A DNA stretch of 64,000 nucleotides, from the NCBI RefSeq assembly GCF_900103485.1, contig NZ_FNHW01000005.1:62001-126000 (forward strand), in the 5' to 3' direction. Source of the stretch: Fictibacillus solisalsi. Its GTDB lineage: Bacteria; Bacillota; Bacilli; Bacillales; Fictibacillaceae. Below are positions 1 through 64,000 of this stretch, one piece after another. The position numbers were made by a program, and so were the translations under genes. How positions within the stretch are numbered: position 1 is the first letter of the stretch; every line of letters begins with the position of its first letter. The notes beneath the pieces were generated by a model. The model was not told the origin of the DNA and made no database searches. It worked only from the letters and a program-made list of their open reading frames with translations.

Positions 1-1297
1 GTAAGGTTGAGAGGTGAGATTTACTTGCCCAATATGGAAAATCCCAATCATCCGGAGGGTTTATTTTTTGAATGTCATTTACCAATGTCCACCATAGCTT
101 GTTCAAATTTTGTTCCGGGTTCTCGTATAACTGCATTTCAAACAATGTTAAAGTCATGGTCCAATACAACCTGACCAATAAATTCTGATAATATGTTTCT
201 TTAGGTAAAGCTTTCGAAAAGTCGTTGGCACCGAAATGGGAAGAATATAAAGGGATTTTTTCAAACAACAAGGCAACCGCTTCGCTGATGAAGATTTGTG
301 AAGGCTGTTTTAGTATAAAAGGAAGAGCTGAATTGATGAACATTTCATAAACGCCATGACCTAGTTCATGAAGCACTGTCTGAAGGGATTGAAAAGTGGA
401 ATTTTGATTCACAGAAATTCGAATGTCACCTTGACGGTCAATATGGAAACAAAAACCAGTAGGGCTTTTGTCTTCACTATTGGTAAAGTGCCCATTTTGA
501 ATGAGGGGTGTGATATCAAGATTAATTTTACTGAAAAAGTGCTGGATATCTAATAAGTCTATAGAGGAACTTGTTGAAGTGTTTTCATAATATTGAAAAA
601 AAGGGTGCTTATAGTGCCAAGGCCGTAACTCTTCAGAAGATATATTAAACCTTTCCATAATTTCTTCATCAATTGTGTTTTTAAGGTCCTCATAAATGGG
701 ATCCAGAAAGGATTTAATATGGTTAATGGTTTCTTTTATAGTTTTTACATTTAAATCTTGGGTGGACAATTTCAGTTCGTAAAAGTTTGAGTATCCTTTT
801 TCGCGGGCAACTTTATTTCTCTTCTCAATTAATTTGAGTAACCGATCCTCGATTTCTTGGCCACTTTTCATATAAGCTTTCCATAACTTTTTACGTTCGT
901 CTGGGGTAGCTTGTTTTGCAAGTGCTGCAAGAAGTTCGCTCTCAGTATAGACTTGTCCTTCAATCGTAGGCCGAAATGTTGCAAAATGGAAATTCAGCTC
1001 ACTCCAAAGCTCATTAATTTCTTCCCGTAAAGTTAAGTCCTTACTAAACTCTAATGTTTCTTTCCAAAGTGCTTTCAATTGTAAAGATTCAAGATCGTTG
1101 CTGGTTGATCTGTCCTTTTTATGTGAATGAATCAGTTGTTGGACCTCTTTAGATAATAATAATGCTTGGTAATCCTTTTCAGTCTGTTCGGCAACTTCAA
1201 TATAATCTGGATTACCGGTTACAAGTAAATGCCATAAAGAATCCATCATCCGCTCATATTTTTGTTTCATTTCCTTGTTTAACCGTTGTAATTCCAT
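1..1297 (-). CDS. M3-family zinc metallopeptidase (oligoendopeptidase-like), 3' end outside window
   Basis: The reading frame is open from an ATG at 1297 to the left edge (about 432 codons), so the C-terminus is missing. A zinc motif HELGH lies near residues 310-314 and a third-ligand segment FISEAVAL near 335-342, the M3 (thimet oligopeptidase/PepF) arrangement; the N-terminal part is helical as in that family. It is a paralog of the peptidase at 25035: both share PWHY..PFF, the HELGH.VYE/LYE region and a LNKLWW segment. It starts 3 bases after the stop of the upstream isomerase gene, so they are co-transcribed. Known role of the family: cleavage of short peptides in the cytoplasm. Inference: two copies in one cluster suggest trimming of an aminoacyl or peptidyl precursor, or self-protection. 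Confidence 0.85.
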   Translation of the reverse strand, partial: MELQRLNKEMKQKYERMMDSLWHLLVTGNPDYIEVAEQTEKDYQALLLSKEVQQLIHSHKKDRSTSNDLESLQLKALWKETLEFSKDLTLREEINELWSELNFHFATFRPTIEGQVYTESELLAALAKQATPDERKKLWKAYMKSGQEIEDRLLKLIEKRNKVAREKGYSNFYELKLSTQDLNVKTIKETINHIKSFLDPIYEDLKNTIDEEIMERFNISSEELRPWHYKHPFFQYYENTSTSSSIDLLDIQHFFSKINLDITPLIQNGHFTNSEDKSPTGFCFHIDRQGDIRISVNQNSTFQSLQTVLHELGHGVYEMFINSALPFILKQPSQIFISEAVALLFEKIPLYSSHFGANDFSKALPKETYYQNLLVRLYWTMTLTLFEMQLYENPEQNLNKLWWTLVNDIQKINPPDDWDFPYWASKSHLSTL

Positions 1298-1300
1298 AAA

Positions 1301-2026
1301 CTAAGCCTCAAATCCTATGAATTTTTTTACTTCCTCAATGTTATTGTCGATAGTAGCTATGGAAGGTGATGCTTTTTCTTTTTCCTCAATAATCAATAAG
1401 CAATTTTTTGGTAAATGAGTATGGAGGGAAGAAAAAAGACCATGTAATGGTTCTCGAATATGAACGCCTTTTATAAAGGTTGAGAACTGTCGGAAGAAAG
1501 AATGGCAATCAATATTGGCTAGGTTTAAATGAAAGGTGTCAGGTAAGAGAAAAAGAGGTGAATGGACATTCTCTAAAAGTGACTTTATGTCTTCTTCATA
1601 AAAAATGCACTGTTTAAAATGAGGATGAATCGCTGTGGTTATATTATAAGATGCATAAATATTTGTTATTTCTCCAACAAACCTATACATCTCAGAGAGG
1701 GTCGTATGCTTGTACCTTAACCCAGGAGCCAATGCAACCATCGGAACTCGAAGAAGTTCCAGTTTATGGGCAAGTAAACGGTGATGCATTAAAATTTCCC
1801 GTTTTCGATGAATACTTTGAAAGTGACCAAACTCAAATACAGAGGAAAGGGTAAGGTTATGGGCTTCGAGGTCAGATTTGATGACGGAAGGATTTTGGAG
1901 AAGGGCACTTCCCATTTCTACTGATTGCACTCCGTGTTCACAAAGTCGTTTAAAGGCCGTAAGATAGTCATGTTTCCATTGACTAACATGATAGGACAGG
2001 TTCAGCATAGAGGGATCATTCCTCAT
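1301..2026 (-). CDS. Sugar phosphate isomerase/epimerase-like TIM-barrel protein
   Basis: 241 residues resembling the AP-endonuclease-2/xylose-isomerase-like TIM barrels (IolE and hexulose-6-phosphate isomerase relatives). Visible signatures are strand-end segments with candidate metal ligands: VEMG near the N-terminus, AIHPH mid-protein, LPDTFH, GVHIRE and the terminal IIEE. ATG at 2026 was chosen because GAGGG sits 6 bases upstream; a TTG at 2032 is in frame but too close to it. The gene lies between a PhyH oxygenase gene and the M3 peptidase gene on the same strand, so it is probably part of the tailoring set. The substrate cannot be read from the sequence; isomerisation of a sugar or polyol unit is an inference. 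Confidence 0.7.
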   Translation of the reverse strand: MRNDPSMLNLSYHVSQWKHDYLTAFKRLCEHGVQSVEMGSALLQNPSVIKSDLEAHNLTLSSVFEFGHFQSIHRKREILMHHRLLAHKLELLRVPMVALAPGLRYKHTTLSEMYRFVGEITNIYASYNITTAIHPHFKQCIFYEEDIKSLLENVHSPLFLLPDTFHLNLANIDCHSFFRQFSTFIKGVHIREPLHGLFSSLHTHLPKNCLLIIEEKEKASPSIATIDNNIEEVKKFIGFEA

Positions 2027-2097
2027 CCGCAACCCTCAGAGTAGTGTTTTTTGATAGGAAATCCATTTCTATACTTTTCAATCATGAGGATGCCTTC

Positions 2098-2865
2098 CTA
2101 TTTTTTAATTCCTTGAAAATTGGGGCGCTTTCGAATCCGTTTTCCCATTTTGTTTATGAGGTAATTGTAATTCAGTGTAACTTTTTTCGCACTAACGGGT
2201 GCAAAGTGTGAAATAATGGATTGTCTGAAATCACTTTCTGAATTATTTGGTGGTGAATCATGAAGTATAGCACCGTTGTATATAACAATATCACCAGGCG
2301 CGGTGTTTACAGTCACAATTTCATGACCTGTCGGTACCTGTAAAGTCTGTACATACCCACCGAAGGTATCAGCCTTTTCGTCAAATGTTTTTTCAGGTTC
2401 TAATATATCGAAATCAGCAGTGCCCCGTACAAAACGCATACTCCCATTTTCCGCATTAGCTTGACTTAAACTCACCCAAACAGCAATACACTTTCCAGGT
2501 GTTACACCAATCCCATAATTGTCTTGATGCATAGGAATACCTTGGGCCCCTGGGGGTTTAAAATAAAAATTGGTGGAGATTAAATCAACTTCTTCCTCCA
2601 ACAAATATTCCACTATGTTAATGACCTCGTGTTTCATAACAAACTGAAACACGTTATCTCTCTTTTGATGATAATCCTTCATCCTGGGATAAAGGGATTC
2701 TAATGGTTTATCATGGTCTTGTTGAATAATCCCTTCTCTAACTTGATCCATCCATAAGTGTTGATACTCTTCTTTTAGTATTTTTACCTCATATGATGTA
2801 TAGGCATTTGAAATCACAACAAAACCTTGTTGTTTAAACTCGTTCAGTATGCTGGTCTTGTTCAT
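2098..2865 (-). CDS. Phytanoyl-CoA dioxygenase (PhyH) family Fe(II)/2-oxoglutarate oxygenase
   Basis: 255 residues. The iron-binding facial triad is visible: HQD in the segment IPMHQDNYG and the distal His in GAILHDSPP, followed by an Arg-containing strand (FRQS) for 2-oxoglutarate. GAGGAGG lies 6 bases before the ATG. It is closely similar to the gene at 55792: both share RPLESLYPR or KPLESLYPR, a DYHQK/DYHRK segment, HQDNY and G.I.HGS/HDS. Family role: hydroxylation, desaturation or cyclisation of small molecules. One of five PhyH genes in the window. It faces away from the Rep region and is probably co-transcribed with the isomerase and M3 peptidase downstream. Confidence 0.88.
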   Translation of the reverse strand: MNKTSILNEFKQQGFVVISNAYTSYEVKILKEEYQHLWMDQVREGIIQQDHDKPLESLYPRMKDYHQKRDNVFQFVMKHEVINIVEYLLEEEVDLISTNFYFKPPGAQGIPMHQDNYGIGVTPGKCIAVWVSLSQANAENGSMRFVRGTADFDILEPEKTFDEKADTFGGYVQTLQVPTGHEIVTVNTAPGDIVIYNGAILHDSPPNNSESDFRQSIISHFAPVSAKKVTLNYNYLINKMGKRIRKRPNFQGIKK

Positions 2866-3067
2866 TGATAGACCTCCTCAGAAATTTAGTAGTAAATCAA
2901 GCATATTAGAATAAAAAACAGATTCCTCGGCTTTATTTGTAAAGTTGGCTGAATAGTTACCATTTATTAAGGTGTGATCAACAATAGCCGAGTGTTCTTG
3001 ATACATATAGCCTATTCTAGGATTAATCATTAATACAGAATGATGATCACCTAGTAAGGAGGCATTT

Positions 3068-3241
3068 ATGGACAAAAAAAATGTAGACTCTAAGGAAAAA
3101 GAAGCTCATAAGAATCAGGATATGAAATCTAGAGCATTACGAGAATATTACTTACTAGAAGATTCATTGCAATATGATAAACCCCATTGGGAACAACTTT
3201 ACTTTACGAGGTTTCAGCGTATGTTTTGGGGGAAATTTTAA
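3068..3241 (+). CDS. Small hypothetical protein (57 aa)
   Basis: ATG at 3068 is preceded by a perfect AAGGAGG, and the frame encodes 57 residues rich in Lys, Glu, Asn and Tyr, beginning MDKKNVDSKEKEA and ending RMFWGKF. It lacks any membrane segment. A strong hairpin terminator follows 30 bases downstream. I do not recognise the family. A TTGATA hexamer at 2998 with an AT-rich match 17-18 bases on (around 3022) could be its promoter, but the match is weak. The opposite-strand frame over 2878-3075 lacks such signals. Function unknown; a plasmid maintenance or regulatory role is possible given its place beside the Rep gene. Confidence 0.6.
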   Translation: MDKKNVDSKEKEAHKNQDMKSRALREYYLLEDSLQYDKPHWEQLYFTRFQRMFWGKF

Positions 3242-3270
3242 TCAAATACAGATTTTAAATGAACGATGTA

Positions 3271-3300
3271 AAAAACCGCCTCCCGAGTGGGGGCGGTTTT
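3271..3300. terminator. Bidirectional intrinsic terminator
   Basis: A GC-rich stem (AAAACCGCCTCCC paired with GGGGGCGGTTTT, one wobble, loop GAGT) has A-runs on its left and T-runs on its right, so it can stop transcription from both the small plus-strand gene and the convergent Rep gene. Confidence 0.85.
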
Positions 3301-3319
3301 CTACATAGTTTGAGGAGGG

Positions 3320-4633
3320 TTAGGGGGTGACCGGAAAAAGAGAAGAATAATAGCTTCTAATTTCCTGGTCTTTAAATTCGGAGGAGGTGAAGAGAGGAAG
3401 GTTTTGCTGCTTTCTCTGGTCAAGCATAGCTTGTAAATACTGAAGGGCTTCGTCTTTAAAGCGCTTGCCGACAGCTTCTTCATCTTGTTGTGAAAACTCC
3501 ATGAGGTTATAAAGAAGCTGTTTAACTTCAAGAAGATGCTCTTCGATAAGAGACGCACTCTCAGGTTCTTTGGGCAAAACGGTATTTGAATCGTTTGACC
3601 TATCTATATCAATTGATCTTAGATAGCTGGGAAGTTTTTTTGCTGAACGTTGGGTAAGAGAATGAGCATAATCCTCTTTAATGGATTGAATTAGATAACC
3701 TACGGGATTGTCCGTTTTTTTCTTAGTAAACACAGTTTGAGAATATCGAATATTGCGTTCAATTTGTTCTAACGGAAAATCGCTAATCAAACGATTTGCT
3801 ACTGAAGTTTTGACCCCTATATTTTCCAAGATTATTCTTAGTTGCACTTTTGGGTTGTCGTCATTTGTAACAGAGGAGGCAACACTTTGTTTGATTTTGT
3901 TCTTATAAATAAAAAACTTAATTTTTGTTACTCTTTTTCCGGTCTTTATTTCTGCGAACTCAAAACAAAGATCTGTTTTTTCCTTAAGTTCCTTTTGGCT
4001 GAGGTTCAATACCTTGTCCTTAAAATGGCCAAATAATTTATATTTAGTTGGTGAAATACCAATCACTTCACGGAGGTCATGAAGTGAGAAGGTCCGTTGG
4101 CCGATGTGTTCATATTGTTTCAATAATTCATAAATACGAATAGAGTAAGACGATCGTAACTGTACAATGTTTTTTAACTGGTATGTAGTGAATTTCTCTT
4201 TTAACTGCAATAAGTATGGCTTTAGCTTAGGACTGAACTCCAGCTCAACATACCCTTTGCCATGAAAGTATTCTGCACTTGAGAGCCAAGTGATATCCAA
4301 AATGGATTTATCCGTATGAAGTGGTATGGTTTTTTGTTGAAGAGCATTGACGACTTTTCGTATTTCTGTATATTTACCTGTGGATTTTAAGCCCAATAGT
4401 TGAACAAAATCCGTAACTTTAATGCGATAAGGACGAAAGGCTTCATCAGAAGGTTGAACCAGACTAGAAAGGCATAGAATTAACTTTTGTTCTAAGACAG
4501 AAAGTTGATATGTTTTTTCAATTAATGCGTTGGACTTAGTTACCCAATGATAAGCACTCAGATGATCGGTTTCTTCTTTGTAAAAAGATAAGTGATCACC
4601 TCGAGGAGGATCTAGTTTTTTTGTGTGTAACAT
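3320..4633 (-). CDS. Rep_3-family plasmid replication initiation protein (RepB-like)
   Basis: 437 residues with the Rep_3 (RepA/RepB initiator) pattern. The N-terminal part contains VTKSNALIEKTYQLSVLEQK, followed by a region with VTDFVQLLGL and a second winged-helix part with LRSSYSIRIYELLKQY and LREVIGI. The C-terminal third (after about residue 250) is charged and less conserved. ATG at 4633 has AGGAGG 6 bases upstream. Family role: binds repeated sequences (iterons) near its own gene and opens the origin of theta-replicating plasmids. The upstream AT-rich noncoding kilobase fits an origin. It is the only replication gene in the window and is the reason to place the cluster on a plasmid or an integrated plasmid. 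Confidence 0.88.
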   Translation of the reverse strand: MLHTKKLDPPRGDHLSFYKEETDHLSAYHWVTKSNALIEKTYQLSVLEQKLILCLSSLVQPSDEAFRPYRIKVTDFVQLLGLKSTGKYTEIRKVVNALQQKTIPLHTDKSILDITWLSSAEYFHGKGYVELEFSPKLKPYLLQLKEKFTTYQLKNIVQLRSSYSIRIYELLKQYEHIGQRTFSLHDLREVIGISPTKYKLFGHFKDKVLNLSQKELKEKTDLCFEFAEIKTGKRVTKIKFFIYKNKIKQSVASSVTNDDNPKVQLRIILENIGVKTSVANRLISDFPLEQIERNIRYSQTVFTKKKTDNPVGYLIQSIKEDYAHSLTQRSAKKLPSYLRSIDIDRSNDSNTVLPKEPESASLIEEHLLEVKQLLYNLMEFSQQDEEAVGKRFKDEALQYLQAMLDQRKQQNLPLFTSSEFKDQEIRSYYSSLFPVTP

Positions 4634-5100
4634 GCTAACCTCCTATCTTTCTCTTTTTACATCAATGAATCTTGAGATTTCTAACGAAGAGAAATAACTT
4701 TGAAAAAGTTAAAGATAAAATGCTAACCCTTGTTAAGAGGAAAAAGGTTACGTTTTGTTAAGTTAACTATGAAGGATACCCAATATGAACACTCGGCTTT
4801 TAATGTGTTCTCTATATGTGAGTAAAAATTGACTTTTAAAATAACAAATCATCCATATTTTATGTATTTATAAAGATAAGGCAGGCACTTAGTTAACGTC
4901 TCATTCGCTTTTTTAATTTTATAAGGGAACGTATGTTCTATTTTAATGCATGAAAAGACAGAATACAACAATTTTCCGGAATTTGCTTAATTATTTTTAA
5001 CAATTTTACCCGAAAATGTTAAGTCATGAAAGTTGGGGAGGTTCGAATTACCACAAATCCCAATCTGGTAAGTATGCTAAAGGATAGAACATTTTCATTA
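4634..5100. other. Candidate plasmid origin / Rep operator region
   Basis: AT-rich, gene-free DNA immediately upstream of the Rep gene. The 9-mer ATGCTAACC occurs at 4632-4640 (overlapping the Rep start) and again at 4720-4728. GTTAAG occurs at 4732, 4757 and 5018, with GTTAAC at 4762. These are too few and too irregular to call iterons with certainty. Position next to a Rep_3 gene is the main argument. Confidence 0.4.
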
Positions 5101-5681
5101 TTGTTGATTTTCTCAATGACGAGTGAATATTCAAACTGAAGAGTAGGTCTTTAATTAAGGAAAACCGTATTTAAAAAATGGCAACCATACATTTGGAAGA
5201 ATGATTTCCATTTTACTTACTGAAGTAATCTTCTTTTCTTTCTCATTATTAATTAATTACTCCATATTTGAAAAAATTTATATGAGTAAAACTAAACAAT
5301 TTATGATATCATCTGAACGTATAAAATCAGTTGCTTTTGTCCTCGTTCTCTCTATCTCTTCTCGGTAGCTTACTATGATTTTCAATCCAATCCTCGGTCA
5401 GCGTTTAATCATCTCTGGTCGTAATCCCTAACCCAATTCATTTTTTAGGTATTTCAAATGATTTTATCTGCTATTGTCCTGTCCTGCCCAACACCTTAGG
5501 CTGCACTCTACCTCTCGATGTGGTGCCTTTTTGTCTATTGATTAAAGTTGAGAAGTTTTCTTAAAAAACTATTTATGTTAGTTTACGAGTGATTCGGTAA
5601 ACGCTTTCATGGTAAAGAGTTAGTCAAACCAATTAGCGATACACACTTCACATTTAAAAAATTTAACGTTAGGGTGAAAAA
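5101..5681. other. Gene-free stretch between the origin candidate and the BtrH-like gene
   Basis: No ORF with a plausible ribosome site is seen. It contains a weak terminator-like hairpin at 5498-5532 (AGGC..CAC paired with GTG..GCCT, 2x2 internal mismatch, then TTTTT), a perfect inverted repeat GTTTAC-10-GTAAAC at 5581-5602 and a cre-like site at 5597-5609. The stretch probably holds the 5' leader and promoter of the gene at 5682. Confidence 0.4.
5597..5609 (-). promoter_or_regulatory. Candidate CcpA (cre) site
   Basis: On the minus strand the sequence reads TGAAAGCGTTTAC, which fits the cre core TGNAARCGNWWWC at every position. It sits 73 bases before the start of the BtrH-like gene and overlaps an inverted repeat. 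Carbon-source control of that gene is an inference. Confidence 0.5.
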
Positions 5682-6695
5682 ATGAAAACTAAATTATCGA
5701 TAATGATTCCACCAACTATTAATGGTTACCAATTTTACGCATATCCCTTAGCGATAATTCTCAATCATAAGGAAACACACCCTTGGTTTTATAGTAATTA
5801 TATACAATTGGCTTTTGATAAGGATTTCTATTCACCAGTACCTTTTTGTTTTTACATGTATGATTATGCTATTAACCCTTGGTTGAATGTTCAAAGGTTA
5901 CAAAGAAACATATTTGACATAACAGGTCAAGATATCGTTGATTTTGTTAAAAATGCATTAGACAATCAATATTATGTATATCTAAATGTCGATGAATATC
6001 ATATTCCTGAAAGAAGTAACTTTCATAAAAAGCACATTAGTCATGATGTTCTTGTTTATGGATATGATTTAGAAAATAACACTTTTGATGTTTTAGGGTT
6101 TAATGATAAAACGATTTTTAAAAATTCAAAGGTTAGGTTTTCAGAGTTTCGCCATTCGTTTGCTAGCCTAGATATAATTGAAAACAATTGCCATCAAATT
6201 TATTTATATCAATATAACCCTCATGGAACGTATAGCTTCAATACAGAATTAGTAATTGAAACTTTGGAGGATTATCTATTTTCACGGAATACATCTAAAA
6301 AAGTAAGCATGTTAACAGAAGAATGGGATAGACACTATGGTATGGATTCTTACAAGCAATTAAACAATTATTATCAAGGCTTGCTGAATAATGATTTATA
6401 TATTGACGTTAAGTTTACTCATATACTATGGGAACACAAAAAAGTGATGGGATTACGTGCCAAATATATGTGTGACCTAGGGTTAATAACCGAGGAACTC
6501 GTTGAGGCCGCTTTAAAAATTGAAGATCAAGCCTTGGTTTTACGTAATCTATTTATTAAATACAGCATGACTCATAAAAAAAATATCATTTTTAAAATGA
6601 TTGAGATGACACATTCCTTACAAAAAGAAGAAGAACAGTTGATTAAAAACATAATAAACCAATTAAAATTGTCTTTTACTAAATCGGTAAGATAA
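5682..6695 (+). CDS. BtrH-like / C39-like protein, candidate acyltransferase relative
   Basis: 337 residues. The segment from about residue 100 (YYVYLNVDEYHIP, then HISHDVLVYGYD) resembles the N-terminal domain of butirosin protein BtrH, which has a papain-like C39 fold; the C-terminal 130 residues are helical. The His before DVLVYGYD is present, but the N-terminal segment where other copies here have a Cys reads YQFYAYPLAII, with no Cys. It is most like the protein at 40153 (shared YLNVDEY/YLDQYY, LVYGYD/LIYGYD and EHK..M segments). BtrH moves an acyl group from a carrier protein to an aminoglycoside; similar chemistry here is inferred, and the missing Cys may mean a non-catalytic role. Start chosen at ATG with AGGGTG upstream. 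Monocistronic. Confidence 0.55.
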   Translation: MKTKLSIMIPPTINGYQFYAYPLAIILNHKETHPWFYSNYIQLAFDKDFYSPVPFCFYMYDYAINPWLNVQRLQRNIFDITGQDIVDFVKNALDNQYYVYLNVDEYHIPERSNFHKKHISHDVLVYGYDLENNTFDVLGFNDKTIFKNSKVRFSEFRHSFASLDIIENNCHQIYLYQYNPHGTYSFNTELVIETLEDYLFSRNTSKKVSMLTEEWDRHYGMDSYKQLNNYYQGLLNNDLYIDVKFTHILWEHKKVMGLRAKYMCDLGLITEELVEAALKIEDQALVLRNLFIKYSMTHKKNIIFKMIEMTHSLQKEEEQLIKNIINQLKLSFTKSVR

Positions 6696-6754
6696 TGATT
6701 CCAAAAGGAGGAGAACAAAAAGAAAGAAGCAGAGTTGATATTCCTTTAGATTTT

Positions 6755-6790
6755 CCCCCATTTCCATTTGACGTGTCATGGGGGCTTTTT
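6755..6790 (+). terminator. Intrinsic terminator
   Basis: CCCCCAT pairs with ATGGGGG across a 16-base loop and is followed by CTTTTT. It ends the transcript of the BtrH-like gene. Confidence 0.65.
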
Positions 6791-6868
6791 ACTGCGCGTT
6801 TATTACTCATACAAACAGTAACTTAATACCCTAATTTTAACTAATCGTTATTTTCCTCTAAATAAATA

Positions 6869-6890
6869 ACCCTGGTGGATATACCAGGGT
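6869..6890. repeat. Perfect inverted repeat, possible operator
   Basis: ACCCTGGT and ACCAGGGT are separated by 6 bases. No T-run follows, so an operator is more likely than a terminator; no regulator can be assigned. Confidence 0.35.
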
Positions 6891-7104
6891 GTGTAGCATT
6901 TATACGAATGGCAGCCGGAACAAATATTAAAGCGAAAAAATAAAAAATAAAAAAAGTAAAAAACAGTGTAAGGATTTTCACTTTTTCTTCGTTACATAGT
7001 ATGAAGGGCTTTTATAAAGCATCCTTCTACGGGTCAGTACTTTTTACTCGCGTTAAAGTCTCCCCGTAAAACGTAGAAAAGGAGTGTGGGAAATCATCAA
7101 TTGA

Positions 7105-7275
7105 ATCAGAAAAGTATACGGGTCGTTTGAGAATCTTGTTTTAATTTCCCTTCAGGATGACCATGAGTCTATTGTGTGGGTAACAACCCTCAAACAGGGG
7201 TTTGGTGCTCATCCTCCAGAGAATTATCACCTGCACTTCTTTTGTACGTTGAATCATCTAAAAACTAATATATAA
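7105..7275 (+). pseudogene. Possible decayed coding remnant
   Basis: An open frame of 56 codons without a good start encodes a protein-like stretch with segments YGSFENLVLISLQDD and VWVTTLKQGFGAHPP and ends in TAA just before the VOC gene. An upstream piece in another frame begins TTG AAT CAG after an AAAGGAG. It looks like the end of a broken gene, but no family is recognised. Low confidence. Confidence 0.2.
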
Positions 7276-7291
7276 AGGAGCGTGCTTTAAT

Positions 7292-7657
7292 ATGGCGGTT
7301 ATTAATCGATTAGGAAGCGTTTTTATTCATGTAAGTGATTTGAAAAAATCAACGGAATGGTATGCTAAGATTTTAGAAAAACCACAGCCGGAAGAAGAAC
7401 CACAAGGTCCTGTACATTGGTTTGAGATGGGTGAAGGACGAGGGGTGCTTCTTGATGATAATCGGAACAATGCAGATCATGTTCGCCCTTCTTTTATGTT
7501 GAATACCGATGATGTGGATCGAGCTTACAAATTAGTTACTGAAAATGGTGGCAAAATTATTCGTGAGATAGAACGAGATGAAATGGTTTCATTCTTTAAT
7601 TTCGAGGATCCAGACGGAAATATGGTCATGGTATGTCAGGAACACCATAATCAGTAA
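7292..7657 (+). CDS. VOC-superfamily (glyoxalase/bleomycin-resistance-like) protein
   Basis: 121 residues forming one VOC module pair: an N-terminal GSVFIHVSDLKKSTEWYAK segment with the first metal-type His and a C-terminal FEDPDGNMVMVCQE with the closing Glu, the usual positions in glyoxalase, dioxygenase and drug-binding VOC proteins. AAAGGAG lies 12 bases before the ATG. Followed by a strong bidirectional terminator, so it is a single-gene unit. In antibiotic clusters small VOC proteins often bind and sequester the product; self-resistance here is an inference, and a housekeeping lyase role is equally possible. Confidence 0.75.
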   Translation: MAVINRLGSVFIHVSDLKKSTEWYAKILEKPQPEEEPQGPVHWFEMGEGRGVLLDDNRNNADHVRPSFMLNTDDVDRAYKLVTENGGKIIREIERDEMVSFFNFEDPDGNMVMVCQEHHNQ

Positions 7658-7668
7658 AATGTGCTTGA

Positions 7669-7709
7669 ACTAAGAGTGCCGAAAGATTTAGGGTTTCGGC
7701 CCTCTTAGT
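7669..7709. terminator. Bidirectional intrinsic terminator
   Basis: ACTAAGAG-T-GCCGAAA pairs with TTTCGGC-C-CTCTTAGT (15 pairs, one mismatch). It separates the convergent VOC and SRPBCC-PDZ genes. Confidence 0.8.
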
Positions 7710-7710
7710 T

Positions 7711-8568
7711 TTAGGCTTCATCGATGATGCTTTTTTCTTTTCTAACGAGTGCAACGTCCTCAAGAGGAGTTTGTTCCGGGTCGATCATGCCCGTATATTG
7801 GTCGTCATAGGTTAATTGAATGTTTAATTTATTTAGATGTTTATTTCTCAAATAGACGACTTCTATGAGATTTTCTTTATTAAAATAATGGGATAAAGTT
7901 CGGACAAACTCGTAGTAAGTGGCAACGGGTTTACCATTAATATGAGTAATGATATCGCTTTCGCGTAATCCTGCGGAGTACGCTGGACTATTTGGGTAGA
8001 CCTTCATAATAAAATTTCCCTCATGACTTGAATTCGCTTGAAGCAATTGATCAGGTGTGGCTGTGTAGTTTATAACTCCGATCCTTGGGTAATTAAAAAT
8101 ATCATTTCGCAAATCCAGTCCGAGCTCTAAAACGCTTTTTATATTATAAAGTGTTTGTCTCCAACCCATATCTCCACATTCTCTAATCCACTGCATAACC
8201 TCGTCATCTTCATATCCATCCACCTTCACGGTGATTTTTATGAAATTTTCGGATATTTCTTGTAACGTAAAGTCAGTATGCAGCTCATATTCTCTGTAGG
8301 AGCCATCAGGAAGTAACGCCTTATACTTGTCCCAAAAGACAATACGGTGAGGAGCTTCCTTGATTATACATATGGATTTATTGGTCAATTCACCAATAAT
8401 AAAATCAACCTCATCTCCAATTTCAATTCTCTTCTTTTTTCCTTCGATTAAGGCAACGTCCGTCAAGAATTGGTTCCAACCGTCGGTGGTCGAGATCAGG
8501 GCCCAAAGCTCCTCATGTTTACAATTAATGTAGCTTGTATTAAGCGTGTAAAATTTCGTTTTATCCAT
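7711..8568 (-). CDS. SRPBCC (AHSA1/START-like) domain fused to a PDZ domain
   Basis: 285 residues. Residues about 1-155 look like an SRPBCC ligand-binding fold (N-terminal ALISTTDGWNQFL, mid FWDKYKALLPDGS, C-terminal helix WRQTLYNIKSVLELG). Residues about 170-255 form a PDZ domain (YPNSPAYSAGLRESDIITHINGKPV). It is a paralog of the protein at 32163, sharing the order YPRIGVINYT / YPRLGILNCT, SPA..AGL and the PDZ core. The fusion is unusual: SRPBCC domains bind hydrophobic ligands or act as polyketide cyclases, while PDZ binds protein C-termini. Inference: a carrier or chaperone that docks a hydrophobic intermediate to a partner enzyme. No signal peptide, so cytoplasmic. GGAGGCG precedes the ATG. 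Transcribed alone, divergent from the glycosyltransferase. Confidence 0.7.
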   Translation of the reverse strand: MDKTKFYTLNTSYINCKHEELWALISTTDGWNQFLTDVALIEGKKKRIEIGDEVDFIIGELTNKSICIIKEAPHRIVFWDKYKALLPDGSYREYELHTDFTLQEISENFIKITVKVDGYEDDEVMQWIRECGDMGWRQTLYNIKSVLELGLDLRNDIFNYPRIGVINYTATPDQLLQANSSHEGNFIMKVYPNSPAYSAGLRESDIITHINGKPVATYYEFVRTLSHYFNKENLIEVVYLRNKHLNKLNIQLTYDDQYTGMIDPEQTPLEDVALVRKEKSIIDEA

Positions 8569-8705
8569 GATACGCCTCCTTTCTATGACTATCTTATTTG
8601 AATGTTAGGCTCTTTGACTCGGCGTTTTTAAATGAGATTGGCAATAAAAAACGAGTACTGTTTTGAATAATGATTTTATAATGTAGTACAAAAACAGGTG
8701 AAAAA

Positions 8706-9596
8706 ATGCAAACAACCGGAGTCATTATCCCCGTTTTTAATCAAGCAATTCCTCTTTTATGTACCTTACATGGATTCCAAAAACAATCTGTTAATTCATT
8801 TAAAATATCGATTGTGGACGATGGTTCTGACGAGGATATAAGGAGCATTGTGCGTTTGTTTGAGGATGTACTGGATATCACCTATACGAGAATCAATAAA
8901 AGTGGGAGAGCAATCGCACGAAATGTGGGAGTCGAAACACTTAAAGGAACTTCTACCCTCATTTTTTGTGATGCCGATCGTATTCCGGCGAGGAATTTTA
9001 TTCAAGAACATCTTAAAGCCCATAACTTCAAGAAAGCTGCTTTGGTAGTAGGTGATATCAAGGAGATGTATGTCCCTGACCTGTGGAATAGCCTTCCTAC
9101 AGTCTTTGAAAACTATCTATTTACAAAGCGGTTGAGGAGGCCACAATATCCTCGTATTGTTTACACGTTATTTGACGAGGAAGGGAAATCCATATCCAAT
9201 ATTCCTTGGTTAGCGACGTTTAGTGGGAATTTTTCCATTAGTTATGACCTTTTTAATAAGATTGGGGGATTTGATGCCAATTTTCGTGATTGGGGTTTTG
9301 AACACTTTGAGTTCGGATACCGTGCCTATCGGCAATCTGTTGATTTCTTATACAACAAGAATGCGGTTAACATTCATATCGCTCATAGCCGTCAAATCAA
9401 TTATCAAACTCATCTCAAAAAAAGTCATGACATATTCAAAAAGAAACACCCGTCCCCAGAAGTCGAGCTACTTTTGGATTTTATGTTAGGTGATGTCAGT
9501 TTATTGGATCTACACAATGTTAGTCTTCCCTTGCATGACAACGTCCCTAACTTCAAAAATATACCGGATCGGTTTGTGAAAATTACTAATTTTTAG
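8706..9596 (+). CDS. Family 2 glycosyltransferase (GT-A fold)
   Basis: 296 residues. The N-terminus GVIIPVFNQ, VDDGSD (37-42) and the DxD-type motif CDADR (88-92) mark a GT-A nucleotide-sugar transferase. The C-terminal segment GGFDANFRDWGFEHFEFG matches the galactosyltransferase-like C-terminal (Glyco_transf_7C) pattern with its acidic base. No membrane segment. AGGTG lies 7 bases upstream of the ATG, and a TATAAT at about 8676 may be the -10 box. It begins a three-gene operon with the aminotransferase 10 bases downstream. Likely attaches an activated hexose or amino sugar to the product; donor and acceptor are unknown. Confidence 0.85.
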   Translation: MQTTGVIIPVFNQAIPLLCTLHGFQKQSVNSFKISIVDDGSDEDIRSIVRLFEDVLDITYTRINKSGRAIARNVGVETLKGTSTLIFCDADRIPARNFIQEHLKAHNFKKAALVVGDIKEMYVPDLWNSLPTVFENYLFTKRLRRPQYPRIVYTLFDEEGKSISNIPWLATFSGNFSISYDLFNKIGGFDANFRDWGFEHFEFGYRAYRQSVDFLYNKNAVNIHIAHSRQINYQTHLKKSHDIFKKKHPSPEVELLLDFMLGDVSLLDLHNVSLPLHDNVPNFKNIPDRFVKITNF

Positions 9597-9606
9597 GAGT
9601 GTGTGT

Positions 9607-10947
9607 ATGAATAAGTATAACGTCCTTCATCCATTCAGCTTTATGCCCAATTTACAGGATAAGACCGAAGAGGATATTAAGGGACTGTACACTTTTTTAG
9701 AAAGTGGAAAAGGTTGTTGGGTAAATGATGATAAAGGAAACAAATACTTTTATGCTACAACAGCAGTTCCAACTGTTGGGCTAGGTAATACAAGAGTAGT
9801 GGAAGCCATCCATAAGCAAATGGAACGTTTGAGTTTTGCGTCTACCTGTGGTCAAACACATCCCTATGTACAAAAACTTGCTGAGAAGTTAATAAGTGTA
9901 GCCGGAGATCATTTCTCCCTTTGCTTTTATACTATGGATGGTAGTGGTGCAATTGAAACTGCGATGAAGCTTGCTAGACAACATTTCATTCAAAAAGGAT
10001 TACATAAAAAATCCAAGTTCATTAGTTTTGATGGCAATTATCATGGCACTATGTTTGCCTCGGGTTCTGTAACAAATATGGGGATTCAAGAAAGCTTTGG
10101 AGAGGGGATTACAGGCTGTTACACTGCGCCTTTTCCAAATATGTTAAGACCTCCTCTTGAAGGGACAGAAGAAGAGATCATGGCCTATTGCCTTCAACAA
10201 CTTGAAAAGTTAATTGCCGAAATTTCTCCGGACGAAATCGCTGCCATTATCTTTGAGCCTATCCAAGCTGTCAATGGAATCATTCCAATGTCTCAGTCTT
10301 TCCTGCAACAGGTCGCCTCTTTAGCAAAAAAGAATAATATCCTCTTAATTGCCGATGAGGTAACTACTGGATTAGGAAGAACAGGATATTGGACAGCCAG
10401 TGAATATTATGGAATCAAACCAGATTTGTTAGCGATTTCAAAGGGATTGACTGGAGGCTACTTTCCTATGGGGGCCACACTTATTTCTTCAGAAGTAGAA
10501 TCAACTTTAATTAGGGAAGGCGGGGTATTTCTTCATGGTTCAACCCAATGTGGTCACCCGGTTGGATGTGTAGCTGCTCTTGAGCTAATCTCAATTATTG
10601 AAGAAGAGAACCTGCTAGACAACGCAAAACATTTGGGAGAAAACATTCTTTCCACCTTCAAAGATCGTTTAAAGGACTGTGAACATGTCGGAGAAGTACG
10701 AGGGCAAGGATTAATGATTTCTATTGAGTTTGTGACTGATCGTCAGTCTAATAACACTATAGACTTTTCGCTAGGCGAGCGCTTTTCTCAAGAACTAAGA
10801 AGGCATGGGGTGCTGGGTAATTATTTTAATGGGATTCTATTGTTATATCCACCACTAAACCTTTCGGAAGGTGAAGCAACTTTTCTTACCAATAAGGTTA
10901 GTCAAGCAATCAACCAAATTTTTGGAGGTATAAATAAATATGAGTGA
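9607..10947 (+). CDS. Class III PLP-dependent aminotransferase
   Basis: 446 residues. Fold-type I, class III signatures are present: DGSGAIETAMKLAR near 111-124, FEPIQ near 216, IADEVTTGLGRTG with the cofactor Asp at 250, and ISKGLTGGYFPMGA with the Schiff-base Lys at 279. ATG at 9607 was chosen because AGGAG lies about 8 bases upstream; GTG at 9601 is in frame but overlaps that site. The preceding glycosyltransferase ends 10 bases upstream and the cupin start overlaps the end by 8 bases. Family role: transfer of an amino group to an aldehyde or ketone, often in amino sugars, omega-amino acids or aminopolyols. It may make an amine that is later acylated by the carrier-linked amino acid system. 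Confidence 0.9.
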   Translation: MNKYNVLHPFSFMPNLQDKTEEDIKGLYTFLESGKGCWVNDDKGNKYFYATTAVPTVGLGNTRVVEAIHKQMERLSFASTCGQTHPYVQKLAEKLISVAGDHFSLCFYTMDGSGAIETAMKLARQHFIQKGLHKKSKFISFDGNYHGTMFASGSVTNMGIQESFGEGITGCYTAPFPNMLRPPLEGTEEEIMAYCLQQLEKLIAEISPDEIAAIIFEPIQAVNGIIPMSQSFLQQVASLAKKNNILLIADEVTTGLGRTGYWTASEYYGIKPDLLAISKGLTGGYFPMGATLISSEVESTLIREGGVFLHGSTQCGHPVGCVAALELISIIEEENLLDNAKHLGENILSTFKDRLKDCEHVGEVRGQGLMISIEFVTDRQSNNTIDFSLGERFSQELRRHGVLGNYFNGILLLYPPLNLSEGEATFLTNKVSQAINQIFGGINKYE

Positions 10948-11293
10948 AGACAAACACAAAATTGTTCGTAAGGAAGACATGGTCTGGGAATATGGGATGT
11001 ATGATCAAACGGAAATGACTTACCTATGGGAAGATGAGGAGACAGGCAGAGTAGCCTTTCTCGTAAAATTAGAACCAGGCGCAAGAATCCCATTTCATGA
11101 TCATCCAAGAAGGGAAATTGCGTTTCTTGTAGAAGGGGAGGTTTGGTTGAATGACGACTTGATGAAAAAAGGCGACTTCTTGACAGCAATTGATCAAGAA
11201 GCACATGACGTCTATTCCGAAAAAGGGTGTACTTTCTTTATTTATATCGATTATAATATCCAAAAGCACCGGTTCGAAAAAATCGAAAAATAG
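10940..11293 (+). CDS. Cupin-domain protein (ChrR-like)
   Basis: 117 residues, one cupin barrel. Motif 1 appears as PFHDHPRREIAFLVEGEVWL, with the two metal His (HxH) and the Glu, and a second His late in QEAHDVYS. Start overlaps the aminotransferase stop by 8 bases, indicating translational coupling; TTGGAGG lies upstream. Followed by a 15-base-pair perfect terminator, so it ends the operon. Cupins of this size act as isomerases, oxygenases or metal-binding sensors; the reaction cannot be told from sequence. Confidence 0.78.
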   Translation: MSEDKHKIVRKEDMVWEYGMYDQTEMTYLWEDEETGRVAFLVKLEPGARIPFHDHPRREIAFLVEGEVWLNDDLMKKGDFLTAIDQEAHDVYSEKGCTFFIYIDYNIQKHRFEKIEK

Positions 11294-11300
11294 TTAACAA

Positions 11301-11344
11301 AAGTAAAAAAGAGCTTGGATATGTAATCGAGCTCTTTTTTACTT
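11301..11344. terminator. Intrinsic terminator, perfect 15-bp stem
   Basis: AAGTAAAAAAGAGCT pairs with AGCTCTTTTTTACTT around a 14-base loop. It ends the GT2-aminotransferase-cupin operon and may also serve the convergent YqaJ-like gene. Confidence 0.85.
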
Positions 11345-11378
11345 GATCAATATATAAGTTCTATAGATTCTGAACATA

Positions 11379-11945
11379 TTACTTCATAACTTCGTTATAC
11401 CAAAATTCTTTCTCTTTGTTTATAATTTTTTTAATTAGATTTTCGTCACGATCAATGTAATAATAATGTAAATGGATTCCACCCACTAACGTAGCTACCC
11501 ACCACCCCTTGGCATTTGTAACAGCCATATAATGTTGGCACTGAAGATAAATAGATGACCTCTCATCCTTTTGGAGTGTAAAGTCTTTATTAGATGTCGC
11601 TTTACACAACAATCCTTCCTTTTTACCAACAACCATTCGATCAACATTTGCTATCATAAATGGATGTTTAACATTTTGTAGAATCGCGTTTTTTCTCAGG
11701 AGCTTGATTCCCGTCTTTTTAAACTCCTCAGCAATAAATTCTTTAACCCTCATTCGAAACTTCATTTTTTCATGAATAATTACCTGTGTGTGACCCGTTT
11801 TTTCCTCAATTAACTTCCGCTTACTTTTACTAGGATTTACCCCGAACAGCGTACTGACATCCGTACCACCAATTCCTTTAGATCTCCATTTTGCCAGTTC
11901 TGCCTCATCTAAGTCATGTTTCCAAACCAATATTCTGTAGTCCAA
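11379..11945 (-). CDS. YqaJ/lambda-exonuclease-like protein, probably inactive
   Basis: The N-terminus (WRSKGIGGTDVSTLFGVNP) and C-terminus (YLQCQHYMAVTNAKGWWVATL) match the YqaJ viral recombinase family of phage alkaline exonucleases. The Asp in IANVDRMV is present. The following catalytic E-x-K strand should read roughly GLLEIK or GLLECK; here it is GLLCKATSN, so the Glu appears to be lost. TTG at 11945 was chosen because AAAGGAGG lies 7 bases upstream; an in-frame TTG at 11963 would overlap that site. 188 residues, short for the family (usually 200-320). Single gene on the opposite strand between two operons, so it may be a phage or plasmid remnant. Confidence 0.7.
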   Translation of the reverse strand: MDYRILVWKHDLDEAELAKWRSKGIGGTDVSTLFGVNPSKSKRKLIEEKTGHTQVIIHEKMKFRMRVKEFIAEEFKKTGIKLLRKNAILQNVKHPFMIANVDRMVVGKKEGLLCKATSNKDFTLQKDERSSIYLQCQHYMAVTNAKGWWVATLVGGIHLHYYYIDRDENLIKKIINKEKEFWYNEVMK

Positions 11946-12209
11946 ATCATGTCCTCCTTTCAAACTCTCTCCATAATAGAAAAAGTTAGAAAGAAATTCT
12001 CGGTCTTTAATCGGAAGATATCGGCTTTTTTAGCCTGGGAAATTTGTGGGATTAAGTAGGAAGATAGCACTATTTATAGAATATTTTAGGCTATTTTGTA
12101 AATTTTACACGAATCTACCGCAATGGATTATGAACTTTCAGAAAATTTTATTGATAATATGTGCTTAGCGAGTAAAAAGTAAACAATTGACATCATAGGG
12201 GGATTTTAT

Positions 12210-12866
12210 GTGAAACCAGTAATCTTGTATTACCCAACATTGCAAAAAGATTTTAATTTTTACGAATGGGTCGGGAACTTGTCCAACAAAGTCAAGTTAA
12301 TGAAAGTTACTAGTTTTCAAGACGTCAAGTCCGTCATGAAGATGGGAGATTACACAGTCTACATTTTATTGACAAATAGTCAATCGTTTCCCGCCAATTG
12401 GCAATTCACTCAATTACAAGCTGATACTACATTAATGATATTAGCCGGTTTCAATAAGATGAATATGGTATTACTCAACTCGTTTCTGGATTCCTTGGAC
12501 ACTTATGTAGAACCTAGCCCTGACAATTCCTCGTTTTATCGATCTCTTGATTATTTAGATGATAATCTTTGTGATAATGAATTGTCCTTGGAAAAGGTGG
12601 CCTCTCACGCGTACGTAAGTAAGTGTCATTATTCAAGAATCTTTCAGCAATATGTCGGTAAAGGATTTAAAGAGTATGTCATCAATAAACGAATTCAAAA
12701 AGCGAAAGTGCTGCTAAAGAAAGGTGAGACCGTTACTGATGTTTGTTTTTCCATCGGATATAACGATCTAACCCACTTTGGACGAATGTTCAAAAAGATT
12801 GTGGGCATTAATCCTTCTCAGTACAGAAATCAATATAGTGCATGCCAGGAGGCTAAAACATCTTGA
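12210..12866 (+). CDS. AraC-family transcriptional regulator, likely cluster regulator
   Basis: 218 residues. Residues about 118-215 form the AraC double helix-turn-helix (LSLEKVASHAYVSKCHYSR, then FSIGYNDLTHFGRMFKKIVGINPSQYR). The N-terminal 115 residues are not a cupin or a clear receiver; they begin VILYYPTLQKDFNFYEW and contain VYILLTNSQSFPANWQ, which the second AraC protein at 29396 echoes (VVFLSANQSLPADWM). GTG start with AGGGGGA 8 bases upstream. First gene of the core operon, overlapping the TPR gene by 4 bases. Inferred to activate cluster promoters; the ligand is unknown. Confidence 0.85.
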   Translation: MKPVILYYPTLQKDFNFYEWVGNLSNKVKLMKVTSFQDVKSVMKMGDYTVYILLTNSQSFPANWQFTQLQADTTLMILAGFNKMNMVLLNSFLDSLDTYVEPSPDNSSFYRSLDYLDDNLCDNELSLEKVASHAYVSKCHYSRIFQQYVGKGFKEYVINKRIQKAKVLLKKGETVTDVCFSIGYNDLTHFGRMFKKIVGINPSQYRNQYSACQEAKTS

Positions 12867-13789
12867 AGAAAATACTTATTGTTCTATCTGTTATAGGGAT
12901 TATCGCATTTGCTATAACATCCTTTCGAAGTTATAACTTTTACAAGGCTTACGAAATCCCGTCCTTAAAAGGTAATGTGAACATTCATGAGCTTAACATT
13001 GATTTTAAAGAAGAAATAAAAATTGCAAACAGAAATATAGCAGAGAACAGAGAACTAGGTGTTAAAGATATCAATGAGGTTAATGTAGAAGAGGGTTATC
13101 ACTATTCTAAGAAGTTAATAAAGGAAGGAAAGTATAACCAAGCCTCACAATTACTAAAAAAAATCGTAAAGTTAAAACCGAATCAATGGGTTTATCTTAA
13201 TGAACTCCGAATACTCGCACTTAAGGAAAACAAGACAGATGACTTCTTAAAAACAATGGAAGCTATTCCTCAGACATATGAAGTTAGAATGAACGAAGCA
13301 TTGGCCTATGTGGACTATTTACAAACCCCTGGAATGGGGACGGCTAACTTAGGACAAAAGTCGGCACAGTCCATAAATTTATTAAATGAAATTATTAAAG
13401 AAAATAAACACGACTTGTTAGCCCATTATGCCAGAGGCCTTAACAACCTATATTGGCCTTTGGGATTGAAAAGAACCAATAAAGCTATTCAAGATCTGAC
13501 GTATTGTGTGGCTGTTGAAAAAGAATTTGGAGGAGACAAATTTCCGTTCTGGGCCTTGTTTTATGTTGCCTTAGGGGATGCCCTTGTTAAGGATGGACAA
13601 CAAAAAGAGGGACAAGCTGTTTGGAAACAAGGATATAAAAAATATCCTCACTCTTCTGAATTAGAAAAACGCCAAGGATTAGATGAGAAAAAAGCTTTTC
13701 AATTGGTTAAAGAAGAGAGAGGAATTGATGGTTTTCAACAGCCAGATAAGTCCATCTCCGATCTTAGTATTATTTGGTCAAATCATTAA
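12863..13789 (+). CDS. Membrane-anchored TPR protein
   Basis: 308 residues. One N-terminal membrane helix (about 4-22, ILIVLSVIGIIAFAI) anchors a helical domain outside or along the membrane. TPR-like repeats are visible near residues 80-115 (YSKKLIKEGKYNQASQLLK, then IVKLKPNQWVYLNELR) and 190-270 (LAHYARGLNNLYWPLG, ALFYVALGDALVKDGQQKEG). TTG start after AGGAGG, overlapping the AraC stop. Upstream of the ketosynthase and in the same operon as the UNB-like genes, so it may scaffold the membrane part of the pathway. I do not know an exact family. Confidence 0.65.
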   Translation: MKKILIVLSVIGIIAFAITSFRSYNFYKAYEIPSLKGNVNIHELNIDFKEEIKIANRNIAENRELGVKDINEVNVEEGYHYSKKLIKEGKYNQASQLLKKIVKLKPNQWVYLNELRILALKENKTDDFLKTMEAIPQTYEVRMNEALAYVDYLQTPGMGTANLGQKSAQSINLLNEIIKENKHDLLAHYARGLNNLYWPLGLKRTNKAIQDLTYCVAVEKEFGGDKFPFWALFYVALGDALVKDGQQKEGQAVWKQGYKKYPHSSELEKRQGLDEKKAFQLVKEERGIDGFQQPDKSISDLSIIWSNH

Positions 13790-13806
13790 ATAGGGGGGAT
13801 CGATTC

Positions 13807-14955
13807 ATGCGATCCATTGCTGTTTCTGGAATATCCGTAATTTCTTCATTAGGCTCAAATATCGAGCAAACGTGGTCAAATATGCTAAATAAACAAAGTG
13901 GTGTCAGCCAGGTAACTTTGTTTCCGGTAGAGGATCAACATAATCGTAATGCATGTGAGGTAAAAGATCTTAAATCAATTTGTATCCCAGAGGTTTATGA
14001 AAAAGGCAGGGCAACAAGCTTGCTCATTACAGCGATAGACGATGCATTATTTGATGCAGGACTCGACGAGAGTTTCTTACAATCCGCTCGATGTGGATTA
14101 AGTGTCGGAACAACAATGGGAGAGTTGAATGGGTTAAGTCGAGAAGGCGCTCATATGAAATATGGTCCCCATCTTTTGGCGAAGAATGTTCGGGACTATT
14201 ATGAGCTAGGAGGGCCTTCGTGGACCCTCACCAATGCTTGTGCGGCCGGGAATTTTTCCATAGCAAAGGCGATGGACGAATTACAATCCGGTAGAGTAGA
14301 TGTGATGATTGCTGCAGGTGTGGACGCTTTATCTTGGGTAGCTTTTACGGGCTTTAGCAGTTTACGTGCGATGTCCCCTGATTTTTGTAGTCCATTTGAT
14401 AAAGATAGAAAGGGATTAATTCTAGGTGAAGGAGCAGCAGTTTTAATCTTAGAGAGTATTGAGCATCTTCAAAAAAGGTCAAGAAATTCAAAAGCTGTCA
14501 TAAAAGGTTATGGTCTCAATTGTGATGCTCATCATATAACTCAACCAGATCCAGACGCAGTGGGGGCAATCACGGCAATGCAAGAAGCTCTTCAACATGC
14601 TCAGTTGTCACCAAAGGATATTCAGTATGTTAGTTCACATGGCACTGGAACGAGGGCAAATGATTCGATGGAAAGTAAAGCCCTGTTCAAATGTTTTGGA
14701 AGTGGTATTACTACGAGCTCAGTCAAAGGGAATATAGGCCATACCTTAGGTGCGGCCAGTGTGATTGAAGCAGCGTTGAGCGTGAAAATTATAAATGAGA
14801 AAATTATTCCCCCCACGGCAAACTTGCATCAAGTGGATCCAGAAGTGGAGGTTCATGTAATCAAAGATCACCCCGCTAATTTTGACGGTGAAAATATCAT
14901 TTCCAATGCCTATGCCTTTGGGGGAATTAATTCGTCAATTATTATAGGGAAATAG
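13807..14955 (+). CDS. Beta-ketoacyl-ACP synthase (KAS II/FabF-type ketosynthase), complete catalytic triad
   Basis: 382 residues of the thiolase fold. The catalytic set is complete: Cys145 in TNACAAGN, His278 in SSHGTGT and His312 in KGNIGHTLGAA. ATG at 13807 was chosen because GGGGGG lies about 8 bases upstream; a longer in-frame start at 13774 would run through the preceding gene. It is somewhat short for FabF (about 410) and its sequence is unlike a housekeeping FabF. Spaced 17 bases from the UNBU-like gene. Role: decarboxylative Claisen elongation of an ACP-bound chain with malonyl-ACP. Together with the half-KS or the second KS it may form a KS:CLF-like heterodimer. Confidence 0.9.
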   Translation: MRSIAVSGISVISSLGSNIEQTWSNMLNKQSGVSQVTLFPVEDQHNRNACEVKDLKSICIPEVYEKGRATSLLITAIDDALFDAGLDESFLQSARCGLSVGTTMGELNGLSREGAHMKYGPHLLAKNVRDYYELGGPSWTLTNACAAGNFSIAKAMDELQSGRVDVMIAAGVDALSWVAFTGFSSLRAMSPDFCSPFDKDRKGLILGEGAAVLILESIEHLQKRSRNSKAVIKGYGLNCDAHHITQPDPDAVGAITAMQEALQHAQLSPKDIQYVSSHGTGTRANDSMESKALFKCFGSGITTSSVKGNIGHTLGAASVIEAALSVKIINEKIIPPTANLHQVDPEVEVHVIKDHPANFDGENIISNAYAFGGINSSIIIGK

Positions 14956-14971
14956 CGCATATGGAGGATAT

Positions 14972-15811
14972 ATGATCAATTTAAAAGAACAATCGCTTAA
15001 GATAATTACTTCCTGGAAGGACTATAAGGTTGACCCCAGGTATTTTGTATTGCTATTTCTTTTTTCATTTACCTTGGCCGGCATGGTTTATCTAGGTTTT
15101 TTTCAATCTTGGAAATCCATTTTAACGGGAATTGTGGTCTCCGTTACAACTGAAGTTGTGCTAACAAGGCTTGTCCATAAAGTATGGCGATTTCCACTTA
15201 GTGCGGTCATAACTGGGACGGGGGTTGGTTTGTTAATTAGTTCTCCTTATCCCTGGATCTATGCACTTACTAGCTTTCTCTCTATTGTTATTAAAATGTT
15301 TGTACGGTTCAAAAAAGGACATATTTTTAATCCCAATAATATAGCGGTAGTATTGGTCTTGTTCACATTAAATCAATATGCCGTCAGTACACCTAAGCAA
15401 TGGACCAATGGGTTTGAAATCATGATGGTTATTCTGTTGTTGGGTATTTTTGCAACCTACATGGCGAATCGACTCGATGTTGTCCTTTCATTTCTAGGCA
15501 GTTTTACACTGTTCGGACTACTTCGCCACTATTGGTTGGGGGCTCCAATGTACGCAGCACTAGGTCCCCTAATGGGAGCATCTCTCCAGTTGTTTGCCTT
15601 TTTCATGATTACCGATCCCAAATCAACCCCAAGTACAAGGCGAGAGAGAATCCTATTTGCATTTTTAGTCGGCGCGTTAGATGCGATCTTCCGTATCTAT
15701 CGCATTCCAAATCCCCAGTTTTATGCTCTTTCCCTCATTAGCTTGTTAACCATTATCCCTTTTAGAATATGGATTGCTAAACGCATTAATAAAACAGAAA
15801 CTGGAATCTAG
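14972..15811 (+). CDS. UNBU-like integral membrane protein (RnfD/NqrB-related)
   Basis: 279 residues with about eight predicted membrane helices. The motifs FNPNN (119-123) and ITDPKSTPSTRR (213-224) match the family that includes RnfD/NqrB and the enediyne-cassette protein UNBU. Known: UNBU homologs are conserved beside PksE in enediyne clusters; Rnf/Nqr relatives bind flavin and move electrons. Here the gene sits between two ketosynthase genes, with AGGATAT as a weak ribosome site. Inference: a membrane redox or desaturation component acting on the polyene chain together with the UNBL- and UNBV-like proteins downstream. The assignment rests on motif recall, not on a search. Confidence 0.7.
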   Translation: MINLKEQSLKIITSWKDYKVDPRYFVLLFLFSFTLAGMVYLGFFQSWKSILTGIVVSVTTEVVLTRLVHKVWRFPLSAVITGTGVGLLISSPYPWIYALTSFLSIVIKMFVRFKKGHIFNPNNIAVVLVLFTLNQYAVSTPKQWTNGFEIMMVILLLGIFATYMANRLDVVLSFLGSFTLFGLLRHYWLGAPMYAALGPLMGASLQLFAFFMITDPKSTPSTRRERILFAFLVGALDAIFRIYRIPNPQFYALSLISLLTIIPFRIWIAKRINKTETGI

Positions 15812-15822
15812 GTGAGTTAAAT

Positions 15823-16629
15823 ATGGTATATATTAGTGGGCTTTCTTGTATCTCTCCCTTTGGCATTGGGATTGAGAAGTTGATTGGAAGAATGCAAAAA
15901 GATTCTACTGCCTCAAGTAAAAACAGATTACCAAATGAACTGAAGTACACTCATATTAAAGGATTGAATCGACTTCCCAAGGTGAGCAGGTATGGTTGCA
16001 TCGCTATTTCAGAAGCACTCCGGTTTGCTGGCTATAAAGGGTTGTTGGGAAAAAATAGCCAAATCGGGATAGTCGTTTCTAATAACTATGGTAGTTTAGA
16101 AGCTATTCAAGATATGTTTCAAGAGTGTGATCAGTATGGTCCGACAAAAGTGAATCCATCAATTTTTCCTGGGACGGTATTAAATGTAGTAGGTGGCCAT
16201 ATTTCTATCGTTTTCAAGTTTAATGGCCCCAATATTACCTTATCCGATGGGGTTGATTCTGGATTTAAGAGTCTTTTGTATGGTTATGACCTTATTCAAC
16301 AGGGGAAAGCGGAAAAGATCCTAATTTGTGATCTAAATATTTTTCCACCTACCAAATATAAATCAGAAGTTGAAGAATTCCTCCCCGACTTTGAGAGCGT
16401 AGGAGCCATACTTCTTGAAAGACAACCAAAAAACGATTCACTGCAGTTATCCGTTAATCCTGTAAATAAAGAAGGCAACACTGTAGAAAATCCAAGAAAT
16501 ATTACAAGAGAGCTGATAAAAAAGAGTTTTACGTTGTTAAAAGATGAGAGTACCAATAACGATAAAATGTACACGTATGCAAGGGGTCATGGGACATATT
16601 GCCTCAGTCTTAATAGGATTTCAAAATGA
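15823..16629 (+). CDS. Truncated ketosynthase-like protein lacking the active Cys (Ketoacyl-synt_2-like)
   Basis: 268 residues that align only with the N-terminal part of a ketosynthase (VYISGLSCISPFGIG start, then IGIVVSNNYGSLEAI). At the nucleophile position it reads SDGVDSGF (141-148), so the Cys is replaced, probably by Val144, and no HGTGT or GHTLGA motif follows. The size and content fit the Ketoacyl-synt_2 group of half-ketosynthases that accompany type II polyene synthases. It cannot condense by itself; a chain-length-factor or scaffold role beside one of the two full KS proteins is inferred. Starts 11 bases after the UNBU-like gene and overlaps the next KS by 4 bases. Confidence 0.75.
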   Translation: MVYISGLSCISPFGIGIEKLIGRMQKDSTASSKNRLPNELKYTHIKGLNRLPKVSRYGCIAISEALRFAGYKGLLGKNSQIGIVVSNNYGSLEAIQDMFQECDQYGPTKVNPSIFPGTVLNVVGGHISIVFKFNGPNITLSDGVDSGFKSLLYGYDLIQQGKAEKILICDLNIFPPTKYKSEVEEFLPDFESVGAILLERQPKNDSLQLSVNPVNKEGNTVENPRNITRELIKKSFTLLKDESTNNDKMYTYARGHGTYCLSLNRISK

Positions 16630-17885
16630 TGAAAGACATTTATTTATCAGGTATTGGACTAATATCTTCTCTTGGGCATGATATGTCTGCTTGGAGAAAA
16701 CTGTTTAGAAATGAACAAAACCCGGCCAAACGACAGTATCTTCTAAATAATAATATTGAAATTGAGTATCCTGTATTCCCCATCGGAGAAGACGAGCTAG
16801 CGTATCTTAAAGAAAAATTATTCACAGAGTTTGGTATTCGTGAAGATGATATTGAACAGTTCTTGCTGGAGGATAAAGACTTTCTTTTGTTATTGATTGC
16901 GTCATTAGCGGGCCTTCGAAATGCCAATATTAACTGCATGGATAAGACAGTTGCTTTGGTCATTGCTCATGAAAACTTAGGGGTGAACCATTTAATTGAT
17001 GGTCTGATACAAAAACCCAATTTACTAGATCCGTCGAGTCCGCTAGAATCTTTTCAACAATATAAACATGATTTTTTCCGACTCCAGAACTTTAATTTTC
17101 TCTATCACTTGGCAAAAATATTAAAAGTAAATGGACCCACATATACCATCAATAATGCCTGTGCTTCCGGCCTTTATGCTCTTGAATTAGGGAGTAATCT
17201 GATTAAAAGCGAGCAGGCCGATGTGGTTATTGTTGTTTCCAGTGATTATGCACATGTGACTGAATACTTGTGGTTAAACGAAAAGGGGTTTAATGCGTCT
17301 AATAATGTTATTGCTCCTTTCGATCAAAAAGCTACAGGGTCAGTACTTGGGGATGGAGCCGGAGTTATTATTTTGGAATCAGAAGACAGTTTAACTCAAA
17401 GAAAGCACTCGCCTTTAGGTCGTTATATTACAACGGCTTTTCAACAAGACCATTGGCGAATTAGCCTACCAGATGTAACAGCAAAGTCGTATTCAAAAGT
17501 AATTAAAAAGGCTTTATCCCGATATGGGCGTAATGTCGATTTTATTATCCCACATGGTACAGGAATTCCGATGTGGGATAAGTATGAAGCAAGAGAAATA
17601 ACATCTTCCTTTAAAGATTTAAATCTAGAAATCCCCCATGTTGCTGCATTTAAGGGATTTATAGGTCACACCTTAGGGGCTAACAGTCTCATAGAGTTAG
17701 TTTTAGGAATATTTAGCTTGAATGAAGATGTAATTCCACCGTTTTTCCCTCCAGATTTCCACGCACATCCAAGCGTTGCACTACCTTTCACTCAAAAGAA
17801 AATTACTAAGAAAATGAACAGTGTATTAAAAACCGTAGCGGCATATGGCGGGTTTAATGCTGCGACCATTATTGAAAAAACTTGA
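16626..17885 (+). CDS. Second beta-ketoacyl-ACP synthase, complete catalytic triad
   Basis: 419 residues. Catalytic Cys179 in NNACASGLYA, His310 in PHGTGIP and His348 in KGFIGHTLGA are all present, so this is a potentially active KS. It diverges strongly from the KS at 13807, with an extended loop around residues 55-85 (FGIREDDIEQFLLEDKDF). Start ATG ATG overlaps the half-KS stop by 4 bases, indicating tight coupling of the two. Two active KS genes plus one half-KS suggests either KS:partner heterodimers or separate elongation and starter steps. The ketoreductase begins 10 bases downstream. Confidence 0.88.
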   Translation: MMKDIYLSGIGLISSLGHDMSAWRKLFRNEQNPAKRQYLLNNNIEIEYPVFPIGEDELAYLKEKLFTEFGIREDDIEQFLLEDKDFLLLLIASLAGLRNANINCMDKTVALVIAHENLGVNHLIDGLIQKPNLLDPSSPLESFQQYKHDFFRLQNFNFLYHLAKILKVNGPTYTINNACASGLYALELGSNLIKSEQADVVIVVSSDYAHVTEYLWLNEKGFNASNNVIAPFDQKATGSVLGDGAGVIILESEDSLTQRKHSPLGRYITTAFQQDHWRISLPDVTAKSYSKVIKKALSRYGRNVDFIIPHGTGIPMWDKYEAREITSSFKDLNLEIPHVAAFKGFIGHTLGANSLIELVLGIFSLNEDVIPPFFPPDFHAHPSVALPFTQKKITKKMNSVLKTVAAYGGFNAATIIEKT

Positions 17886-17895
17886 GGGGGAACGC

Positions 17896-18645
17896 ATGTT
17901 TAATCTTAGGGACTTTGCGAACAAAACCGCGTTGGTGACGGGCGGTTCAAGAGGAATTGGAAGAGAAATTGTCACCCAGTTAGTCAAAAATAAAGCCAAT
18001 GTAATTTTTACCTATAATAATGGGATTGAACAGGCAGAATCCCTTCTAGCAGAGTTGAAAAATGAGGATGTAGTGCTCAAGGCCATTCAGTGCAATCTGG
18101 AAAAGAAACGCGAGTTGGATCGTCTAATTGACTACCTTTCAAGTCATCCCACAAAGATTGATTTTCTCATCAACAATGCAGGATTTACAATGGATCAACC
18201 CTTCTTAAAAATGAAGGACGAGGAATGGGAGAAAGTGCTACAGGTGAATTTAACCGCTACTTCCTACTTGACTCGTAAGCTACTTCGTACTTTGTTAGTG
18301 CAAAAGGGGGCTATTGTAAACATTACGTCCATATCTGGATTAATTGGTACAAAAGGACAAGTAAACTATTCAGCTTCTAAAGCGGGAATCATTGGATTGA
18401 CAAAGGCCCTTGCCAGGGAAGTAGGTCGACTAGGTGTAAGGGTCAATTGTATCGCTCCTGGATATATCAAAACAGATATGATTAGTGGAGTCCCTAAAGA
18501 TAAATGGAACAAAATTCAAAAGGATATTCCATTGAATCGAATAGGAGAACCTGAAGATGTAGCTCATATGGCTTTGTATTTACTATCTTCATACGCTTCC
18601 TATATAACTGGCCAAGTCATAACTATTGATGGTGGATTAATTTAG
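17896..18645 (+). CDS. 3-oxoacyl-ACP reductase (FabG-type SDR)
   Basis: 249 residues. NADPH motif TGGSRGIG (15-22), NNAG (93-96) and the catalytic Ser145, Tyr158, Lys162 (NYSASKAG) are all present. ATG at 17896 has GAGGGGG about 6 bases upstream; a longer frame at 17845 lies inside the KS gene. Immediately followed by the ACP gene (13 bases). Role: NADPH-dependent reduction of the beta-keto group after each elongation. Its place between KS and ACP makes it a dedicated polyketide ketoreductase rather than the housekeeping enzyme. Confidence 0.92.
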   Translation: MFNLRDFANKTALVTGGSRGIGREIVTQLVKNKANVIFTYNNGIEQAESLLAELKNEDVVLKAIQCNLEKKRELDRLIDYLSSHPTKIDFLINNAGFTMDQPFLKMKDEEWEKVLQVNLTATSYLTRKLLRTLLVQKGAIVNITSISGLIGTKGQVNYSASKAGIIGLTKALAREVGRLGVRVNCIAPGYIKTDMISGVPKDKWNKIQKDIPLNRIGEPEDVAHMALYLLSSYASYITGQVITIDGGLI

Positions 18646-18658
18646 AAAGGGTGGTTAG

Positions 18659-18892
18659 ATGTCATACGAAATTAAAAAACAAAGAATTTTAGAGTTAATT
18701 GCAGAAATGGTAGAAATTGATGTAAATGAGGTTAAAGAAGATAGTGATTTTGCAGATTTAGGGATTGATTCCCTAATGGCTCTTGAGTTAGCGGTGTATC
18801 TCGAACGTGATTACAATATATTCATTAAGGAACATGAACTAATGAATCTTCGAAAAGTAGAAGACCTTTTAAGTTTTTTAAAAACAAATTAA
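18659..18892 (+). CDS. Acyl carrier protein 1
   Basis: 77 residues, four-helix ACP fold. The phosphopantetheine site is Ser38 in DLGIDSLMALEL. The ribosome site AAAGGGTGG lies 6 bases upstream. It is the ACP of the KS-KR operon and presumably carries the growing polyketide chain; activation would be by the AcpS-type enzyme at 28949 or a chromosomal one. The second ACP at 33052 is quite different and probably carries another acyl unit. Confidence 0.93.
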   Translation: MSYEIKKQRILELIAEMVEIDVNEVKEDSDFADLGIDSLMALELAVYLERDYNIFIKEHELMNLRKVEDLLSFLKTN

Positions 18893-18915
18893 TGGAATAA
18901 GGATGAGTGCTCATA

Positions 18916-19848
18916 ATGGTTAAGTTTCTTACACACTACTTTTCCGGGAACCATTCATTTTTTAAAAAGAGATTTCTCAGCATACTTTTCCATTTTTTCA
19001 GTGGAGCTTTCCTGGCTTTTTTGATCCCCTCTGTTAGACTCCTCAGATTCCTTATCGAACATCTCTCTCCCACCTTTTACCGGGGATTTACTGATGAAGG
19101 TGCCGGAATTGGTTTTGGATTAAGAGCGCATTTCTTTAAAAAAAGAGGGCGCTCATTTGAAACCAGCATTCAATCCCTGACTAGCAGATCGATATACCAA
19201 TACTACGTTGGCTTAGGATGGTGGCTTCATTACCGCTATCGCTATAACCCTAAAAAATACGACGACTGGATTAGGCAGCTTCACTTCAAATATGCTTTGA
19301 TACTTTTTGATGGTGTGGGTTTTAAAGTTGGTTTATTTACCTTTTACCATAATAAAAAAAGCCTAGCAGTATTAGAACACTTTACTGTGCCACAGCAAAG
19401 AGTTTGTTATCAGGGGTTTGGACGAAGCCTCTGGTTTCAAAGTAAATTTCATTGGTCAACGGCTTTAACTGAACTTGACCGATTGGGGAAAGACCATCCA
19501 TTTCGAAACGATATTTTAAGCGGCCTTGGTCTTGCCGTTGCATATAGTAAATTTGATGATTTGTCATTAGGAAGTACTATACTGACTTCTCTTTCATCTG
19601 AAGACACGAGCAGTTTTGCCCAAGGACTCGCATTTGGCTTAGAAGCACGAAAAAAACAAAATCCTAAACTATGGGAGAGCACAATAGAGGCTTTACCCCT
19701 TCCTATCAAGGAGCAAATGAATGGTTTCATTCAAATTTGTTACCAAGTTGAAGAAGAACTAGATGAGTACTGTACCGACCGTGATTACTATTTGTTATGG
19801 ATTGATAAAATCAGAAACACATTAGAAGGAGATAATGGATATCGATGA
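18916..19848 (+). CDS. DUF1702 protein, UNBL-like (enediyne-cassette homolog)
   Basis: 310 residues. It shows the ordered landmarks I recall for DUF1702/UNBL: RGFTDEGAGIG (56-66), YVGLGWW (97-103), FDGVGF (131-136), GFGRSLWF (167-174) and LSGLGLAVAYS (201-211), in the same spacing as the actinobacterial RGFAYEGAAM, VGVGWA, LDGYGF, GRSLWF and WSGVGLAAAY. Known: DUF1702 proteins are conserved beside PksE in enediyne clusters and have no assigned chemistry. GTG at 18907 is an alternative start. The gene overlaps the UNBV-like gene by 4 bases. One of three UNB-family homologs in this operon, the key clue to the pathway. Confidence 0.8.
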   Translation: MVKFLTHYFSGNHSFFKKRFLSILFHFFSGAFLAFLIPSVRLLRFLIEHLSPTFYRGFTDEGAGIGFGLRAHFFKKRGRSFETSIQSLTSRSIYQYYVGLGWWLHYRYRYNPKKYDDWIRQLHFKYALILFDGVGFKVGLFTFYHNKKSLAVLEHFTVPQQRVCYQGFGRSLWFQSKFHWSTALTELDRLGKDHPFRNDILSGLGLAVAYSKFDDLSLGSTILTSLSSEDTSSFAQGLAFGLEARKKQNPKLWESTIEALPLPIKEQMNGFIQICYQVEEELDEYCTDRDYYLLWIDKIRNTLEGDNGYR

Positions 19849-21602
19849 TGAAACCAGTTGTAAAAAAAGTAGCCATGTTAGTTCTAGTGGTTTTTGTAAT
19901 CTTATTAAGTGCATGTCAACAAGAAGCTAAGGTTAACTATGGATTCAAATTCAAGGATATTACGCAATCCACCGAAATAAATTTCACCCATCAAAAACCT
20001 CAATTTGACAAGAAAGTGAGCAATGTTATGCCTTGGCTTGCATCAACTGGTGCAGGTGTATTCCTAAACGATTACAACAACGATGGGAAAATCGATGTCT
20101 ATTTAATTAATTCTAAAAAAGGCTCGAGTAACAAGTTGTATAAAAACAAGGGTAACAATAAATTTGAGGATGTAACGGATCAGGCTGGGATCGGTGATGT
20201 TAATAAAGAAGGAATTTCTGAAACCGCCCTTTGGTTTGATTATGATAATGATGGGTTTCAAGATCTATTTGTTGGTGCATGGGGCAAAAGCCAACTATTT
20301 AAGAACAATGGGGATGGTACATTCACGAATGTGACAGAATCCTCAGGACTCAAAGCAATGGGTTATGCAGCAAAAGCCATTGCCATAGATTACAATCGAG
20401 ATGGTAATTTGGATTTGTATATCGGCAACTACTTTAGAAAAGATGTTGACTTATGGAATCTGAAAAGCACAAAAATCTTTCATAATGATTTTGAAAAAGC
20501 AAGAAATGGAGGAGAGAATTACTTCTTCAAAAATAATGGAGACGGTACATTTACTGAGATTGGAAAAAAACTTAATTTAGATGATACCGGTTGGACCCTC
20601 GCCACTGGAATGGCCGATATTAATAACGATGGCTATCCTGATATTTATAATGCAAACGATTTTGGAGCTGATTCCCTACTGATTAATAAAGCTGGAAAGC
20701 GTTTTGAAAAAATCACTCAACACCGGGGGATTGGTGAAGATACGTATAAAAGTATGAATGTTGATTTTGCGGATGTTTTCCATGATGGGAATTTTGCAAA
20801 CTATGTATCGAACATTAGTAAACAAAAGTACTTGCTAGAGGGAAACCAACTCTGGCATATGAACTCTAAAGGGAAGTACGTTGATCGAGCAAAAGAACTA
20901 GATATATTTCAATCCGGATGGTCTTGGGGCGCAAGATTTTTTGACGTAAACAACTCAGGGAATTTGAGTCTGGTGGTGACCAACGGATTCATTACAGGAA
21001 AGTCAAGAGAGACCTATTGGTTTGACATGGGGACCCTTGCCACAACTCCTGGTAACATCGTTGAGGATGCAAAGAACTGGCCAGCGATTGGTGACAAAGA
21101 TATGTCTGGTCATGAACAAAAATCACTTTTTCTTAATCAAGGCAAAACCTTCCCCGATGTCGCTAAAGATGTGGGAATTACATTTAAAAAAGATGGCCGT
21201 GGGGTGGCGGTAGGAGACCTCGATAACAATGGAACCTTGGATTTATTTTTTGCAAATCAAGGGGCAAAACCAAAAGTTTACACGAATATACAAAAGAAAC
21301 CAACAAATTGGATTAAAATCGACCTTAAAGGAACCCCTCCCAGTAATAGAGAGGCAATAGGGGCTAGGCTTACTTTCCACAATAATGGCATTAAAACGGT
21401 GGTTGAAAAAGATGGAGGAAACAGTTTCGGCTCCCAAAGCGATCCGCGTATCCATCTTGGCTTAGGAAAAAGTGAAACGCTTGATCAATTAGATATTAGA
21501 TGGCCAAGTGGAAAAAAAGAAGTCTTTAAAAACATTAAATCAAATCAGATTTTATCGATTGTGGAAGGGAAAGGCTCATATAAAGTCATCTCCAAGAAGT
21601 AA
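19845..21602 (+). CDS. ASPIC/UnbV-domain FG-GAP/VCBS lipoprotein, UNBV-like
   Basis: 585 residues. An N-terminal signal with lipobox LLSAC (Cys24) predicts export and lipid anchoring. FG-GAP/VCBS blades carry calcium loops such as DYNNDGKIDVYL, DYDNDGFQDLFV, DYNRDGNLDLYI, DINNDGYPDIYN and DLDNNGTLDLFF, indicating a beta-propeller. Residues about 490-575 are the ASPIC/UnbV domain (AIGARLTFHNNG, DPRIHLGLGKSETLDQLDIRWPSG). UNBV was named from enediyne clusters; related proteins also occur elsewhere. Translationally coupled to the DUF1702 gene by an ATGATGA overlap. Being outside the membrane, it implies that part of the pathway or its protection acts at the cell surface. Confidence 0.92.
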   Translation: MMKPVVKKVAMLVLVVFVILLSACQQEAKVNYGFKFKDITQSTEINFTHQKPQFDKKVSNVMPWLASTGAGVFLNDYNNDGKIDVYLINSKKGSSNKLYKNKGNNKFEDVTDQAGIGDVNKEGISETALWFDYDNDGFQDLFVGAWGKSQLFKNNGDGTFTNVTESSGLKAMGYAAKAIAIDYNRDGNLDLYIGNYFRKDVDLWNLKSTKIFHNDFEKARNGGENYFFKNNGDGTFTEIGKKLNLDDTGWTLATGMADINNDGYPDIYNANDFGADSLLINKAGKRFEKITQHRGIGEDTYKSMNVDFADVFHDGNFANYVSNISKQKYLLEGNQLWHMNSKGKYVDRAKELDIFQSGWSWGARFFDVNNSGNLSLVVTNGFITGKSRETYWFDMGTLATTPGNIVEDAKNWPAIGDKDMSGHEQKSLFLNQGKTFPDVAKDVGITFKKDGRGVAVGDLDNNGTLDLFFANQGAKPKVYTNIQKKPTNWIKIDLKGTPPSNREAIGARLTFHNNGIKTVVEKDGGNSFGSQSDPRIHLGLGKSETLDQLDIRWPSGKKEVFKNIKSNQILSIVEGKGSYKVISKK

Positions 21603-21623
21603 TCAAGGAGAAAGGGGGAGGAA

Positions 21624-22586
21624 ATGATAAATAGGCTGCGTGTTGGAATTATTGGATGTGGAAAAATAACTCAAGTTCGTCATCTTCCAGAATATTTGGA
21701 GAGGAAAGATGTCGAGGTCATTGGCTTGTGCGATGAGAATCTAGAGAGAGCAACGGCCTTGGCTTCTAAATACAATATTCCCTTTGTTACCGATCGGGCC
21801 GATGACATCATTGATCATCAAGATATACAAGCTGTTTCGGTGTGCACTCCAAATATATTTCATGCAGATCAAAGTATAAAAGCTTTGAAACAAAACAAAC
21901 ATGTTTTAGTGGAAAAGCCAGTGGCTACATCTATCCAAGAATTAAATGAAATGTTCGACGTTGCTCGGGAGAATGATAAATTGTTAATGGTGGGGCATAA
22001 TCAACGATTTGATCCTGTCCATTTGAAGGCCAAGAAGATGATTGCAGAAGGTTCTATCGGTAATATTTTGCAGTTCATTTCTAATTACCAGCATCCTGGC
22101 CCAAAGTATTGGAGTTTGGATGGAGAGAACAGTTGGTTCTTTAATCAACAACTATCTACATTTGGTGTAGTAGGAGATTTGGGAGTTCATAAGTTAGACT
22201 TAATGCAATGGATACTTGAAGATGTCTTCTCAGAATGGAAGGTACTTAAAAATAGTGTGTTAGACGATAGAGCTGTTATTTCTTTAAAGACATTAGGTGG
22301 AGTAGTAGGCTCCATCAATGTAAGCTGGAACAATCCTCTTCAAGACCATCGGACGACCATTTATGGTGATAAGGGGATTATGACTTTCGGAGAGGAACTT
22401 CAAATACTTAAAGTTGAAACGTTTGACGGAGAAATAAGTACGGTAAAAATAGAGCCCATCTTACGCCAGGATGGAAAACCGTCATCTTGTGTTATTGATC
22501 ACTTTTTAGATTGCATCTTATATGGTATTACACAAGTCATTAATCCTCGCCATGTATTTAATTCACTTGAAATCATTACAAGTTAA
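21624..22586 (+). CDS. Gfo/Idh/MocA-family NAD(P)-dependent oxidoreductase
   Basis: 320 residues. N-terminal Rossmann motif VGIIGCGKI, the family hallmark EKP in VLVEKPVA (about 91-98), and a C-terminal alpha/beta domain containing GDLGVHKLDLMQW with the His/Asp of the active site. GGGGGAGG lies 3-5 bases before the ATG. Relatives oxidise or reduce sugars and cyclitols. In this operon it is the only obvious sugar-type redox enzyme, so it may serve deoxysugar or cyclitol formation, or reduce a polyketide ketone. 21 bases after the UNBV-like gene. Confidence 0.88.
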   Translation: MINRLRVGIIGCGKITQVRHLPEYLERKDVEVIGLCDENLERATALASKYNIPFVTDRADDIIDHQDIQAVSVCTPNIFHADQSIKALKQNKHVLVEKPVATSIQELNEMFDVARENDKLLMVGHNQRFDPVHLKAKKMIAEGSIGNILQFISNYQHPGPKYWSLDGENSWFFNQQLSTFGVVGDLGVHKLDLMQWILEDVFSEWKVLKNSVLDDRAVISLKTLGGVVGSINVSWNNPLQDHRTTIYGDKGIMTFGEELQILKVETFDGEISTVKIEPILRQDGKPSSCVIDHFLDCILYGITQVINPRHVFNSLEIITS

Positions 22587-22597
22587 GGAGAAGTAAA

Positions 22598-22801
22598 GTG
22601 AGATTACAATTACCATATGATGAACACATAGAGCTTATTAAAACGGTGCAATCACATATGAAAGAGACATACTGCATCGATCTTGGATTACTTGCAACCC
22701 AAGATCTCATTAACTTAATTTATTCCAATATTGAGTATGCTGTGATTGAGCCATTACGAAAGTCGGATCAAATCTTACAGGAGATAAAGAAACTACTATA
22801 G
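22598..22801 (+). CDS. Small hypothetical protein (67 aa), last gene of the core operon
   Basis: GTG start with AAGGAGA 8 bases upstream. Helical, acidic and soluble, with an LPYDEHIELIKTVQ start and a charged C-terminus. No family recognised and no cofactor motif. It follows the oxidoreductase by 11 bases and is followed by a terminator, so it ends the 12-gene operon. It may be a partner protein of the preceding enzyme. Confidence 0.6.
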   Translation: MRLQLPYDEHIELIKTVQSHMKETYCIDLGLLATQDLINLIYSNIEYAVIEPLRKSDQILQEIKKLL

Positions 22802-22912
22802 TAACCAAAGGCTGCTCTAATAAAGTTATAAAGGGTTCCACTTTGAGGTGCTTTTTTAAAAATAAGAACTAGAATAACAAGCCGAGTGACAAGTGAATTG
22901 GCATAAAAAGTG

Positions 22913-22945
22913 AAAGAAACTCGCCGGTATTTGGTGAGTTTCTTT
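22913..22945 (+). terminator. Intrinsic terminator of the core operon
   Basis: AAAGAAACTCGCC pairs with GGTGAGTTTCTTT (13 pairs, one wobble) and is followed by T and A residues. It lies 112 bases past the last core gene. Confidence 0.75.
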
Positions 22946-23000
22946 TTGCAATAATATTCAAACGCAATTTACAGGCTAGGTTATCATAGACTTGGAGTTA

Positions 23001-23032
23001 TTTAACTAACGGGGCAGGATAGTTGAAGAAGG
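23001..23032. repeat. Palindromic repeat, form B
   Basis: Contains AACTAACGGGGCAGGATAGTT followed by GAAGAAGG. It is one of a family of short palindromes (AACTAA...TTAGTT) found here and at 57.6-60.9 kb. Form B lies 60-70 bases upstream of the GNAT pseudogene. Confidence 0.7.
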
Positions 23033-23092
23033 AATTTCTCTAAACTCGGAAGAATTTATATTCAAAAATATGTTAAGGAGCTTGTGAATTAT

Positions 23093-23580
23093 ATGGAATC
23101 CATTAGCAAAGGCGAAGTGAATCTACGAGATATCACAGAGGAAGATCTTCCTATCTTTTTTGAACAACAACTAGATTCAACGGCGAACTATATGGCTGCC
23201 TTTACAGCTAAAGACCCCACTGATAAGGACGCATTTTTTGACCATTGGACAAAAATTATCGCTGACGAGACCATCACAATTAAGACTATATTATTCAATG
23301 ACATTGTCACTGGGTCTCGAACTTTGAACAGTTCGGCGAACCCGAAGTAAGCTACTGGATTGGGAAGGAATATTGGGGTCAAGGTATTGCAACTAAAGCG
23401 TTGTCAGAGTTTCTGGAGCATATTGAAGTACGCCCGCTCTATGCACGTGCCGCTAAAGATAACCTCGCCTCCATCAGGGTATTGGAAAAATGCGGGTTTA
23501 AAATCATCTCTGAAGATAAGGGTTTTTCCAACGCAAGAGGCAAGGATGTGGAAGAATTTATTTTGAAGCTTGAACCTTGA
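23093..23580 (+). pseudogene. GNAT N-acetyltransferase (RimJ-like), frameshifted
   Basis: The first frame encodes VNLRDITEEDLPIFFEQQL and further GNAT-like sequence to about 23310. The second frame resumes at about 23320 with FEQFGEPEVSYWIGKEYWGQ and contains the acetyl-CoA region and NLASIRVLEKCGFK. A one-base shift around TCTCGAACTTTG (near 23310-23325) joins them. Start ATG at 23093 has AAGGAG 12 bases upstream; GTG at 23084 is possible. It is bracketed by palindromic repeats B and A like the cassettes at 57.6-60.9 kb. A sequencing error would also explain the shift. Confidence 0.75.
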
Positions 23581-23643
23581 ACCTTATGATATGTTTAATA
23601 CCCGTAATATGATTGGATCGGTTCTTGACTAAGAAACCTTCTG

Positions 23644-23674
23644 TTGTTTAACTAACGGGTGCTTTAGTTGAAGA
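23644..23674. repeat. Palindromic repeat, form A
   Basis: TTAACTAACGGGTGCTTTAGTTGAAG. Lies 64 bases downstream of the GNAT pseudogene stop, the same position relative to the gene as form A copies in the 57.6-60.9 kb array. Confidence 0.7.
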
Positions 23675-23675
23675 G

Positions 23676-23729
23676 TAAGATAAGAAAGGACCTCAAATCC
23701 ACTGGATATTGAGGTCCTTTCTTATCTTA
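23676..23729. terminator. Long perfect hairpin, bidirectional terminator
   Basis: The 21-base arm beginning TAAGATAAGAAAGG pairs perfectly with its copy ending TCTTATCTTA. The loop itself holds ATCC-ACT-GGAT, extending the stem past a single bulge. It lies between the GNAT pseudogene and the convergent sigma-factor gene. Confidence 0.75.
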
Positions 23730-23735
23730 TTAGGG

Positions 23736-23763
23736 ACAAGGCTTTTTATACAAGGCTTTTTAT
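23736..23763. repeat. 14-bp tandem duplication
   Basis: ACAAGGCTTTTTAT occurs twice in direct tandem order. Likely replication slippage after the hairpin. Confidence 0.7.
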
Positions 23764-23822
23764 ACATTACTTATTATATGGATTGACGACTAGCTTGTAC
23801 TCTTAAGACTAGCCATTCTTTT

Positions 23823-24755
23823 TCAACGCCAATCTACCGGAGGCTTTTCCAATTGCAGCGGGATACCTAGTTCTTTTGCCGCTTCACTCATTAATTCTTT
23901 ACAGAAGAAATAACTTTTATGAAAAACAATCTTGTCTTCAAAAACTTCTTGATAGTTAATATCGTGAAGCTCGTAGATATCATCTTTTTTTGCTAATACA
24001 ATGTTTACTTCTTTTCCCCATAACATTATTCTCTTGCCTAAATGTCCAGGAAGCCCAAATCGAAGGGAACCGTTACGAACTTCCTGTTTTGAAAATTCCC
24101 TGAATCCAGGCGATACGTCATATTCTACTGTTTCTGTCATCAAATTGAGAAGTCCTTCAACATCAGAGGTGTTGAAATATACAAGATACTTATCGAGTAT
24201 AGATTCTGAAGAGGATTCCGGTTCCCTTATTTTTACTTCTTTCTTAATAGGGGTTTTTAATTTCTTTCGAGATCTATGTAAAGAGGTGTAAATAGCGCTT
24301 TCAGACATATTTGTCATGCTAGCAACCTCTGTTCCGGTAAATGAGAAGACATCAAGTAATAAAAAAATTGTTGCTTGTTTCGGTGTAAGGTTTAATAACA
24401 AAGATTCAAGGGCTTCCCGAATTTCAAAATCAGATAACTTACTTTCGTCAGAAAGATCTTCTTCTATGGCGAAATATTCAAGTTCCTTTTTCTGCTTTCT
24501 TAAATGATCGATCCAATTATTGGTCGCTATTCGAAACAGATAGGCTTTTGGATCCATAGCATTCCATACTTGTGTTAAAGAAGTAAAGGCTTTCAATAAG
24601 GTTTCTTGAAAGAGGTCTTCTCCTTCCCATGGAGAACCTGTAATGTATTTACAATATCTCCATAAATCGATTTTATATGGTTGAATGGTCGAATCAAATT
24701 CCATATGAATTTTCCGTGTTTCAGTGATGACGTCATCGATTGTATTCATCCCCAC
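23823..24755 (-). CDS. ECF-type sigma factor with SnoaL-like C-terminal domain
   Basis: About 310 residues. Region 2 (WRYCKYITGSPWEGEDLFQET, then DPKAYLFRIATNNWIDHLRK) and region 4 (LTPKQATIFLLLDVFSFTGTE, ASMTNMSESAIYTSLHRSRKKL) are clear. The extra C-terminal 110 residues (DKYLVYFNTSDVEGLLNLM...) resemble the SnoaL-like domain of SigJ-type ECF factors. GTG at 24755 was chosen because GGAGGG lies 6 bases before it; ATG at 24779 and 24749 are alternatives. It is transcribed away from the second M3 peptidase and may be unrelated to the cluster. Such sigma factors regulate their targets through the C-terminal domain rather than an anti-sigma factor. Confidence 0.85.
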   Translation of the reverse strand: MGMNTIDDVITETRKIHMEFDSTIQPYKIDLWRYCKYITGSPWEGEDLFQETLLKAFTSLTQVWNAMDPKAYLFRIATNNWIDHLRKQKKELEYFAIEEDLSDESKLSDFEIREALESLLLNLTPKQATIFLLLDVFSFTGTEVASMTNMSESAIYTSLHRSRKKLKTPIKKEVKIREPESSSESILDKYLVYFNTSDVEGLLNLMTETVEYDVSPGFREFSKQEVRNGSLRFGLPGHLGKRIMLWGKEVNIVLAKKDDIYELHDINYQEVFEDKIVFHKSYFFCKELMSEAAKELGIPLQLEKPPVDWR

Positions 24756-25034
24756 TTCTATCCCTCCTTTTTCCTTCATGAACTAAGTATAAAAGAATCT
24801 ATTTTACAATTAAAGCAATTCTGAAAAAAAACAGGATAATACAACCAGAGACGGAAAAAGTCTTCTATGAGTTTTCCTTCATTCCCTATATTGTCTAATC
24901 ACATCACTCGGGAGACATACCTTTTGCGGATGACCTTTATTGGGTAAACTCACGAGTTTTTTAAACAAATAAAGCAGAGAAAAAAACACTGAAAGTTTCT
25001 TATACTGAACAAAAGATTGATTGGAGACATTGGT

Positions 25035-26591
25035 ATGTATACTAATATAAGTTCCAAGCTTTCCTCAATTACTAAAGCTTTACATACTCAGTATAAACAA
25101 TATATGTATGCACTTTGGATGACAACAACAAATGATCAAAGTTGGAAAAGTAAACTAAATGAAGAACGGAAGAAGTACAACCAAATATTACTTAGTGACA
25201 CTATCGCTACACTGACTCAAAGTTCAGGAACTTCTGATATGGATTACTCAATCTTGCGCCAAATTTCAGCATTGAAGAATGAGGGACTTGAAGTGTCGTA
25301 TGATGTATCGTGCCAAGAAGATTATATGGAGCTCGTGAATAACATAACCTCTAAAACATTTACATACAAAACCTTGTTTAAAGGGAGCGAATTGGATGAA
25401 AATGAAGCCTTAACCCTTTTACAAAACAGTACCGATAGTATACAACGAGAACAACTTTGGATGAATAAAATGAAGCTGGGTGATGCAATTGAGGGAGACC
25501 TGTTAGAGCTTGTTTCCATAAGAAATAAGCTAGCTCAATCGAAGGGGTTTTCTCATTTCTATGAGTTAAAACTAAAGAGTCAAGAACTTGAAATGGATGA
25601 TCTCACAAACCTTATTCAAAAATTGAAAAGGAACTTAGATGAAACTTATGTTTTTATAAAAACTCAAATGGATAACGAGTTAAAAGATAAATTTGATTTG
25701 CAAAAAGATCCTATGCCTTGGCATTATAATCAACCGTTTTTCAATGGAACACAAGACAAAAGGTTAACCAAAGACAAGGTGGTAGAGTCTTTAAACGTTT
25801 GGTTTTCAGACAAAGGATTTAATATACAGGACATAATTAGACAAAGTAAATTTTCATCCAACCCAAATCCATCTAGAGAGAATTTTTGTCTCAATGTGGA
25901 TCGAGAAGAAGATATACGCCTTTCAATTCATTTTAAACAAGATCAGGAATCTGTAGCTCTTTTGTTACATGAATTAGGTCATGCATTGTACGAGTTCAAT
26001 TTTTCCCCTAGCGTCCCCTTCATTTTAAGAAAAGCCTCTCAACCCTTTATCAGTGAGGCTGTCGCTTTGTTTTTTGAGAGATTAGCTTATAAAAAAAGCT
26101 GGTTCACCTCAACCATTGGCCCAACCACCTCATTTGCGCCTTTTATTCAATCAAAACAATATTTTATTAATACCTTATTTCGGCTTTATGAAGCCATTTC
26201 CATTACAGCCTTCGAATATGAATTATATGCAAACCCCTCTCAAAACCTGAATAAGCTTTGGTGGGATATTGTGGAGGAAACGCAGCAGCTGAGAAGACCC
26301 GCTGATTGGAATCATGCCTATTGGGCAAACAATATCCAGTTAACAACATTGCCCGCTCATTCCTCTCATTCTCTTTTTGGTGAGGTACTAGCGTCACAGT
26401 TTCATGTATTGTTGCTTCGAATGTTTGGTGATTCTGCAAATGATGAAAGTCTTCAGTTTTTAAAAGAAAATATCTTTAGAAAAGGAAACTCTGTGTACTG
26501 GAAAAGATTATTGTTTGATGCATTTAAGAGCGATATTATGCCTGAGTACCTCATAAATGAAATAAATAATAACATTAAGGATGAATCGTAA
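25035..26591 (+). CDS. M3-family zinc metallopeptidase (oligoendopeptidase-like)
   Basis: 518 residues. Zinc motif HELGH at 312-316 and the third-ligand segment FISEAVAL (Glu near 341) are intact. Paralog of the gene at the left edge. ATG at 25035 was chosen because GGAG lies 8 bases upstream; TTG at 25017 is in frame but has no ribosome site. Shorter than PepF (about 600). It leads a plus-strand operon with the HAD, nucleotidyltransferase, GT1 and AcpS genes. No signal peptide, so cytoplasmic. Possible roles: removal of an N-terminal aminoacyl protecting group from the product, or inactivation of it. Both are inferences. Confidence 0.88.
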   Translation: MYTNISSKLSSITKALHTQYKQYMYALWMTTTNDQSWKSKLNEERKKYNQILLSDTIATLTQSSGTSDMDYSILRQISALKNEGLEVSYDVSCQEDYMELVNNITSKTFTYKTLFKGSELDENEALTLLQNSTDSIQREQLWMNKMKLGDAIEGDLLELVSIRNKLAQSKGFSHFYELKLKSQELEMDDLTNLIQKLKRNLDETYVFIKTQMDNELKDKFDLQKDPMPWHYNQPFFNGTQDKRLTKDKVVESLNVWFSDKGFNIQDIIRQSKFSSNPNPSRENFCLNVDREEDIRLSIHFKQDQESVALLLHELGHALYEFNFSPSVPFILRKASQPFISEAVALFFERLAYKKSWFTSTIGPTTSFAPFIQSKQYFINTLFRLYEAISITAFEYELYANPSQNLNKLWWDIVEETQQLRRPADWNHAYWANNIQLTTLPAHSSHSLFGEVLASQFHVLLLRMFGDSANDESLQFLKENIFRKGNSVYWKRLLFDAFKSDIMPEYLINEINNNIKDES

Positions 26592-26681
26592 TATCATTTG
26601 AAAAAAGTTAATCTGCACAATAGAAATAAACATCAGTTGTCGTTACTTTAATGTAACGGTATTAAGGAGGAAATGAGATTA

Positions 26682-27032
26682 ATGAGAATCGTTGTTGATT
26701 TAGATGGGACCATCTGTGAATTAAAGCAATCAGGTGAAAATTACCAAGATGTTAAGCCAAAAGTAAATGCTATTAAAACACTTCATGCGTTAAAAGATCA
26801 GGGGCATGAAATTGTGATATATACGGCTCGGAGAATGAGGACTCATTCCGGAAATGTTGGCAAAGTGACCGCGGACATTGGTGATCTCACCATTGCATGG
26901 CTTAAGAAGTACGATGTTCCTTATGATGAGTTAGTGTTTGGGAAACCTTATGGCCACGTTTATATAGATGACCTTGCCTTAAGATTTACAAATTGGGATG
27001 ATATCCAACATCAAATTCATAAAGGAGTTTAA
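26682..27032 (+). CDS. HAD-like phosphatase (capsule-biosynthesis type)
   Basis: 116 residues. Motif I VVDLDGTICE, the lysine-containing GKPYGHVYIDD region with the late Asp pair, and YTARRM (motif II) are those of small HAD phosphatases found beside sugar nucleotidyltransferase genes. ATG at 26682 has AAGGAGG 9-11 bases upstream; ATG at 26673 overlaps that site. It lacks the DRDGT and Cys/His zinc pattern of GmhB. Two bases separate it from the nucleotidyltransferase gene, so the pair likely works on one sugar phosphate. Cytoplasmic. Confidence 0.8.
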   Translation: MRIVVDLDGTICELKQSGENYQDVKPKVNAIKTLHALKDQGHEIVIYTARRMRTHSGNVGKVTADIGDLTIAWLKKYDVPYDELVFGKPYGHVYIDDLALRFTNWDDIQHQIHKGV

Positions 27033-27034
27033 TC

Positions 27035-27754
27035 ATGAACATTGTAATTCCTTTGGCTGGAAAAGGAGAACGCTTTAAAAAAGAAGGATATTCCACTCCT
27101 AAAATTCTAGTAGACGTTATGGGGGTTCCAATGTTTTATTGGGCCTTACGAAGTATTGAACCTCTCCTAAAAAAGTTCCCTCCCACTTTTGTGTGTCTCC
27201 GAGAACATTTGAAAACAACCGATTTAAAAAGAAAAATTTATGAATATTGCCCCAATGCCATAATAATTGAGTGTAGTACGCCTACTAATGGACAAGCAGA
27301 GTCCGTTTTACAAGCACAGCTATTTTTAGATCAGACTAAACCCTTATTGGTATTCAATGGGGATACCTTTCAAATGGCGCCTTATTTTGAGAAAAGTTTA
27401 ATGGATGCAGCTAAGGAAGGAGTGATTTTTACCTTTAAATCTGAAAACCCAGCCTATAGCTATGTTGACGTAGATCAAAGCCTTAGGGTTAACAGGATCA
27501 AAGAAAAAACAGTCATTTCTACAAATGCTTGTACAGGCCTGTATTATTTCCCACAAACTAATAGGTTTATGGATTATACCCATCAACGATTAGCGCAAAA
27601 AGAAACTAAAGGAGAGATTTATATCTCACATATAATTCAGGATTTAATTTCTCACGGTGACGTCTTTGTTGAATCGGAGGTAGAAATTTGTTTTCCTTTG
27701 GGGACACCTAGTGAACTAAAGAAATTTATCCATGAGGGGGGTTATAATGTTTGA
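27035..27754 (+). CDS. Sugar-1-phosphate nucleotidyltransferase
   Basis: 239 residues. N-terminal pyrophosphorylase motif IPLAGKGERFKKEGYSTPKILVDV (nucleotide loop and catalytic Arg/Lys), NGDTF around residue 107 with the metal Asp, and a Rossmann-like core. Short for the family, lacking a C-terminal left-handed helix. Role: activates a sugar phosphate with NTP for one of the three glycosyltransferases. Coupled to the HAD gene upstream; its end overlaps the GT1 start by 8 bases. Confidence 0.88.
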   Translation: MNIVIPLAGKGERFKKEGYSTPKILVDVMGVPMFYWALRSIEPLLKKFPPTFVCLREHLKTTDLKRKIYEYCPNAIIIECSTPTNGQAESVLQAQLFLDQTKPLLVFNGDTFQMAPYFEKSLMDAAKEGVIFTFKSENPAYSYVDVDQSLRVNRIKEKTVISTNACTGLYYFPQTNRFMDYTHQRLAQKETKGEIYISHIIQDLISHGDVFVESEVEICFPLGTPSELKKFIHEGGYNV

Positions 27755-28952
27755 CTATAAAATTTTTATTGGATTAAGTGGAGGTTTAGGTCCAGTTACT
27801 CGAACATTCCCAATCGCTGAGGAATTTAAGAATGCCGGAGCCGAAGTCTGCTTTAGTGTTTATGATGATAACGCTAGTAAATACTTGCGGAAATCGGGGT
27901 ATCGAGTTTTTATTGATGACGACCAAACCTCACCTGACTCCCAATTTACCATTGAGCCCAGTTCTGTTTTTTATAATTTGGATCATTACTTTGCTCAAAT
28001 GGGCTTTCTGGATCCCAAATTCACGAAAAAGTGGATTATGAATCGTATAAAGATGATACAAACTTATAAGCCCCATCTCATCGTCACAGATTTGAGCCCA
28101 CATACAATGATTGCTGCCAAATACTTAAAAATACCCACGTTATCCCTCGTACAGAGTTGCCTACATCCTGATGGATTACCATTTCAAGGTGAGGTACCCC
28201 GAAACCTTCCTAAAGTAACGCCTGTTTTTAATCAAATATTAGATCAATTAGGACTAACACCAATAAATTGTATGGAAGATTTATGTATAGGGGATAAAAC
28301 CATTGTGCCTAGTTTCCCAGAGATCGATCCAATTAACAATTCAACAGTCGAATATGTGGGGCCCATCGACTCGAACTTTTTACAGTATAAATCCAATCAT
28401 CACTTTAAGGGCAACTATATCCTCGTTTACCCTGGGCGGCTTAGAGATTCAGCGGGTGATACGGGTATTAAAATTGTGGAAAAGGTCATCAAGGCTAGCA
28501 GACAATTGACAGATCAAGAATTTATCCTCGTTACAAATGAATCATTAACAGCGCTCTCCTTAACCCCCCCTAAAAATGTCAAGGTGATTCCTAGTTACAC
28601 CACACACATGTTGCAAAATGCTTCATTGTTTATTCATCATGGCGGCCATGGAAGTTGCCTTTCATCCATTAAATATAGAGTTCCTTCTCTCATTCTTCCC
28701 ACACATAGTGAACGTTATTTCAATGCCAAAAGAATAAGTCAACTGGGTGTTGGCGATTATATGTTACCAAATATAGTGACAGATGAGCATTTTGTAAAAA
28801 TGGTTAAGTATATGATTAGTGATACATCTTATTCAGTAAATTTACGAGATTACAATATTAAGGTAGCAAACAGAAAATATAAAGGGGAACGACGCGCTTT
28901 TGATATAGCAAATACCGTTCTGAAAAGAAAACAGAAGAGGGAATCTCAATGA
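27747..28952 (+). CDS. Family 1 (UGT/macrolide-type) glycosyltransferase
   Basis: 401 residues, GT-B fold. N-terminus GLSGGLGPVTRTFPIAEEF, and the C-terminal donor-site region FIHHGGHGSCLSSIKYRVPSLILP, is typical of UGT/MGT glycosyltransferases of natural products (the HHGG.G nucleotide-sugar motif). ATG at 27747 has GAGGGGGG 5 bases upstream; ATG at 27732 lies before the site. Uses the NDP-sugar made by the preceding gene, by inference, and overlaps AcpS by 4 bases. Acceptor unknown. Confidence 0.9.
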   Translation: MFDYKIFIGLSGGLGPVTRTFPIAEEFKNAGAEVCFSVYDDNASKYLRKSGYRVFIDDDQTSPDSQFTIEPSSVFYNLDHYFAQMGFLDPKFTKKWIMNRIKMIQTYKPHLIVTDLSPHTMIAAKYLKIPTLSLVQSCLHPDGLPFQGEVPRNLPKVTPVFNQILDQLGLTPINCMEDLCIGDKTIVPSFPEIDPINNSTVEYVGPIDSNFLQYKSNHHFKGNYILVYPGRLRDSAGDTGIKIVEKVIKASRQLTDQEFILVTNESLTALSLTPPKNVKVIPSYTTHMLQNASLFIHHGGHGSCLSSIKYRVPSLILPTHSERYFNAKRISQLGVGDYMLPNIVTDEHFVKMVKYMISDTSYSVNLRDYNIKVANRKYKGERRAFDIANTVLKRKQKRESQ

Positions 28953-29335
28953 TATTTGGTGTAGGGATTGATTTACAAGAACTAAAACAGTTTCAGAAAG
29001 TGGTCGATAGAAGAGAGGAAGCTTTTTTACAGAAAGTATTTACAGAGCGGGAATTAAAGTACTCTAAACAAAAGAATTTTATTCAATCATTGGCAGGACG
29101 TTGGGCTGTAAAGGAAGCCTTTTTAAAGGCTATGGGAACGGGGATTCAAAACATGAGAGCTCTCAAAGAAATTGAAATTATAAACCTTCATGGTGGCAAG
29201 CCCTATATAAACCTAACAGGCGAACTTAAAACAAAATGTACCGTACTGAATATAAAAATTGATGCTAGTATTTCCCATTCAAAGGACTATGCGACGGGCA
29301 TGGTGGTACTAAGCAGAGATAAAAGTTTTGGTTGA
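28949..29335 (+). CDS. acpS: AcpS-type 4'-phosphopantetheinyl transferase
   Basis: 128 residues. GVGIDLQELKQF has the metal-binding Asp, and GRWAVKEAFLKAMGTGI carries the catalytic Glu and Lys of holo-ACP synthases; the length is typical. It overlaps the GT1 gene by 4 bases. Role: transfers the 4'-phosphopantetheine arm of CoA to the Ser of ACP 1 and ACP 2. A dedicated copy in the cluster supports type II carrier-protein biosynthesis and mirrors the phosphopantetheinyl transferase domain of enediyne PksE. Symbol by homology to the Bacillus gene; this is a second, cluster-specific copy. Confidence 0.9.
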   Translation: MIFGVGIDLQELKQFQKVVDRREEAFLQKVFTERELKYSKQKNFIQSLAGRWAVKEAFLKAMGTGIQNMRALKEIEIINLHGGKPYINLTGELKTKCTVLNIKIDASISHSKDYATGMVVLSRDKSFG

Positions 29336-29395
29336 ACTCCATCTCATTCAGATGGTGACTCACGGTCTTTAATTACGATTATAAATTAGTAAGGT

Positions 29396-30067
29396 GTGAA
29401 CAAACTGAAGATACTTATTGTTTTAGATGCTAGTATGACTCCATTAGATCTTCAAAGGGAAAGTGAAATCTTAGAAATTAACCAAGTCAAGACCGCAGAA
29501 CAATTTGATGAGTTAGTTCTGAAAGTTAAAAAAAATACTTTCTATACTATGGTGGTTTTTCTCTCAGCAAACCAATCTCTACCCGCAGATTGGATGTTAA
29601 ATAAATTTACAAAGACCCCTTATGTGGTCTTTATCGGTATAAAAGAAAAAAAATTACTTTCCATCTATAACTACTTGGAAACAGTGGGGATAATGTCGAC
29701 AGTGAAATCTTCCGATCAAAAGTATGATAATCTTCTTCCGTCAATTATTAATTATTTACATGAAAATATTCATGACAGTTCATTCAATTTATTAACTGTT
29801 TCAAATCAATTTAATATTAGTTCATCTTATCTATCAAAAATTTTCAAAAAATACTATGGAATAGGTTTCAAGCAATATTTAATTAGGCAACGAATAAACA
29901 AAGCTAAGTTAATGCTACAATATGGGTTTTCCGTAACCTATACTTGCGAAAAAGTAGGCTATGGAGACTTAACGCATTTTTCAAAAACGTTTAAAAAGAT
30001 GGAGGGAATCAGTCCTTTAAACTATAAGAAGCAATTCTACTTAGATAAAAATGAGTACGAAAAATAG
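29396..30067 (+). CDS. AraC-family regulator 2, paralog of the first
   Basis: 223 residues. The C-terminal AraC DNA-binding domain is complete (NLLTVSNQFNISSSYLSKIFKK, then CEKVGYGDLTHFSKTFKK). The N-terminus (LKILIVLDASMTPLDLQ, VVFLSANQSLPADWM) resembles that of the protein at 12210, so the two form a paralog pair with an unrecognised input domain. GTG start; the ribosome site is weak. It stands alone between the AcpS operon and the 345-base gap before the large run at 30413, which suits a regulator of the next operon. Confidence 0.85.
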   Translation: MNKLKILIVLDASMTPLDLQRESEILEINQVKTAEQFDELVLKVKKNTFYTMVVFLSANQSLPADWMLNKFTKTPYVVFIGIKEKKLLSIYNYLETVGIMSTVKSSDQKYDNLLPSIINYLHENIHDSSFNLLTVSNQFNISSSYLSKIFKKYYGIGFKQYLIRQRINKAKLMLQYGFSVTYTCEKVGYGDLTHFSKTFKKMEGISPLNYKKQFYLDKNEYEK

Positions 30068-30412
30068 AAAAGTTACAGGATCATCATGAGATTCAGACTA
30101 CGCTTATTTTGTCTTGCCTTTTAGAATTTTTAAGACGTGTGTATTAAAATGCTATTCAATGTTGTCCCCTTATTTCTCCTCACTTTACCATACCTGCAAA
30201 CTAATGGATCTCTTATCCTGAATCTTAAATTTGTTACTTACAGGTCATTTTCTTACTTTCCGATTAGAGATTGTCCTTTTTTTAGCAGTCTTTGCGAGAA
30301 AAAGTGAACATAAAAAAACTAAACTCAACCCATTTAAAACAGAGCGGCCACTCTCCTCAATATGACATGATAGAAGTGTTCCGGGACACCAATAAACAAG
30401 GAGGGTATTTAA
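30068..30412. promoter_or_regulatory. Gene-free region before the unknown protein gene
   Basis: AT-rich, no ORF. It presumably holds the promoter(s) of the long plus-strand run starting at 30413, but I cannot point to a convincing -35/-10 pair or a shared operator with the region before 12210. An AAGGAGGG ribosome site ends it. Confidence 0.35.
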
Positions 30413-30937
30413 TTGAAAAACTTAAAAAAGGCAGTAAAAAAGAAGTTATCACTTGAAACATCTACAAGTCGTACCATTTTAGAATTGGTAGATGGACGTC
30501 GTGAAGAATTGGTTTTTAATCAAGTACGTCCGACCGAATTTACAGTTAGCGATTCAAATTTCAGCATTAAGTCTGGAGTAAATGTTGAAATTGAAATTGA
30601 AAACGTTGATTTGGAAGCTGCTTCAAAAACTCTTTGGCCTGGTGCACAAATTCGAGTGCGCGGTGGTCTTAATGGACAAGGAGCACCAATTAAAGCACAT
30701 GCAACGATTCCTGCTAACAAGGTAATTGTTGACGGGGTAGATGCAGAATCTTTCCTATACTGGGTTATTGAAACGCCAGAAGGAAATTTCCATAACAAAC
30801 AACCTATCCATATGAAAGGCCATATTACGGGTCTTCCTCCAAAAGATGCAACATTCAATTCTCAGGACGTTGTTCCAATTTTTGATGCTAACGATCAACA
30901 AGTGGGTACACTCTACAGCTGCTTGCAATCCAACTAA
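30413..30937 (+). CDS. Unknown 174-aa protein with its own attenuator
   Basis: TTG start with AAGGAGGG about 7 bases upstream, one of the best ribosome sites here. The protein is a basic N-terminus (MKNLKKAVKKKLSLETS) followed by beta-rich sequence with Gly/Pro turns (WPGAQIRVRGGLNGQGAP, IHMKGHITGLPPKDATF) and no Cys before LYSCLQSN. It resembles a small beta-barrel or sandwich, possibly ligand-binding, with no known motif. It is followed at once by a perfect intrinsic terminator, so it is expressed above its downstream genes. Strong translation signals suggest an abundant protein. Confidence 0.7.
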   Translation: MKNLKKAVKKKLSLETSTSRTILELVDGRREELVFNQVRPTEFTVSDSNFSIKSGVNVEIEIENVDLEAASKTLWPGAQIRVRGGLNGQGAPIKAHATIPANKVIVDGVDAESFLYWVIETPEGNFHNKQPIHMKGHITGLPPKDATFNSQDVVPIFDANDQQVGTLYSCLQSN

Positions 30938-30950
30938 TGGAATAAAAGGA

Positions 30951-30981
30951 TAAAGGGTCATATTTATGACCCTTTATTTTT
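30951..30981 (+). terminator. Intrinsic terminator or attenuator
   Basis: TAAAGGGTCATA pairs perfectly with TATGACCCTTTA across a 2-base loop, then TTTTT. It lies between the unknown protein and the FAD enzyme, so partial read-through probably sets the expression of the downstream genes. Confidence 0.8.
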
Positions 30982-31000
30982 CAAAAGGAGTTTATTACTC

Positions 31001-32170
31001 ATGTATGACCTCATAATTGTTGGGGCCCGCTGTGCAGGATCTTCTTTAGCAATCTTTCTCGGAAGGCTAGGTTATAACATACTTTTAGTGGACCGTGCTG
31101 CACAAATAGGGCCGACGTTATCCACACATATTATCGGTGAGATTGATGTTTATAAACATTTACGAATAGAAAAGAAAATGATCAACAGTGGAGCTCCTTT
31201 TCTTACAAGATTTCGTGTCAATGTTGACAGCCATCTATTTGAATCAGATCTTATTGTTACGGAAAGAGCAATCAGCGTCAGACGAGAATTACTCGATTCC
31301 TATTTAATGGATGAGGTGAAAAAACTTCCGAACGTACAGGTTGAGTTAGCTGTTAACATCAAGGATGTAATAAAGAGTAGCGGGCAAATCACTGGCGTTA
31401 TCGCATTCGATGAAAGTGGGAACGAGAAAAGGTATTATGGGAAAGTTGTGGTTGGGGCTGATGGCCGCAACTCTACAATTGCCTCTCTCACAAATGCAGG
31501 AATAGAACAACAAAGCTCCATTGAGGAATTAGCCGTAATGTATGGCTATTTGTCAGGCATACAGCCTCTTTCAGTAGGAACCATCGAATGGTATTGGACG
31601 AAGGACTTGATTGCGATTTGCAATCCAATAGATAAAGGAAAACACTGTGTTGCACTTATGTTCCATCCTTCACACTTTAAAGAATGGTGTAATAGAGATG
31701 AATTTAGCCGTAGGATATCCAAGCTAAAAATGTTGTCATCTCGTATCACCAAACTATCCATGGACGGGAATTTAAAGGGTATCAAACGTATCAATAGTTA
31801 CATCAAAAATACTCATGGTGATGGGTGGGTTCTCGCCGGTGATGCATGTGCTAATATCCATCCAATTAGTGGTGTAGGTATAGACAATGCGATATGCATC
31901 TCAGAAGTGTTAGCCATTCAGCTCGACCAATTTCTTCAGTACAAAAAGAGCTGGACCGAGGCCATGATGGAATATAAGAAATATAGAGATGATAGAGTAT
32001 ATCCTCAGTTTTTTGCCTCACAAAAGACACAAGCCCTCCATCAAACCGTCATTTCAGAATCCCAAAATAACGCTGCAAGTATGCTATGCACTTTTCCGAG
32101 TTTAGCCAAAAATTTAACCATTAAGTCTGAAGCTATTCTTCAAATTTTACAGGAGGACGAACATGAATAA
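31001..32170 (+). CDS. FAD-dependent oxidoreductase/monooxygenase
   Basis: 389 residues. N-terminal dinucleotide fold (LIIVGARCAGSSLAIFLGRLG with GxGxxG-like spacing and the acidic end of strand 2, VDRA) and the second FAD motif GDACANIHPISGVGIDNAI are those of the geranylgeranyl-reductase/aromatic hydroxylase/halogenase group. The halogenase WxWxIP motif was not seen. AAAGGAG lies 10 bases before the ATG. Candidate for hydroxylation, epoxidation or dehydrogenation of the polyene. 8-base overlap with the next gene (SRPBCC-PDZ). Confidence 0.88.
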   Translation: MYDLIIVGARCAGSSLAIFLGRLGYNILLVDRAAQIGPTLSTHIIGEIDVYKHLRIEKKMINSGAPFLTRFRVNVDSHLFESDLIVTERAISVRRELLDSYLMDEVKKLPNVQVELAVNIKDVIKSSGQITGVIAFDESGNEKRYYGKVVVGADGRNSTIASLTNAGIEQQSSIEELAVMYGYLSGIQPLSVGTIEWYWTKDLIAICNPIDKGKHCVALMFHPSHFKEWCNRDEFSRRISKLKMLSSRITKLSMDGNLKGIKRINSYIKNTHGDGWVLAGDACANIHPISGVGIDNAICISEVLAIQLDQFLQYKKSWTEAMMEYKKYRDDRVYPQFFASQKTQALHQTVISESQNNAASMLCTFPSLAKNLTIKSEAILQILQEDEHE

Positions 32171-33065
32171 ACAAACTTATTTTCAAATCGAGACATATCT
32201 GGAGGCACCGATTGAACAAGTGTGGTGGTCTGTATCTACCCCTGAAGGTATGAATACATTTCTTACTTATAAATCCGGATCTTCAGGAGATGCCTCTTCT
32301 CCCAAGGTGGGGGATCGGTTTTTTCTAAATTACGGAGATATTGAAAATGAACAAATCGTTTTGGAGTATACAGAAAATCAAGCTTTTAAGGTGTTTGATT
32401 CATATAAATCGATTTCTCCAGATGGGTCAGTTCAAGAATTTAAAGTGGTAACCAGAACGACTCTTGAACAACTTGATGAAACGTTTGTAAAACTAACATT
32501 GTCTGTAAATGGATTTAGTCTAGATACTTTCGGCCAATGGTTTAAAGAATGTATGAAATTTGGTTGGCAACGTTCCATGATGAGCTTAAAATCCGTTCTT
32601 GAGTTAGGTATGGATTTAAGAACACCTTTGTTCAGCTATCCACGCTTGGGGATTCTAAATTGTACGATCAATGAAGAACAAAGAGTGCTTACAGGTTGCC
32701 AAGAGGCAGGAAATTATCTTCTTGAAGTATTTCCTAATAGTCCTGCCTCCCGCGCTGGCCTGAACAAAGGCGATGTTATTCTCTCGGTCGGAGGTAAGCC
32801 AACAGGGAATTACGAAGAATTTGTAAAAACCATTTCTTCCTATGGTGAAAAATTGGATAATGTGCAAATTACCTTTTTTAGTGACGGACAAGTACGTACC
32901 TCAGTAGTTAACTTTTCATTAGAAGACATATTCACAGGGCTCGTAGATACAGAGAACGAATCGTTCAAAGACATTAAGGAGAAAAGGGAGATGTTAGCGA
33001 AGCAACGTTCATCATCTGATTCTTTATGGACAGGTAAAGGAGATGATCAACATGAGCATTGCTAA
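32163..33065 (+). CDS. SRPBCC-PDZ fusion protein, paralog of the one at 7711
   Basis: 300 residues. Residues about 1-150 are SRPBCC-like (VWWSVSTPEGMNTFLTY, then GWQRSMMSLKSVLELG) and about 175-260 PDZ (FPNSPASRAGLNKGDVILSVGGKPTGN). Similar domain order and segments to the minus-strand gene at 7711. AGGAGGAC lies 5 bases before the ATG. It lies between the FAD oxygenase and ACP 2, overlapping both, so it probably acts with them. Inferred to bind a hydrophobic intermediate. Confidence 0.72.
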   Translation: MNKQTYFQIETYLEAPIEQVWWSVSTPEGMNTFLTYKSGSSGDASSPKVGDRFFLNYGDIENEQIVLEYTENQAFKVFDSYKSISPDGSVQEFKVVTRTTLEQLDETFVKLTLSVNGFSLDTFGQWFKECMKFGWQRSMMSLKSVLELGMDLRTPLFSYPRLGILNCTINEEQRVLTGCQEAGNYLLEVFPNSPASRAGLNKGDVILSVGGKPTGNYEEFVKTISSYGEKLDNVQITFFSDGQVRTSVVNFSLEDIFTGLVDTENESFKDIKEKREMLAKQRSSSDSLWTGKGDDQHEHC

Positions 33066-33291
33066 TGAATTATACGAATTGATGAGCCAACGGCATTGTG
33101 GTGTTCTTCCTGTGGAAGACATTCACGAAAATTTGACAATATTTGAGGCTGGTTTTGATTCTTTAAGGTTTATGGAGCTGGTGGTTCTCATTGAAGAGCG
33201 TTTCTCCATCGAGTTCCCGGATGATCTTTTAGATATAAACAGTGAAACGACGATTAAGGATATTGTTTTAAGAATTAACCAACTGGTGTAA
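33052..33291 (+). CDS. Acyl carrier protein 2
   Basis: 79 residues. Phosphopantetheine Ser37 in EAGFDSLRFMEL. ATG at 33052 has AAAGGAGATG upstream; ATG at 33043 is too close to the site. 14-base overlap with the SRPBCC-PDZ gene. The AMP ligase begins 2 bases after its stop, so the pair likely activates a starter or side-chain acid. Distinct from ACP 1. Confidence 0.9.
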   Translation: MSIANELYELMSQRHCGVLPVEDIHENLTIFEAGFDSLRFMELVVLIEERFSIEFPDDLLDINSETTIKDIVLRINQLV

Positions 33292-33293
33292 TC

Positions 33294-34697
33294 ATGAGAG
33301 CAATTGACCGTATTCTAAGCACCGATCCTGAAAAGGTGTGTGTGAAAATTGAAAATGGTTTATCTATTACGTATCAACAAATTAAGGAAATTACCAAAGC
33401 AAATCAATCAATCTTAAAAGCAATCAAACGGAAAAAAAGTGGGCAACCGGCAATAGTCGTTGATATTTCGATAGGGTGGAAGCTCATCCCGGTTTTTTTG
33501 GCATGTTTTCTTGAAAAACTAACATTAGTTCCGGTAGACAGGTTGCGTAGTCCTAATTTAACTCACTTTATTCACCAGCAGTTTCCAGATGTTCATTTTG
33601 GACCAGATGATTTTAACAGCGAAGGGGAAATGAAGGATGAAAAAAACCTTCAATATCTAACCCATTATAAAGAACTTAAGGAAGTAGCTTTCGTCCTATA
33701 TACTTCTGGAACAACTAGCAATCCAAAAGGTGTAATGTTAACTTACGACAACATTTTAATAAATGCTGAACAGATAAAAGACCGGCTGAAATTAAAAGAA
33801 TCAGATTGTCTCTTAGTGGCAAGACCTTTATCCTATGCTTCTTCTATCACGGGAGAGATTTTTGCAGGGTTGCTTGCAGGGAGTTCCTTTTTATTCAAAG
33901 CCCCCTCGTCTTCACCGCTACGAATTATCAACCACGTAAAACAACATAATGTGTCAATCCTCTTTCTAACCCCGTCGCTTACTTTAAAACTTCTTGAACT
34001 ACGTTCATTTCTCGAATTAACAAGATTAAAAGCAATTGTTTTAAGTGGGGAAATCCTTTATACTGGCCAGTTTCAAATTATTAGAGCAGGACTTCCGAAA
34101 ACAGTCGCTATCTATAATGGATATGGTCTAACCGAGGCGTCTCCACGAGTAGCTATTCATAAGATTGATACGGAATCATTCGTCGAAGGGTGTGTAGGTG
34201 TACCCCTGAATGGAATCAAAATCAAAATTCTTGATGAAGTGGGTAGAAAGCTTCCTGATCAGTCAAAAGGAGTTTTGCACATCAAAGGACCTAACATAAT
34301 GAAGGGGTATTTAAAACAAAAGAAATTAACCCGTGAAGTAAAAAAGAATGGATGGCTAAATACAAATGATCTTGCAGAGATAAGGAATAAGCAGCTCATT
34401 ATACATGGGAGAGCAGACAATACCATTATTCGACATGGTATGAACATTCAATTAGAAGAGATTGAGTCTTTACTAAATGCTAGTCCTTTCGTCAATGAAT
34501 CGGTAGTCATTAAACGTGAATCTGAGAATAAGAAAGTAACTCTTGAAGCATGGATTGTTCCAAGTTCCACTTACCAAATGTCCTTGCTACAAAAGGAAAT
34601 TCATAGTTGGGATCAAAAGTTATGGCCGGATAAAATAGTGTTAAAACAAGAAATGCCGAAAACTCAGACGGGTAAGCTGAGAAGAACAGGAAATTAA
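33294..34697 (+). CDS. AMP-forming acyl-ACP/CoA ligase (ANL superfamily)
   Basis: 467 residues. P-loop YTSGTTSNPKG (136-146), A5 motif YGLTEASP, A7 LNTNDLAEI with the ribose Asp, and terminal TQTGKLRRTGN with the catalytic Lys are present. Shorter than typical ligases (500-550), like the free-standing enzymes that load carrier proteins. ATG just after ACP 2. Role: adenylates a carboxylic acid and attaches it to ACP 2; the acid is unknown and could be a fatty or aryl starter or a hydroxy acid. Confidence 0.88.
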   Translation: MRAIDRILSTDPEKVCVKIENGLSITYQQIKEITKANQSILKAIKRKKSGQPAIVVDISIGWKLIPVFLACFLEKLTLVPVDRLRSPNLTHFIHQQFPDVHFGPDDFNSEGEMKDEKNLQYLTHYKELKEVAFVLYTSGTTSNPKGVMLTYDNILINAEQIKDRLKLKESDCLLVARPLSYASSITGEIFAGLLAGSSFLFKAPSSSPLRIINHVKQHNVSILFLTPSLTLKLLELRSFLELTRLKAIVLSGEILYTGQFQIIRAGLPKTVAIYNGYGLTEASPRVAIHKIDTESFVEGCVGVPLNGIKIKILDEVGRKLPDQSKGVLHIKGPNIMKGYLKQKKLTREVKKNGWLNTNDLAEIRNKQLIIHGRADNTIIRHGMNIQLEEIESLLNASPFVNESVVIKRESENKKVTLEAWIVPSSTYQMSLLQKEIHSWDQKLWPDKIVLKQEMPKTQTGKLRRTGN

Positions 34698-34732
34698 TTG
34701 ACAAAATATAAAAAAAGGAAACAGGTGAGTAA

Positions 34733-35476
34733 ATGGAAAAATGGAAGACATTCTTTTCTTCAGACTATTTAACATTTTCAGAAGAAATCCTAACATCGGA
34801 ACGAACAGACTTTGAAATCGAATTTATTTTGAGACAATTAAACCTAAAACCGGGAGCTAAAATCCTTGATTTAGGCTGCGGACAGGGAAGGCTTTCTATC
34901 CCCCTTGCTCAAAGGGGATTTACAATTACTGGGTTAGATGGAGCGAAAGACCTTTTGAAGGAAGCAAAACGAAGAGCAGAAGAGTATAACGTAGACATTG
35001 AATTTATCCATTGTGATATGCGAGAAATGAGCTTTATTGAGGAATTTGATGCTGTAATCAATTTCGGAACGGCTTTTGGGTACATCGAGTCACAAAAAGA
35101 TGACCAAATGATATTAGAAAAAGTTCATCAAGCGCTTAAACCGAATGGTCTATTTATTCAGGATCTTGAAAACAGAGAAGCTAAAGTTAAAAACTTGTCT
35201 AAACAAACATGGTACCACATGAATAATAAGCTGGTTTGGAGTAATCGAAATTTCGATTATGTCTCAGGTCGTTGGAACGAAGTGATCAAATGGTATGAAG
35301 ACGGAGCTGAGAAACAATCCATTTTAAATTTAAGACTTTATACCTCATCAGAAATCATTCATATGAATGAAAATGCCGGTTTAGCTCTCAAGGATCTATT
35401 CGGTTTTTTTGATGGACAAGCTTACTCTGCAGAAAGTCCTCGTATGATCTTAAAACTGCAAAAAAACCAACGGTAA
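34733..35476 (+). CDS. SAM-dependent methyltransferase (class I)
   Basis: 247 residues. SAM motif I ILDLGCGQGRLS, followed by GLDGAKDLL (acidic ribose loop) and DAVINFGTAFGYI (motif II/III region). Rossmann class I fold; no cation or radical motif. ACAGGTG ribosome site about 7 bases upstream. Between the AMP ligase and the hotdog genes. Likely O- or C-methylates the product; position unknown. Confidence 0.88.
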   Translation: MEKWKTFFSSDYLTFSEEILTSERTDFEIEFILRQLNLKPGAKILDLGCGQGRLSIPLAQRGFTITGLDGAKDLLKEAKRRAEEYNVDIEFIHCDMREMSFIEEFDAVINFGTAFGYIESQKDDQMILEKVHQALKPNGLFIQDLENREAKVKNLSKQTWYHMNNKLVWSNRNFDYVSGRWNEVIKWYEDGAEKQSILNLRLYTSSEIIHMNENAGLALKDLFGFFDGQAYSAESPRMILKLQKNQR

Positions 35477-35481
35477 TCTCA

Positions 35482-35880
35482 ATGGATTATTTAAGCCTGC
35501 TACCTCATGAGTATCCTCTGCGTTTAGTTGATAAGGTAGAACTCTATAAGCCAGGGGAAGAATTAGTTTCGAAATATGATACCCGTCATCTTAAGTGGTT
35601 ATCGATAAAAACCCCTATTCCCGAGACCATCCTTATGGAAGGAATGGCTCAAAGCGCAGTAATATTTACACAATTGGAAACCCGTCCATTACAAAATGAT
35701 GAATTTCCAGTATTAGGTGCCATTAATGCAACTATGCTATCGCAGGTTGAACCCGGTCAATTGATAACGTATAACATTAAACCGCTTAGATTGCTTCAAG
35801 ATCAAGCATTAATTGAAGGAAGTATTTGGGTAGATCAGCGAAGGATTTTAAAAGGAACTCTAACGGTAGGTATCTCATAG
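35482..35880 (+). CDS. Hotdog dehydratase-like protein without the catalytic His
   Basis: 132 residues. FabZ-like start LLPHEYPLRLVDKV and the helix LMEGMAQSAVI with the conserved Glu. The GHFP segment with the catalytic His is replaced by WLSIKTPIPETI, so the His is missing. 5 bases after the methyltransferase gene and 10 before the second hotdog gene. Its neighbour has the His, suggesting a heterodimer as in aryl polyene synthases. Alternatively a hotdog thioesterase. Confidence 0.8.
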   Translation: MDYLSLLPHEYPLRLVDKVELYKPGEELVSKYDTRHLKWLSIKTPIPETILMEGMAQSAVIFTQLETRPLQNDEFPVLGAINATMLSQVEPGQLITYNIKPLRLLQDQALIEGSIWVDQRRILKGTLTVGIS

Positions 35881-35890
35881 GAGCGTCAAA

Positions 35891-36286
35891 ATGAAACTTG
35901 GAGAACATTTTCCCAAACCATGGTGTCTGATAGATAAATTTTATGGCATGAATGCCTCTAATCGAATCGAGAGCAGTAAATTTATTAGTTACAGTGACTT
36001 TTTTCTTCTTGGGCATTTTAAAAATTATAGTGTCTACCCTGGTATTTTAATGATCGAAGGGATGAAACAGACATTGATTATGGCGGATCGACAACAATTG
36101 ATTCAGTTGAAGAATTATACGCTTCAGGATATCCAATCAAGATTTCTTAAACCACTTATTCCAGGTAGTATTATTCGCTATTCGCTTTATCAAGAAGAAA
36201 GGGCGGGGCAGCTTTGTTTTAAAGGGACTGGTGAGGTCGATGGAACTGTCATTGTAAGGGGAAAACTGATTTATCAAAAGGAGTAA
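35891..36286 (+). CDS. FabZ-like 3-hydroxyacyl-ACP dehydratase
   Basis: 131 residues. LGHFKNYSVYPGILMIEGMKQ holds the catalytic His (GHF) and the Glu of the hotdog helix. It is related to the preceding protein, which lacks that His. The GAGCGTC ribosome site is weak. Role: removal of water from the 3-hydroxyacyl chain to give the 2-ene, needed to build a polyene. Heterodimer with the protein at 35482 inferred. Confidence 0.82.
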   Translation: MKLGEHFPKPWCLIDKFYGMNASNRIESSKFISYSDFFLLGHFKNYSVYPGILMIEGMKQTLIMADRQQLIQLKNYTLQDIQSRFLKPLIPGSIIRYSLYQEERAGQLCFKGTGEVDGTVIVRGKLIYQKE

Positions 36287-36289
36287 CAT

Positions 36290-37087
36290 ATGGCGATTGA
36301 AAAGTTTGTTGAACTTGAAGATCAAGGAAAGTTAGCTGGTATTTTACATATACCTGACGGTCTCCAATCTCCTTGTCCATTGGTTATTTATTGTCCAGGG
36401 AAGAACGGAGAGCGATATGAAGTACACCGTCTTGCCGTGAAGTTTGCAAGACACCTCGCAGACCAAGGTATAGCCACCCTTCGCTTTGATTATTATGGCA
36501 TGGGACTTAGTGACGGGTTCTATCACGATATGACCACTACAACAAAGGTATCGAACATTGAAGCGGCGTATCGTTATGCAAAAAACCTTGAATTTGTGGA
36601 TCAAAACAAAATGGCGTATCTGGGTTTTAGTGACGGGGCTAGAATGGCTCTCATGGCTGCTAACCGTACAAACGTTACTAACCTTTTAATTTGGAGTCCA
36701 CTTTTTAATGAATATGGTGGCAACTATCCTAATGCTAAAAAGCCACGTTTTACCAGGCATAAAACACATTCAAATAAATTGGTAATGCCGTGGGCAGGTT
36801 TATGGAACAGTCTTGATTTTTATAAAGATCTTCAAGGGATAAATATTCTTCAAGAATTAAACCAGTATGTAGGAAACTCTTTACTTGTATTCGGTGGAAA
36901 CGACCCGTTGGTGGCAGAAGAAAAAGAACATCTTGATACCTCGGCCATCGCTTTATATCAAAATGATGGTTTACATCGAACACATACGATTCCCGACGCA
37001 GGTCATTTATTCACTTCAGAATCATTAGAACAACAATTGATGGAAGTATCGGGTGCTTGGCTACAAGAACATCTAATGGATCTATAA
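36290..37087 (+). CDS. Alpha/beta hydrolase, active-site motif intact
   Basis: 265 residues. Oxyanion/strand-order motifs CPGKNGERYEVHR and FDYYGMGLSDG, nucleophile elbow GFSDG (Ser) and late His in DAGHLF. AAAGGAG 5 bases before ATG. Family: serine esterases/peptidases or thioesterases. In a type II PKS run it is a candidate for releasing the chain or acting on an acyl ester. Confidence 0.85.
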   Translation: MAIEKFVELEDQGKLAGILHIPDGLQSPCPLVIYCPGKNGERYEVHRLAVKFARHLADQGIATLRFDYYGMGLSDGFYHDMTTTTKVSNIEAAYRYAKNLEFVDQNKMAYLGFSDGARMALMAANRTNVTNLLIWSPLFNEYGGNYPNAKKPRFTRHKTHSNKLVMPWAGLWNSLDFYKDLQGINILQELNQYVGNSLLVFGGNDPLVAEEKEHLDTSAIALYQNDGLHRTHTIPDAGHLFTSESLEQQLMEVSGAWLQEHLMDL

Positions 37088-37101
37088 GGGGCTGAAGACG
37101 T

Positions 37102-37989
37102 TTGTGGAAACAACATAAATTTGGTGAAAAGAAAGAGATCTACGGTTTGATAGAGCACGGAAGTAGAGAGTGTGATACATTAACCGTATTTTTTCCTGGG
37201 CTAGGTCAGGCTATGAGTGAAAAAAACTACTTATTTTCAAATCTTCGAAAAGTCTTAGCTGAAAGTGGACAGACTTGTGTTCAGTTTGATTACCGTGGTC
37301 ATGGAGACAGTTTCGGGGAGCTAGGCGATTATTCCCTGCAAACAATGATTGAGGATGGACTTATGGTCATGCAAGATTGTTATATTCAATTCAGACCAAA
37401 AACGATATACCTCATTGGGAATGGAATAGGATCTTTTGTTGCCAGCAGACTAAGCAGGTTAAGCTGGAAGTATTTTTCTATTCAGGCAAAAGTAATTTGC
37501 ATTTCACCCCCTTTATTTCAGTATCCAAAAGCCTCGGATTTATTTTCAAAGGAATCTTTGGCAGCACTAGAACAAAATGGAGCGGTAGATTCTCAAGTCT
37601 TGATACCGGGATATGATTATTATACTCTTAGTGATTTTGATAATTCTCAATATGAGTTTGTTACTTCATTAGGTGGCCATATGCTCTATTTACATGGACA
37701 AAAACTATCGTATGAACTGATTCGAGAACTGGATCAATTTGATTTGAAGGAGGAGCTAAGGACTGTTACCGATGTATCTGTATTATTGGGTGAACACGAT
37801 ACTGAAGGGTTGAGACTAATAAAGAGTCTCCCAAATGCTAAAGTCTATATACTCAATGATGTGAAATATTTTTATCAACACCCTGTGGCCATGGACGAAG
37901 TGGTTGAAAAGGTTATCAAACTAGTTAAACAACAAACTTCTTGTTTGATTACAAAGCCCATGCATACCGTTGATCAGGGTGATAAGTGA
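37102..37989 (+). CDS. Alpha/beta hydrolase-like protein with Ser replaced by Gly
   Basis: 295 residues. FFPGLGQ and FDYRGHGDSFGELGDY are hydrolase landmarks, but the elbow reads IGNGIGSF, i.e. G-N-G-I-G in place of G-x-S-x-G, so the nucleophile is missing. A later candidate Ser or Asp cannot be assigned. TTG start with AAGGGG about 11 bases upstream; the ribosome site is weak. Its neighbour at 36290 keeps the motif. A non-catalytic partner or a different chemistry is inferred. Confidence 0.7.
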   Translation: MWKQHKFGEKKEIYGLIEHGSRECDTLTVFFPGLGQAMSEKNYLFSNLRKVLAESGQTCVQFDYRGHGDSFGELGDYSLQTMIEDGLMVMQDCYIQFRPKTIYLIGNGIGSFVASRLSRLSWKYFSIQAKVICISPPLFQYPKASDLFSKESLAALEQNGAVDSQVLIPGYDYYTLSDFDNSQYEFVTSLGGHMLYLHGQKLSYELIRELDQFDLKEELRTVTDVSVLLGEHDTEGLRLIKSLPNAKVYILNDVKYFYQHPVAMDEVVEKVIKLVKQQTSCLITKPMHTVDQGDK

Positions 37990-38015
37990 TGGGATTATCC
38001 ATAAAGGAACTTTCC

Positions 38016-38927
38016 ATGTTTGATTTAAATTATCTGGATTGCAGCAAAAGTCAGTATGTGAGTTATTTAAAGCATAAGGGTTTCCCAGTCGAGGCATTAT
38101 ATTATAGCTGTTTAGATACCTCAGATGAAATCTATGAGCAAATCATCAATCAAAAGAAATCAAGGTGGATCTATGACGAGTTAGGATTTCAACATGAGGA
38201 TTGGACATTAATCGGTGTGAGAAAGAGGAACGTCTATGCAGAATCATTAGACTCATTAAGGCATGGGATCAATCGTCTCACCGAGGAAGGTAAAGTGGTT
38301 TTCGTATCGGTCGAAGTATTTCATGTCCCCCATCGTCACCTCACCTACCAGAAAGAAAAATCTCCCCATTCTCTAATGATTAATGGTATAGCGCCGGATG
38401 GTGAAATTTATATTTTAGATGAAACGGCTCCTGTATTCTCACATTTCAAATACCCTTTGTCGTTGTTGGAACAATGTTACCAGGAAGGAACGGGATTTCG
38501 ATATATTACATTTTTTGAGGAGATGGAGAAATGCCCGATAAAAGACATTCAACAAGAAGCCAACCGTTTGTTCAATCGACATTTGGATAGGTTTGATGAC
38601 ACCCATATACTTCATAAGTATCTCCTTCAATTCTTGGTTACCCAGGGGGACATTGATTTTATAAATACTTTAAAACAATTAAGTGCTGCCTATACACTAC
38701 AATCTGGTTCGAGAGAGATGTTTTCAAAATTTTTAACGTTTATCAATATGGACAAAGCGGTCGTGGAAAAAGCCATAACCTCATCTGAGATGGCGAACCA
38801 AATTAGGAACAGTTTAAATAAAGCAATTCTTCGTGGAAAGCTAAAAAGTGAAATGCTAACGAAAAAGGTACTAGAACTTATTTGTATTGAACAGGATTTG
38901 GTTTCTCAACTAAAAGCAAGGAGGTGA
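38016..38927 (+). CDS. BtrH-like / C39-like acyltransferase candidate
   Basis: 303 residues. Cys near the N-terminus (YLDCSKSQYVSYLKH), then VFVSVEVFHVPHRH and SPHSLMINGIAPDGEIYILDE with a His and Asp, the Cys-His-Asp order of a papain-like/BtrH fold. The C-terminal 110 residues are helical. ATG at 38016 was chosen because AAAGGAA is 7 bases before it; GTG/ATG at 37986/37989 extends the protein by 10 codons. It is directly followed by the M29 peptidase. Inferred to move a carrier-bound acyl or aminoacyl group. Confidence 0.55.
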   Translation: MFDLNYLDCSKSQYVSYLKHKGFPVEALYYSCLDTSDEIYEQIINQKKSRWIYDELGFQHEDWTLIGVRKRNVYAESLDSLRHGINRLTEEGKVVFVSVEVFHVPHRHLTYQKEKSPHSLMINGIAPDGEIYILDETAPVFSHFKYPLSLLEQCYQEGTGFRYITFFEEMEKCPIKDIQQEANRLFNRHLDRFDDTHILHKYLLQFLVTQGDIDFINTLKQLSAAYTLQSGSREMFSKFLTFINMDKAVVEKAITSSEMANQIRNSLNKAILRGKLKSEMLTKKVLELICIEQDLVSQLKARR

Positions 38928-38933
38928 GTTCCA

Positions 38934-40049
38934 GTGTTGTCAACTCAAGAACTATCGGACATTGCAAAAAGAGTCGTTCATCATTCCCTTGAAATTAAAA
39001 GGGGAGAAAAGGTTTTAATTGATATTGAGGGAGAAGCCGAGGAGTTTAGTAATCAATTAATGATCGAAATTTATCATGCAGGAGCTTATCCTTTTTTAAA
39101 GAGTACTCGAGTCTCAAACTTAAAAAAACTCATCGCAGGGGCGACGAAGGAGAGCCTTAACCTTTGGTTACGTCATGAACAATACAAAGCAGAGGGTATG
39201 GATGCATATATCGGTATAAAAGCAGAGGAAAATATTTTTGAATATAACGATATACCTAGAGATCAATACCAGCTTTACCAACAAAATTTTTCACAGCCAT
39301 TACAGTTGGATTATCTGGGGAAAAACAAATGGATTTTGATGCGTTATCCCACAAAGGGTATGGCCCAACTTGCTAAGCTAGGGTCTGAAGAGCTAAGGAC
39401 GATTTTCTACCAATCTTGTACGATGGATTACAAAAAGCTCTCCGAAAATGTAAAACCGTTAAAAGAGAGATTAAGTAAATCCAAAACTGTAACAGTCACC
39501 TCACCTGATACTGACTTCACATTTTCCATTCAGCATATGGACTCATTTATGTGTGATGGAAGGTACAATTTACCAGATGGTGAGATATTTACCGCGCCTA
39601 TTCGCGACTCGGTTAATGGGGTCATTCACTTTAATTGTCCTACCTCTTTTCAAGGCTATGTCCTTGAGGATGTAAGGTTTGAATTTGTAGATGGAAAAAT
39701 CGCTTCCTATCAAGGAAATGACCGTGACCTTCTAAAGAGAATTTTAGAAACGGACGACGGTGCATCTTATATTGGAGAATTCGGTATTGGTCTAAATCCC
39801 TTTATCACCAAACCCATGAATAATATTTTGTTTGATGAGAAAATGAGCGGAAGCCTCCATCTTGCGATTGGCCAAGCCTTTCCTATGGCGAATAATGGGA
39901 ACAAGTCAGCCATACATCTAGACTTTGTTTTGAATCAACAATCTTCACATGGAGGAGGATCCTTGTATTTCGACAAGGAGCTTATCAGGAAGGATGGTAT
40001 TTTCATCCCTAAAGATCTAAAAAATCTAAATGGGGTAAAGGGAATATGA
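38934..40049 (+). CDS. M29-type metalloaminopeptidase
   Basis: 371 residues of the AmpS/AmpT family. Metal and catalytic residues are traceable: Glu in LPDGEIFTAPI, Glu in IGEFGIGLNP, His in GSLHLAIGQAF and the His/Asp pair in AIHLDFVL. GTG start after AAGGAGGTGAG. It follows the BtrH-like gene by 6 bases. Family role: removal of N-terminal amino acids, mostly in the cytosol. In a cluster with carrier-bound amino acid ligation this suggests removal of an aminoacyl cap. A gap of 103 bases follows. Confidence 0.85.
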   Translation: MLSTQELSDIAKRVVHHSLEIKRGEKVLIDIEGEAEEFSNQLMIEIYHAGAYPFLKSTRVSNLKKLIAGATKESLNLWLRHEQYKAEGMDAYIGIKAEENIFEYNDIPRDQYQLYQQNFSQPLQLDYLGKNKWILMRYPTKGMAQLAKLGSEELRTIFYQSCTMDYKKLSENVKPLKERLSKSKTVTVTSPDTDFTFSIQHMDSFMCDGRYNLPDGEIFTAPIRDSVNGVIHFNCPTSFQGYVLEDVRFEFVDGKIASYQGNDRDLLKRILETDDGASYIGEFGIGLNPFITKPMNNILFDEKMSGSLHLAIGQAFPMANNGNKSAIHLDFVLNQQSSHGGGSLYFDKELIRKDGIFIPKDLKNLNGVKGI

Positions 40050-40152
40050 CGGTAGAATAAGAGTTTAATAGCAACGTTCTCTAAAGGGTTTTTATAGACA
40101 TTCATAGGTGCTATCACTGTGAAAAAATCAAGTATGTAGGGGGAGAAACTAA

Positions 40153-41133
40153 ATGGGAATTTTTTTAGAATTAAATGATCCTGTCATTACAGCCAAAAGT
40201 GATCACGCTTTTACTTTGTCCATGTTGCAAGATACGAATGCACAGAATTTGTTTTTATTGAGCAGTTTGCAGCTAGTGGGTAATGCAAAGAGTCAGTCGT
40301 TAGATTTTTTTCAGCCGCACAACACGAACAAATTAACGACCCCTTTCTTCAATATACAGGGAAATCAGTTTTCTTCGACTTCAAATATCGATAAGGTAAT
40401 CATCGATGCACTAAAAGAAAACTGTTACGTACGATTGTATCTGGATCAATATTATCTCCAATACCAAAACCCTTATTTCCGATCTTATAAAACCAATGAT
40501 ACGCTCATCTATGGTTATGATGAAGATACCAAATTATTTCACTACTTGGCAGTCAATAAGAATGGTTTGTATGAGAAAAAGACAATTTCACCTTTCAATC
40601 TTAGATCTGCTTTAACCTTCGCGAATCCAGAAGACCCAGAAAGAAAAAAGATCTTCTTCTATCAACTCACCAAATTTCCCACCGAACATACGGATACTAT
40701 TCAAAAGCAGATCATTGCCTATTTAATTGATTATATGACGGCTTATGATTCGTCTAAAAGGTTTGAAACGGTTCGAGATGATTCTCTTGTATTCGGAGTA
40801 GACATTTATCAACTGCTACTCTCTCACTTGAACTCTGTCCACCAGGTCGAGAAGGAACTAGAGATTACAAATTTCCAAGTCCTATCTGAACATAAACATG
40901 TCCTTTTAAAAATGGTTCGTTTATTAGCTACATTGACAAACGTACCAAGTGATGTACTGAAGATGTTAGAGCAGCTTCATCCAAAGGCTGCCTATTTCAA
41001 GAATTCAGTTTTAAGATACATGTGGACAAAGGAAGAGAGAGCTTTTTTGAAATTAAATAATAAATTACTCGAGATAAAAGAAATGGAGAAAACAGCCCTA
41101 GTTGGCCTGTTGGATTCCGTTAGGATGAGTTAA
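40153..41133 (+). CDS. BtrH-like / C39-like protein without obvious Cys and His
   Basis: 326 residues, similar to the protein at 5682. The central pattern YLDQYYLQYQNP and DTLIYGYD is preserved, but the usual HD before LIYGYD is ND, and the N-terminal segment has no Cys (SDHAFTLSML). Two expected catalytic residues are thus absent. GTAGGGGGAG lies 8 bases before the ATG. The gene ends where the ABC exporter begins (1-base overlap), so it may be an adaptor for transport or transfer. Function unknown. Confidence 0.5.
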   Translation: MGIFLELNDPVITAKSDHAFTLSMLQDTNAQNLFLLSSLQLVGNAKSQSLDFFQPHNTNKLTTPFFNIQGNQFSSTSNIDKVIIDALKENCYVRLYLDQYYLQYQNPYFRSYKTNDTLIYGYDEDTKLFHYLAVNKNGLYEKKTISPFNLRSALTFANPEDPERKKIFFYQLTKFPTEHTDTIQKQIIAYLIDYMTAYDSSKRFETVRDDSLVFGVDIYQLLLSHLNSVHQVEKELEITNFQVLSEHKHVLLKMVRLLATLTNVPSDVLKMLEQLHPKAAYFKNSVLRYMWTKEERAFLKLNNKLLEIKEMEKTALVGLLDSVRMS

Positions 41134-42866
41134 TGGAACTTATAAAAATTTATAAACACCACTTAACCAAAAGAACCCCATTGTATATTATCGCCTTTGT
41201 TTTTCTTCTCTCCTCAGAAATTCTAAATGTCATTCCTCCCAAAATTATTGGAAACATTATTGATGATATTGAAAAACACCAACTTACCTATCCAGGTCTT
41301 TTTCAAGGTGTTCTTCCTCTCTTTGGCATTGCTTTATTGCATTATATTGTGATTTATATTTGGTCTTCCAGTTTATTTGGGGGAGAATTCTATATCCAGA
41401 AAGTTTTACGGAAAAGTCTTTTTTCTCGTACCATCAATTATCTACCATTAAAAAATAAGCATTCGGGCAATGTCATGACACTTATGAATACTGACATTTC
41501 AACGATCGGGGTTGCCTATGGTTTTGGAATTTTAAGCTTTATGAGTACGGTAATTGGTTTTGCAGTTGTTCTTTTTACAATGAGTACATTTGTTAGTTGG
41601 AAATTAACCCTTGCCTCTCTGGCTCCGATGCCATTCATCATTTATTTTGTGAAAAAACTAGGGGATGCGACACATAAGAAAACAGTGGATTTCCAGTCTA
41701 GGGAAAGTGCGTTGAACTCTGAGTTATCAGTTTTTGTTGAAGGGATTCGGTTGATTAGGATTTATGGTCTGGAACAAGTATATCTAAAGAAAATTCATAA
41801 GGCTAATCGAAGATGGAAGGAAGCAGGTATTCACTTTAACAAAACAGCCGAGCTGTATCATCCCATGGTCACTACGCTACTTCGGACTAGTTATGCTATT
41901 GCTATTGGGTATGGCGCGTATTTAATCTCCAGAGGTGAATTGACAATTGGTCAACTTATCGCCTTTACGATGTATATCAACCTTTTAAATTGGCCTGTGA
42001 CAGCATTCGGTGACTTCATTAATCTTTTTCAACAGGGAAATGCTAGCGCTTCTCGCTTTAATCGAGAATTGTCCACTCCACCAACTAAGAAGCAAGACCA
42101 GGTCATCAAGTCAGTCGATTCCATTGAATTCGAAAATTTCAATTTGGTGATTGACGGAAAAAATCGATTGGAAAACATCAATGTGAAAATCAATAAGGGG
42201 GAAATTATAGCCATTGTAGGAAAAACGGGAAGTGGGAAATCTTCCTTATTGCAGTACCTCGCTGGGGAAGTCAAAGGTGGAGCAGGAAAAGCCTTATTAT
42301 CGAACGTTCCCATTGAAAATCTTTCCCAAAAAGAATTATCAGCTGTCGTGTCCTTTTGTCCTCAGCACCCTGCTAATCTATCAAAGAATATTTTAGAAAA
42401 TATAAAGTTAGCGAATCCTAAGGCGACTGAGGATGAAGTATCCAAGGTTTTAACTATTTCATCACTTAATGAAGAACTTAGGAACTCCAACCTTACCGTA
42501 AATTCTGTTATTGGTGGTAATGGAAAAAACCTCTCAGGTGGCCAACATCAAAAGCTCTCCCTCGCTCGCGCTATTTTAAAAAAGTGTGACCTGCTTTTAC
42601 TTGATGACGTATTTTCTTCAATGGATGCTGAAAATGCATTAAGCATCTTTACTAATTTGCTGAAAGAAAGAAAAGGAACAACGACCATCTTTGCTACAAA
42701 TAACTTGGAACAAGCCGCTGTTGCTGATCGAATTTTTGTGCTTATAAATGGGGAAATTGTTGAAAGTGGAAGCCACCAGAGCCTTATAGAAGAAGGAAAT
42801 TGGTATGCAAAACACTATAACAAATCAAAGCAGTTAACTTTATTGGGTTACGAAGAGAGAAGGTAA
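41133..42866 (+). CDS. ABC transporter half, fused membrane and ATPase domains (degenerate Walker B/H-loop)
   Basis: 577 residues: about six membrane helices (1-300), then ATPase with Walker A GKTGSGKSS, signature LSGGQ and Walker B LLLLDDVFS with Asp in place of the catalytic Glu; the H-loop reads FATNNLEQ with Asn in place of His. One base overlaps the previous gene. Forms the non-hydrolytic half with the transporter at 43074. Type IV exporter fold; likely product export. Confidence 0.9.
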   Translation: MELIKIYKHHLTKRTPLYIIAFVFLLSSEILNVIPPKIIGNIIDDIEKHQLTYPGLFQGVLPLFGIALLHYIVIYIWSSSLFGGEFYIQKVLRKSLFSRTINYLPLKNKHSGNVMTLMNTDISTIGVAYGFGILSFMSTVIGFAVVLFTMSTFVSWKLTLASLAPMPFIIYFVKKLGDATHKKTVDFQSRESALNSELSVFVEGIRLIRIYGLEQVYLKKIHKANRRWKEAGIHFNKTAELYHPMVTTLLRTSYAIAIGYGAYLISRGELTIGQLIAFTMYINLLNWPVTAFGDFINLFQQGNASASRFNRELSTPPTKKQDQVIKSVDSIEFENFNLVIDGKNRLENINVKINKGEIIAIVGKTGSGKSSLLQYLAGEVKGGAGKALLSNVPIENLSQKELSAVVSFCPQHPANLSKNILENIKLANPKATEDEVSKVLTISSLNEELRNSNLTVNSVIGGNGKNLSGGQHQKLSLARAILKKCDLLLLDDVFSSMDAENALSIFTNLLKERKGTTTIFATNNLEQAAVADRIFVLINGEIVESGSHQSLIEEGNWYAKHYNKSKQLTLLGYEERR

Positions 42867-42873
42867 AGAACAT

Positions 42874-43053
42874 ATGATTGAATACTTTAAATTTGTAGAT
42901 GGAGTTCGTATAGTTACCAAAATTGAACAAGATCCAACAGCTCGTTTAAAAGAAAGGGCGGCAAGTTTAGAAAAGCAAGGTTTTACAGAAGAGCCTACAA
43001 CAATCAATAAATGTCTTTTTGAATTAGAAGAAGTTGTCAATGAGCAGAAATAA
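42874..43053 (+). CDS. Small hypothetical protein (59 aa) between the ABC genes
   Basis: ATG at 42874 with AGAAGG upstream, stop at 43053, 59 residues: MIEYFKFVDGVRIVTKIE then a charged helix (LKERAASLEKQG) and CLFELEEVVNEQK. It fills the gap between the two ABC transporter genes in the same direction. No family recognised; soluble. May be an exporter subunit or immunity/chaperone peptide. Confidence 0.6.
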   Translation: MIEYFKFVDGVRIVTKIEQDPTARLKERAASLEKQGFTEEPTTINKCLFELEEVVNEQK

Positions 43054-43073
43054 CATTAAGGGGGGAGGGTAAC

Positions 43074-44795
43074 ATGAAAGATCCAACGCTTAACCGGTTG
43101 CTACATTACATTCTTTTATATAAACGACCCTTTATTGTTAGCAATATCTTGTTAATCCTTGCAGTAGGAATTGATTTATTTATTCCTTATATGGTAAAAG
43201 TTCTTTTGGATAGGTTTAGCGATCAAGGGTTTAATTCGGGATTATTTATGGCAATCGTTATTTTTGTGCTTTGTATCACAGTCTCTGGGATTCTTAATTA
43301 CGTTCATGATTATTTTTTCTCAAACTATATCTTTCGTGTAATTGAAAAAATCAGAGAGGATTTTATTAACTTCTTGGATAGGCTACCAAAACTATTCTAT
43401 GATAAGACTCCTACAGGGGACCTTATCAACAAGGCAATAAATGAAATAAAGAACATCAAAAATTTGTATCATAACTTTCTTGGCGGGTTCGTCGTAAGTG
43501 TGCTTCAATTACTCGGTATATACAGTGTTCTTTTTTTTATAAATTCATTTTTTGCAGTAATGGCCCTCTCGGTTCCCATTGTCTTTTTGATAGTAAATTA
43601 TCTCGTTAATTCACCTGTCAATCAGTATGTGAAACGAATCCAATCTGAACTGAACCAATTGAACATACTGATGGTAGATATGTTGAAAAATCTTTCGATT
43701 ATCCGATTGAATTCCGCTGAAAACCATCTTGAGAAAGAATACTCAAGGACCAACAACGTTCTCTACAAAAATATGCTTAAAAGGATGCATATCTTACATC
43801 TGACGGATGTCAACTTTAACGGTTTATTTCAAGGAGTCTTAATTGCTGTAGTTTTACTGTTTTTTGGGGGGAAAATACTCGAAGGACAGTATACGGTTGG
43901 AGTAATCTATTTGTTAATTGATTATTCCAGACGTATTTTCAACATTTTTAGAGGCATTAATTCACAATGGGTTCAATCTCTAACTTCTTTAGAATCGGCG
44001 AACCGTGTTTTTTCAGTATACGAAAACAATGAACATGAAACTGAAGAACAATTATCTCAAAAAAGAATTTTCAAAGGGGACATTCAGTTTCGAAAAGCAA
44101 GCTTCAGTTATGAGGGGCGTCCGGTCCTTCAAAACTTGAACCTTTCCATTGAGAGTGGCAAGACTATAGCTTTAGTTGGAAAAACAGGTACGGGTAAAAG
44201 TACATTAATCAATTTATTATTAGGATTTTATTCTCTTGATAAGGGAGAGATTTTAATCGATCAATACAATATTGATGATGTTAACAAAAGAGATCTGAGA
44301 AGCCAAATAGCTTATGTGGATCAACATAGCTATGAATTCGACATCGAATATTTAAATGAATTAACTAGCCAGCAATTCGATCAGCTTCAACAAATTATTT
44401 CGAAACTTGGACTTGCAAGTCTTGCCGATACTATTAGAGAGCATCGAATACAAGAGGTCTATGGTTTATCTATTGGAGAAAAGCAACTTCTAACCGTCGC
44501 TTTAGCACTAATAAAAGATGTGAAAATTATCATTTTAGATGAAGCGACATCGAATCAGGATCTTGAAACTGAAAAGAAAGTATTTGAATTGTTTTCTGAT
44601 AATTTCCATGACAAGACTGTTATTATGGTGGCTCACCGGTTGGCAACGTTAAAAGAAGCAGATAAAATCGTCGTACTTAAAAACGGACAAATAAGTGAAA
44701 TGGGAACTTATACAGAATTGATGGACAAACAAGGTCATTTTTTCCACCTGTCCACCATACAAGCGAAAAAATTAGAAATTGATAAGGAGGCGTAG
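43074..44795 (+). CDS. ABC transporter half with catalytic ATPase site
   Basis: 573 residues: six membrane helices then ATPase with Walker A GKTGTGKSTL, Walker B IILDEATS with Glu and H-loop VAHRLATL; its signature is degenerate (LSIGE). It complements the partner at 41133, whose LSGGQ is intact. This is the asymmetric arrangement of heterodimeric exporters. AAGGGGGGAGG lies 4 bases before the ATG. Likely exports the product. Carbamoyltransferase genes follow 2 bases later. Confidence 0.9.
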   Translation: MKDPTLNRLLHYILLYKRPFIVSNILLILAVGIDLFIPYMVKVLLDRFSDQGFNSGLFMAIVIFVLCITVSGILNYVHDYFFSNYIFRVIEKIREDFINFLDRLPKLFYDKTPTGDLINKAINEIKNIKNLYHNFLGGFVVSVLQLLGIYSVLFFINSFFAVMALSVPIVFLIVNYLVNSPVNQYVKRIQSELNQLNILMVDMLKNLSIIRLNSAENHLEKEYSRTNNVLYKNMLKRMHILHLTDVNFNGLFQGVLIAVVLLFFGGKILEGQYTVGVIYLLIDYSRRIFNIFRGINSQWVQSLTSLESANRVFSVYENNEHETEEQLSQKRIFKGDIQFRKASFSYEGRPVLQNLNLSIESGKTIALVGKTGTGKSTLINLLLGFYSLDKGEILIDQYNIDDVNKRDLRSQIAYVDQHSYEFDIEYLNELTSQQFDQLQQIISKLGLASLADTIREHRIQEVYGLSIGEKQLLTVALALIKDVKIIILDEATSNQDLETEKKVFELFSDNFHDKTVIMVAHRLATLKEADKIVVLKNGQISEMGTYTELMDKQGHFFHLSTIQAKKLEIDKEA

Positions 44796-44796
44796 G

Positions 44797-46416
44797 ATGA
44801 ACATCTTAGGTTTAGGAGGCTCTATTCATGATTATTCAGCTTGTTTAACGTCCGGTAGTGAGATAGTGCATTATATCGAAGAGGAGCGATTGTTGAAAAT
44901 CAAACATGCACTTAATATTGGACGTAAAACGGTCATGAATAAAGCTGCAGAGTATTGCTTGATGGAAAGTAACCTAAAGGAATCAGACTTGGATATGATT
45001 GTCACCACCGATATTGTTGAGCCAGCATACTATTCCCGATTTTCACATCATGACATGCAAATTATCAATCATCATCTGTCCCATGCCGCTTCATCATTTT
45101 ATCCATCTCCCTTTCGTGATGCAGCTATCTTGGTTGTTGATGGAAGAGGAAGCTCTATTGAGGAAGACACAAAAGAGACAATCTCTTTTTATTATGGTGA
45201 GGGAAACCAAATTCAAGAACTAAAAAAAAGCAAAGGTAAAGAACATCAGGAGCTCATTACAAATTCATTAGGATGTTTTTATGAAGAAGTGACCAAGGCA
45301 ATTGGATTTGAGTTTTTACAGGACGGGAAAACAATGGGTCTTGCCCCATATGGTACAGATAAATACGTCAATAAGTTTCATGATTTTTTCGGTAGGGATG
45401 AACAAGGGATGTTTTTGCAGACAGCCTCCCAACTTCAAAGCCTACGAGATTTTATCATTGAAGAAATTGGTACTTCTTTAGACCCGGATCAGTGTAAGGC
45501 GGACTTTGCTTTTGCAGTGCAACACCATACGGAGGAGTACTTAATACACGCATGCCAATTTCTTTATCAACTGACTAAATCTAAAAATCTTTGTTTATCG
45601 GGAGGTGTGGCATTGAACAGTGTTGCAAACAATAAAATTGCTCAACATACTCCTTTCGAGAACATTTACATCTTTCCCGCTGCCGGTGATGCAGGGACAG
45701 CTGTAGGATGTGCGTTGTATGGATATTATGCGTTACATGACAACCCTAGGATTGTTACTGAATCCGGCATGTGTACTCCCTACCTCGGCAAAGAGTATTC
45801 GAAGGAGTCAATAAAAAAAGCAATTGATCAACACGCTGAAGAGTTGATCATTCATCATCCCCCTAATCTTACTGAGTATGTATCGGATCTATTAGCGGAC
45901 GGTAAGATTGTTGGTTGGTTTCAAGGAAGATCAGAAGCTGGACCAAGATCGCTTGGCAACCGGAGTATCCTCGCCGATCCAAGAAGAAAAGATATGAAAG
46001 ACACGATTAATAAACGTATCAAGCACCGAGAGCCGTTTCGTCCTTTCGCTCCAGCCATTCTGGAAGAACATGCCCATTCTTATTTCTCCTTACAATCTCC
46101 CTCTCCATATATGCTTTTTGTTTCCAAAATTTCACCTTCAAAACGGAATCAAATTCCTGCTGTTACTCATGTGGATGGCACTGGTCGGGTTCAGACGGTG
46201 TCAAAAACAATGAATCCCCTCTTACATTCATTGCTAGAGTGTTTCTATAATAAAACCGGCGTTCCGGTTTTATTGAATACCTCCTTTAATGACAATGGGC
46301 AACCTATCATTGAATCCCCGATGGATGCAGTTGTCACATTTCTTAAGTTGGATCTAGATTATCTTGTTGTTGGAGAATATGTACTAGCAAAATCAGACGG
46401 GATTAAAGAGGTGTAA
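44797..46416 (+). CDS. NodU/CmcH-type O-carbamoyltransferase 1
   Basis: 539 residues. N-terminal Kae1-like domain (LGLGGSIHDYSACL start; metal segment NHHLSHAASSFYPSP; MGLAPYG) and C-terminal YrdC-like carbamoyl-phosphate domain with SEAGPRSLGNRSILADPR. All landmarks are intact. ATG at 44797 has AAGGAGGCGTAGG upstream; a start at 44779 extends into the ABC gene. Role: adds a carbamoyl group from carbamoyl phosphate to a hydroxyl, via carbamoyl-AMP, as in tobramycin, Nod-factor and cephamycin tailoring. Confidence 0.93.
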   Translation: MNILGLGGSIHDYSACLTSGSEIVHYIEEERLLKIKHALNIGRKTVMNKAAEYCLMESNLKESDLDMIVTTDIVEPAYYSRFSHHDMQIINHHLSHAASSFYPSPFRDAAILVVDGRGSSIEEDTKETISFYYGEGNQIQELKKSKGKEHQELITNSLGCFYEEVTKAIGFEFLQDGKTMGLAPYGTDKYVNKFHDFFGRDEQGMFLQTASQLQSLRDFIIEEIGTSLDPDQCKADFAFAVQHHTEEYLIHACQFLYQLTKSKNLCLSGGVALNSVANNKIAQHTPFENIYIFPAAGDAGTAVGCALYGYYALHDNPRIVTESGMCTPYLGKEYSKESIKKAIDQHAEELIIHHPPNLTEYVSDLLADGKIVGWFQGRSEAGPRSLGNRSILADPRRKDMKDTINKRIKHREPFRPFAPAILEEHAHSYFSLQSPSPYMLFVSKISPSKRNQIPAVTHVDGTGRVQTVSKTMNPLLHSLLECFYNKTGVPVLLNTSFNDNGQPIIESPMDAVVTFLKLDLDYLVVGEYVLAKSDGIKEV

Positions 46417-46418
46417 GT

Positions 46419-48353
46419 ATGAGAAATGGATACTATTTATCAACCTACCTACATATTGATCCGATTGACCATCTTCTGAACAAAATCGTTAGGCATGACC
46501 AAAACCTAGCGTTATTTAAAAAAACCAATGAACACATCGAGTTAATAAGATTTTGGGAGTTAGAGAGGATTTCGGGAATTAAAGAACATCATCAATCATT
46601 TGCCAGTTTAGAACAAGCCTATGATACGATTAATCTTTTATTGTGTCCTCTTGGCCTATCTTTAGATGATATAGAGGAAATTTGGGGAACTCCTAGTTTG
46701 GATACAACGAATGATTATCATTCCTTAAACGATTATCCCAATTTGTCGTACCATAGCATATCGCATTTGTTTTCTTCCATAATGCTTAATTCTAATCATT
46801 ATTATGAGGATAACATCATTGGATTTGCAGTAGATGGCGGACCGGATGGTGTTATCGATGCTAGTGAACGTATTAAAAAGCCGTACTATGCAGGGTGCTT
46901 TGTTCACAATGGGAATATAGAGCTGTTTCCAGTGGAATCCCCAGGGCTTTTGTGGGGTTGGGCTATGTTCTATTTCGGAATGAAGGAAGGAACGTTGATG
47001 GCGCTCGCTTCTGCCAGTAACAGTAGGGCATATATTAATTATGAGCATCATATACCCATCTATGATGGGAAAGGATATTTTGGAAAAGAAAACTATTTCG
47101 AATCAATCTATAAACAAATAAGCAGGTTTACAACAGCCGATGAGGGCGTTTTATTCAACTATTTTGATCCTCGTTTTACTGAAGAGGAAAATAAAATCAG
47201 TATGTTGATGAAAATCATCCAAGAAGCATCCTATACAATCATGGAATTGAACATTGACCGAGCGATTAAACGGTTTGGTTTTGATCCAAAGGATGTCCAT
47301 TTAGCCATGTCTGGTGGATTTACATTGAATTGTCCCACCAACAGCTATCTGATGAAAAAGTATGGATTTAAAAACTTTATTGCTCCCCCATGTGTTGGAG
47401 ATAGCGGATTATCACTTGGAATGGGATTGTATGCCTTTTATAAGAAGATGGGGAGATTTTCATTTTCAATGGACCATCCGTTCTTTGGGGAAAATGATCC
47501 AATAAATCTAAATACACTCTGGAAGAACTACGAGGAATATATCGAGCAGATTTCACCCCTAGACTTTGACACAGCAGTAGAAGATATCGCTATAGATCCT
47601 GTTGTGTGGTTTAATGGCCATTCGGAAATTGGACCCCGGGCACTCGGCAATCGTTCCATTATCAGTGATCCCCGATCCCAACGAATGAAAGATCGCTTGA
47701 ACGAAATCAAGCAGCGTGAGTGGTGGAGACCTGTTGCACCAATGGTACTTGATAAACTAGCTGACCAATGGTTTAAGGATTTTTATCCTTCCCCTTTAAT
47801 GCTCCATACATTTCTAATTCAACCAGAAAAGGTGAGCGAAATTCCTGCTGTAGCTCATTTAGACGACTCAGCTCGGGTGCAATCTATATCTAAAGAGCAA
47901 AATCCTCTTATGTATAAGTTAATTAAACACTTTTATACTAAAACGGGAGTACCCATTCTTTGCAATACTTCTTTAAATGACAAAGGAGAACCAATTATTA
48001 ATAGGGCAGAGGAGGCCATTAATTTTTGCCTACGAAAAGGATTAAAATTGCTCTATATCAACGGTTACCGCATTTCACTTAAAAATCATCACCTTTTCCC
48101 TGAACCTGGACCTAAAAAGAGAAGGTTAGAAATTGATTGTCTTTCTGAAGTGCAGAGAAAAGAACTTTGGGCGAAAGTAAATCCTCACAATATTCCTCTT
48201 AAGTTACTCGATTACTATCGTGAACCTCTGGAACATGTTCGTTTTCTCTATGATTATGACTTAACAAAAGAGGACGATGCAAAACGATTGATCAATGATA
48301 TACGTCCATTAATGAAGCATTCCATGTTTGCTTCCAAAGGAGACGACCGTTGA
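46419..48353 (+). CDS. Carbamoyltransferase 2 (longer NodU-like)
   Basis: 644 residues. YrdC-type motif SEIGPRALGNRSIISDPR is intact, AMSGGFTLNCP matches the Kae1-like region, and the N-terminal half has LSYHSISHLFSS where the metal His lie. It carries a C-terminal extension (about 75 residues with MKHSMFASKGDDR at the end) absent from copy 1. Starts 2 bases after copy 1 and overlaps copy 3 by 4 bases. Probably carbamoylates a different hydroxyl. Confidence 0.88.
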   Translation: MRNGYYLSTYLHIDPIDHLLNKIVRHDQNLALFKKTNEHIELIRFWELERISGIKEHHQSFASLEQAYDTINLLLCPLGLSLDDIEEIWGTPSLDTTNDYHSLNDYPNLSYHSISHLFSSIMLNSNHYYEDNIIGFAVDGGPDGVIDASERIKKPYYAGCFVHNGNIELFPVESPGLLWGWAMFYFGMKEGTLMALASASNSRAYINYEHHIPIYDGKGYFGKENYFESIYKQISRFTTADEGVLFNYFDPRFTEEENKISMLMKIIQEASYTIMELNIDRAIKRFGFDPKDVHLAMSGGFTLNCPTNSYLMKKYGFKNFIAPPCVGDSGLSLGMGLYAFYKKMGRFSFSMDHPFFGENDPINLNTLWKNYEEYIEQISPLDFDTAVEDIAIDPVVWFNGHSEIGPRALGNRSIISDPRSQRMKDRLNEIKQREWWRPVAPMVLDKLADQWFKDFYPSPLMLHTFLIQPEKVSEIPAVAHLDDSARVQSISKEQNPLMYKLIKHFYTKTGVPILCNTSLNDKGEPIINRAEEAINFCLRKGLKLLYINGYRISLKNHHLFPEPGPKKRRLEIDCLSEVQRKELWAKVNPHNIPLKLLDYYREPLEHVRFLYDYDLTKEDDAKRLINDIRPLMKHSMFASKGDDR

Positions 48354-49921
48354 ATATTTTAGGCCTTGGGGGCTCCATTCATGATTTTTCAGCCTGTATC
48401 TTATCCAAGGGTGAAACAGCTGTGGCCATCGAAGAAGAAAGACTGACGAAAAAGAAATATGCTGTACACAATCGGTCAACGTTTAGATGCAAAGCTGCTG
48501 AATATTGTCTCTCGGCTTTAGACCTCTCCATGGATCAAATCGATGCTGTCGTTGGAAATGATCTTATTGAATCCGATTATTACATGAAGTATGCAGACAA
48601 GATAAAATTATATAACCATCATCTGACCCATGCGTCTTCTACCTATTATCCTTCGCCTTATGATGAGGCCGCTGTGCTCGTTATAGATGGAAGAGGTAGT
48701 TACATTAATGAAGAGAAGCGGATACGTGAAACCATTAGCATGTATGTAGCAGACTTAAATGAGATTCATTGTATTCAAAAAAGTAGTGGACAAGAGACAG
48801 ATGAATTTAGCATCGTTACGAATTCCATCGGAATGTTTTTACAGTATGTCACGGTTGGAATGGGCTATTCCGAAATGAATGAAATAAAGATGATTAAACT
48901 AAGTCATGGGGGAACAGATAGATTCTTAGAGGATTTTAATGATTTTTACACCTTACACAATGGTCAGTTTCTCCAAGGCTTTGAAGAGTTAGAGGCGTTA
49001 AAACAATATCTAGAGGAAAAGCTGAAAGAGGCAAGCGAGCCTAATTCCATAGTACAGTGTAAAAAGGATCTGGCGTTTGCTGCTCAATATCATCTTGAAC
49101 GGATTGTTGTCTACCTTTGTCAAAGGCTCTATCAAATCACTAAAAAGCAGAATCTTTGTCTTGCAGGTGGAATTTTTGAAAATGCTCAACTTTTAATGAA
49201 AATAAAAAATGAAGTCCCTTTTCAAAACATCTATACTCCATCCTTCATGGGGGATGCCGGAACCAGTATTGGAGCTGCCTTGCTCTACCATCATACTACA
49301 AATAAATTGGTGAAAAAGAGACCAGATTTACAGGTTGGGGGAAAGTGCTATTCAACCGAAGAGCTTGTTAACCACCTAAGTGAATCGAAATATCGTATAT
49401 ACACAAAAGAAGAGCTTATCAAAGTTACTGCCCAGTTATTAACACGGGGTTACCTGATCGGTATCTTTACCGGTAAAAGTAGCTTTGGAAGATATCCCAA
49501 TGGCCAGCGAAATATAGTAGGAGATGCAAGGGTGATGGGGCTTAAGAAAAAACTGCTATGGACTAAAAAGAGAGAAAGCCTTGACCCATTTAGCATATTG
49601 AATTTGGAGCAATCTCAACAAATTACTACTTCATCGGTGTTCAATCTGTGTTATTTAAAAGAACCTGATCAATTTCCACTCGTGATCAATGAAGACCATT
49701 CCACCTACTTCCTACCCGTGAAAAAGAACACCTTTATATCACAAATATTGGAGGAATATTACACTTTAAGTGACATTCCTTTTCTCCTGAATACGCCATT
49801 GAAAAAATCAGATGAGACCCTAATCGAGACACCAATGGAAGCTTTTGATTTCTTCCGTTCTACCGATTTGGACGCGTTGGTATTGGAGGACCATCTCATT
49901 GTGAAAAATAGCAATTCATAA
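48350..49921 (+). CDS. Carbamoyltransferase 3, C-terminal motif degenerate
   Basis: 523 residues. The Kae1-like half keeps the metal segment YNHHLTHASSTYYPSP and ILGLGGSIHDFSACI, but MGLAPYG is IKLSHGG, SGGVALN is AGGIFENA and the C-terminal EAGPRSLGNRS is FGRYPNGQRN. The LNTSFN segment is LNTPLKK. It may not use carbamoyl phosphate. TTG start. Likely a partner or substrate-binding subunit of copy 1, of which it is a closer relative than copy 2. Confidence 0.78.
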   Translation: MNILGLGGSIHDFSACILSKGETAVAIEEERLTKKKYAVHNRSTFRCKAAEYCLSALDLSMDQIDAVVGNDLIESDYYMKYADKIKLYNHHLTHASSTYYPSPYDEAAVLVIDGRGSYINEEKRIRETISMYVADLNEIHCIQKSSGQETDEFSIVTNSIGMFLQYVTVGMGYSEMNEIKMIKLSHGGTDRFLEDFNDFYTLHNGQFLQGFEELEALKQYLEEKLKEASEPNSIVQCKKDLAFAAQYHLERIVVYLCQRLYQITKKQNLCLAGGIFENAQLLMKIKNEVPFQNIYTPSFMGDAGTSIGAALLYHHTTNKLVKKRPDLQVGGKCYSTEELVNHLSESKYRIYTKEELIKVTAQLLTRGYLIGIFTGKSSFGRYPNGQRNIVGDARVMGLKKKLLWTKKRESLDPFSILNLEQSQQITTSSVFNLCYLKEPDQFPLVINEDHSTYFLPVKKNTFISQILEEYYTLSDIPFLLNTPLKKSDETLIETPMEAFDFFRSTDLDALVLEDHLIVKNSNS

Positions 49922-49927
49922 AATACG

Positions 49928-49959
49928 AAACAACCCACCAATTATTTGGTGGGTTGTTT
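49928..49959. terminator. Bidirectional intrinsic terminator
   Basis: AAACAACCCACCAA pairs perfectly with TTGGTGGGTTGTTT around a 4-base loop. It ends the carbamoyltransferase run and the convergent PhyH operon. Confidence 0.85.
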
Positions 49960-49960
49960 T

Positions 49961-50770
49961 CTATCCATCTGTATCTCGATCATAAATTAGAGGATTTAAC
50001 CATGTATCGGCAAAATCTCCAACACGCCTATTCGGAAAGTAGGTTCCCAGATGAGTTTGTCTGGCTTCATTGTCTCCAGGGTCAACGATCTTCGCTGGAT
50101 CTGCATAATAGGTGATCGTCATGACTTCACGGTCTATAGGCAAAGGGTTTCTATTAGCACTATGAAGGATCCAACCCTCATGAAAAGTGGCATCCCCGGC
50201 ATTCATCTTTCCGTAGTTTTCGATGTGCAAATTGTTTTTTAGAGCTTTCTTTAACGTAATTTCTTTCTGTTGATGGCTCGATGATACAAAGGACAACGAT
50301 CCTAAGCTCTCAGGAATGTCCACAAGAGGCATCCACATGGTGACTTTTTTATCTGGGTCCAATTCAATCATGTAATGGTTGTCTTGATGCCAGGGGGTAG
50401 GTCCTCCGCCCGCCTCCTTAAAAAAAGACTGATCCAAATAGAGCCTTACCCGATTAACTCCTAAAAGGTCAGCAGCAATTTTACCAAACCGTTTCGCAGT
50501 AACGAACCTTTTAATCGATTCGTGTTTTCTCCATAAATTTATTGTTTGGAGAAAGGCTTGTCCAAATGTGTCTCGTTCTTTTAATGGCCTAACCTCTTGG
50601 TTATACTGTTTGACGGCTTGCTTAATGAGTGGCCGAAAAATAGCCAGCTCTGGTCCATTAACTAGGTTTTCAAGTTTCACATGTCCCTTTTTACGAAAGG
50701 TGGTTATTTGGTTGGAGGAAACGGGGTAAGGTCGGTCTAAATCGAAGGAAGAGGAAGTTGGTTTACTCAT
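49961..50770 (-). CDS. PhyH-family Fe(II)/2-oxoglutarate oxygenase
   Basis: 269 residues. Iron triad from WHQDNHY and the distal His of GWILHSANRNP. Similar to the next gene on the minus strand (50763). ATG at 50770 was chosen because GGATGG lies 8 bases before it; ATG at 50782 is possible and overlaps the upstream gene more. Fe/2OG hydroxylase of unknown substrate. Coupled in a 6-gene operon with the heptose genes. Confidence 0.86.
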   Translation of the reverse strand: MSKPTSSSFDLDRPYPVSSNQITTFRKKGHVKLENLVNGPELAIFRPLIKQAVKQYNQEVRPLKERDTFGQAFLQTINLWRKHESIKRFVTAKRFGKIAADLLGVNRVRLYLDQSFFKEAGGGPTPWHQDNHYMIELDPDKKVTMWMPLVDIPESLGSLSFVSSSHQQKEITLKKALKNNLHIENYGKMNAGDATFHEGWILHSANRNPLPIDREVMTITYYADPAKIVDPGDNEARQTHLGTYFPNRRVGDFADTWLNPLIYDRDTDG

Positions 50771-51578
50771 TATGATATCCATCCTTTGAGTAAAGAACCG
50801 GGGTCAATTCGCTTTCAGCCAGATCTCCAGGCTTACGTCCTGGGAAGAGCCTTCTTAAATGATAATTCCTTGCTTCTTTTGCTTTGTTTTCTTCCGGCTC
50901 GACGATCGTGAGGTTGTCTGCGATATAGATGATGGTTAGTACTTCTCTATAATTTTTGGTCGGATTTCCAGCCGCATAATGCAGGGTTAGACCGGAGTGG
51001 AAGGTTGCGTCTCCAGCTTCCATGGCCCCATAAGAAGCAAGAGGATATCCTTTTCTGGCTGCAAGGAGTACGTCCTCTGTGGCAAGTTCATGTGACCTGG
51101 AAACAAAGCCCATTGAACCGATCTCTTCAGGAATATGGTTTAATGCCATCCACATGGTTATCGTTTTATCTGGATGAATGGGCAGCATGTATGCACTATC
51201 GGTATGCCAAGGAATGGCACCTCCTCCTGGAGGTAAGAAAATAGAAGAATCATGATACAAACGAATACTATCTACGCCCATAAGATCTGCGGCAATCTTT
51301 GCAAAACGCTTTGCAAAAGTTAACCTTTTGATTTTTTGGTTAACTTCCCACATGTTCATCACCGTAGGGAATGCCTTTTCTACCCCATAGTATTTACGAT
51401 CTTCATCCGGTACATTTTCTAGAGCATAATTAAAGACATGCTTCTTAACCTCTGGCTGAAATTCTTTAATTTCAGATTGCTTCATAACCTGTGGGAGGAA
51501 GATATGGCCATCCTTCTGATACTGCTTGATTTGTTCTTCGGTTAAAGGGTACTCAGTATTTAAGTTTATAGGTTCCAT
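50763..51578 (-). CDS. PhyH-family Fe(II)/2-oxoglutarate oxygenase
   Basis: 271 residues. Iron triad from PWHTDSAYM and distal His in GLTLHYAAGNP. GAGAGG lies 6-7 bases before the ATG at 51578; a GTG at 51587 is in frame and overlaps it. It overlaps the previous PhyH gene by 8 bases and follows the nucleotidyltransferase by 5 bases. Sequence homolog of the PhyH proteins at 49961 and 56629, forming a sub-group distinct from those at 2098 and 55792. Confidence 0.87.
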   Translation of the reverse strand: MEPINLNTEYPLTEEQIKQYQKDGHIFLPQVMKQSEIKEFQPEVKKHVFNYALENVPDEDRKYYGVEKAFPTVMNMWEVNQKIKRLTFAKRFAKIAADLMGVDSIRLYHDSSIFLPPGGGAIPWHTDSAYMLPIHPDKTITMWMALNHIPEEIGSMGFVSRSHELATEDVLLAARKGYPLASYGAMEAGDATFHSGLTLHYAAGNPTKNYREVLTIIYIADNLTIVEPEENKAKEARNYHLRRLFPGRKPGDLAESELTPVLYSKDGYHNE

Positions 51579-51583
51579 AATAA

Positions 51584-52051
51584 TCACCTCTCATATGATT
51601 TTTTTAATTGCGTTGAAGAGTATAGTTTTCTTTCGCCAATTAACTTGATTTTAGTGCCAATCTCTTTTGCGGCTTGTTGTTCAGGAAACACTTTCCCTTG
51701 ATAATCAATGCCTTTAACAAAAAAATGAGGTTGAATCGTCTTAACTGCTTGGACAAGAGTTAACTCAGAAATAACAAGTAGATGGTCCACGCACTCGAGA
51801 CTAGAAAGAATTGCCACTCGTTCTTCTAATGAAAACAAGGGCGGTTGCCCTTTAATGGATTGAATGGAGTTATCGCTATTGATACCAACAATAAGAATGT
51901 CACCCAGCTTTTTAGCACCTTGCAGATATTCGAGATGTCCAGGATGAAATAAATCAAAACACCCTCCAGCAAGAATAATGGTTTTTTTATTTCTTTTATA
52001 GTTGTCTACATAGTCTAGAAGGACCTTCTCTTGCAACCGCTTTGAGTTCAT
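51584..52051 (-). CDS. HldE C-terminal-like nucleotidyltransferase (ADP-heptose type)
   Basis: 155 residues. Motif GCFDLFHPGHLEYLQ with HxGH and GINSDNSIQSIKGQPP, closing with ISSTQ-like YSSTQLKKS, belongs to the cytidylyltransferase fold of the RfaE2/HldE C-terminal domain. Role: links heptose-1-phosphate to a nucleotide (ADP in LPS synthesis). Together with the kinase at 53818 it replaces the bifunctional HldE. Overlaps the 52048 gene by 4 bases. Confidence 0.88.
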   Translation of the reverse strand: MNSKRLQEKVLLDYVDNYKRNKKTIILAGGCFDLFHPGHLEYLQGAKKLGDILIVGINSDNSIQSIKGQPPLFSLEERVAILSSLECVDHLLVISELTLVQAVKTIQPHFFVKGIDYQGKVFPEQQAAKEIGTKIKLIGERKLYSSTQLKKSYER

Positions 52052-52455
52052 CTTCGTACCTCCAAGTCGATGTCTAATTGAGATAGTAAATGGAAAATCA
52101 ACTCGCGGAGAGGCATGCGATGGGGGTTATAGATAAATCTAAGTGGAGAAAATTGAAGGTTGGTAAAGCGGTGACGGAAAAACTTTACTTTCTCATGAAC
52201 GATAATGGCAAGAATCTTAGCATGTGGAGCGTATACCTGTTCTGCACTTTGATAAGAATACGTATCCCTTAGAATAGAAGATGAGCAGATTAGCACAAGG
52301 GGGTGTGTTATTTCTAATGCCATTGGTTCTGAACTAACAGCTTTACAATGAACATCCTTGATTCCCAATGCTCTTAATTCATCGTTGATCTTTCTTTCAT
52401 ACCATTCACTCAGTGTGGGATCTTTTGTTTTATTCAATAGGAATATTGTATTCAT
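52048..52455 (-). CDS. Hypothetical protein inside the heptose operon
   Basis: 135 residues, no family recognised. It looks like a small Rossmann-like protein (strand PLVLICSSSILRD, strand AKILAIIVH) with a C-terminal helix. Overlaps both neighbours by 4 bases, so it is co-translated with the heptosyltransferase and the nucleotidyltransferase. No HAD-type DxD motif, so it is not an obvious GmhB. Confidence 0.6.
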   Translation of the reverse strand: MNTIFLLNKTKDPTLSEWYERKINDELRALGIKDVHCKAVSSEPMALEITHPLVLICSSSILRDTYSYQSAEQVYAPHAKILAIIVHEKVKFFRHRFTNLQFSPLRFIYNPHRMPLRELIFHLLSQLDIDLEVRR

Positions 52456-53843
52456 CTCGAATCCCCTACCTGCTCTACCCCTACCTTTTTTTGAGTCTGT
52501 TGTATGGTAATGCGCTCTAGGCCTAATGGTATTTCCTTTTTAAGAATCTGCATCATCCTCTTGAAGATGAGGGTGGAAGGGATTTCTTTTGCATAGCCTG
52601 ATTCTGTATAAACGCTATAATTGCCACTAACTGGTCGATAACTAACATAAGGGTTTACCCCACTCGAGAGAGGGGTTCCTCCTCCCCATATGGTGAGTGA
52701 GGGTGTACCTACTACGCCAGCGATATGTCCACAAACACTATCAATTCCCACAACGATATCTAATTGTTTTATTAGTGAAAATAACTGGGGAAGGGGTAAT
52801 GAACTTAAATCCATAACACTTTGTGGAAGGTCTTTTTGAGGAGTTAAATTAACTAGAGTAAGGGAATTTTGTTCACATTTTACTACAAAATCTGATATAT
52901 TCTCCGGGTTCCAACATCTTTGTGAATCCTTTGTATGGAACTGGATTCCAATCACCGACTTTGAATGCCGCTTAATGGCGTCAATTTTAAACTGAATTTC
53001 TTCAGGTAGTGGAGGAAGGTCGCTTTCTTCCATTAGATGACTAACGGGTTCGGGTAAGCCAAGCGAACGTGATACCACATCAATAAGATGTAAATGAGGA
53101 GGATGGTCGAGTCTTGTATTTAGAAAATAGACGTTTTCATAAACATTACATTTTGTAATAGCTTCGTATACATGAAAACTATCAAAGTGAACATAAACCC
53201 GGCAGTTAGGAAACAATTCCTTTAAAAGATGAAGTGGGCCACTTCTTGTAATTAAGTCCACCCTATGGTTCATATGATGGGTCTGAACGAAGTGTTGTAT
53301 CTGCTTAAACACTGCTGCTACATCGCCATTTCCGAAAAACCAGTCGAACAGTAATGCGATTCGTTTTTTCTTAGGTTGGTACTTATATGTGAAACGAGGA
53401 TTTTTATGGATAAAGAAAGGATAAATATAATTTTGGGAATGAAGGAGAGAATAGGGGAGGAAATTTTGGGAATTATGTACACGATTTAAGATAGAATCGT
53501 TAACAAGAAAGGGATCAACATTTGGCTGAAGAGCTACAAGCAGTGTTAATGGATTTTTATAAGGAATGGGATGATTAGTTTCATTAGCTCCCTGATTTTG
53601 AAAGGCACTTTTAATGCTCTGTGAGGATGGATTGCTGTTTAGATAGATAACCTCAGCGTATGGAAACATCTCAGAAAGGGCTGCTATTTGGTTACCTTTA
53701 AACGCAACAATGGAATGAGTATAGGCTTCAACAGTTGATAAAACTCCATTAACGTTATCTTGTTCAAATAGGAAAACGAATAGTTTTTCTCGTTGTTTAA
53801 GTAACTGTCTATTCTGTTTAACTTTCTCTTTGAATAGATCCAT
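52452..53843 (-). CDS. Family 9 heptosyltransferase-like glycosyltransferase
   Basis: 463 residues. C-terminal GIDSVCGHIAGVVGTPSLTIWGG is the GT9 donor site region; central strands LIKQLDIVVGIDS and KRIALLFDWFFGNGD fit a GT-B fold. Longer than typical heptosyltransferases (about 350). ATG at 53843 has AGGTGG 8 bases upstream; GTG at 53855 is possible. Overlaps the kinase gene by 26 bases. With the heptose kinase and nucleotidyltransferase it indicates transfer of a heptose onto the product. Confidence 0.85.
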   Translation of the reverse strand: MDLFKEKVKQNRQLLKQREKLFVFLFEQDNVNGVLSTVEAYTHSIVAFKGNQIAALSEMFPYAEVIYLNSNPSSQSIKSAFQNQGANETNHPIPYKNPLTLLVALQPNVDPFLVNDSILNRVHNSQNFLPYSLLHSQNYIYPFFIHKNPRFTYKYQPKKKRIALLFDWFFGNGDVAAVFKQIQHFVQTHHMNHRVDLITRSGPLHLLKELFPNCRVYVHFDSFHVYEAITKCNVYENVYFLNTRLDHPPHLHLIDVVSRSLGLPEPVSHLMEESDLPPLPEEIQFKIDAIKRHSKSVIGIQFHTKDSQRCWNPENISDFVVKCEQNSLTLVNLTPQKDLPQSVMDLSSLPLPQLFSLIKQLDIVVGIDSVCGHIAGVVGTPSLTIWGGGTPLSSGVNPYVSYRPVSGNYSVYTESGYAKEIPSTLIFKRMMQILKKEIPLGLERITIQQTQKKVGVEQVGDSR

Positions 53844-54819
53844 AATTGTCACCACCTGCCTTTAATTCATGTAAGAAATGATGAATCTCTGATTTTGTCA
53901 CAGTCGATGTATATTTTTTTGAAACGGAGATGGATGCTGCTACATTCGCCATCACGAAGGATTTAAATAAATTAGAACTTTGGATCATTGAAGCGATGAA
54001 TGCAGCTAAAAAAGAGTCCCCGGCACCAATACTACTAACCATTCTTTTTGTTAAGCCAGGAAGATGGTAACTACCATGTTCACTTACAAGAATAGATCCG
54101 GATGCATCCCCTTTTAGAAGGAGATAAGTAAATTTGTGCGTTTTAAGGGTTTCCTTGGCTTCAAGCAAAGCCTCTTGTAAAGAAGGTGCATTTGTATCCG
54201 TCAGGGCATTAAACTCTTCTAAATTAGGGCTTATTACAGTTGCGTTGGTGTAGACGCTCAAATTTCTTTTGGCTGATGGATCGATAAAAACCTGGATATT
54301 ATGATCGATGGCATCTTTAATAATGGATTTCAACAGTGCATCACTGTATGTTCCTTTATTTAAGTCTGATATCACAAGATAACCAATTTTACTTCGAAGA
54401 GATACAAATAAATTCAGTAAATGTGCCTCTTCTTCTAACAGGAGTGGAGCATAAACTTCCTCATCGATCCGTATGACCGTCTTCTCTTTAGAAATAAAGC
54501 GTGATTTTAGCGGTGTAAGAACGGAAGGATTTTTAATAATATGCTTATGAATAGCAGGATCTAGCCCTTGCTGAAGTAAGTCCCCATACATATCCTCTCC
54601 CGTGACCCCAAAAAGATAAACATCCACCCCCAAGGCGCTTAGGTTATTAGCTACATTTGCTGCATTCCCTGGTAGATACTTCTTTTTTTGAATAATCAGC
54701 TTCTGAATTTCTTCATTGTTTGAGAATTGGTTATGACACTCTGCATAACAATCTAAGACAATATCCCCCAAAACAAACACACTTTTTTTCCGCTCTGTGT
54801 CCAAATGAATCACCTGCAT
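53818..54819 (-). CDS. PfkB-family heptose-7-phosphate kinase (HldA-like)
   Basis: 333 residues. Ribokinase-fold motifs PGNAANVANNL and SIGAGDSFLAAF with the catalytic Asp, plus a SDLNKGTYSD segment typical of RfaE1/HldA. Role: phosphorylates heptose-7-phosphate at C1. ATG at 54819 lacks a ribosome site; TTG at 54804 has AGGTGA 5 bases before it. A TATAAT lies upstream on the minus strand near 54834-54839. It starts the minus-strand operon 49961-54819. Confidence 0.88.
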   Translation of the reverse strand: MQVIHLDTERKKSVFVLGDIVLDCYAECHNQFSNNEEIQKLIIQKKKYLPGNAANVANNLSALGVDVYLFGVTGEDMYGDLLQQGLDPAIHKHIIKNPSVLTPLKSRFISKEKTVIRIDEEVYAPLLLEEEAHLLNLFVSLRSKIGYLVISDLNKGTYSDALLKSIIKDAIDHNIQVFIDPSAKRNLSVYTNATVISPNLEEFNALTDTNAPSLQEALLEAKETLKTHKFTYLLLKGDASGSILVSEHGSYHLPGLTKRMVSSIGAGDSFLAAFIASMIQSSNLFKSFVMANVAASISVSKKYTSTVTKSEIHHFLHELKAGGDNYGSIQRES

Positions 54820-54942
54820 TTTAATTTATTGTAATTATAGTATATGGGTAGAAAAAATGGTCTGCATAACTTGTGCAAGCTTCAAATATTAAGCCGAGCC
54901 ACCTGGCACTATTCCAAGTGAAACTATGAAAAAGGAGGCTAT

Positions 54943-55620
54943 ATGACAAAAAAGACCTTTTTAGATGAATTAATGTTCCATTATCCTGAATTGAATGTAT
55001 GTAGAACCACTATTTTGAGAGCATACGAATTACTAGTGAATGTGAATAAAACGGGCTGTAAAATACTCGTCTGCGGAAATGGTGGAAGTAGCTCAGACGC
55101 TGATCATTTTACAGCAGAACTAATGAAATCGTTCCGGGCAAAACGTCCGCTTTCAATGTTAGTTAAAGAACGTTTAGCAAAATTAGGTGAGCAAGGCATA
55201 CATTTATCCAATCACCTTGAACAAGCGATTCCTGTTATCTCATTATCTGCTCATACCGCAACCATGACGGCTGTTTCTAATGACATAGGGTATGAATTTG
55301 CCTTTGCGCAACAAGTAGTCGGATATGGTAATGAGGGGGATGTGTTAATTGCTATCACTACTTCAGGTAAATCCATCAATATTACCAATGCCATATATAC
55401 GGCAAAAGCTTTAGGAATGAAGGTAATCTGTTTTACAGGGAACACCGAAGGCTTTAAGGGAGATCATTTTTGTGATGTGATCATCCGAGTTCCTTCTGTA
55501 GAAACCTATAGAATCCAGGAGTATCATTTGCCTATTTACCATTCACTATGTGCAATGATAGAAGACAAGATTGTAAAAGAAAGTGAAATAGAGAAGCCGA
55601 GAAAGAAAACAAGGAATTAG
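54943..55620 (+). CDS. gmhA: Sedoheptulose-7-phosphate isomerase (GmhA-like, SIS domain)
   Basis: 225 residues. CGNGGSSSDADHFTAELMKSF is the SIS phosphosugar site of GmhA; ITTSGKSINITNAI and RIQEYHLPIYH with Gln/Glu/His complete the active site. About 30 residues longer than GmhA due to an insert near 60-85. AAAGGAGGC 5 bases before ATG. Role: converts sedoheptulose 7-phosphate to a D-glycero-D-manno-heptose 7-phosphate. Divergent from the kinase, with which it shares an intergenic region of 123 bases. Confidence 0.9.
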   Translation: MTKKTFLDELMFHYPELNVCRTTILRAYELLVNVNKTGCKILVCGNGGSSSDADHFTAELMKSFRAKRPLSMLVKERLAKLGEQGIHLSNHLEQAIPVISLSAHTATMTAVSNDIGYEFAFAQQVVGYGNEGDVLIAITTSGKSINITNAIYTAKALGMKVICFTGNTEGFKGDHFCDVIIRVPSVETYRIQEYHLPIYHSLCAMIEDKIVKESEIEKPRKKTRN

Positions 55621-55692
55621 ATATGCTAAATCTAATCATAAACAGACAAGAGTGTAACTGACTCGAAAAAGCATAAACATGAAGGTGCAAAA

Positions 55693-55782
55693 ATGCTACG
55701 ACAACCAACAACACTTAGATTGAATCCCAAGAACCCTAGAAAAGGTGAAAAATGTCCGAGCTTTTCCAGACTGAAAAAATAG
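55693..55782 (+). CDS. Possible 29-aa basic peptide
   Basis: ATG at 55693 with GAAGGTG upstream encodes a 29-residue peptide (MLRQPTTLRLNPKNPRKGEK then CPSFSRLKK), ending 9 bases before the next gene. Basic and Pro/Arg-rich. Could be a leader peptide or spurious; no family recognised. Confidence 0.3.
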   Translation: MLRQPTTLRLNPKNPRKGEKCPSFSRLKK

Positions 55783-55791
55783 GAGAATACT

Positions 55792-56619
55792 ATGACTGAA
55801 CAGAACCAGCAGTTAAAACAAAGATTTGATGAGAAAGGCTATGTCGTTGTAAAAAATGTCTTTGATTTAAATGAGGTCGAAACAATCATACGCGCTTTTG
55901 AAGGGGAATGGCTCAAACTGGTGCAACAAGGTGAGATTTCAGTACGATCTACTCGCCCGTTAGAAAGTTTATACCCACGTTTGAGGGATTATCACCGTAA
56001 AAACCCTGTCATAATGGAGCAAACCCTTAAAGCTGAACTATTTGATCTAATGAAAACCATTATAGGAGAAGAAGCACTGGTGATTTCGACAAGTTATTAT
56101 TTTAAGAGCCCTACCACTCGTTCACTTCCTCTTCATCAGGATAATTACGCATTTGGGGTATCACCAGGAACTACCTATGCTGCTTGGATTTCGTTAGATT
56201 ATACGAATAAGGAGAATGGAGGACTACAGTTTGTCCCAGGCACACAAACCACGGATCTAAGCTTTCCCGATGCAGATCCTACTAATGTAAAGAAATACTT
56301 TTCGGATACTGGACAAGGATTGTCTGTTGAAGAGGATCAAATTGAATATGTAGAGACTGAACCAGGGGATGTTGTAATATTTAATGGGAATATTATTCAT
56401 GGTTCGACCGAAAATACCACAGATTATCAATTTAGGCGTTGCTTGCTTACACATTACACAGGAGAGAGTGTAGAGCGACTTGCGTTAAATTTTAATAAAC
56501 TAATCAACCGAGAAGGGGAAAAAATTCGACGTCGACTAAATAAAGATACGAAAATTACTCAGAAGCAAAAATCTGTTTTCTCTATTAAAGAGGCAGGATA
56601 CTTTGATTCCTGGAAATAA
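55792..56619 (+). CDS. PhyH-family Fe(II)/2-oxoglutarate oxygenase
   Basis: 275 residues. Iron triad: LHQDNYAFG and distal His in GNIIHGSTEN, with Arg-containing FRRCLLTHY after it. Closely related to the enzyme at 2098 (shared RPLESLYPRLRDYH and DNY motifs). AGGAGAAT lies 5 bases before the ATG. It is followed 9 bases later by another PhyH gene. Confidence 0.88.
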   Translation: MTEQNQQLKQRFDEKGYVVVKNVFDLNEVETIIRAFEGEWLKLVQQGEISVRSTRPLESLYPRLRDYHRKNPVIMEQTLKAELFDLMKTIIGEEALVISTSYYFKSPTTRSLPLHQDNYAFGVSPGTTYAAWISLDYTNKENGGLQFVPGTQTTDLSFPDADPTNVKKYFSDTGQGLSVEEDQIEYVETEPGDVVIFNGNIIHGSTENTTDYQFRRCLLTHYTGESVERLALNFNKLINREGEKIRRRLNKDTKITQKQKSVFSIKEAGYFDSWK

Positions 56620-56628
56620 AATCCTCCT

Positions 56629-57381
56629 ATGATAAAAGATCATAATTTTAAAGAACGTGATGTTGAACTTTTCCAACTGAATGGACACCGGCTGATTAGA
56701 ATGTTAGTTGAACAGGAAGCGATACAACAATTGAGGTTTGAGATTCATGACGTAATCAATGCTTTAGAAGAGGATTATTTATCCCAATATGAACGGGATG
56801 ATTTTGGGAAGAATTTTTTGGAAGTAACAAACCTTTGGACCTACTCTTCGTATATCAGGAAGTTTGTTACATCTAAACCATTGGCCAATATTGCAGCACG
56901 GTTACTAGGTGTTCCCGCTGTAAGACTTCATTATGATTGTATTTTTTTTAAAGAGGCTAACGGAAATGCAACCCCATGGCATCAGGATCAAATAAGTTGG
57001 CCACTTGATACCAATAAAACGATAACCGCATGGATTCCTTTGCACGACATGCCATCGAGTGTAGGATCTTTAAACTTTATGAGCGGGTCCCACGTTAATC
57101 AGGAAACTAAAATAAGAAAAGCAATACGCCAGGGCTTCAAGGAGATTAATTATGGGGCTCTCCAGGTGGGGGACGTCACTTTTCATAATGGATGGACCTT
57201 CCATAGTGCTAATGCCAACGTGCTTTCACATCGAAGAGAAGCCTTTGCCATAACTTATTATGAGGATGGTGCAAAAATCATTCAATTACCTCCTGATAGG
57301 TACCACCCCTCTTTTTATAAGTTTTTTCCTGAAGTAGAGGTGGGTTCGCGAGCCATTAGTAAATTAAATCCCTTGTTATAA
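56629..57381 (+). CDS. PhyH-family Fe(II)/2-oxoglutarate oxygenase
   Basis: 250 residues. PWHQDQISW and distal His of GWTFHSANAN give the iron triad. Belongs with the proteins at 49961 and 50763 (shared FVTSK.LANIAARLLGVPAVRL-like stretch). No good ribosome site before the ATG, so it may depend on translational coupling from the previous PhyH gene. Confidence 0.85.
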   Translation: MIKDHNFKERDVELFQLNGHRLIRMLVEQEAIQQLRFEIHDVINALEEDYLSQYERDDFGKNFLEVTNLWTYSSYIRKFVTSKPLANIAARLLGVPAVRLHYDCIFFKEANGNATPWHQDQISWPLDTNKTITAWIPLHDMPSSVGSLNFMSGSHVNQETKIRKAIRQGFKEINYGALQVGDVTFHNGWTFHSANANVLSHRREAFAITYYEDGAKIIQLPPDRYHPSFYKFFPEVEVGSRAISKLNPLL

Positions 57382-57394
57382 ATTTTGGCATCAT

Positions 57395-57427
57395 TTCCCT
57401 ACTTATCAATTAAGAGGGAATTTTTTT
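57395..57427 (+). terminator. Intrinsic terminator
   Basis: TTCCCT pairs with AGGGAA across a 14-base loop and is followed by TTTTTTT. Ends the GmhA-PhyH operon. Confidence 0.6.
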
Positions 57428-57663
57428 GCCTAAAAAGATTTGTGCTATAAAACTAAACCATTTTCAGGTGCTTTCCTGAAAAACTGGAATAAGAAGAAAT
57501 GAGCATGTGAATTGGCACACGTCATTTCCTTATTAATTAGGGTTTTAAGTCAACATAGAAATTGACAATAACTAATGCTGAACATTAAGTATCGTACAAT
57601 CGTACAATTAAGAGAAACTGCCAATTTACTGTCAATATGAATGTCATATGGTTACAGGTCTTC
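57428..57663. other. Gene-free stretch before the cassette-like array
   Basis: Contains a perfect palindrome TTTTCAGG-6-CCTGAAAA (57461-57482). No ORF with a ribosome site is seen. It shares TGAATTGGCA with the region after the core operon (22894-22903), suggesting that the same type of accessory DNA lies at both places. Confidence 0.4.
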
Positions 57664-57753
57664 TTCAACTAACGGGGACTTATGTTCAAGATAGAGGGAT
57701 GCTGCGGCATCCCCTTTTCTTTTTCAACTAAGAGGCAGGTTACTCCAATAAGG
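57664..57753. repeat. Composite palindromic element (A, hairpin, B)
   Basis: Form A (TCAACTAACGGGGACTTATGTTCAAG), then a GGGATGC/GCATCCC terminator hairpin followed by a T-run (57696-57720), then a degenerate form B (TTTCAACTAAGAGGCAGG). It lies upstream of the FabH gene. Confidence 0.65.
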
Positions 57754-57787
57754 AGTGACCTTTTTTATTATAAAAAAGGAATTTAAA

Positions 57788-57833
57788 TTGATTTTTAATA
57801 ATATAAATCGCTATAATTAGCACCAGGTACTAA
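57788..57833 (+). promoter_or_regulatory. Sigma-A promoter and FapR operator of the fabH gene
   Basis: TTGATT (57788-57793) and TATAAT (57812-57817) with an 18-base spacer form a good promoter. It overlaps TTAGCACCAGGTACTAA (57817-57833), which differs at only a few positions from the FapR box TTAGTACCTRRTACTAA. Known: FapR represses fatty acid genes and is released by malonyl-CoA. So this fabH is probably controlled by malonyl-CoA. Confidence 0.75.
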
Positions 57834-57868
57834 TACTAACTAATAATAAAAAATATGGGGTGGGTTCT

Positions 57869-58876
57869 ATGATAGGTGCGAGAATTACTGCTATTGGTAC
57901 ATATGTGCCCGAAAAAAGGCTAACAAATTTCGATCTTGAACAGATGGTTGAAACAACTAATGATTGGATTATCCAAAGAACGGGAATTCGTGAACGCAGA
58001 ATTAGTCGTCCTGATGAATTTACCAGTGATTTATGTGTAGCTGCCGTAAAGGATTTAATGCACAGATATAATAAAAAAGTCGAAGATGTAGATATGATTA
58101 TCGTGGCAACAAGCACTCCAGATTTCCCATTTCCATCTGTCGCAAGTATCATACAAGAACGATTAAATATCGAACAAACAGGCGCCATTGATTTAAGTGC
58201 GGCGTGTGCTGGATTTGTATATGCTCTTCATACAGCAAACGCTTATATTACCTCCCGACTTCACAAAAAGATTCTGGTAATCGGTGCCGATACGATCTCA
58301 AAGATAACGGATTATACCGATCGAAGCACATGTGTTTTATTTGGTGATGGAGCTGGGGCTGTAATGGTTGAAAGGGATGAACAATCAAAAGGTTTCATTG
58401 GATTCCATTTAGGAAGTGAAGGAAGTGGTGCACAGTATGTATATCAAACCGGACTTTCAAACAGGGTTAATGAGATTGAGTTAATCGATACAAATTGCCT
58501 TGTACAAAATGGCAGGGAAGTTTTTCGGTGGGCTGTAAGGAATGTTCCTACTAGTGTTCGACAAATTTTGAATAAAACGCAATTGAGTTTAGACAAGGTC
58601 GATTGGTTTGTACCTCATAGTGCCAATTTACGGATCATAGAGCCAATCTGTGAAAAATTAGAATACCCAATGGAAAAAACCCTTTTCAGTTTGGTCGACT
58701 TTGGTAATACATCTGCTGCTACAATTCCTTTAGCGCTTGACCTTGGAATCCGAGAGGGTAAAGTGAAAAATGGAGACAAAGTTCTTATGTACGGTTTTGG
58801 AGCAGGCTTGGTTCAAGCTGGACAACTTTTAGAAATAAATTTTGATGATCAAATTAATGCTCCTACAGCGTTGTAG
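57869..58876 (+). CDS. fabH: Beta-ketoacyl-ACP synthase III (FabH)
   Basis: 335 residues. Catalytic Cys113 (SAACAGFVYA), His250 (VPHSANLRI) and Asn280 (DFGNTSAA) are intact; typical FabH length. ATG at 57869 has GGGGTGG 5 bases upstream; GTG at 57860 is alternative. Role: condenses acyl-CoA with malonyl-ACP to prime a chain. It is preceded by a promoter with a FapR box, so it belongs to the fatty acid regulon by its control. It could also prime the polyketide. Framed by palindromic repeats B and A. Confidence 0.92.
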   Translation: MIGARITAIGTYVPEKRLTNFDLEQMVETTNDWIIQRTGIRERRISRPDEFTSDLCVAAVKDLMHRYNKKVEDVDMIIVATSTPDFPFPSVASIIQERLNIEQTGAIDLSAACAGFVYALHTANAYITSRLHKKILVIGADTISKITDYTDRSTCVLFGDGAGAVMVERDEQSKGFIGFHLGSEGSGAQYVYQTGLSNRVNEIELIDTNCLVQNGREVFRWAVRNVPTSVRQILNKTQLSLDKVDWFVPHSANLRIIEPICEKLEYPMEKTLFSLVDFGNTSAATIPLALDLGIREGKVKNGDKVLMYGFGAGLVQAGQLLEINFDDQINAPTAL

Positions 58877-58900
58877 CGTAAAAGGATTGTGAAGGATTTT

Positions 58901-58990
58901 ACTTAAACTATAGGGTGCAATAGTTGAGGATTAGGGCTGTCGTTGAGACAGCTTTTTCTTATTGGGTTAACGTAGCAGGTAGTTGAAAAT
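58901..58990. repeat. Composite palindromic element (A, hairpin, B)
   Basis: Form A AAACTATAGGGTGCAATAGTT (imperfect), terminator GCTGTC-GTTGA-GACAGC-TTTTT (58936-58957), form B TTAACGTAGCAGGTAGTTGAA. It lies between the FabH and GNAT genes. Confidence 0.65.
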
Positions 58991-59054
58991 AATTTTGAAC
59001 AGTAGTTTAATTTTATTACAGATTATTTTGAAAGTTGGAGGGATTAAATTAAAT

Positions 59055-59510
59055 ATGTGGATTAATAACGGATTTTCAATTTCTACGAATAAAGACTATT
59101 TAGATTTATCATTAATACACAACTTCTTGAGTAAAGAAGCATACTGGTCAAAGGGGATACCCAAACAAACAGTAAAAAAGGCAATTGAAAATTCTCTGCT
59201 ATGTTTTGGAGTTTATAAAGGTGAAGTAGGTAAAGATGTTTTTGAACAAGTTGGTTTTGCAAGGATAATTACCGATTCAGCGACGTTCGCTTATCTTTGT
59301 GATGTGTTTATATTACCAGAATACAGGAAATTAGGGCTATCCAAATGGTTAATGAATACTATTATTAGCCATTCCGACCTAAAGGGAATTCGTAGATTTA
59401 TGTTAGCTACTAATGATGCACATTCATTATATAATCAATATGGTTTTGAACAGAATGTTAATCCCGAACTATTTATGCAAAAGGTACTTAAAAACCCATA
59501 TAAAGAGTAA
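59055..59510 (+). CDS. GNAT-family N-acetyltransferase
   Basis: 151 residues. Core strand LCDVFILPEYRKLGLSKWLMNTI with the acetyl-CoA loop region and terminal LYNQYGFE are typical GNAT. GGAGGG lies 12 bases before the ATG; longer in-frame start at 58983 has no site. Single-gene cassette between palindromic repeats. Substrate unknown; resembles small self-protective acetyltransferases. Confidence 0.8.
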   Translation: MWINNGFSISTNKDYLDLSLIHNFLSKEAYWSKGIPKQTVKKAIENSLLCFGVYKGEVGKDVFEQVGFARIITDSATFAYLCDVFILPEYRKLGLSKWLMNTIISHSDLKGIRRFMLATNDAHSLYNQYGFEQNVNPELFMQKVLKNPYKE

Positions 59511-59516
59511 AATTTA

Positions 59517-59590
59517 TTCAACTAAAGGGGGCTTATGTTGAAGGGGGGATCCCTTTTTCTTTTCAATTATAGGGCAGATTAGTTCAACAA
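59517..59590. repeat. Composite palindromic element (A, hairpin, B)
   Basis: Form A ATTCAACTAAAGGGGGCTTATGTTGAAG, short AAGGG/CCCTT hairpin with T-run, form B TTCAATTATAGGGCAGATTAGTT. Between the GNAT and SDR genes. Confidence 0.65.
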
Positions 59591-59657
59591 GATTATTGGA
59601 TAATCATGATACTATTTAGTTGATTAGAGTAATACTAGATAGAGAGGAACTATATAA

Positions 59658-60392
59658 GTGCTCAAACATAGAAAATTAATTGTAACAGGTGCGGCTTCTG
59701 GAATAGGAAAAGAAATTGTCAAACAATGCTTACATGAGGGAGCTTCAGTAATTGCATGCGATATTAATGATCATTCCTTATATGATTTAAAACAGTCAAC
59801 TGATGATTGCTATGATCTACATACATATCAGTTAGATGTCAGTAACTATGAAGAGGTCGTTAAATTTTTTGTATATGTTGAAGCAGAACATGCTGATATA
59901 GATGGTTTAGTGAATAATGCAGGGATTTATTTGGCAAAAAATATACTGGATTATAAAGTAGACGAAATTGATAAAGTCCTAGATATAAACGTTAAAGGGT
60001 TTATTTACCTCTCACAAATGTTCGGTAAAAAATTGTGCGAAAGCCAACGTAAGGGAGTTATCGTTAATATGTCTTCAGTTTCTGGAATGGAGGGCAGTTC
60101 AGATGCAATTTATGGGTTATCAAAAGCTGCCATATTAGGATTAACTAAAAGCTGTGCAATGAATTTCTCACCATACATCAGAGTTAATGCTGTTGCTCCT
60201 ACGATGGTTAATACTCCCATGATGGGTACGATACCTGATTGGAGAAAAGAGGAGTATGTAAGTCACCAACTCATCAATACGCCTGTCCTACCTGAAGATG
60301 TGGCTGATACTGTCGTCTTTTTATTATCAGATAAAGCCAAGCATTATACAGGTGCAACATTCGATATTAATAATGGAGGATATCTAAGATAG
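59658..60392 (+). CDS. Short-chain dehydrogenase/reductase
   Basis: 244 residues. TGAASGIG cofactor motif, NNAG, Ser in NMSSVSG and Tyr-Lys in YGLSKAA. GTG start with GAGG 11 bases upstream. Different from the KR at 17896. Single-gene cassette framed by repeats. Redox substrate unknown. Confidence 0.88.
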   Translation: MLKHRKLIVTGAASGIGKEIVKQCLHEGASVIACDINDHSLYDLKQSTDDCYDLHTYQLDVSNYEEVVKFFVYVEAEHADIDGLVNNAGIYLAKNILDYKVDEIDKVLDINVKGFIYLSQMFGKKLCESQRKGVIVNMSSVSGMEGSSDAIYGLSKAAILGLTKSCAMNFSPYIRVNAVAPTMVNTPMMGTIPDWRKEEYVSHQLINTPVLPEDVADTVVFLLSDKAKHYTGATFDINNGGYLR

Positions 60393-60402
60393 TTCTGCTT
60401 CT

Positions 60403-60497
60403 TGTTAAACTTAAGGGTGCGTTCGCTGAAAATCTGAGCGGTCTATAAGGCAGCTTTTTCTTATGGAACTAAAGGGGCAGATTAGTTAAAGAAGGAA
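60403..60497. repeat. Composite palindromic element (A, spacer, B)
   Basis: Form A GTTAAACTTAAGGGTGCGTTCGCTGAAA, a middle part ending CAGCTTTTTC, form B GGAACTAAAGGGGCAGATTAGTT then AAAGAAGG. Between the SDR and YunG-like genes. Confidence 0.65.
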
Positions 60498-60531
60498 AAA
60501 AGTTCGTAACTCTATAAAGGAGAATCTTTGA

Positions 60532-60876
60532 ATGAGTAAATCAACATTAATAGAAGACATGGAAAAGGTATTATTAAATTCTTGGTCAATTAACTCAAGT
60601 TCAAAATGGACTAAAGTTAATCCAGTAAGAGGACAGTGTGGTGTGACCGCATTGGTAGTTAACGACGTATTGGGTGGCGAGATAAAAAAGACAATGTTAT
60701 CTGAAGGATGGCATTTTTATAATGAAATCAGCGGTAAGCGTTATGATTTTACGGCTTCCCAGTTCAACGAAGATATTGAGTATATGGATATTCCGTCAAA
60801 TAGAGAGGAAGCATTCTTAGATACAAATCAGAAACAGTATGATTACTTAAAACAAAGTGTAAAAAACCATTTATAG
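60532..60876 (+). CDS. YunG-like protein
   Basis: 114 residues. KWTKVNPVRGQCGVTALVVND and LSEGWHFYNEI.GKRYDFTASQF match the Bacillus YunG family, which has a conserved Cys (papain-like) and a His. AAAGGAG 11 bases before ATG. Function of the family unknown. Single-gene cassette framed by repeats. Confidence 0.75.
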   Translation: MSKSTLIEDMEKVLLNSWSINSSSKWTKVNPVRGQCGVTALVVNDVLGGEIKKTMLSEGWHFYNEISGKRYDFTASQFNEDIEYMDIPSNREEAFLDTNQKQYDYLKQSVKNHL

Positions 60877-60896
60877 AAACGTAAAGTGAACAGTAA

Positions 60897-60930
60897 ATTG
60901 AACTAAAGGGTGCCTTTAGTTAAAGAAGGG
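60897..60930. repeat. Palindromic repeat, form A
   Basis: TTGAACTAAAGGGTGCCTTTAGTTAAAGAAGG, the last element of the array. Confidence 0.7.
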
Positions 60931-60949
60931 ATAAAAATTCAGCATAAAG

Positions 60950-60973
60950 AAAACTCGCCAAAGGGCGAGTTTT
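60950..60973. terminator. Bidirectional intrinsic terminator
   Basis: AAAACTCGCC pairs perfectly with GGCGAGTTTT around a 4-base loop. Separates the YunG-like gene from the convergent BtrH-like gene. Confidence 0.8.
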
Positions 60974-60979
60974 GCTTTT

Positions 60980-62044
60980 TTATAAGGTGTTTTCTTTGTC
61001 GAAATGACTATCTTTTTCGAGTAACTGGTAGGAACTATGTCTGTCATACAATTCTTCGTGGAATCGCTGTTCCAAATGATAAGTATTTTGAATCAACTTT
61101 ATGATGGGAAGTACTTTATTAAGGGATACCTGATTTCGTAAGACAAGGTGGTTGTACCGAATATACGCCAACTCCCATTGATGGATGATTTTAAGTAAGG
61201 TTTCAACCAGTATCTCATATGTATCCCCGTAAATGTAATCAACTTCTTGCAATAAATCCCTTAAAAAGTAACGGCTCCACCTCATATCAAAAAGACATTT
61301 TGAAACCACCTCTAATGTTGCAGGGGGCATACCCACCGATTGTTTCAAATCATTTATTAATTGTTGTGAGCAACTTTTTCCATAATAATAGGAACCTTCC
61401 TTTTTTTTAAGGATTTGTCCTTTTAAGAATTCATAGGAAACTGTTTTTAACGTATCAAAGTACAAGTTGGTTACTACAGTGGGGACCTGTTTAATGTTTA
61501 CGTCAATTGTACCAAATGTTCCTTTGAAAAAGTCTTTGTTTTCCTTTATGGCGCCTTTCCAAAACTTTTCGAAATCTTGAATAGGAACTTTACCTTTGTA
61601 TTTATGGGGTACAGGATCATAAACATATGCCTGAGAAGAGTCCATTTCGTAAACAGAGAGAAAATGACCACCGAATTTCTTTATGTAATCTTTTGAATGA
61701 GGCAAATAGTAGGTAGTTCCTATGCAAATAACAGGTTCCTTTCTCTCCTTGAGTTGATGCTGGAGATAATCGTTTGCGCTGGAATAGTCATCAAAGTATT
61801 GGCTAGACAAAGAGAAGAATTTCCCTTTGTATTTTAGTTGATTAACGTACCATATTTCCATATCCATTGTTTCTAATTCCTGATCTTTAAAATATACAGG
61901 TAATCCCACTAAATCTAAATTTAATAGGAGAGTATACGAGACGTATAAACCTCTCGACTTTAATGTCTCACTGATTAATGGAAAATCACAAGGGATGTAG
62001 TAAGGGACATTGATAGGAAACGAACGATCCTTTAATGCAGACAT
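60980..62044 (-). CDS. BtrH-like / C39-like acyltransferase candidate
   Basis: 354 residues. N-terminal PYYIPCDFPLISETLKSRG has Cys; VICIGTTYYLPHS and KFGGHFLSVYEMDSSQAYVYDP carry the His and the Asp, the BtrH_N/C39 order. ATG at 62044 has AAAGGTGAT upstream; longer in-frame start at 62083 overlaps the VOC-like gene. In butirosin synthesis BtrH moves a carrier-bound acyl group to the sugar core. The divergent amino acid:[carrier protein] ligase supports such a role here. Confidence 0.65.
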   Translation of the reverse strand: MSALKDRSFPINVPYYIPCDFPLISETLKSRGLYVSYTLLLNLDLVGLPVYFKDQELETMDMEIWYVNQLKYKGKFFSLSSQYFDDYSSANDYLQHQLKERKEPVICIGTTYYLPHSKDYIKKFGGHFLSVYEMDSSQAYVYDPVPHKYKGKVPIQDFEKFWKGAIKENKDFFKGTFGTIDVNIKQVPTVVTNLYFDTLKTVSYEFLKGQILKKKEGSYYYGKSCSQQLINDLKQSVGMPPATLEVVSKCLFDMRWSRYFLRDLLQEVDYIYGDTYEILVETLLKIIHQWELAYIRYNHLVLRNQVSLNKVLPIIKLIQNTYHLEQRFHEELYDRHSSYQLLEKDSHFDKENTL

Positions 62045-62048
62045 ATAA

Positions 62049-62387
62049 TCACCTTTGGGCAAACAGGAGTAAAGTATTTGCATCCATGTCTTTATAAAGG
62101 TAACCGGTGCCGATACTTGGGATGTTTATATCAATAATACTATCTTTCGACCCTTTCAAGTTTTCATACTTTTGGTGCAGATCCGGAATCACTAATACAC
62201 TCATTTTATAATTAGAAGGATCTTTCTTATAAACGAGCTGTACAAACTGTTTTCCATTAATGGTTAGGATCGCTTTGTCATTGGGTTTATAAGTAATAAG
62301 ATCGTAGCCCAGTTTTTTGTGGTACCAAATGATTGATTTTTCAAGGTGTGAAACGGGCACTGTTTGATGATCGTATTCCGATATCAT
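62049..62387 (-). CDS. VOC-like (glyoxalase-fold) small protein
   Basis: 112 residues. TVPVSHLEKSIIWYHKKLGYDLI and the end YKDMDANTLLLFAQ are VOC-like, but metal residues are not obvious. GGAGGA 7 bases before the ATG. Ends 4 bases before the BtrH-like start. May bind an intermediate or product. Confidence 0.6.
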   Translation of the reverse strand: MISEYDHQTVPVSHLEKSIIWYHKKLGYDLITYKPNDKAILTINGKQFVQLVYKKDPSNYKMSVLVIPDLHQKYENLKGSKDSIIDINIPSIGTGYLYKDMDANTLLLFAQR

Positions 62388-62566
62388 TGGAAATCCTCCT
62401 CTTGTTACATGTCATTTTTATTATGAGAAATACCACATAAAAGCTCTCGGCTTTTTGCGCGGAATTTCAAAAGGTAAACTTTACTTTTTGCCTTTTTTGG
62501 CAGAGCAATTAAAAACCCCTCTTTATATAATGGATGCAAATCTTCAAGAAGAGGCGGGTTGAATGA
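62388..62566. promoter_or_regulatory. Divergent promoter region
   Basis: Holds the starts of the minus-strand VOC/BtrH-like operon and of the plus-strand ligase. On the plus strand TATAAT (62526) is seen but its best -35 (TTGGCA) is too far, so the promoter is uncertain. Confidence 0.4.
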
Positions 62567-63664
62567 ATGTACATTAGATATTCCGAAGATAAAATAAAAC
62601 AAAAAGATCTCTCAGAGGTAATAGACCAGATTTATTATTTAGATCCAGATGTTAAGAAAGTAGAAAGGAAAAGTGGATACCTCATCATTCATTATGAAGG
62701 AATCCATGAGAAAGTCTTCTTAAAACAATTAGAGGCCGTCTTGAACGATAGGGAACGAACGATAAAAAAAGTAAGATTAGCCGATAACCTCATACACCCT
62801 ATCGTTAAGAAGGAAGTGTCTCAAAAAGTAAATAAAGAAGTTATTTTTCGGCTGCATGAATGCATCAAAAAAATGCTGGATGAGATAAGTCGGAAATTCA
62901 AAGGGTCTCCAGCACGTTTTTCGACACTTATGGATTCTGAATTGATGGAAAGAAGTAAGTATGCGTATCATTTTCCACAAAATATTTATCGTATAGCTGA
63001 GATTAGACACCAAAAGGAACGCTTAGATGAATACCGAATCAACATGGAAAAGGGTCATAAAGTAGAGGACTTATTTGAGGTGAATTCGCATTTTCTTCGA
63101 CCTTGCCTTTGTTATTTTGCTTATGATGAAAGAAAAGATCAAAGCTTCGACCGTGATCTTGAAGTGATTTATAGTTATGGATCGTGTTATCGCCATGAAC
63201 ATGACAAGAAAATTAGCGCTCATCGGTCCCGTGATTTTACGATGTACGAGATCATTTATCTCGGGAGTAAGGAGAAGGTGGAAAACCTAAGAAAAGATAT
63301 CATTCAAGAGGTTTGGGAACTGTTCAATCGAATTGGCTTACGGGGTTATATCGAAACGGCCAATGACCCATTCTTTATAAAGAATGACCGCAATCGGATC
63401 GCATTTCAGCGGGCTGCTGAAATGAAATATGAATTGATCTTTTCACCTAATGAAGACCTCAGCTTTTCTATAGGGTCTTTCAACCTTGTAGGCGAGGTTC
63501 TAACTCAATCTTTTGGAATTAAAGGTAAGCAGGGGGAAAATGTCTCTTCAGGATGTACTGCCTTCGGTGTGGATCGCTGGGTTGAAGCTATTTTATATAC
63601 TTTTGGAGATAACTTGGAAAATTGGCCAACCTACCTTAGGGAGAGGATAGGGGATGAAAAGTAA
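62567..63664 (+). CDS. Amino acid:[carrier protein] ligase (class II aaRS-like)
   Basis: 365 residues. SYGSCYRHEHDK and SRDFTMYEIIYLG are class II synthetase motif 2 features; RPCLCYFAY, the Glu after YRH and SSGCTAFGVDRW give the zinc Cys/Glu/Cys pattern and motif 3 Arg of stand-alone amino acid:[carrier protein] ligases. No tRNA-binding domain. ATG at 62567 is close to other ATGs (62563). It overlaps the next gene by 11 bases. Role: adenylates an amino acid and loads it on a carrier protein; the carrier may be ACP 2 or lie outside the window. Confidence 0.88.
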   Translation: MYIRYSEDKIKQKDLSEVIDQIYYLDPDVKKVERKSGYLIIHYEGIHEKVFLKQLEAVLNDRERTIKKVRLADNLIHPIVKKEVSQKVNKEVIFRLHECIKKMLDEISRKFKGSPARFSTLMDSELMERSKYAYHFPQNIYRIAEIRHQKERLDEYRINMEKGHKVEDLFEVNSHFLRPCLCYFAYDERKDQSFDRDLEVIYSYGSCYRHEHDKKISAHRSRDFTMYEIIYLGSKEKVENLRKDIIQEVWELFNRIGLRGYIETANDPFFIKNDRNRIAFQRAAEMKYELIFSPNEDLSFSIGSFNLVGEVLTQSFGIKGKQGENVSSGCTAFGVDRWVEAILYTFGDNLENWPTYLRERIGDEK

Positions 63665-64000
63665 ATCACTACCTATTCATAAAAACCCAGGGTTGTCTAC
63701 AGAATGTTATCACAACTGCAGGCTAAGTATCGTTAAGAGCCAAGAGCGATTATGGCCGTGGATACATAGTCACTTTACGAACTTAAAAATCCTTATTGAA
63801 AATCCGTTACAGTTTCCCATGGTTCGACTTGAAGAGCACCTTGAAATTTATTCAGAGCTTTTAATCGAACAACGGTTAATAAAATCATCTTCTTGGGTTG
63901 AATCCATAAAGAACAGTATTAACAGTGATCAATATATACTTGTTTTTTTGAATTGGAGACACATACGGGGCTCAACATATTTTAACGGAACAAAGGATAT
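63654..64000 (+). CDS. BtrH-like / C39-like protein, 3' end outside window
   Basis: ATG at 63654 inside the ligase end with AGGATAGGGG upstream. 115 codons are visible: STECYHNCRLSIVKS with two Cys, and LVFLNWRHIRG near residue 100 where the VFVSVEVFHVP segment of copy 38016 would lie. Same N-terminal order as the other BtrH-like proteins. Translationally coupled to the ligase, so it is the most likely acceptor-transfer partner of it. Confidence 0.6.
   Translation, partial: MKSKSLPIHKNPGLSTECYHNCRLSIVKSQERLWPWIHSHFTNLKILIENPLQFPMVRLEEHLEIYSELLIEQRLIKSSSWVESIKNSINSDQYILVFLNWRHIRGSTYFNGTKD

Follow-up and report, generated by a model that had tools for sequence, protein, structure and literature searches.

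Homologs of the enediyne-cassette UNB proteins share an operon with the discrete enzymes of a type II polyketide synthase in Fictibacillus solisalsi and other Bacillales

The UNB trio (UnbL, UnbU and UnbV) is known chiefly from the enediynes, a class of antitumour antibiotics. We know of no function assigned to these proteins, although enediyne cassettes carry all three. In the window, the 64,000-nucleotide stretch of Fictibacillus solisalsi DNA analyzed here, the trio is joined to an unrelated polyketide synthase (PKS) architecture. An initial annotation had described ketosynthase (KS), half-KS, KS, ketoreductase (KR) and ACP genes interleaved with UNB-like genes, and had proposed a polyene made by type II logic and processed by UNB proteins, possibly to an alkyne-rich or cyclised core. 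The ORFs lie where it placed them, with Pfam families over curated cut-offs, in a single tight operon (12210..22801; intergenic gaps of at most 21 bp) that runs AraC, TPR, KS1, UnbU, half-KS, KS2, KR, ACP, UnbL, UnbV, Gfo/Idh and then a 67-aa ORF (Table 1). The cluster sits on a plasmid-like contig of 145 kb.

Table 1. Operon and flanking features of the window; fractions are presence among the Bacillales neighbourhoods compared in depth.
Feature	Position	Strand	Evidence
SRPBCC-like + PDZ protein, second copy	7711..8568	-	PDZ; N-terminal domain alignable with its counterpart in 32163; 12/14
GT2 glycosyltransferase	8706..9596	+	11/14
Class III aminotransferase	9601..10947	+	310.1 bits; 13/14
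Cupin	10940..11293	+	14/14
YqaJ-like nuclease domain protein	11379..11963	-	62.9 bits; 7/14
AraC-family regulator, first operon gene	12210..12866	+	HTH_18 77.1 bits; family in 13/14 (common family)
TPR protein, one N-terminal hydrophobic segment (1-24)	12863..13789	+	Weak TPR matches; 14/14
KS1, full ketosynthase	13774..14955	+	Pfam ketoacyl-synthase; triad C156/H289/H323
UnbU, RnfD/NqrB-like membrane protein	14972..15811	+	PF03116; motifs common to actinobacterial UnbU
Half-KS (hKS), N-terminal KS part without active Cys, probable KS partner	15823..16629	+	Pfam N-terminal KS; fused to KS1 in two enterobacterial loci
KS2, ketosynthase	16626..17885	+	Pfam ketoacyl-synthase; triad C179/H310/H348
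KR, FabG-like ketoreductase	17845..18645	+	adh_short_C2 218.5 bits
ACP1, 77 aa, GIDSLMAL	18659..18892	+	Motif read from ORF; 14/14
UnbL, DUF1702	18907..19848	+	PF08012 73.2 bits
UnbV, FG-GAP propeller + ASPIC/UnbV, predicted lipoprotein (LSAC)	19845..21602	+	Pfam FG-GAP_3, UnbV_ASPIC (PF07593)
Gfo/Idh/MocA oxidoreductase, co-operonic	21624..22586	+	112.8 bits; family in 10/14
67-aa ORF, last in operon	22598..22801	+	Only in window and sister genome (2/14)
Macrolide-type glycosyltransferase	27732..28952	+	12/14
AcpS-type phosphopantetheinyl transferase	28949..29335	+	74.1 bits; 9/14
Conserved protein without Pfam match, adjoins flavoenzyme	30413..30937	+	13/14
FAD-dependent monooxygenase/reductase-like	31001..32170	+	63.5 bits; 13/14
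AHSA1/SRPBCC + PDZ protein	32163..33065	+	14/14
ACP2	33043..33291	+	PP-binding 43.6 bits; 11/14
AMP-binding ligase	33294..34697	+	161.1 bits; 12/14
Methyltransferase	34733..35476	+	13/14
DHa, hotdog dehydratase-like	35482..35880	+	Profile matches below cut-off; 13/14
DHb, FabZ-like dehydratase	35891..36286	+	FabA 44.5 bits; 13/14
Two alpha/beta hydrolases (36290-37087, 37102-37989)	36290..37989	+	11/14 each
BtrH-like, M29 peptidase-like, BtrH-like proteins	37986..41133	+	BtrH_N matches below Pfam cut-off
Two ABC exporters	41133..44795	+	Profile scan
Three carbamoyltransferases	44779..49921	+	Two scanned, NodU-like
Tailoring block: two PhyH dioxygenases, cytidylyltransferase-like, GT9, PfkB kinase, SIS isomerase (heptose-type set)	49961..55620	.	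Profile scan

All three UNB proteins match their families above cut-off: UnbL scored 73.2 bits against DUF1702 (cut-off 25), UnbU 58.7 bits against NQR2_RnfD_RnfE (27.7), and UnbV 142.9 bits against FG-GAP_3 (26.9) and 67.9 against UnbV_ASPIC (23.4). By these Pfam scores the UnbL/E3, UnbU and UnbV members of the enediyne cassette are present. Identity to actinobacterial homologs is 18-22% for UnbL, 26% for UnbU (S. clavuligerus) and 30-31% for UnbV (three genomes). Eighteen UnbL alignment columns are invariant across 79 sequences, actinobacterial ones among them, and the UnbL tree separates a discrete-KS lineage from the actinobacterial PksE lineage (SH-aLRT 100); of the 82 UnbL rows listed, L037, L059, L060 and L064 were excluded from alignment A3 and the tree, and the tree additionally included L007 and L008. 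UnbU rows shorter than 420 aa (Bacillales, Enterobacterales, Actinomycetota) share the motifs HxxNPxN (52/53) and TDPxxTP (53/53). We considered UnbU as an ordinary Rnf flavoprotein and found no support for this reading: [SD]GAT, the covalent-FMN motif of Rnf/Nqr subunits, occurs in one of the 53 rows, and the rnfD model scored 38.8 bits against a cut-off of 207. The scanned window proteins include no other Rnf genes. A regular expression found a lipobox-like match in UnbV in 23 of 25 Bacillales rows, and UnbL has one hydrophobic stretch.

Among 398 genomes drawn evenly across the class, 4 carry DUF1702, as do 2 of 34 in the family; both counts include the window's own genome. None of 14 control genomes has it. 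All four class carriers have the whole operon (the window and L205-L207, of which L205 and L206 are probably genomes already counted as L027 and L018). We compared 14 Bacillales neighbourhoods in depth (12 of the 25 Bacillales loci, the window and G024). KS1, half-KS, KS2, KR, ACP, UnbL, UnbU, UnbV, TPR, cupin and SRPBCC-PDZ are present in 14/14, where presence means anywhere in 64-120 kb and common families (AraC, ABC) may match by chance; gene order differs despite the same gene set. UnbU was found in 23 of 23 genomes checked from the 25 Bacillales loci.

Outside Bacillales, the loci of Serratia proteamaculans plasmid NZ_MT039191.1 and Enterobacteriaceae LSJC7 are like the window in their ACP, KS1-half-KS, KR, KS2 and full UNB trio, and carry a common ~354-aa methyltransferase (E 7e-45 and 2e-43). 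They differ in that half-KS is fused to KS1 and in their other tailoring genes; TPR, AraC and SRPBCC-PDZ had no match in these 18.6 and 20.6 kb. Three of four planctomycete-type loci hold UnbL, ACP, KS1 and KS2, with half-KS in one of them, and the fourth, an 8-kb contig, holds UnbL and ACP; UnbU was not found in any of these four MAGs, and UnbV lies elsewhere in the genome. Among evenly drawn planctomycetes, no KS appears in the 19-20 kb compared for L208, whose UNB trio lies where the contig ends, or for L209, whose UnbL adjoins a 2248-aa ORF of AMP-ligase type; the link between UnbL and a nearby KS is therefore not absolute. L210 has half-KS and ACP without KS1 or KS2 in 19-20 kb. Together these comparisons support a conserved association of the trio with discrete KS, KR and ACP, the core of which recurs in other phyla. 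The family search, the tree with actinobacterial homologs and the neighbourhood survey had all been proposed in the initial annotation, and its observation is confirmed: the trio neither failed to match its families nor regularly occurred with unrelated pathways.

In the plasmid collection, UnbL occurs in four records (one Serratia, three S. clavuligerus), and in the phage collection in none. KS1-like proteins (36-39% identity) occur without detected UnbL in nine plasmid records (Photobacterium, Rhizobium), versus four other records with UnbL. Searching plasmids for DNA close to window positions 9601-22801 gave no match.

The synthase itself consists of separate KS, KR and ACP proteins, as in a type II (dissociated) PKS. 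KS1 and KS2 exceed the curated Pfam ketoacyl-synthase cut-offs with both catalytic triads intact. Half-KS comprises the N-terminal KS part only (35.2 bits, cut-off 20.8). Since this shortened protein lacks the active-site cysteine and forms one polypeptide with KS1 in both enterobacterial loci, its sequence suggests that KS1 and half-KS are a KS:partner pair. ACP1 reads as an ACP through DLGIDSLMAL, and KR scored 239.7 bits against NCBIfam FlxB, under the cut-off of 340. The annotated AcpS gene was borne out by its profile score, as was one of two annotated hotdog dehydratase-like genes, DHb; DHa fell just below the Pfam cut-off (22.4 vs 23), and its scores of 52.6 bits against NCBIfam AmcE and 42.1 against FabZ were also under the respective cut-offs. 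No acyltransferase domain was found among scanned window proteins, nor did any ORF of at least 200 aa match GHSxGE. In agreement with the annotation, no modular or iterative type I PKS was seen in the window; its longest listed ORF is 644 aa, in a list that leaves aside ORFs crossing the window ends.

Among solved structures, KS1 scored highest against 9s5h (294 bits), followed by 6kxd (224), which we take to be the ishigamide polyene KS, and 4ls5 (207), presumably a B. subtilis-type FabF. We treated 9s5h as a KS from its PDB chain label; a literature search on this entry returned nothing relevant. Because 9s5h and 6kxd precede FabF, type II polyene-type logic is plausible. The ishigamide-type highly reducing type II PKS likewise has discrete KS, KR, DH and ACP, but the window adds KS2 and the UNB trio, and half-KS replaces the full CLF. 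In a KS tree built from 12 of 25 Bacillales loci, 16 of 51 actinobacterial loci and only three reference KSs, KS2 from three phyla forms one clade (support 99) and PksE stands apart (100). KS1 falls on one side of a branch with a support of only 63, not tied to polyene KSs, and 9s5hB groups with FabF (82).

We take UnbL, UnbV and UnbU to be E3, E4 and E5 of the enediyne cassette. PMC5181780 gives that cassette as E3/E4/E5/E/E10. Homologs of UnbL, UnbV and UnbU accompany a PKS in both systems, but the window's PKS is discrete (KS1, half-KS, KS2, KR, ACP) and its KSs are not PksE-like. A genome-wide search turned up no hidden PksE: the PksE-KS query had no match at E<=1e-40. Across 24 genomes the same query and threshold gave no match in 14 and at most 41% identity in the other 10; in each of 9 actinobacterial genomes the best match had at least 53%. 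For E10 we built a profile from 13 small PksE-adjacent ORFs, presumably E10-type thioesterases judging by position. This profile gave 38 match lines in actinobacterial loci at 1e-5. Even at E<=10 it matched nothing in the window, nor in 13 Bacillales regions, the two enterobacterial loci or the four planctomycete-type loci. When profiles of 53 window genes were compared with the 51 actinobacterial UnbL loci (E<=1e-3), only UNB, KS, AraC and KR matched more than three loci; we discarded the idea of further enediyne accessory genes in the window, the remaining matches being sporadic (at most 3/51 loci). Within 10 kb only, UnbV accompanies 31 and UnbU 35 of these 51 loci, so over that distance the trio is not always complete. 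A KS is present in 43, and the genomes of the remaining eight encode a PksE-type KS.

We favor, at a probability of roughly 0.55, a reading of the operon as the core of a specialised-metabolite pathway in which a dissociated type II polyene synthase delivers what it makes to a UNB module associated with the membrane. KS1 and half-KS, with KR, DHa/DHb and ACP1, would build a linear conjugated polyene from malonyl-ACP; malonyl units would come from a housekeeping transacylase, the window having yielded no discrete AT. The chain or released polyene would then meet the UNB module, comprising UnbU as a membrane protein, the exported lipoprotein UnbV, UnbL with its hydrophobic stretch, and TPR as a putative membrane-anchored scaffold. 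This module would alter the polyene as in enediyne pathways, most likely by oxidoreduction or rearrangement, and flanking genes would aminate, methylate, hydroxylate, glycosylate, carbamoylate and export the core. One point against the polyene model, bearing on its starter chemistry, is that not every Bacillales neighbourhood has the AMP-ligase (12/14) and ACP2 (11/14). The KS tree placement, the KS1-like genes without UnbL, the planctomycete-type MAGs without UnbU and UnbL without a nearby KS also run against it.

The AMP-ligase, ACP2, two hotdog DHs and methyltransferase, with a KR that matches FlxB below its cut-off, make up a set that we take to resemble aryl-polyene/flexirubin clusters. 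The locus could then encode a polyene pigment or lipid pathway of that kind, with UNB proteins that take no part in core chemistry and serve at the membrane as anchor, transporter or protection for the polyene. UnbV as a predicted lipoprotein and a membrane-bound UnbU mostly without the FMN motif fit this picture. We consider it unlikely, however, as the heavy tailoring set (aminotransferase, glycosyltransferases, carbamoyltransferases, dioxygenases, exporters) suits a diffusible bioactive compound better, and actinobacterial UnbL tracks PksE-type KS. Ring formation of the cispentacin/coronafacate kind, absent from the initial annotation, is a more doubtful option: KS2 and half-KS would act as KS and cyclization factor (AmcF-AmcG) and DHa as AmcE, yielding a five-membered-ring acid aminated by the aminotransferase. 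According to PMC10698177, AmcG is itself a KS partner without functional motifs that serves as cyclization factor, and the cispentacin system resembles the window in pairing a KS with a reduced KS-like partner and in its AmcE-like hotdog protein, AMP ligase and aminotransferase. The resemblance in sequence is weak: KS2/AmcF (117.4 bits), half-KS/AmcG (18.2; E 0.0015) and DHa/AmcE (52.6) fall far below the NCBIfam cut-offs of 325, 80 and 140. The window differs, moreover, in having two active-type KSs, a KR and the UNB trio; the single C2 elongation that PMC10698177 ascribes to AmcF-AmcG does not account for a second active KS or for the KR, and in both enterobacterial loci the half-KS is joined to KS1 rather than to KS2.

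The least probable of these alternatives is that discrete enzymes make a true enediyne or another alkyne-bearing core. The UNB trio is complete and homologous to that of PksE clusters, and the invariant UnbL columns extend to actinobacterial sequences, but no further cassette member was seen: PksE-KS matches are absent or distant, the E10-type profile is unmatched in all compared loci, and the AHSA1 domain matches no chain named CalC. An alkyne or enediyne core is unproven: little besides the trio is common to enediyne loci and neither PksE nor an E10-type protein was found. Of the product first proposed, the type II polyene logic stands as plausible and the alkyne-rich or enediyne-like core is so far unsupported. 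A broader extension of the polyene-synthase reading, speculative and improbable, is that Bacillota, planctomycetes and Pseudomonadota have a class of dissociated polyene synthases in common, comprising KS1, half-KS, KS2 and ACP and, outside planctomycetes, KR. These would feed UNB proteins that alone convert a linear polyene to an alkyne-rich or cyclised core, PksE being a second, single-chain supply for the trio.

Our literature search found no description of UNB proteins with a type II PKS, which is weak evidence of novelty given that most subscription papers were beyond its reach. The partnership in Bacillus relatives and other phyla offers a new route to the function of UNB proteins: the same trio is joined to unrelated PKS architectures, and features common to both systems should therefore be what it needs. 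The PKS parts are small, separate and from low-GC bacteria near tractable laboratory hosts, so that each step can be added or omitted. The survey also marks an unexplored set of clusters in Paenibacillus, Brevibacillus, Oceanobacillus and relatives.

Among the flanking genes, we considered SRPBCC-PDZ as a CalC-like self-resistance protein and set this aside, since a profile of 11 N-terminal domains gave nine weak matches (best E 0.27, YndB), none named CalC. The four sugar genes of the 49961..55620 block co-occur in the same 4 of 14 Bacillales neighbourhoods.

Pfam families and the ORF map bear out the initial annotation, which had placed homologs of UnbL, UnbU and UnbV (the UNB trio, counterparts of enediyne-cassette proteins) in one operon with discrete ketosynthase (KS), half-KS, KS, ketoreductase (KR) and acyl carrier protein (ACP) genes. 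The operon spans eleven genes (12210 to 22586) and a 67-aa ORF ending at 22801, all of the same orientation and either overlapping or no more than 21 bp apart, in the order AraC, TPR, KS1 (ketosynthase), UnbU (NQR2_RnfD_RnfE), hKS (N-terminal ketosynthase part), KS2 (ketosynthase), FabG-like KR, the 77-aa ACP1 (from the ORF listing; other families by Pfam), UnbL (DUF1702), UnbV (FG-GAP and UnbV_ASPIC) and Gfo/Idh. Two hotdog genes (DHa, DHb) and AcpS do lie in the same cluster, as had been claimed, and the ORFs listed for the window reach at most 644 aa. In G024, a sister genome from the same genus, almost every gene between about 7.3 and 55.6 kb has a counterpart in the same order, with protein identities mostly of 75-95%.

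UNB proteins with a dissociated polyketide synthase (PKS) are a real, conserved variant, of which we found no description in the literature searched. A four-row UnbL alignment, run against named species genomes, yielded 96 confirmed stretches, of which the best 80, together with plasmid loci L007 and L008, make up 82 loci, comprising 25 from Bacillales, 2 from Enterobacterales, 4 from planctomycete-type MAGs (including L035, titled only 'bacterium') and 51 from Actinomycetota. The proposed association of the trio with discrete KS, KR and ACP is conserved in the Bacillales loci among these best 80 of 96, with KR, ACP, UnbL and UnbV in 25/25 and KS1 with hKS in 24/25, the sole locus without a KS (L037) reaching a contig edge; none of the 25 has a KS ORF of at least 800 aa. 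UnbU lies within 10 kb in 17/25 and is present in all 23 genomes searched (L010 and L028 excluded; in L010 it was seen within the locus). Among the 51 Actinomycetota loci of this set of 82, a KS occurs within the locus in 43 (41 with an ORF of at least 800 aa), UnbV in 31 and UnbU in 35, and all eight loci without a KS have a KS of the type of PksE, the single-chain iterative enediyne PKS, elsewhere in the genome (E<=5e-130). A tree of UnbL with actinobacterial enediyne-type homologs (81 rows) splits a discrete-KS from a PksE lineage at support 100, the depth of the split being uncertain since long branches meet (program warning).

Of the enediyne cassette, given as E3/E4/E5/E/E10 in PMC5181780, the window has only the three UNB members. 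Searches for PksE in the window's genome and for an E10-type thioesterase in the window gave no match, and profiles of 53 window genes matched little beyond UNB, KS, AraC and KR in the 51 actinobacterial UnbL loci of the 82 (reversed-sequence control, 0 matches). For these reasons the region should not be classed as an enediyne cassette, although the system may work like one. Other window proteins resemble the cispentacin enzymes AmcF, AmcG and AmcE, at scores under curated cut-offs. In one compared Bacillales region (Oprof_G437), an ORF at 61412-62008 (L122), which looks by eye like a flavin reductase, matches a profile of small PksE-adjacent ORFs (E 9e-25).

Operon neighbourhoods of 64 to 120 kb were compared across the window, G024 and another 12 Bacillales, picked from the 25 loci for spread. 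TPR, KS1, UnbU, hKS, KS2, KR, ACP1, UnbL, UnbV, cupin and SRPBCC-PDZ occur in 14/14 neighbourhoods; class III aminotransferase, AraC, flavoenzyme, the 30413 family, methyltransferase, DHa and DHb in 13; and AMP-ligase, ACP2, both hydrolases, M29, two glycosyltransferases, a second SRPBCC-PDZ and BtrH-like in 11 or 12. That content is constant while gene order differs speaks for a single pathway. The carbamoyltransferases, in 3 to 5 of 14, and the heptose-type sugar genes, in 4/14, are variable decoration; in the window, their co-occurrence makes a carbamoylated heptose on the product seem likely. The four BtrH_N-like proteins, all weak and below the Pfam cut-off, could possibly be acyl transferases acting from ACP. 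PhyH-type dioxygenases are repeated in other Bacillales clusters too. A large plasmid is the probable location of the cluster: the 145,024-bp contig encodes two initiators of the Rep3 family, a segregation protein resembling Alp7A and a pair of phage-type integrases, although we looked for overlap of the contig ends and found none.

Locations of accessory and contig features (window coordinates, a single number being a start, unless another stretch, L, is named)
Feature	Location
AcpS	28949
Hotdog dehydratase-like DHa, DHb	35482, 35891
Heptose-type SIS, PfkB, cytidylyltransferase-like, GT9	51584-55620
Heptose-type HAD	26673
Carbamoyltransferases (three)	44779-49921
Carbamoyltransferase (fourth, just right of window)	L185:6493-8145
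PhyH-type dioxygenases (five)	2098, 49961, 50763, 55792, 56629
BtrH_N-like (four)	5682, 37986, 40153, 60980
Replication, segregation, integrase genes	3320-4633 (-); L184:9103-10443 (-); L184:12993-14210; L186:1445-2566; L187:10988-12109

KS1 (motifs TNACAAGN, HGTGT, GHTLG) and KS2 (NNACASG, PHGTG, GHTLG) keep Cys-His-His; hKS, an N-terminal KS part only, has no Cys at the corresponding place. Both enterobacterial loci encode a KS1-hKS fusion (L007:1784-3676, L038:2784-4676) with the hKS domain at the KS1 C-terminus (Bacillales hKS profile, E 2e-17 and 1e-17), which suggests that KS1 and hKS may form a KS:partner pair; KS2 could act in chain priming or ending. The same profile matches a separate protein beside UnbL, ACP, KS1 and KS2 in L035 (1e-18), and PksE ORFs at 2e-4 at best, the level expected of any KS. 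One of the fusion clusters sits on a mobilizable Serratia plasmid. Against solved KSs, KS1 scores 294 bits with 9s5h and 224 with 6kxd, both above FabF (207), a relation that the small KS tree leaves unsettled. That tree (55 rows: KS pairs from 13 Bacillales, 2 enterobacterial and 3 planctomycete-type loci, with 16 PksE and 3 PDB rows; quick method, SH-aLRT only) has KS2 as one clade (99), KS1 as one side of a branch (63) and PksE at 100 on a long branch. KS1-like genes also occur on plasmids in which the UnbL search gave no match. On a different contig from its UnbL cluster (L014), P. cellulosilyticus has a KS within a 1336-aa ORF (G435:C15:81804-83045), with 36% identity to the PksE-KS query over almost its full length.

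TPR, UnbU, UnbV and perhaps UnbL are predicted to be membrane-associated from simple scans for hydropathy and for a lipobox, with a lipobox-like match in 23/25 UnbV rows. UnbU keeps HxxNPxN and TDPxxTP; as it lacks the Rnf/Nqr FMN motif, it is RnfD-like by sequence, though probably not by cofactor. Two UnbU copies per region occur in 5/14 neighbourhoods (PspUNC_G431, Ptyrf_G446, P453mf_G438, BreMAG_G448, Pmass_G449).

Outside Bacillales, the two enterobacterial loci share KR, UnbV and UnbU, along with a weak GT1 match and a methyltransferase family (~354 aa) also found in 9 Bacillales regions. All four planctomycete-type genomes have a UnbV of 396-496 bits (other ASPIC proteins there, <=204), located away from PKS genes, and a search at E<=1e-5 found UnbU in none of the four. 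DUF1702 is rare in evenly drawn samples (Bacilli 4/398, Bacillota 1/398, Planctomycetota 5/294, Pseudomonadota 1/398, Actinomycetota 3/396, counts that include own or seed genomes). Among nine such matches, three Bacilli have the full operon, L211, L212 and L213 have a KS ORF >2000 aa, and in L208 the trio lies at the end of a contig with no KS; L205, L206 and L212 are probably genomes already counted as L027, L018 and L081. The independently drawn planctomycete L210 has hKS, UnbL, UnbV and ACP, with hKS adjoining UnbL. Another planctomycete, L209, has UnbL without KS: its DUF1702 gene lies next to an AMP-ligase-type ORF of 2248 aa, and 19 kb there gave no match to KS, UnbU or UnbV.
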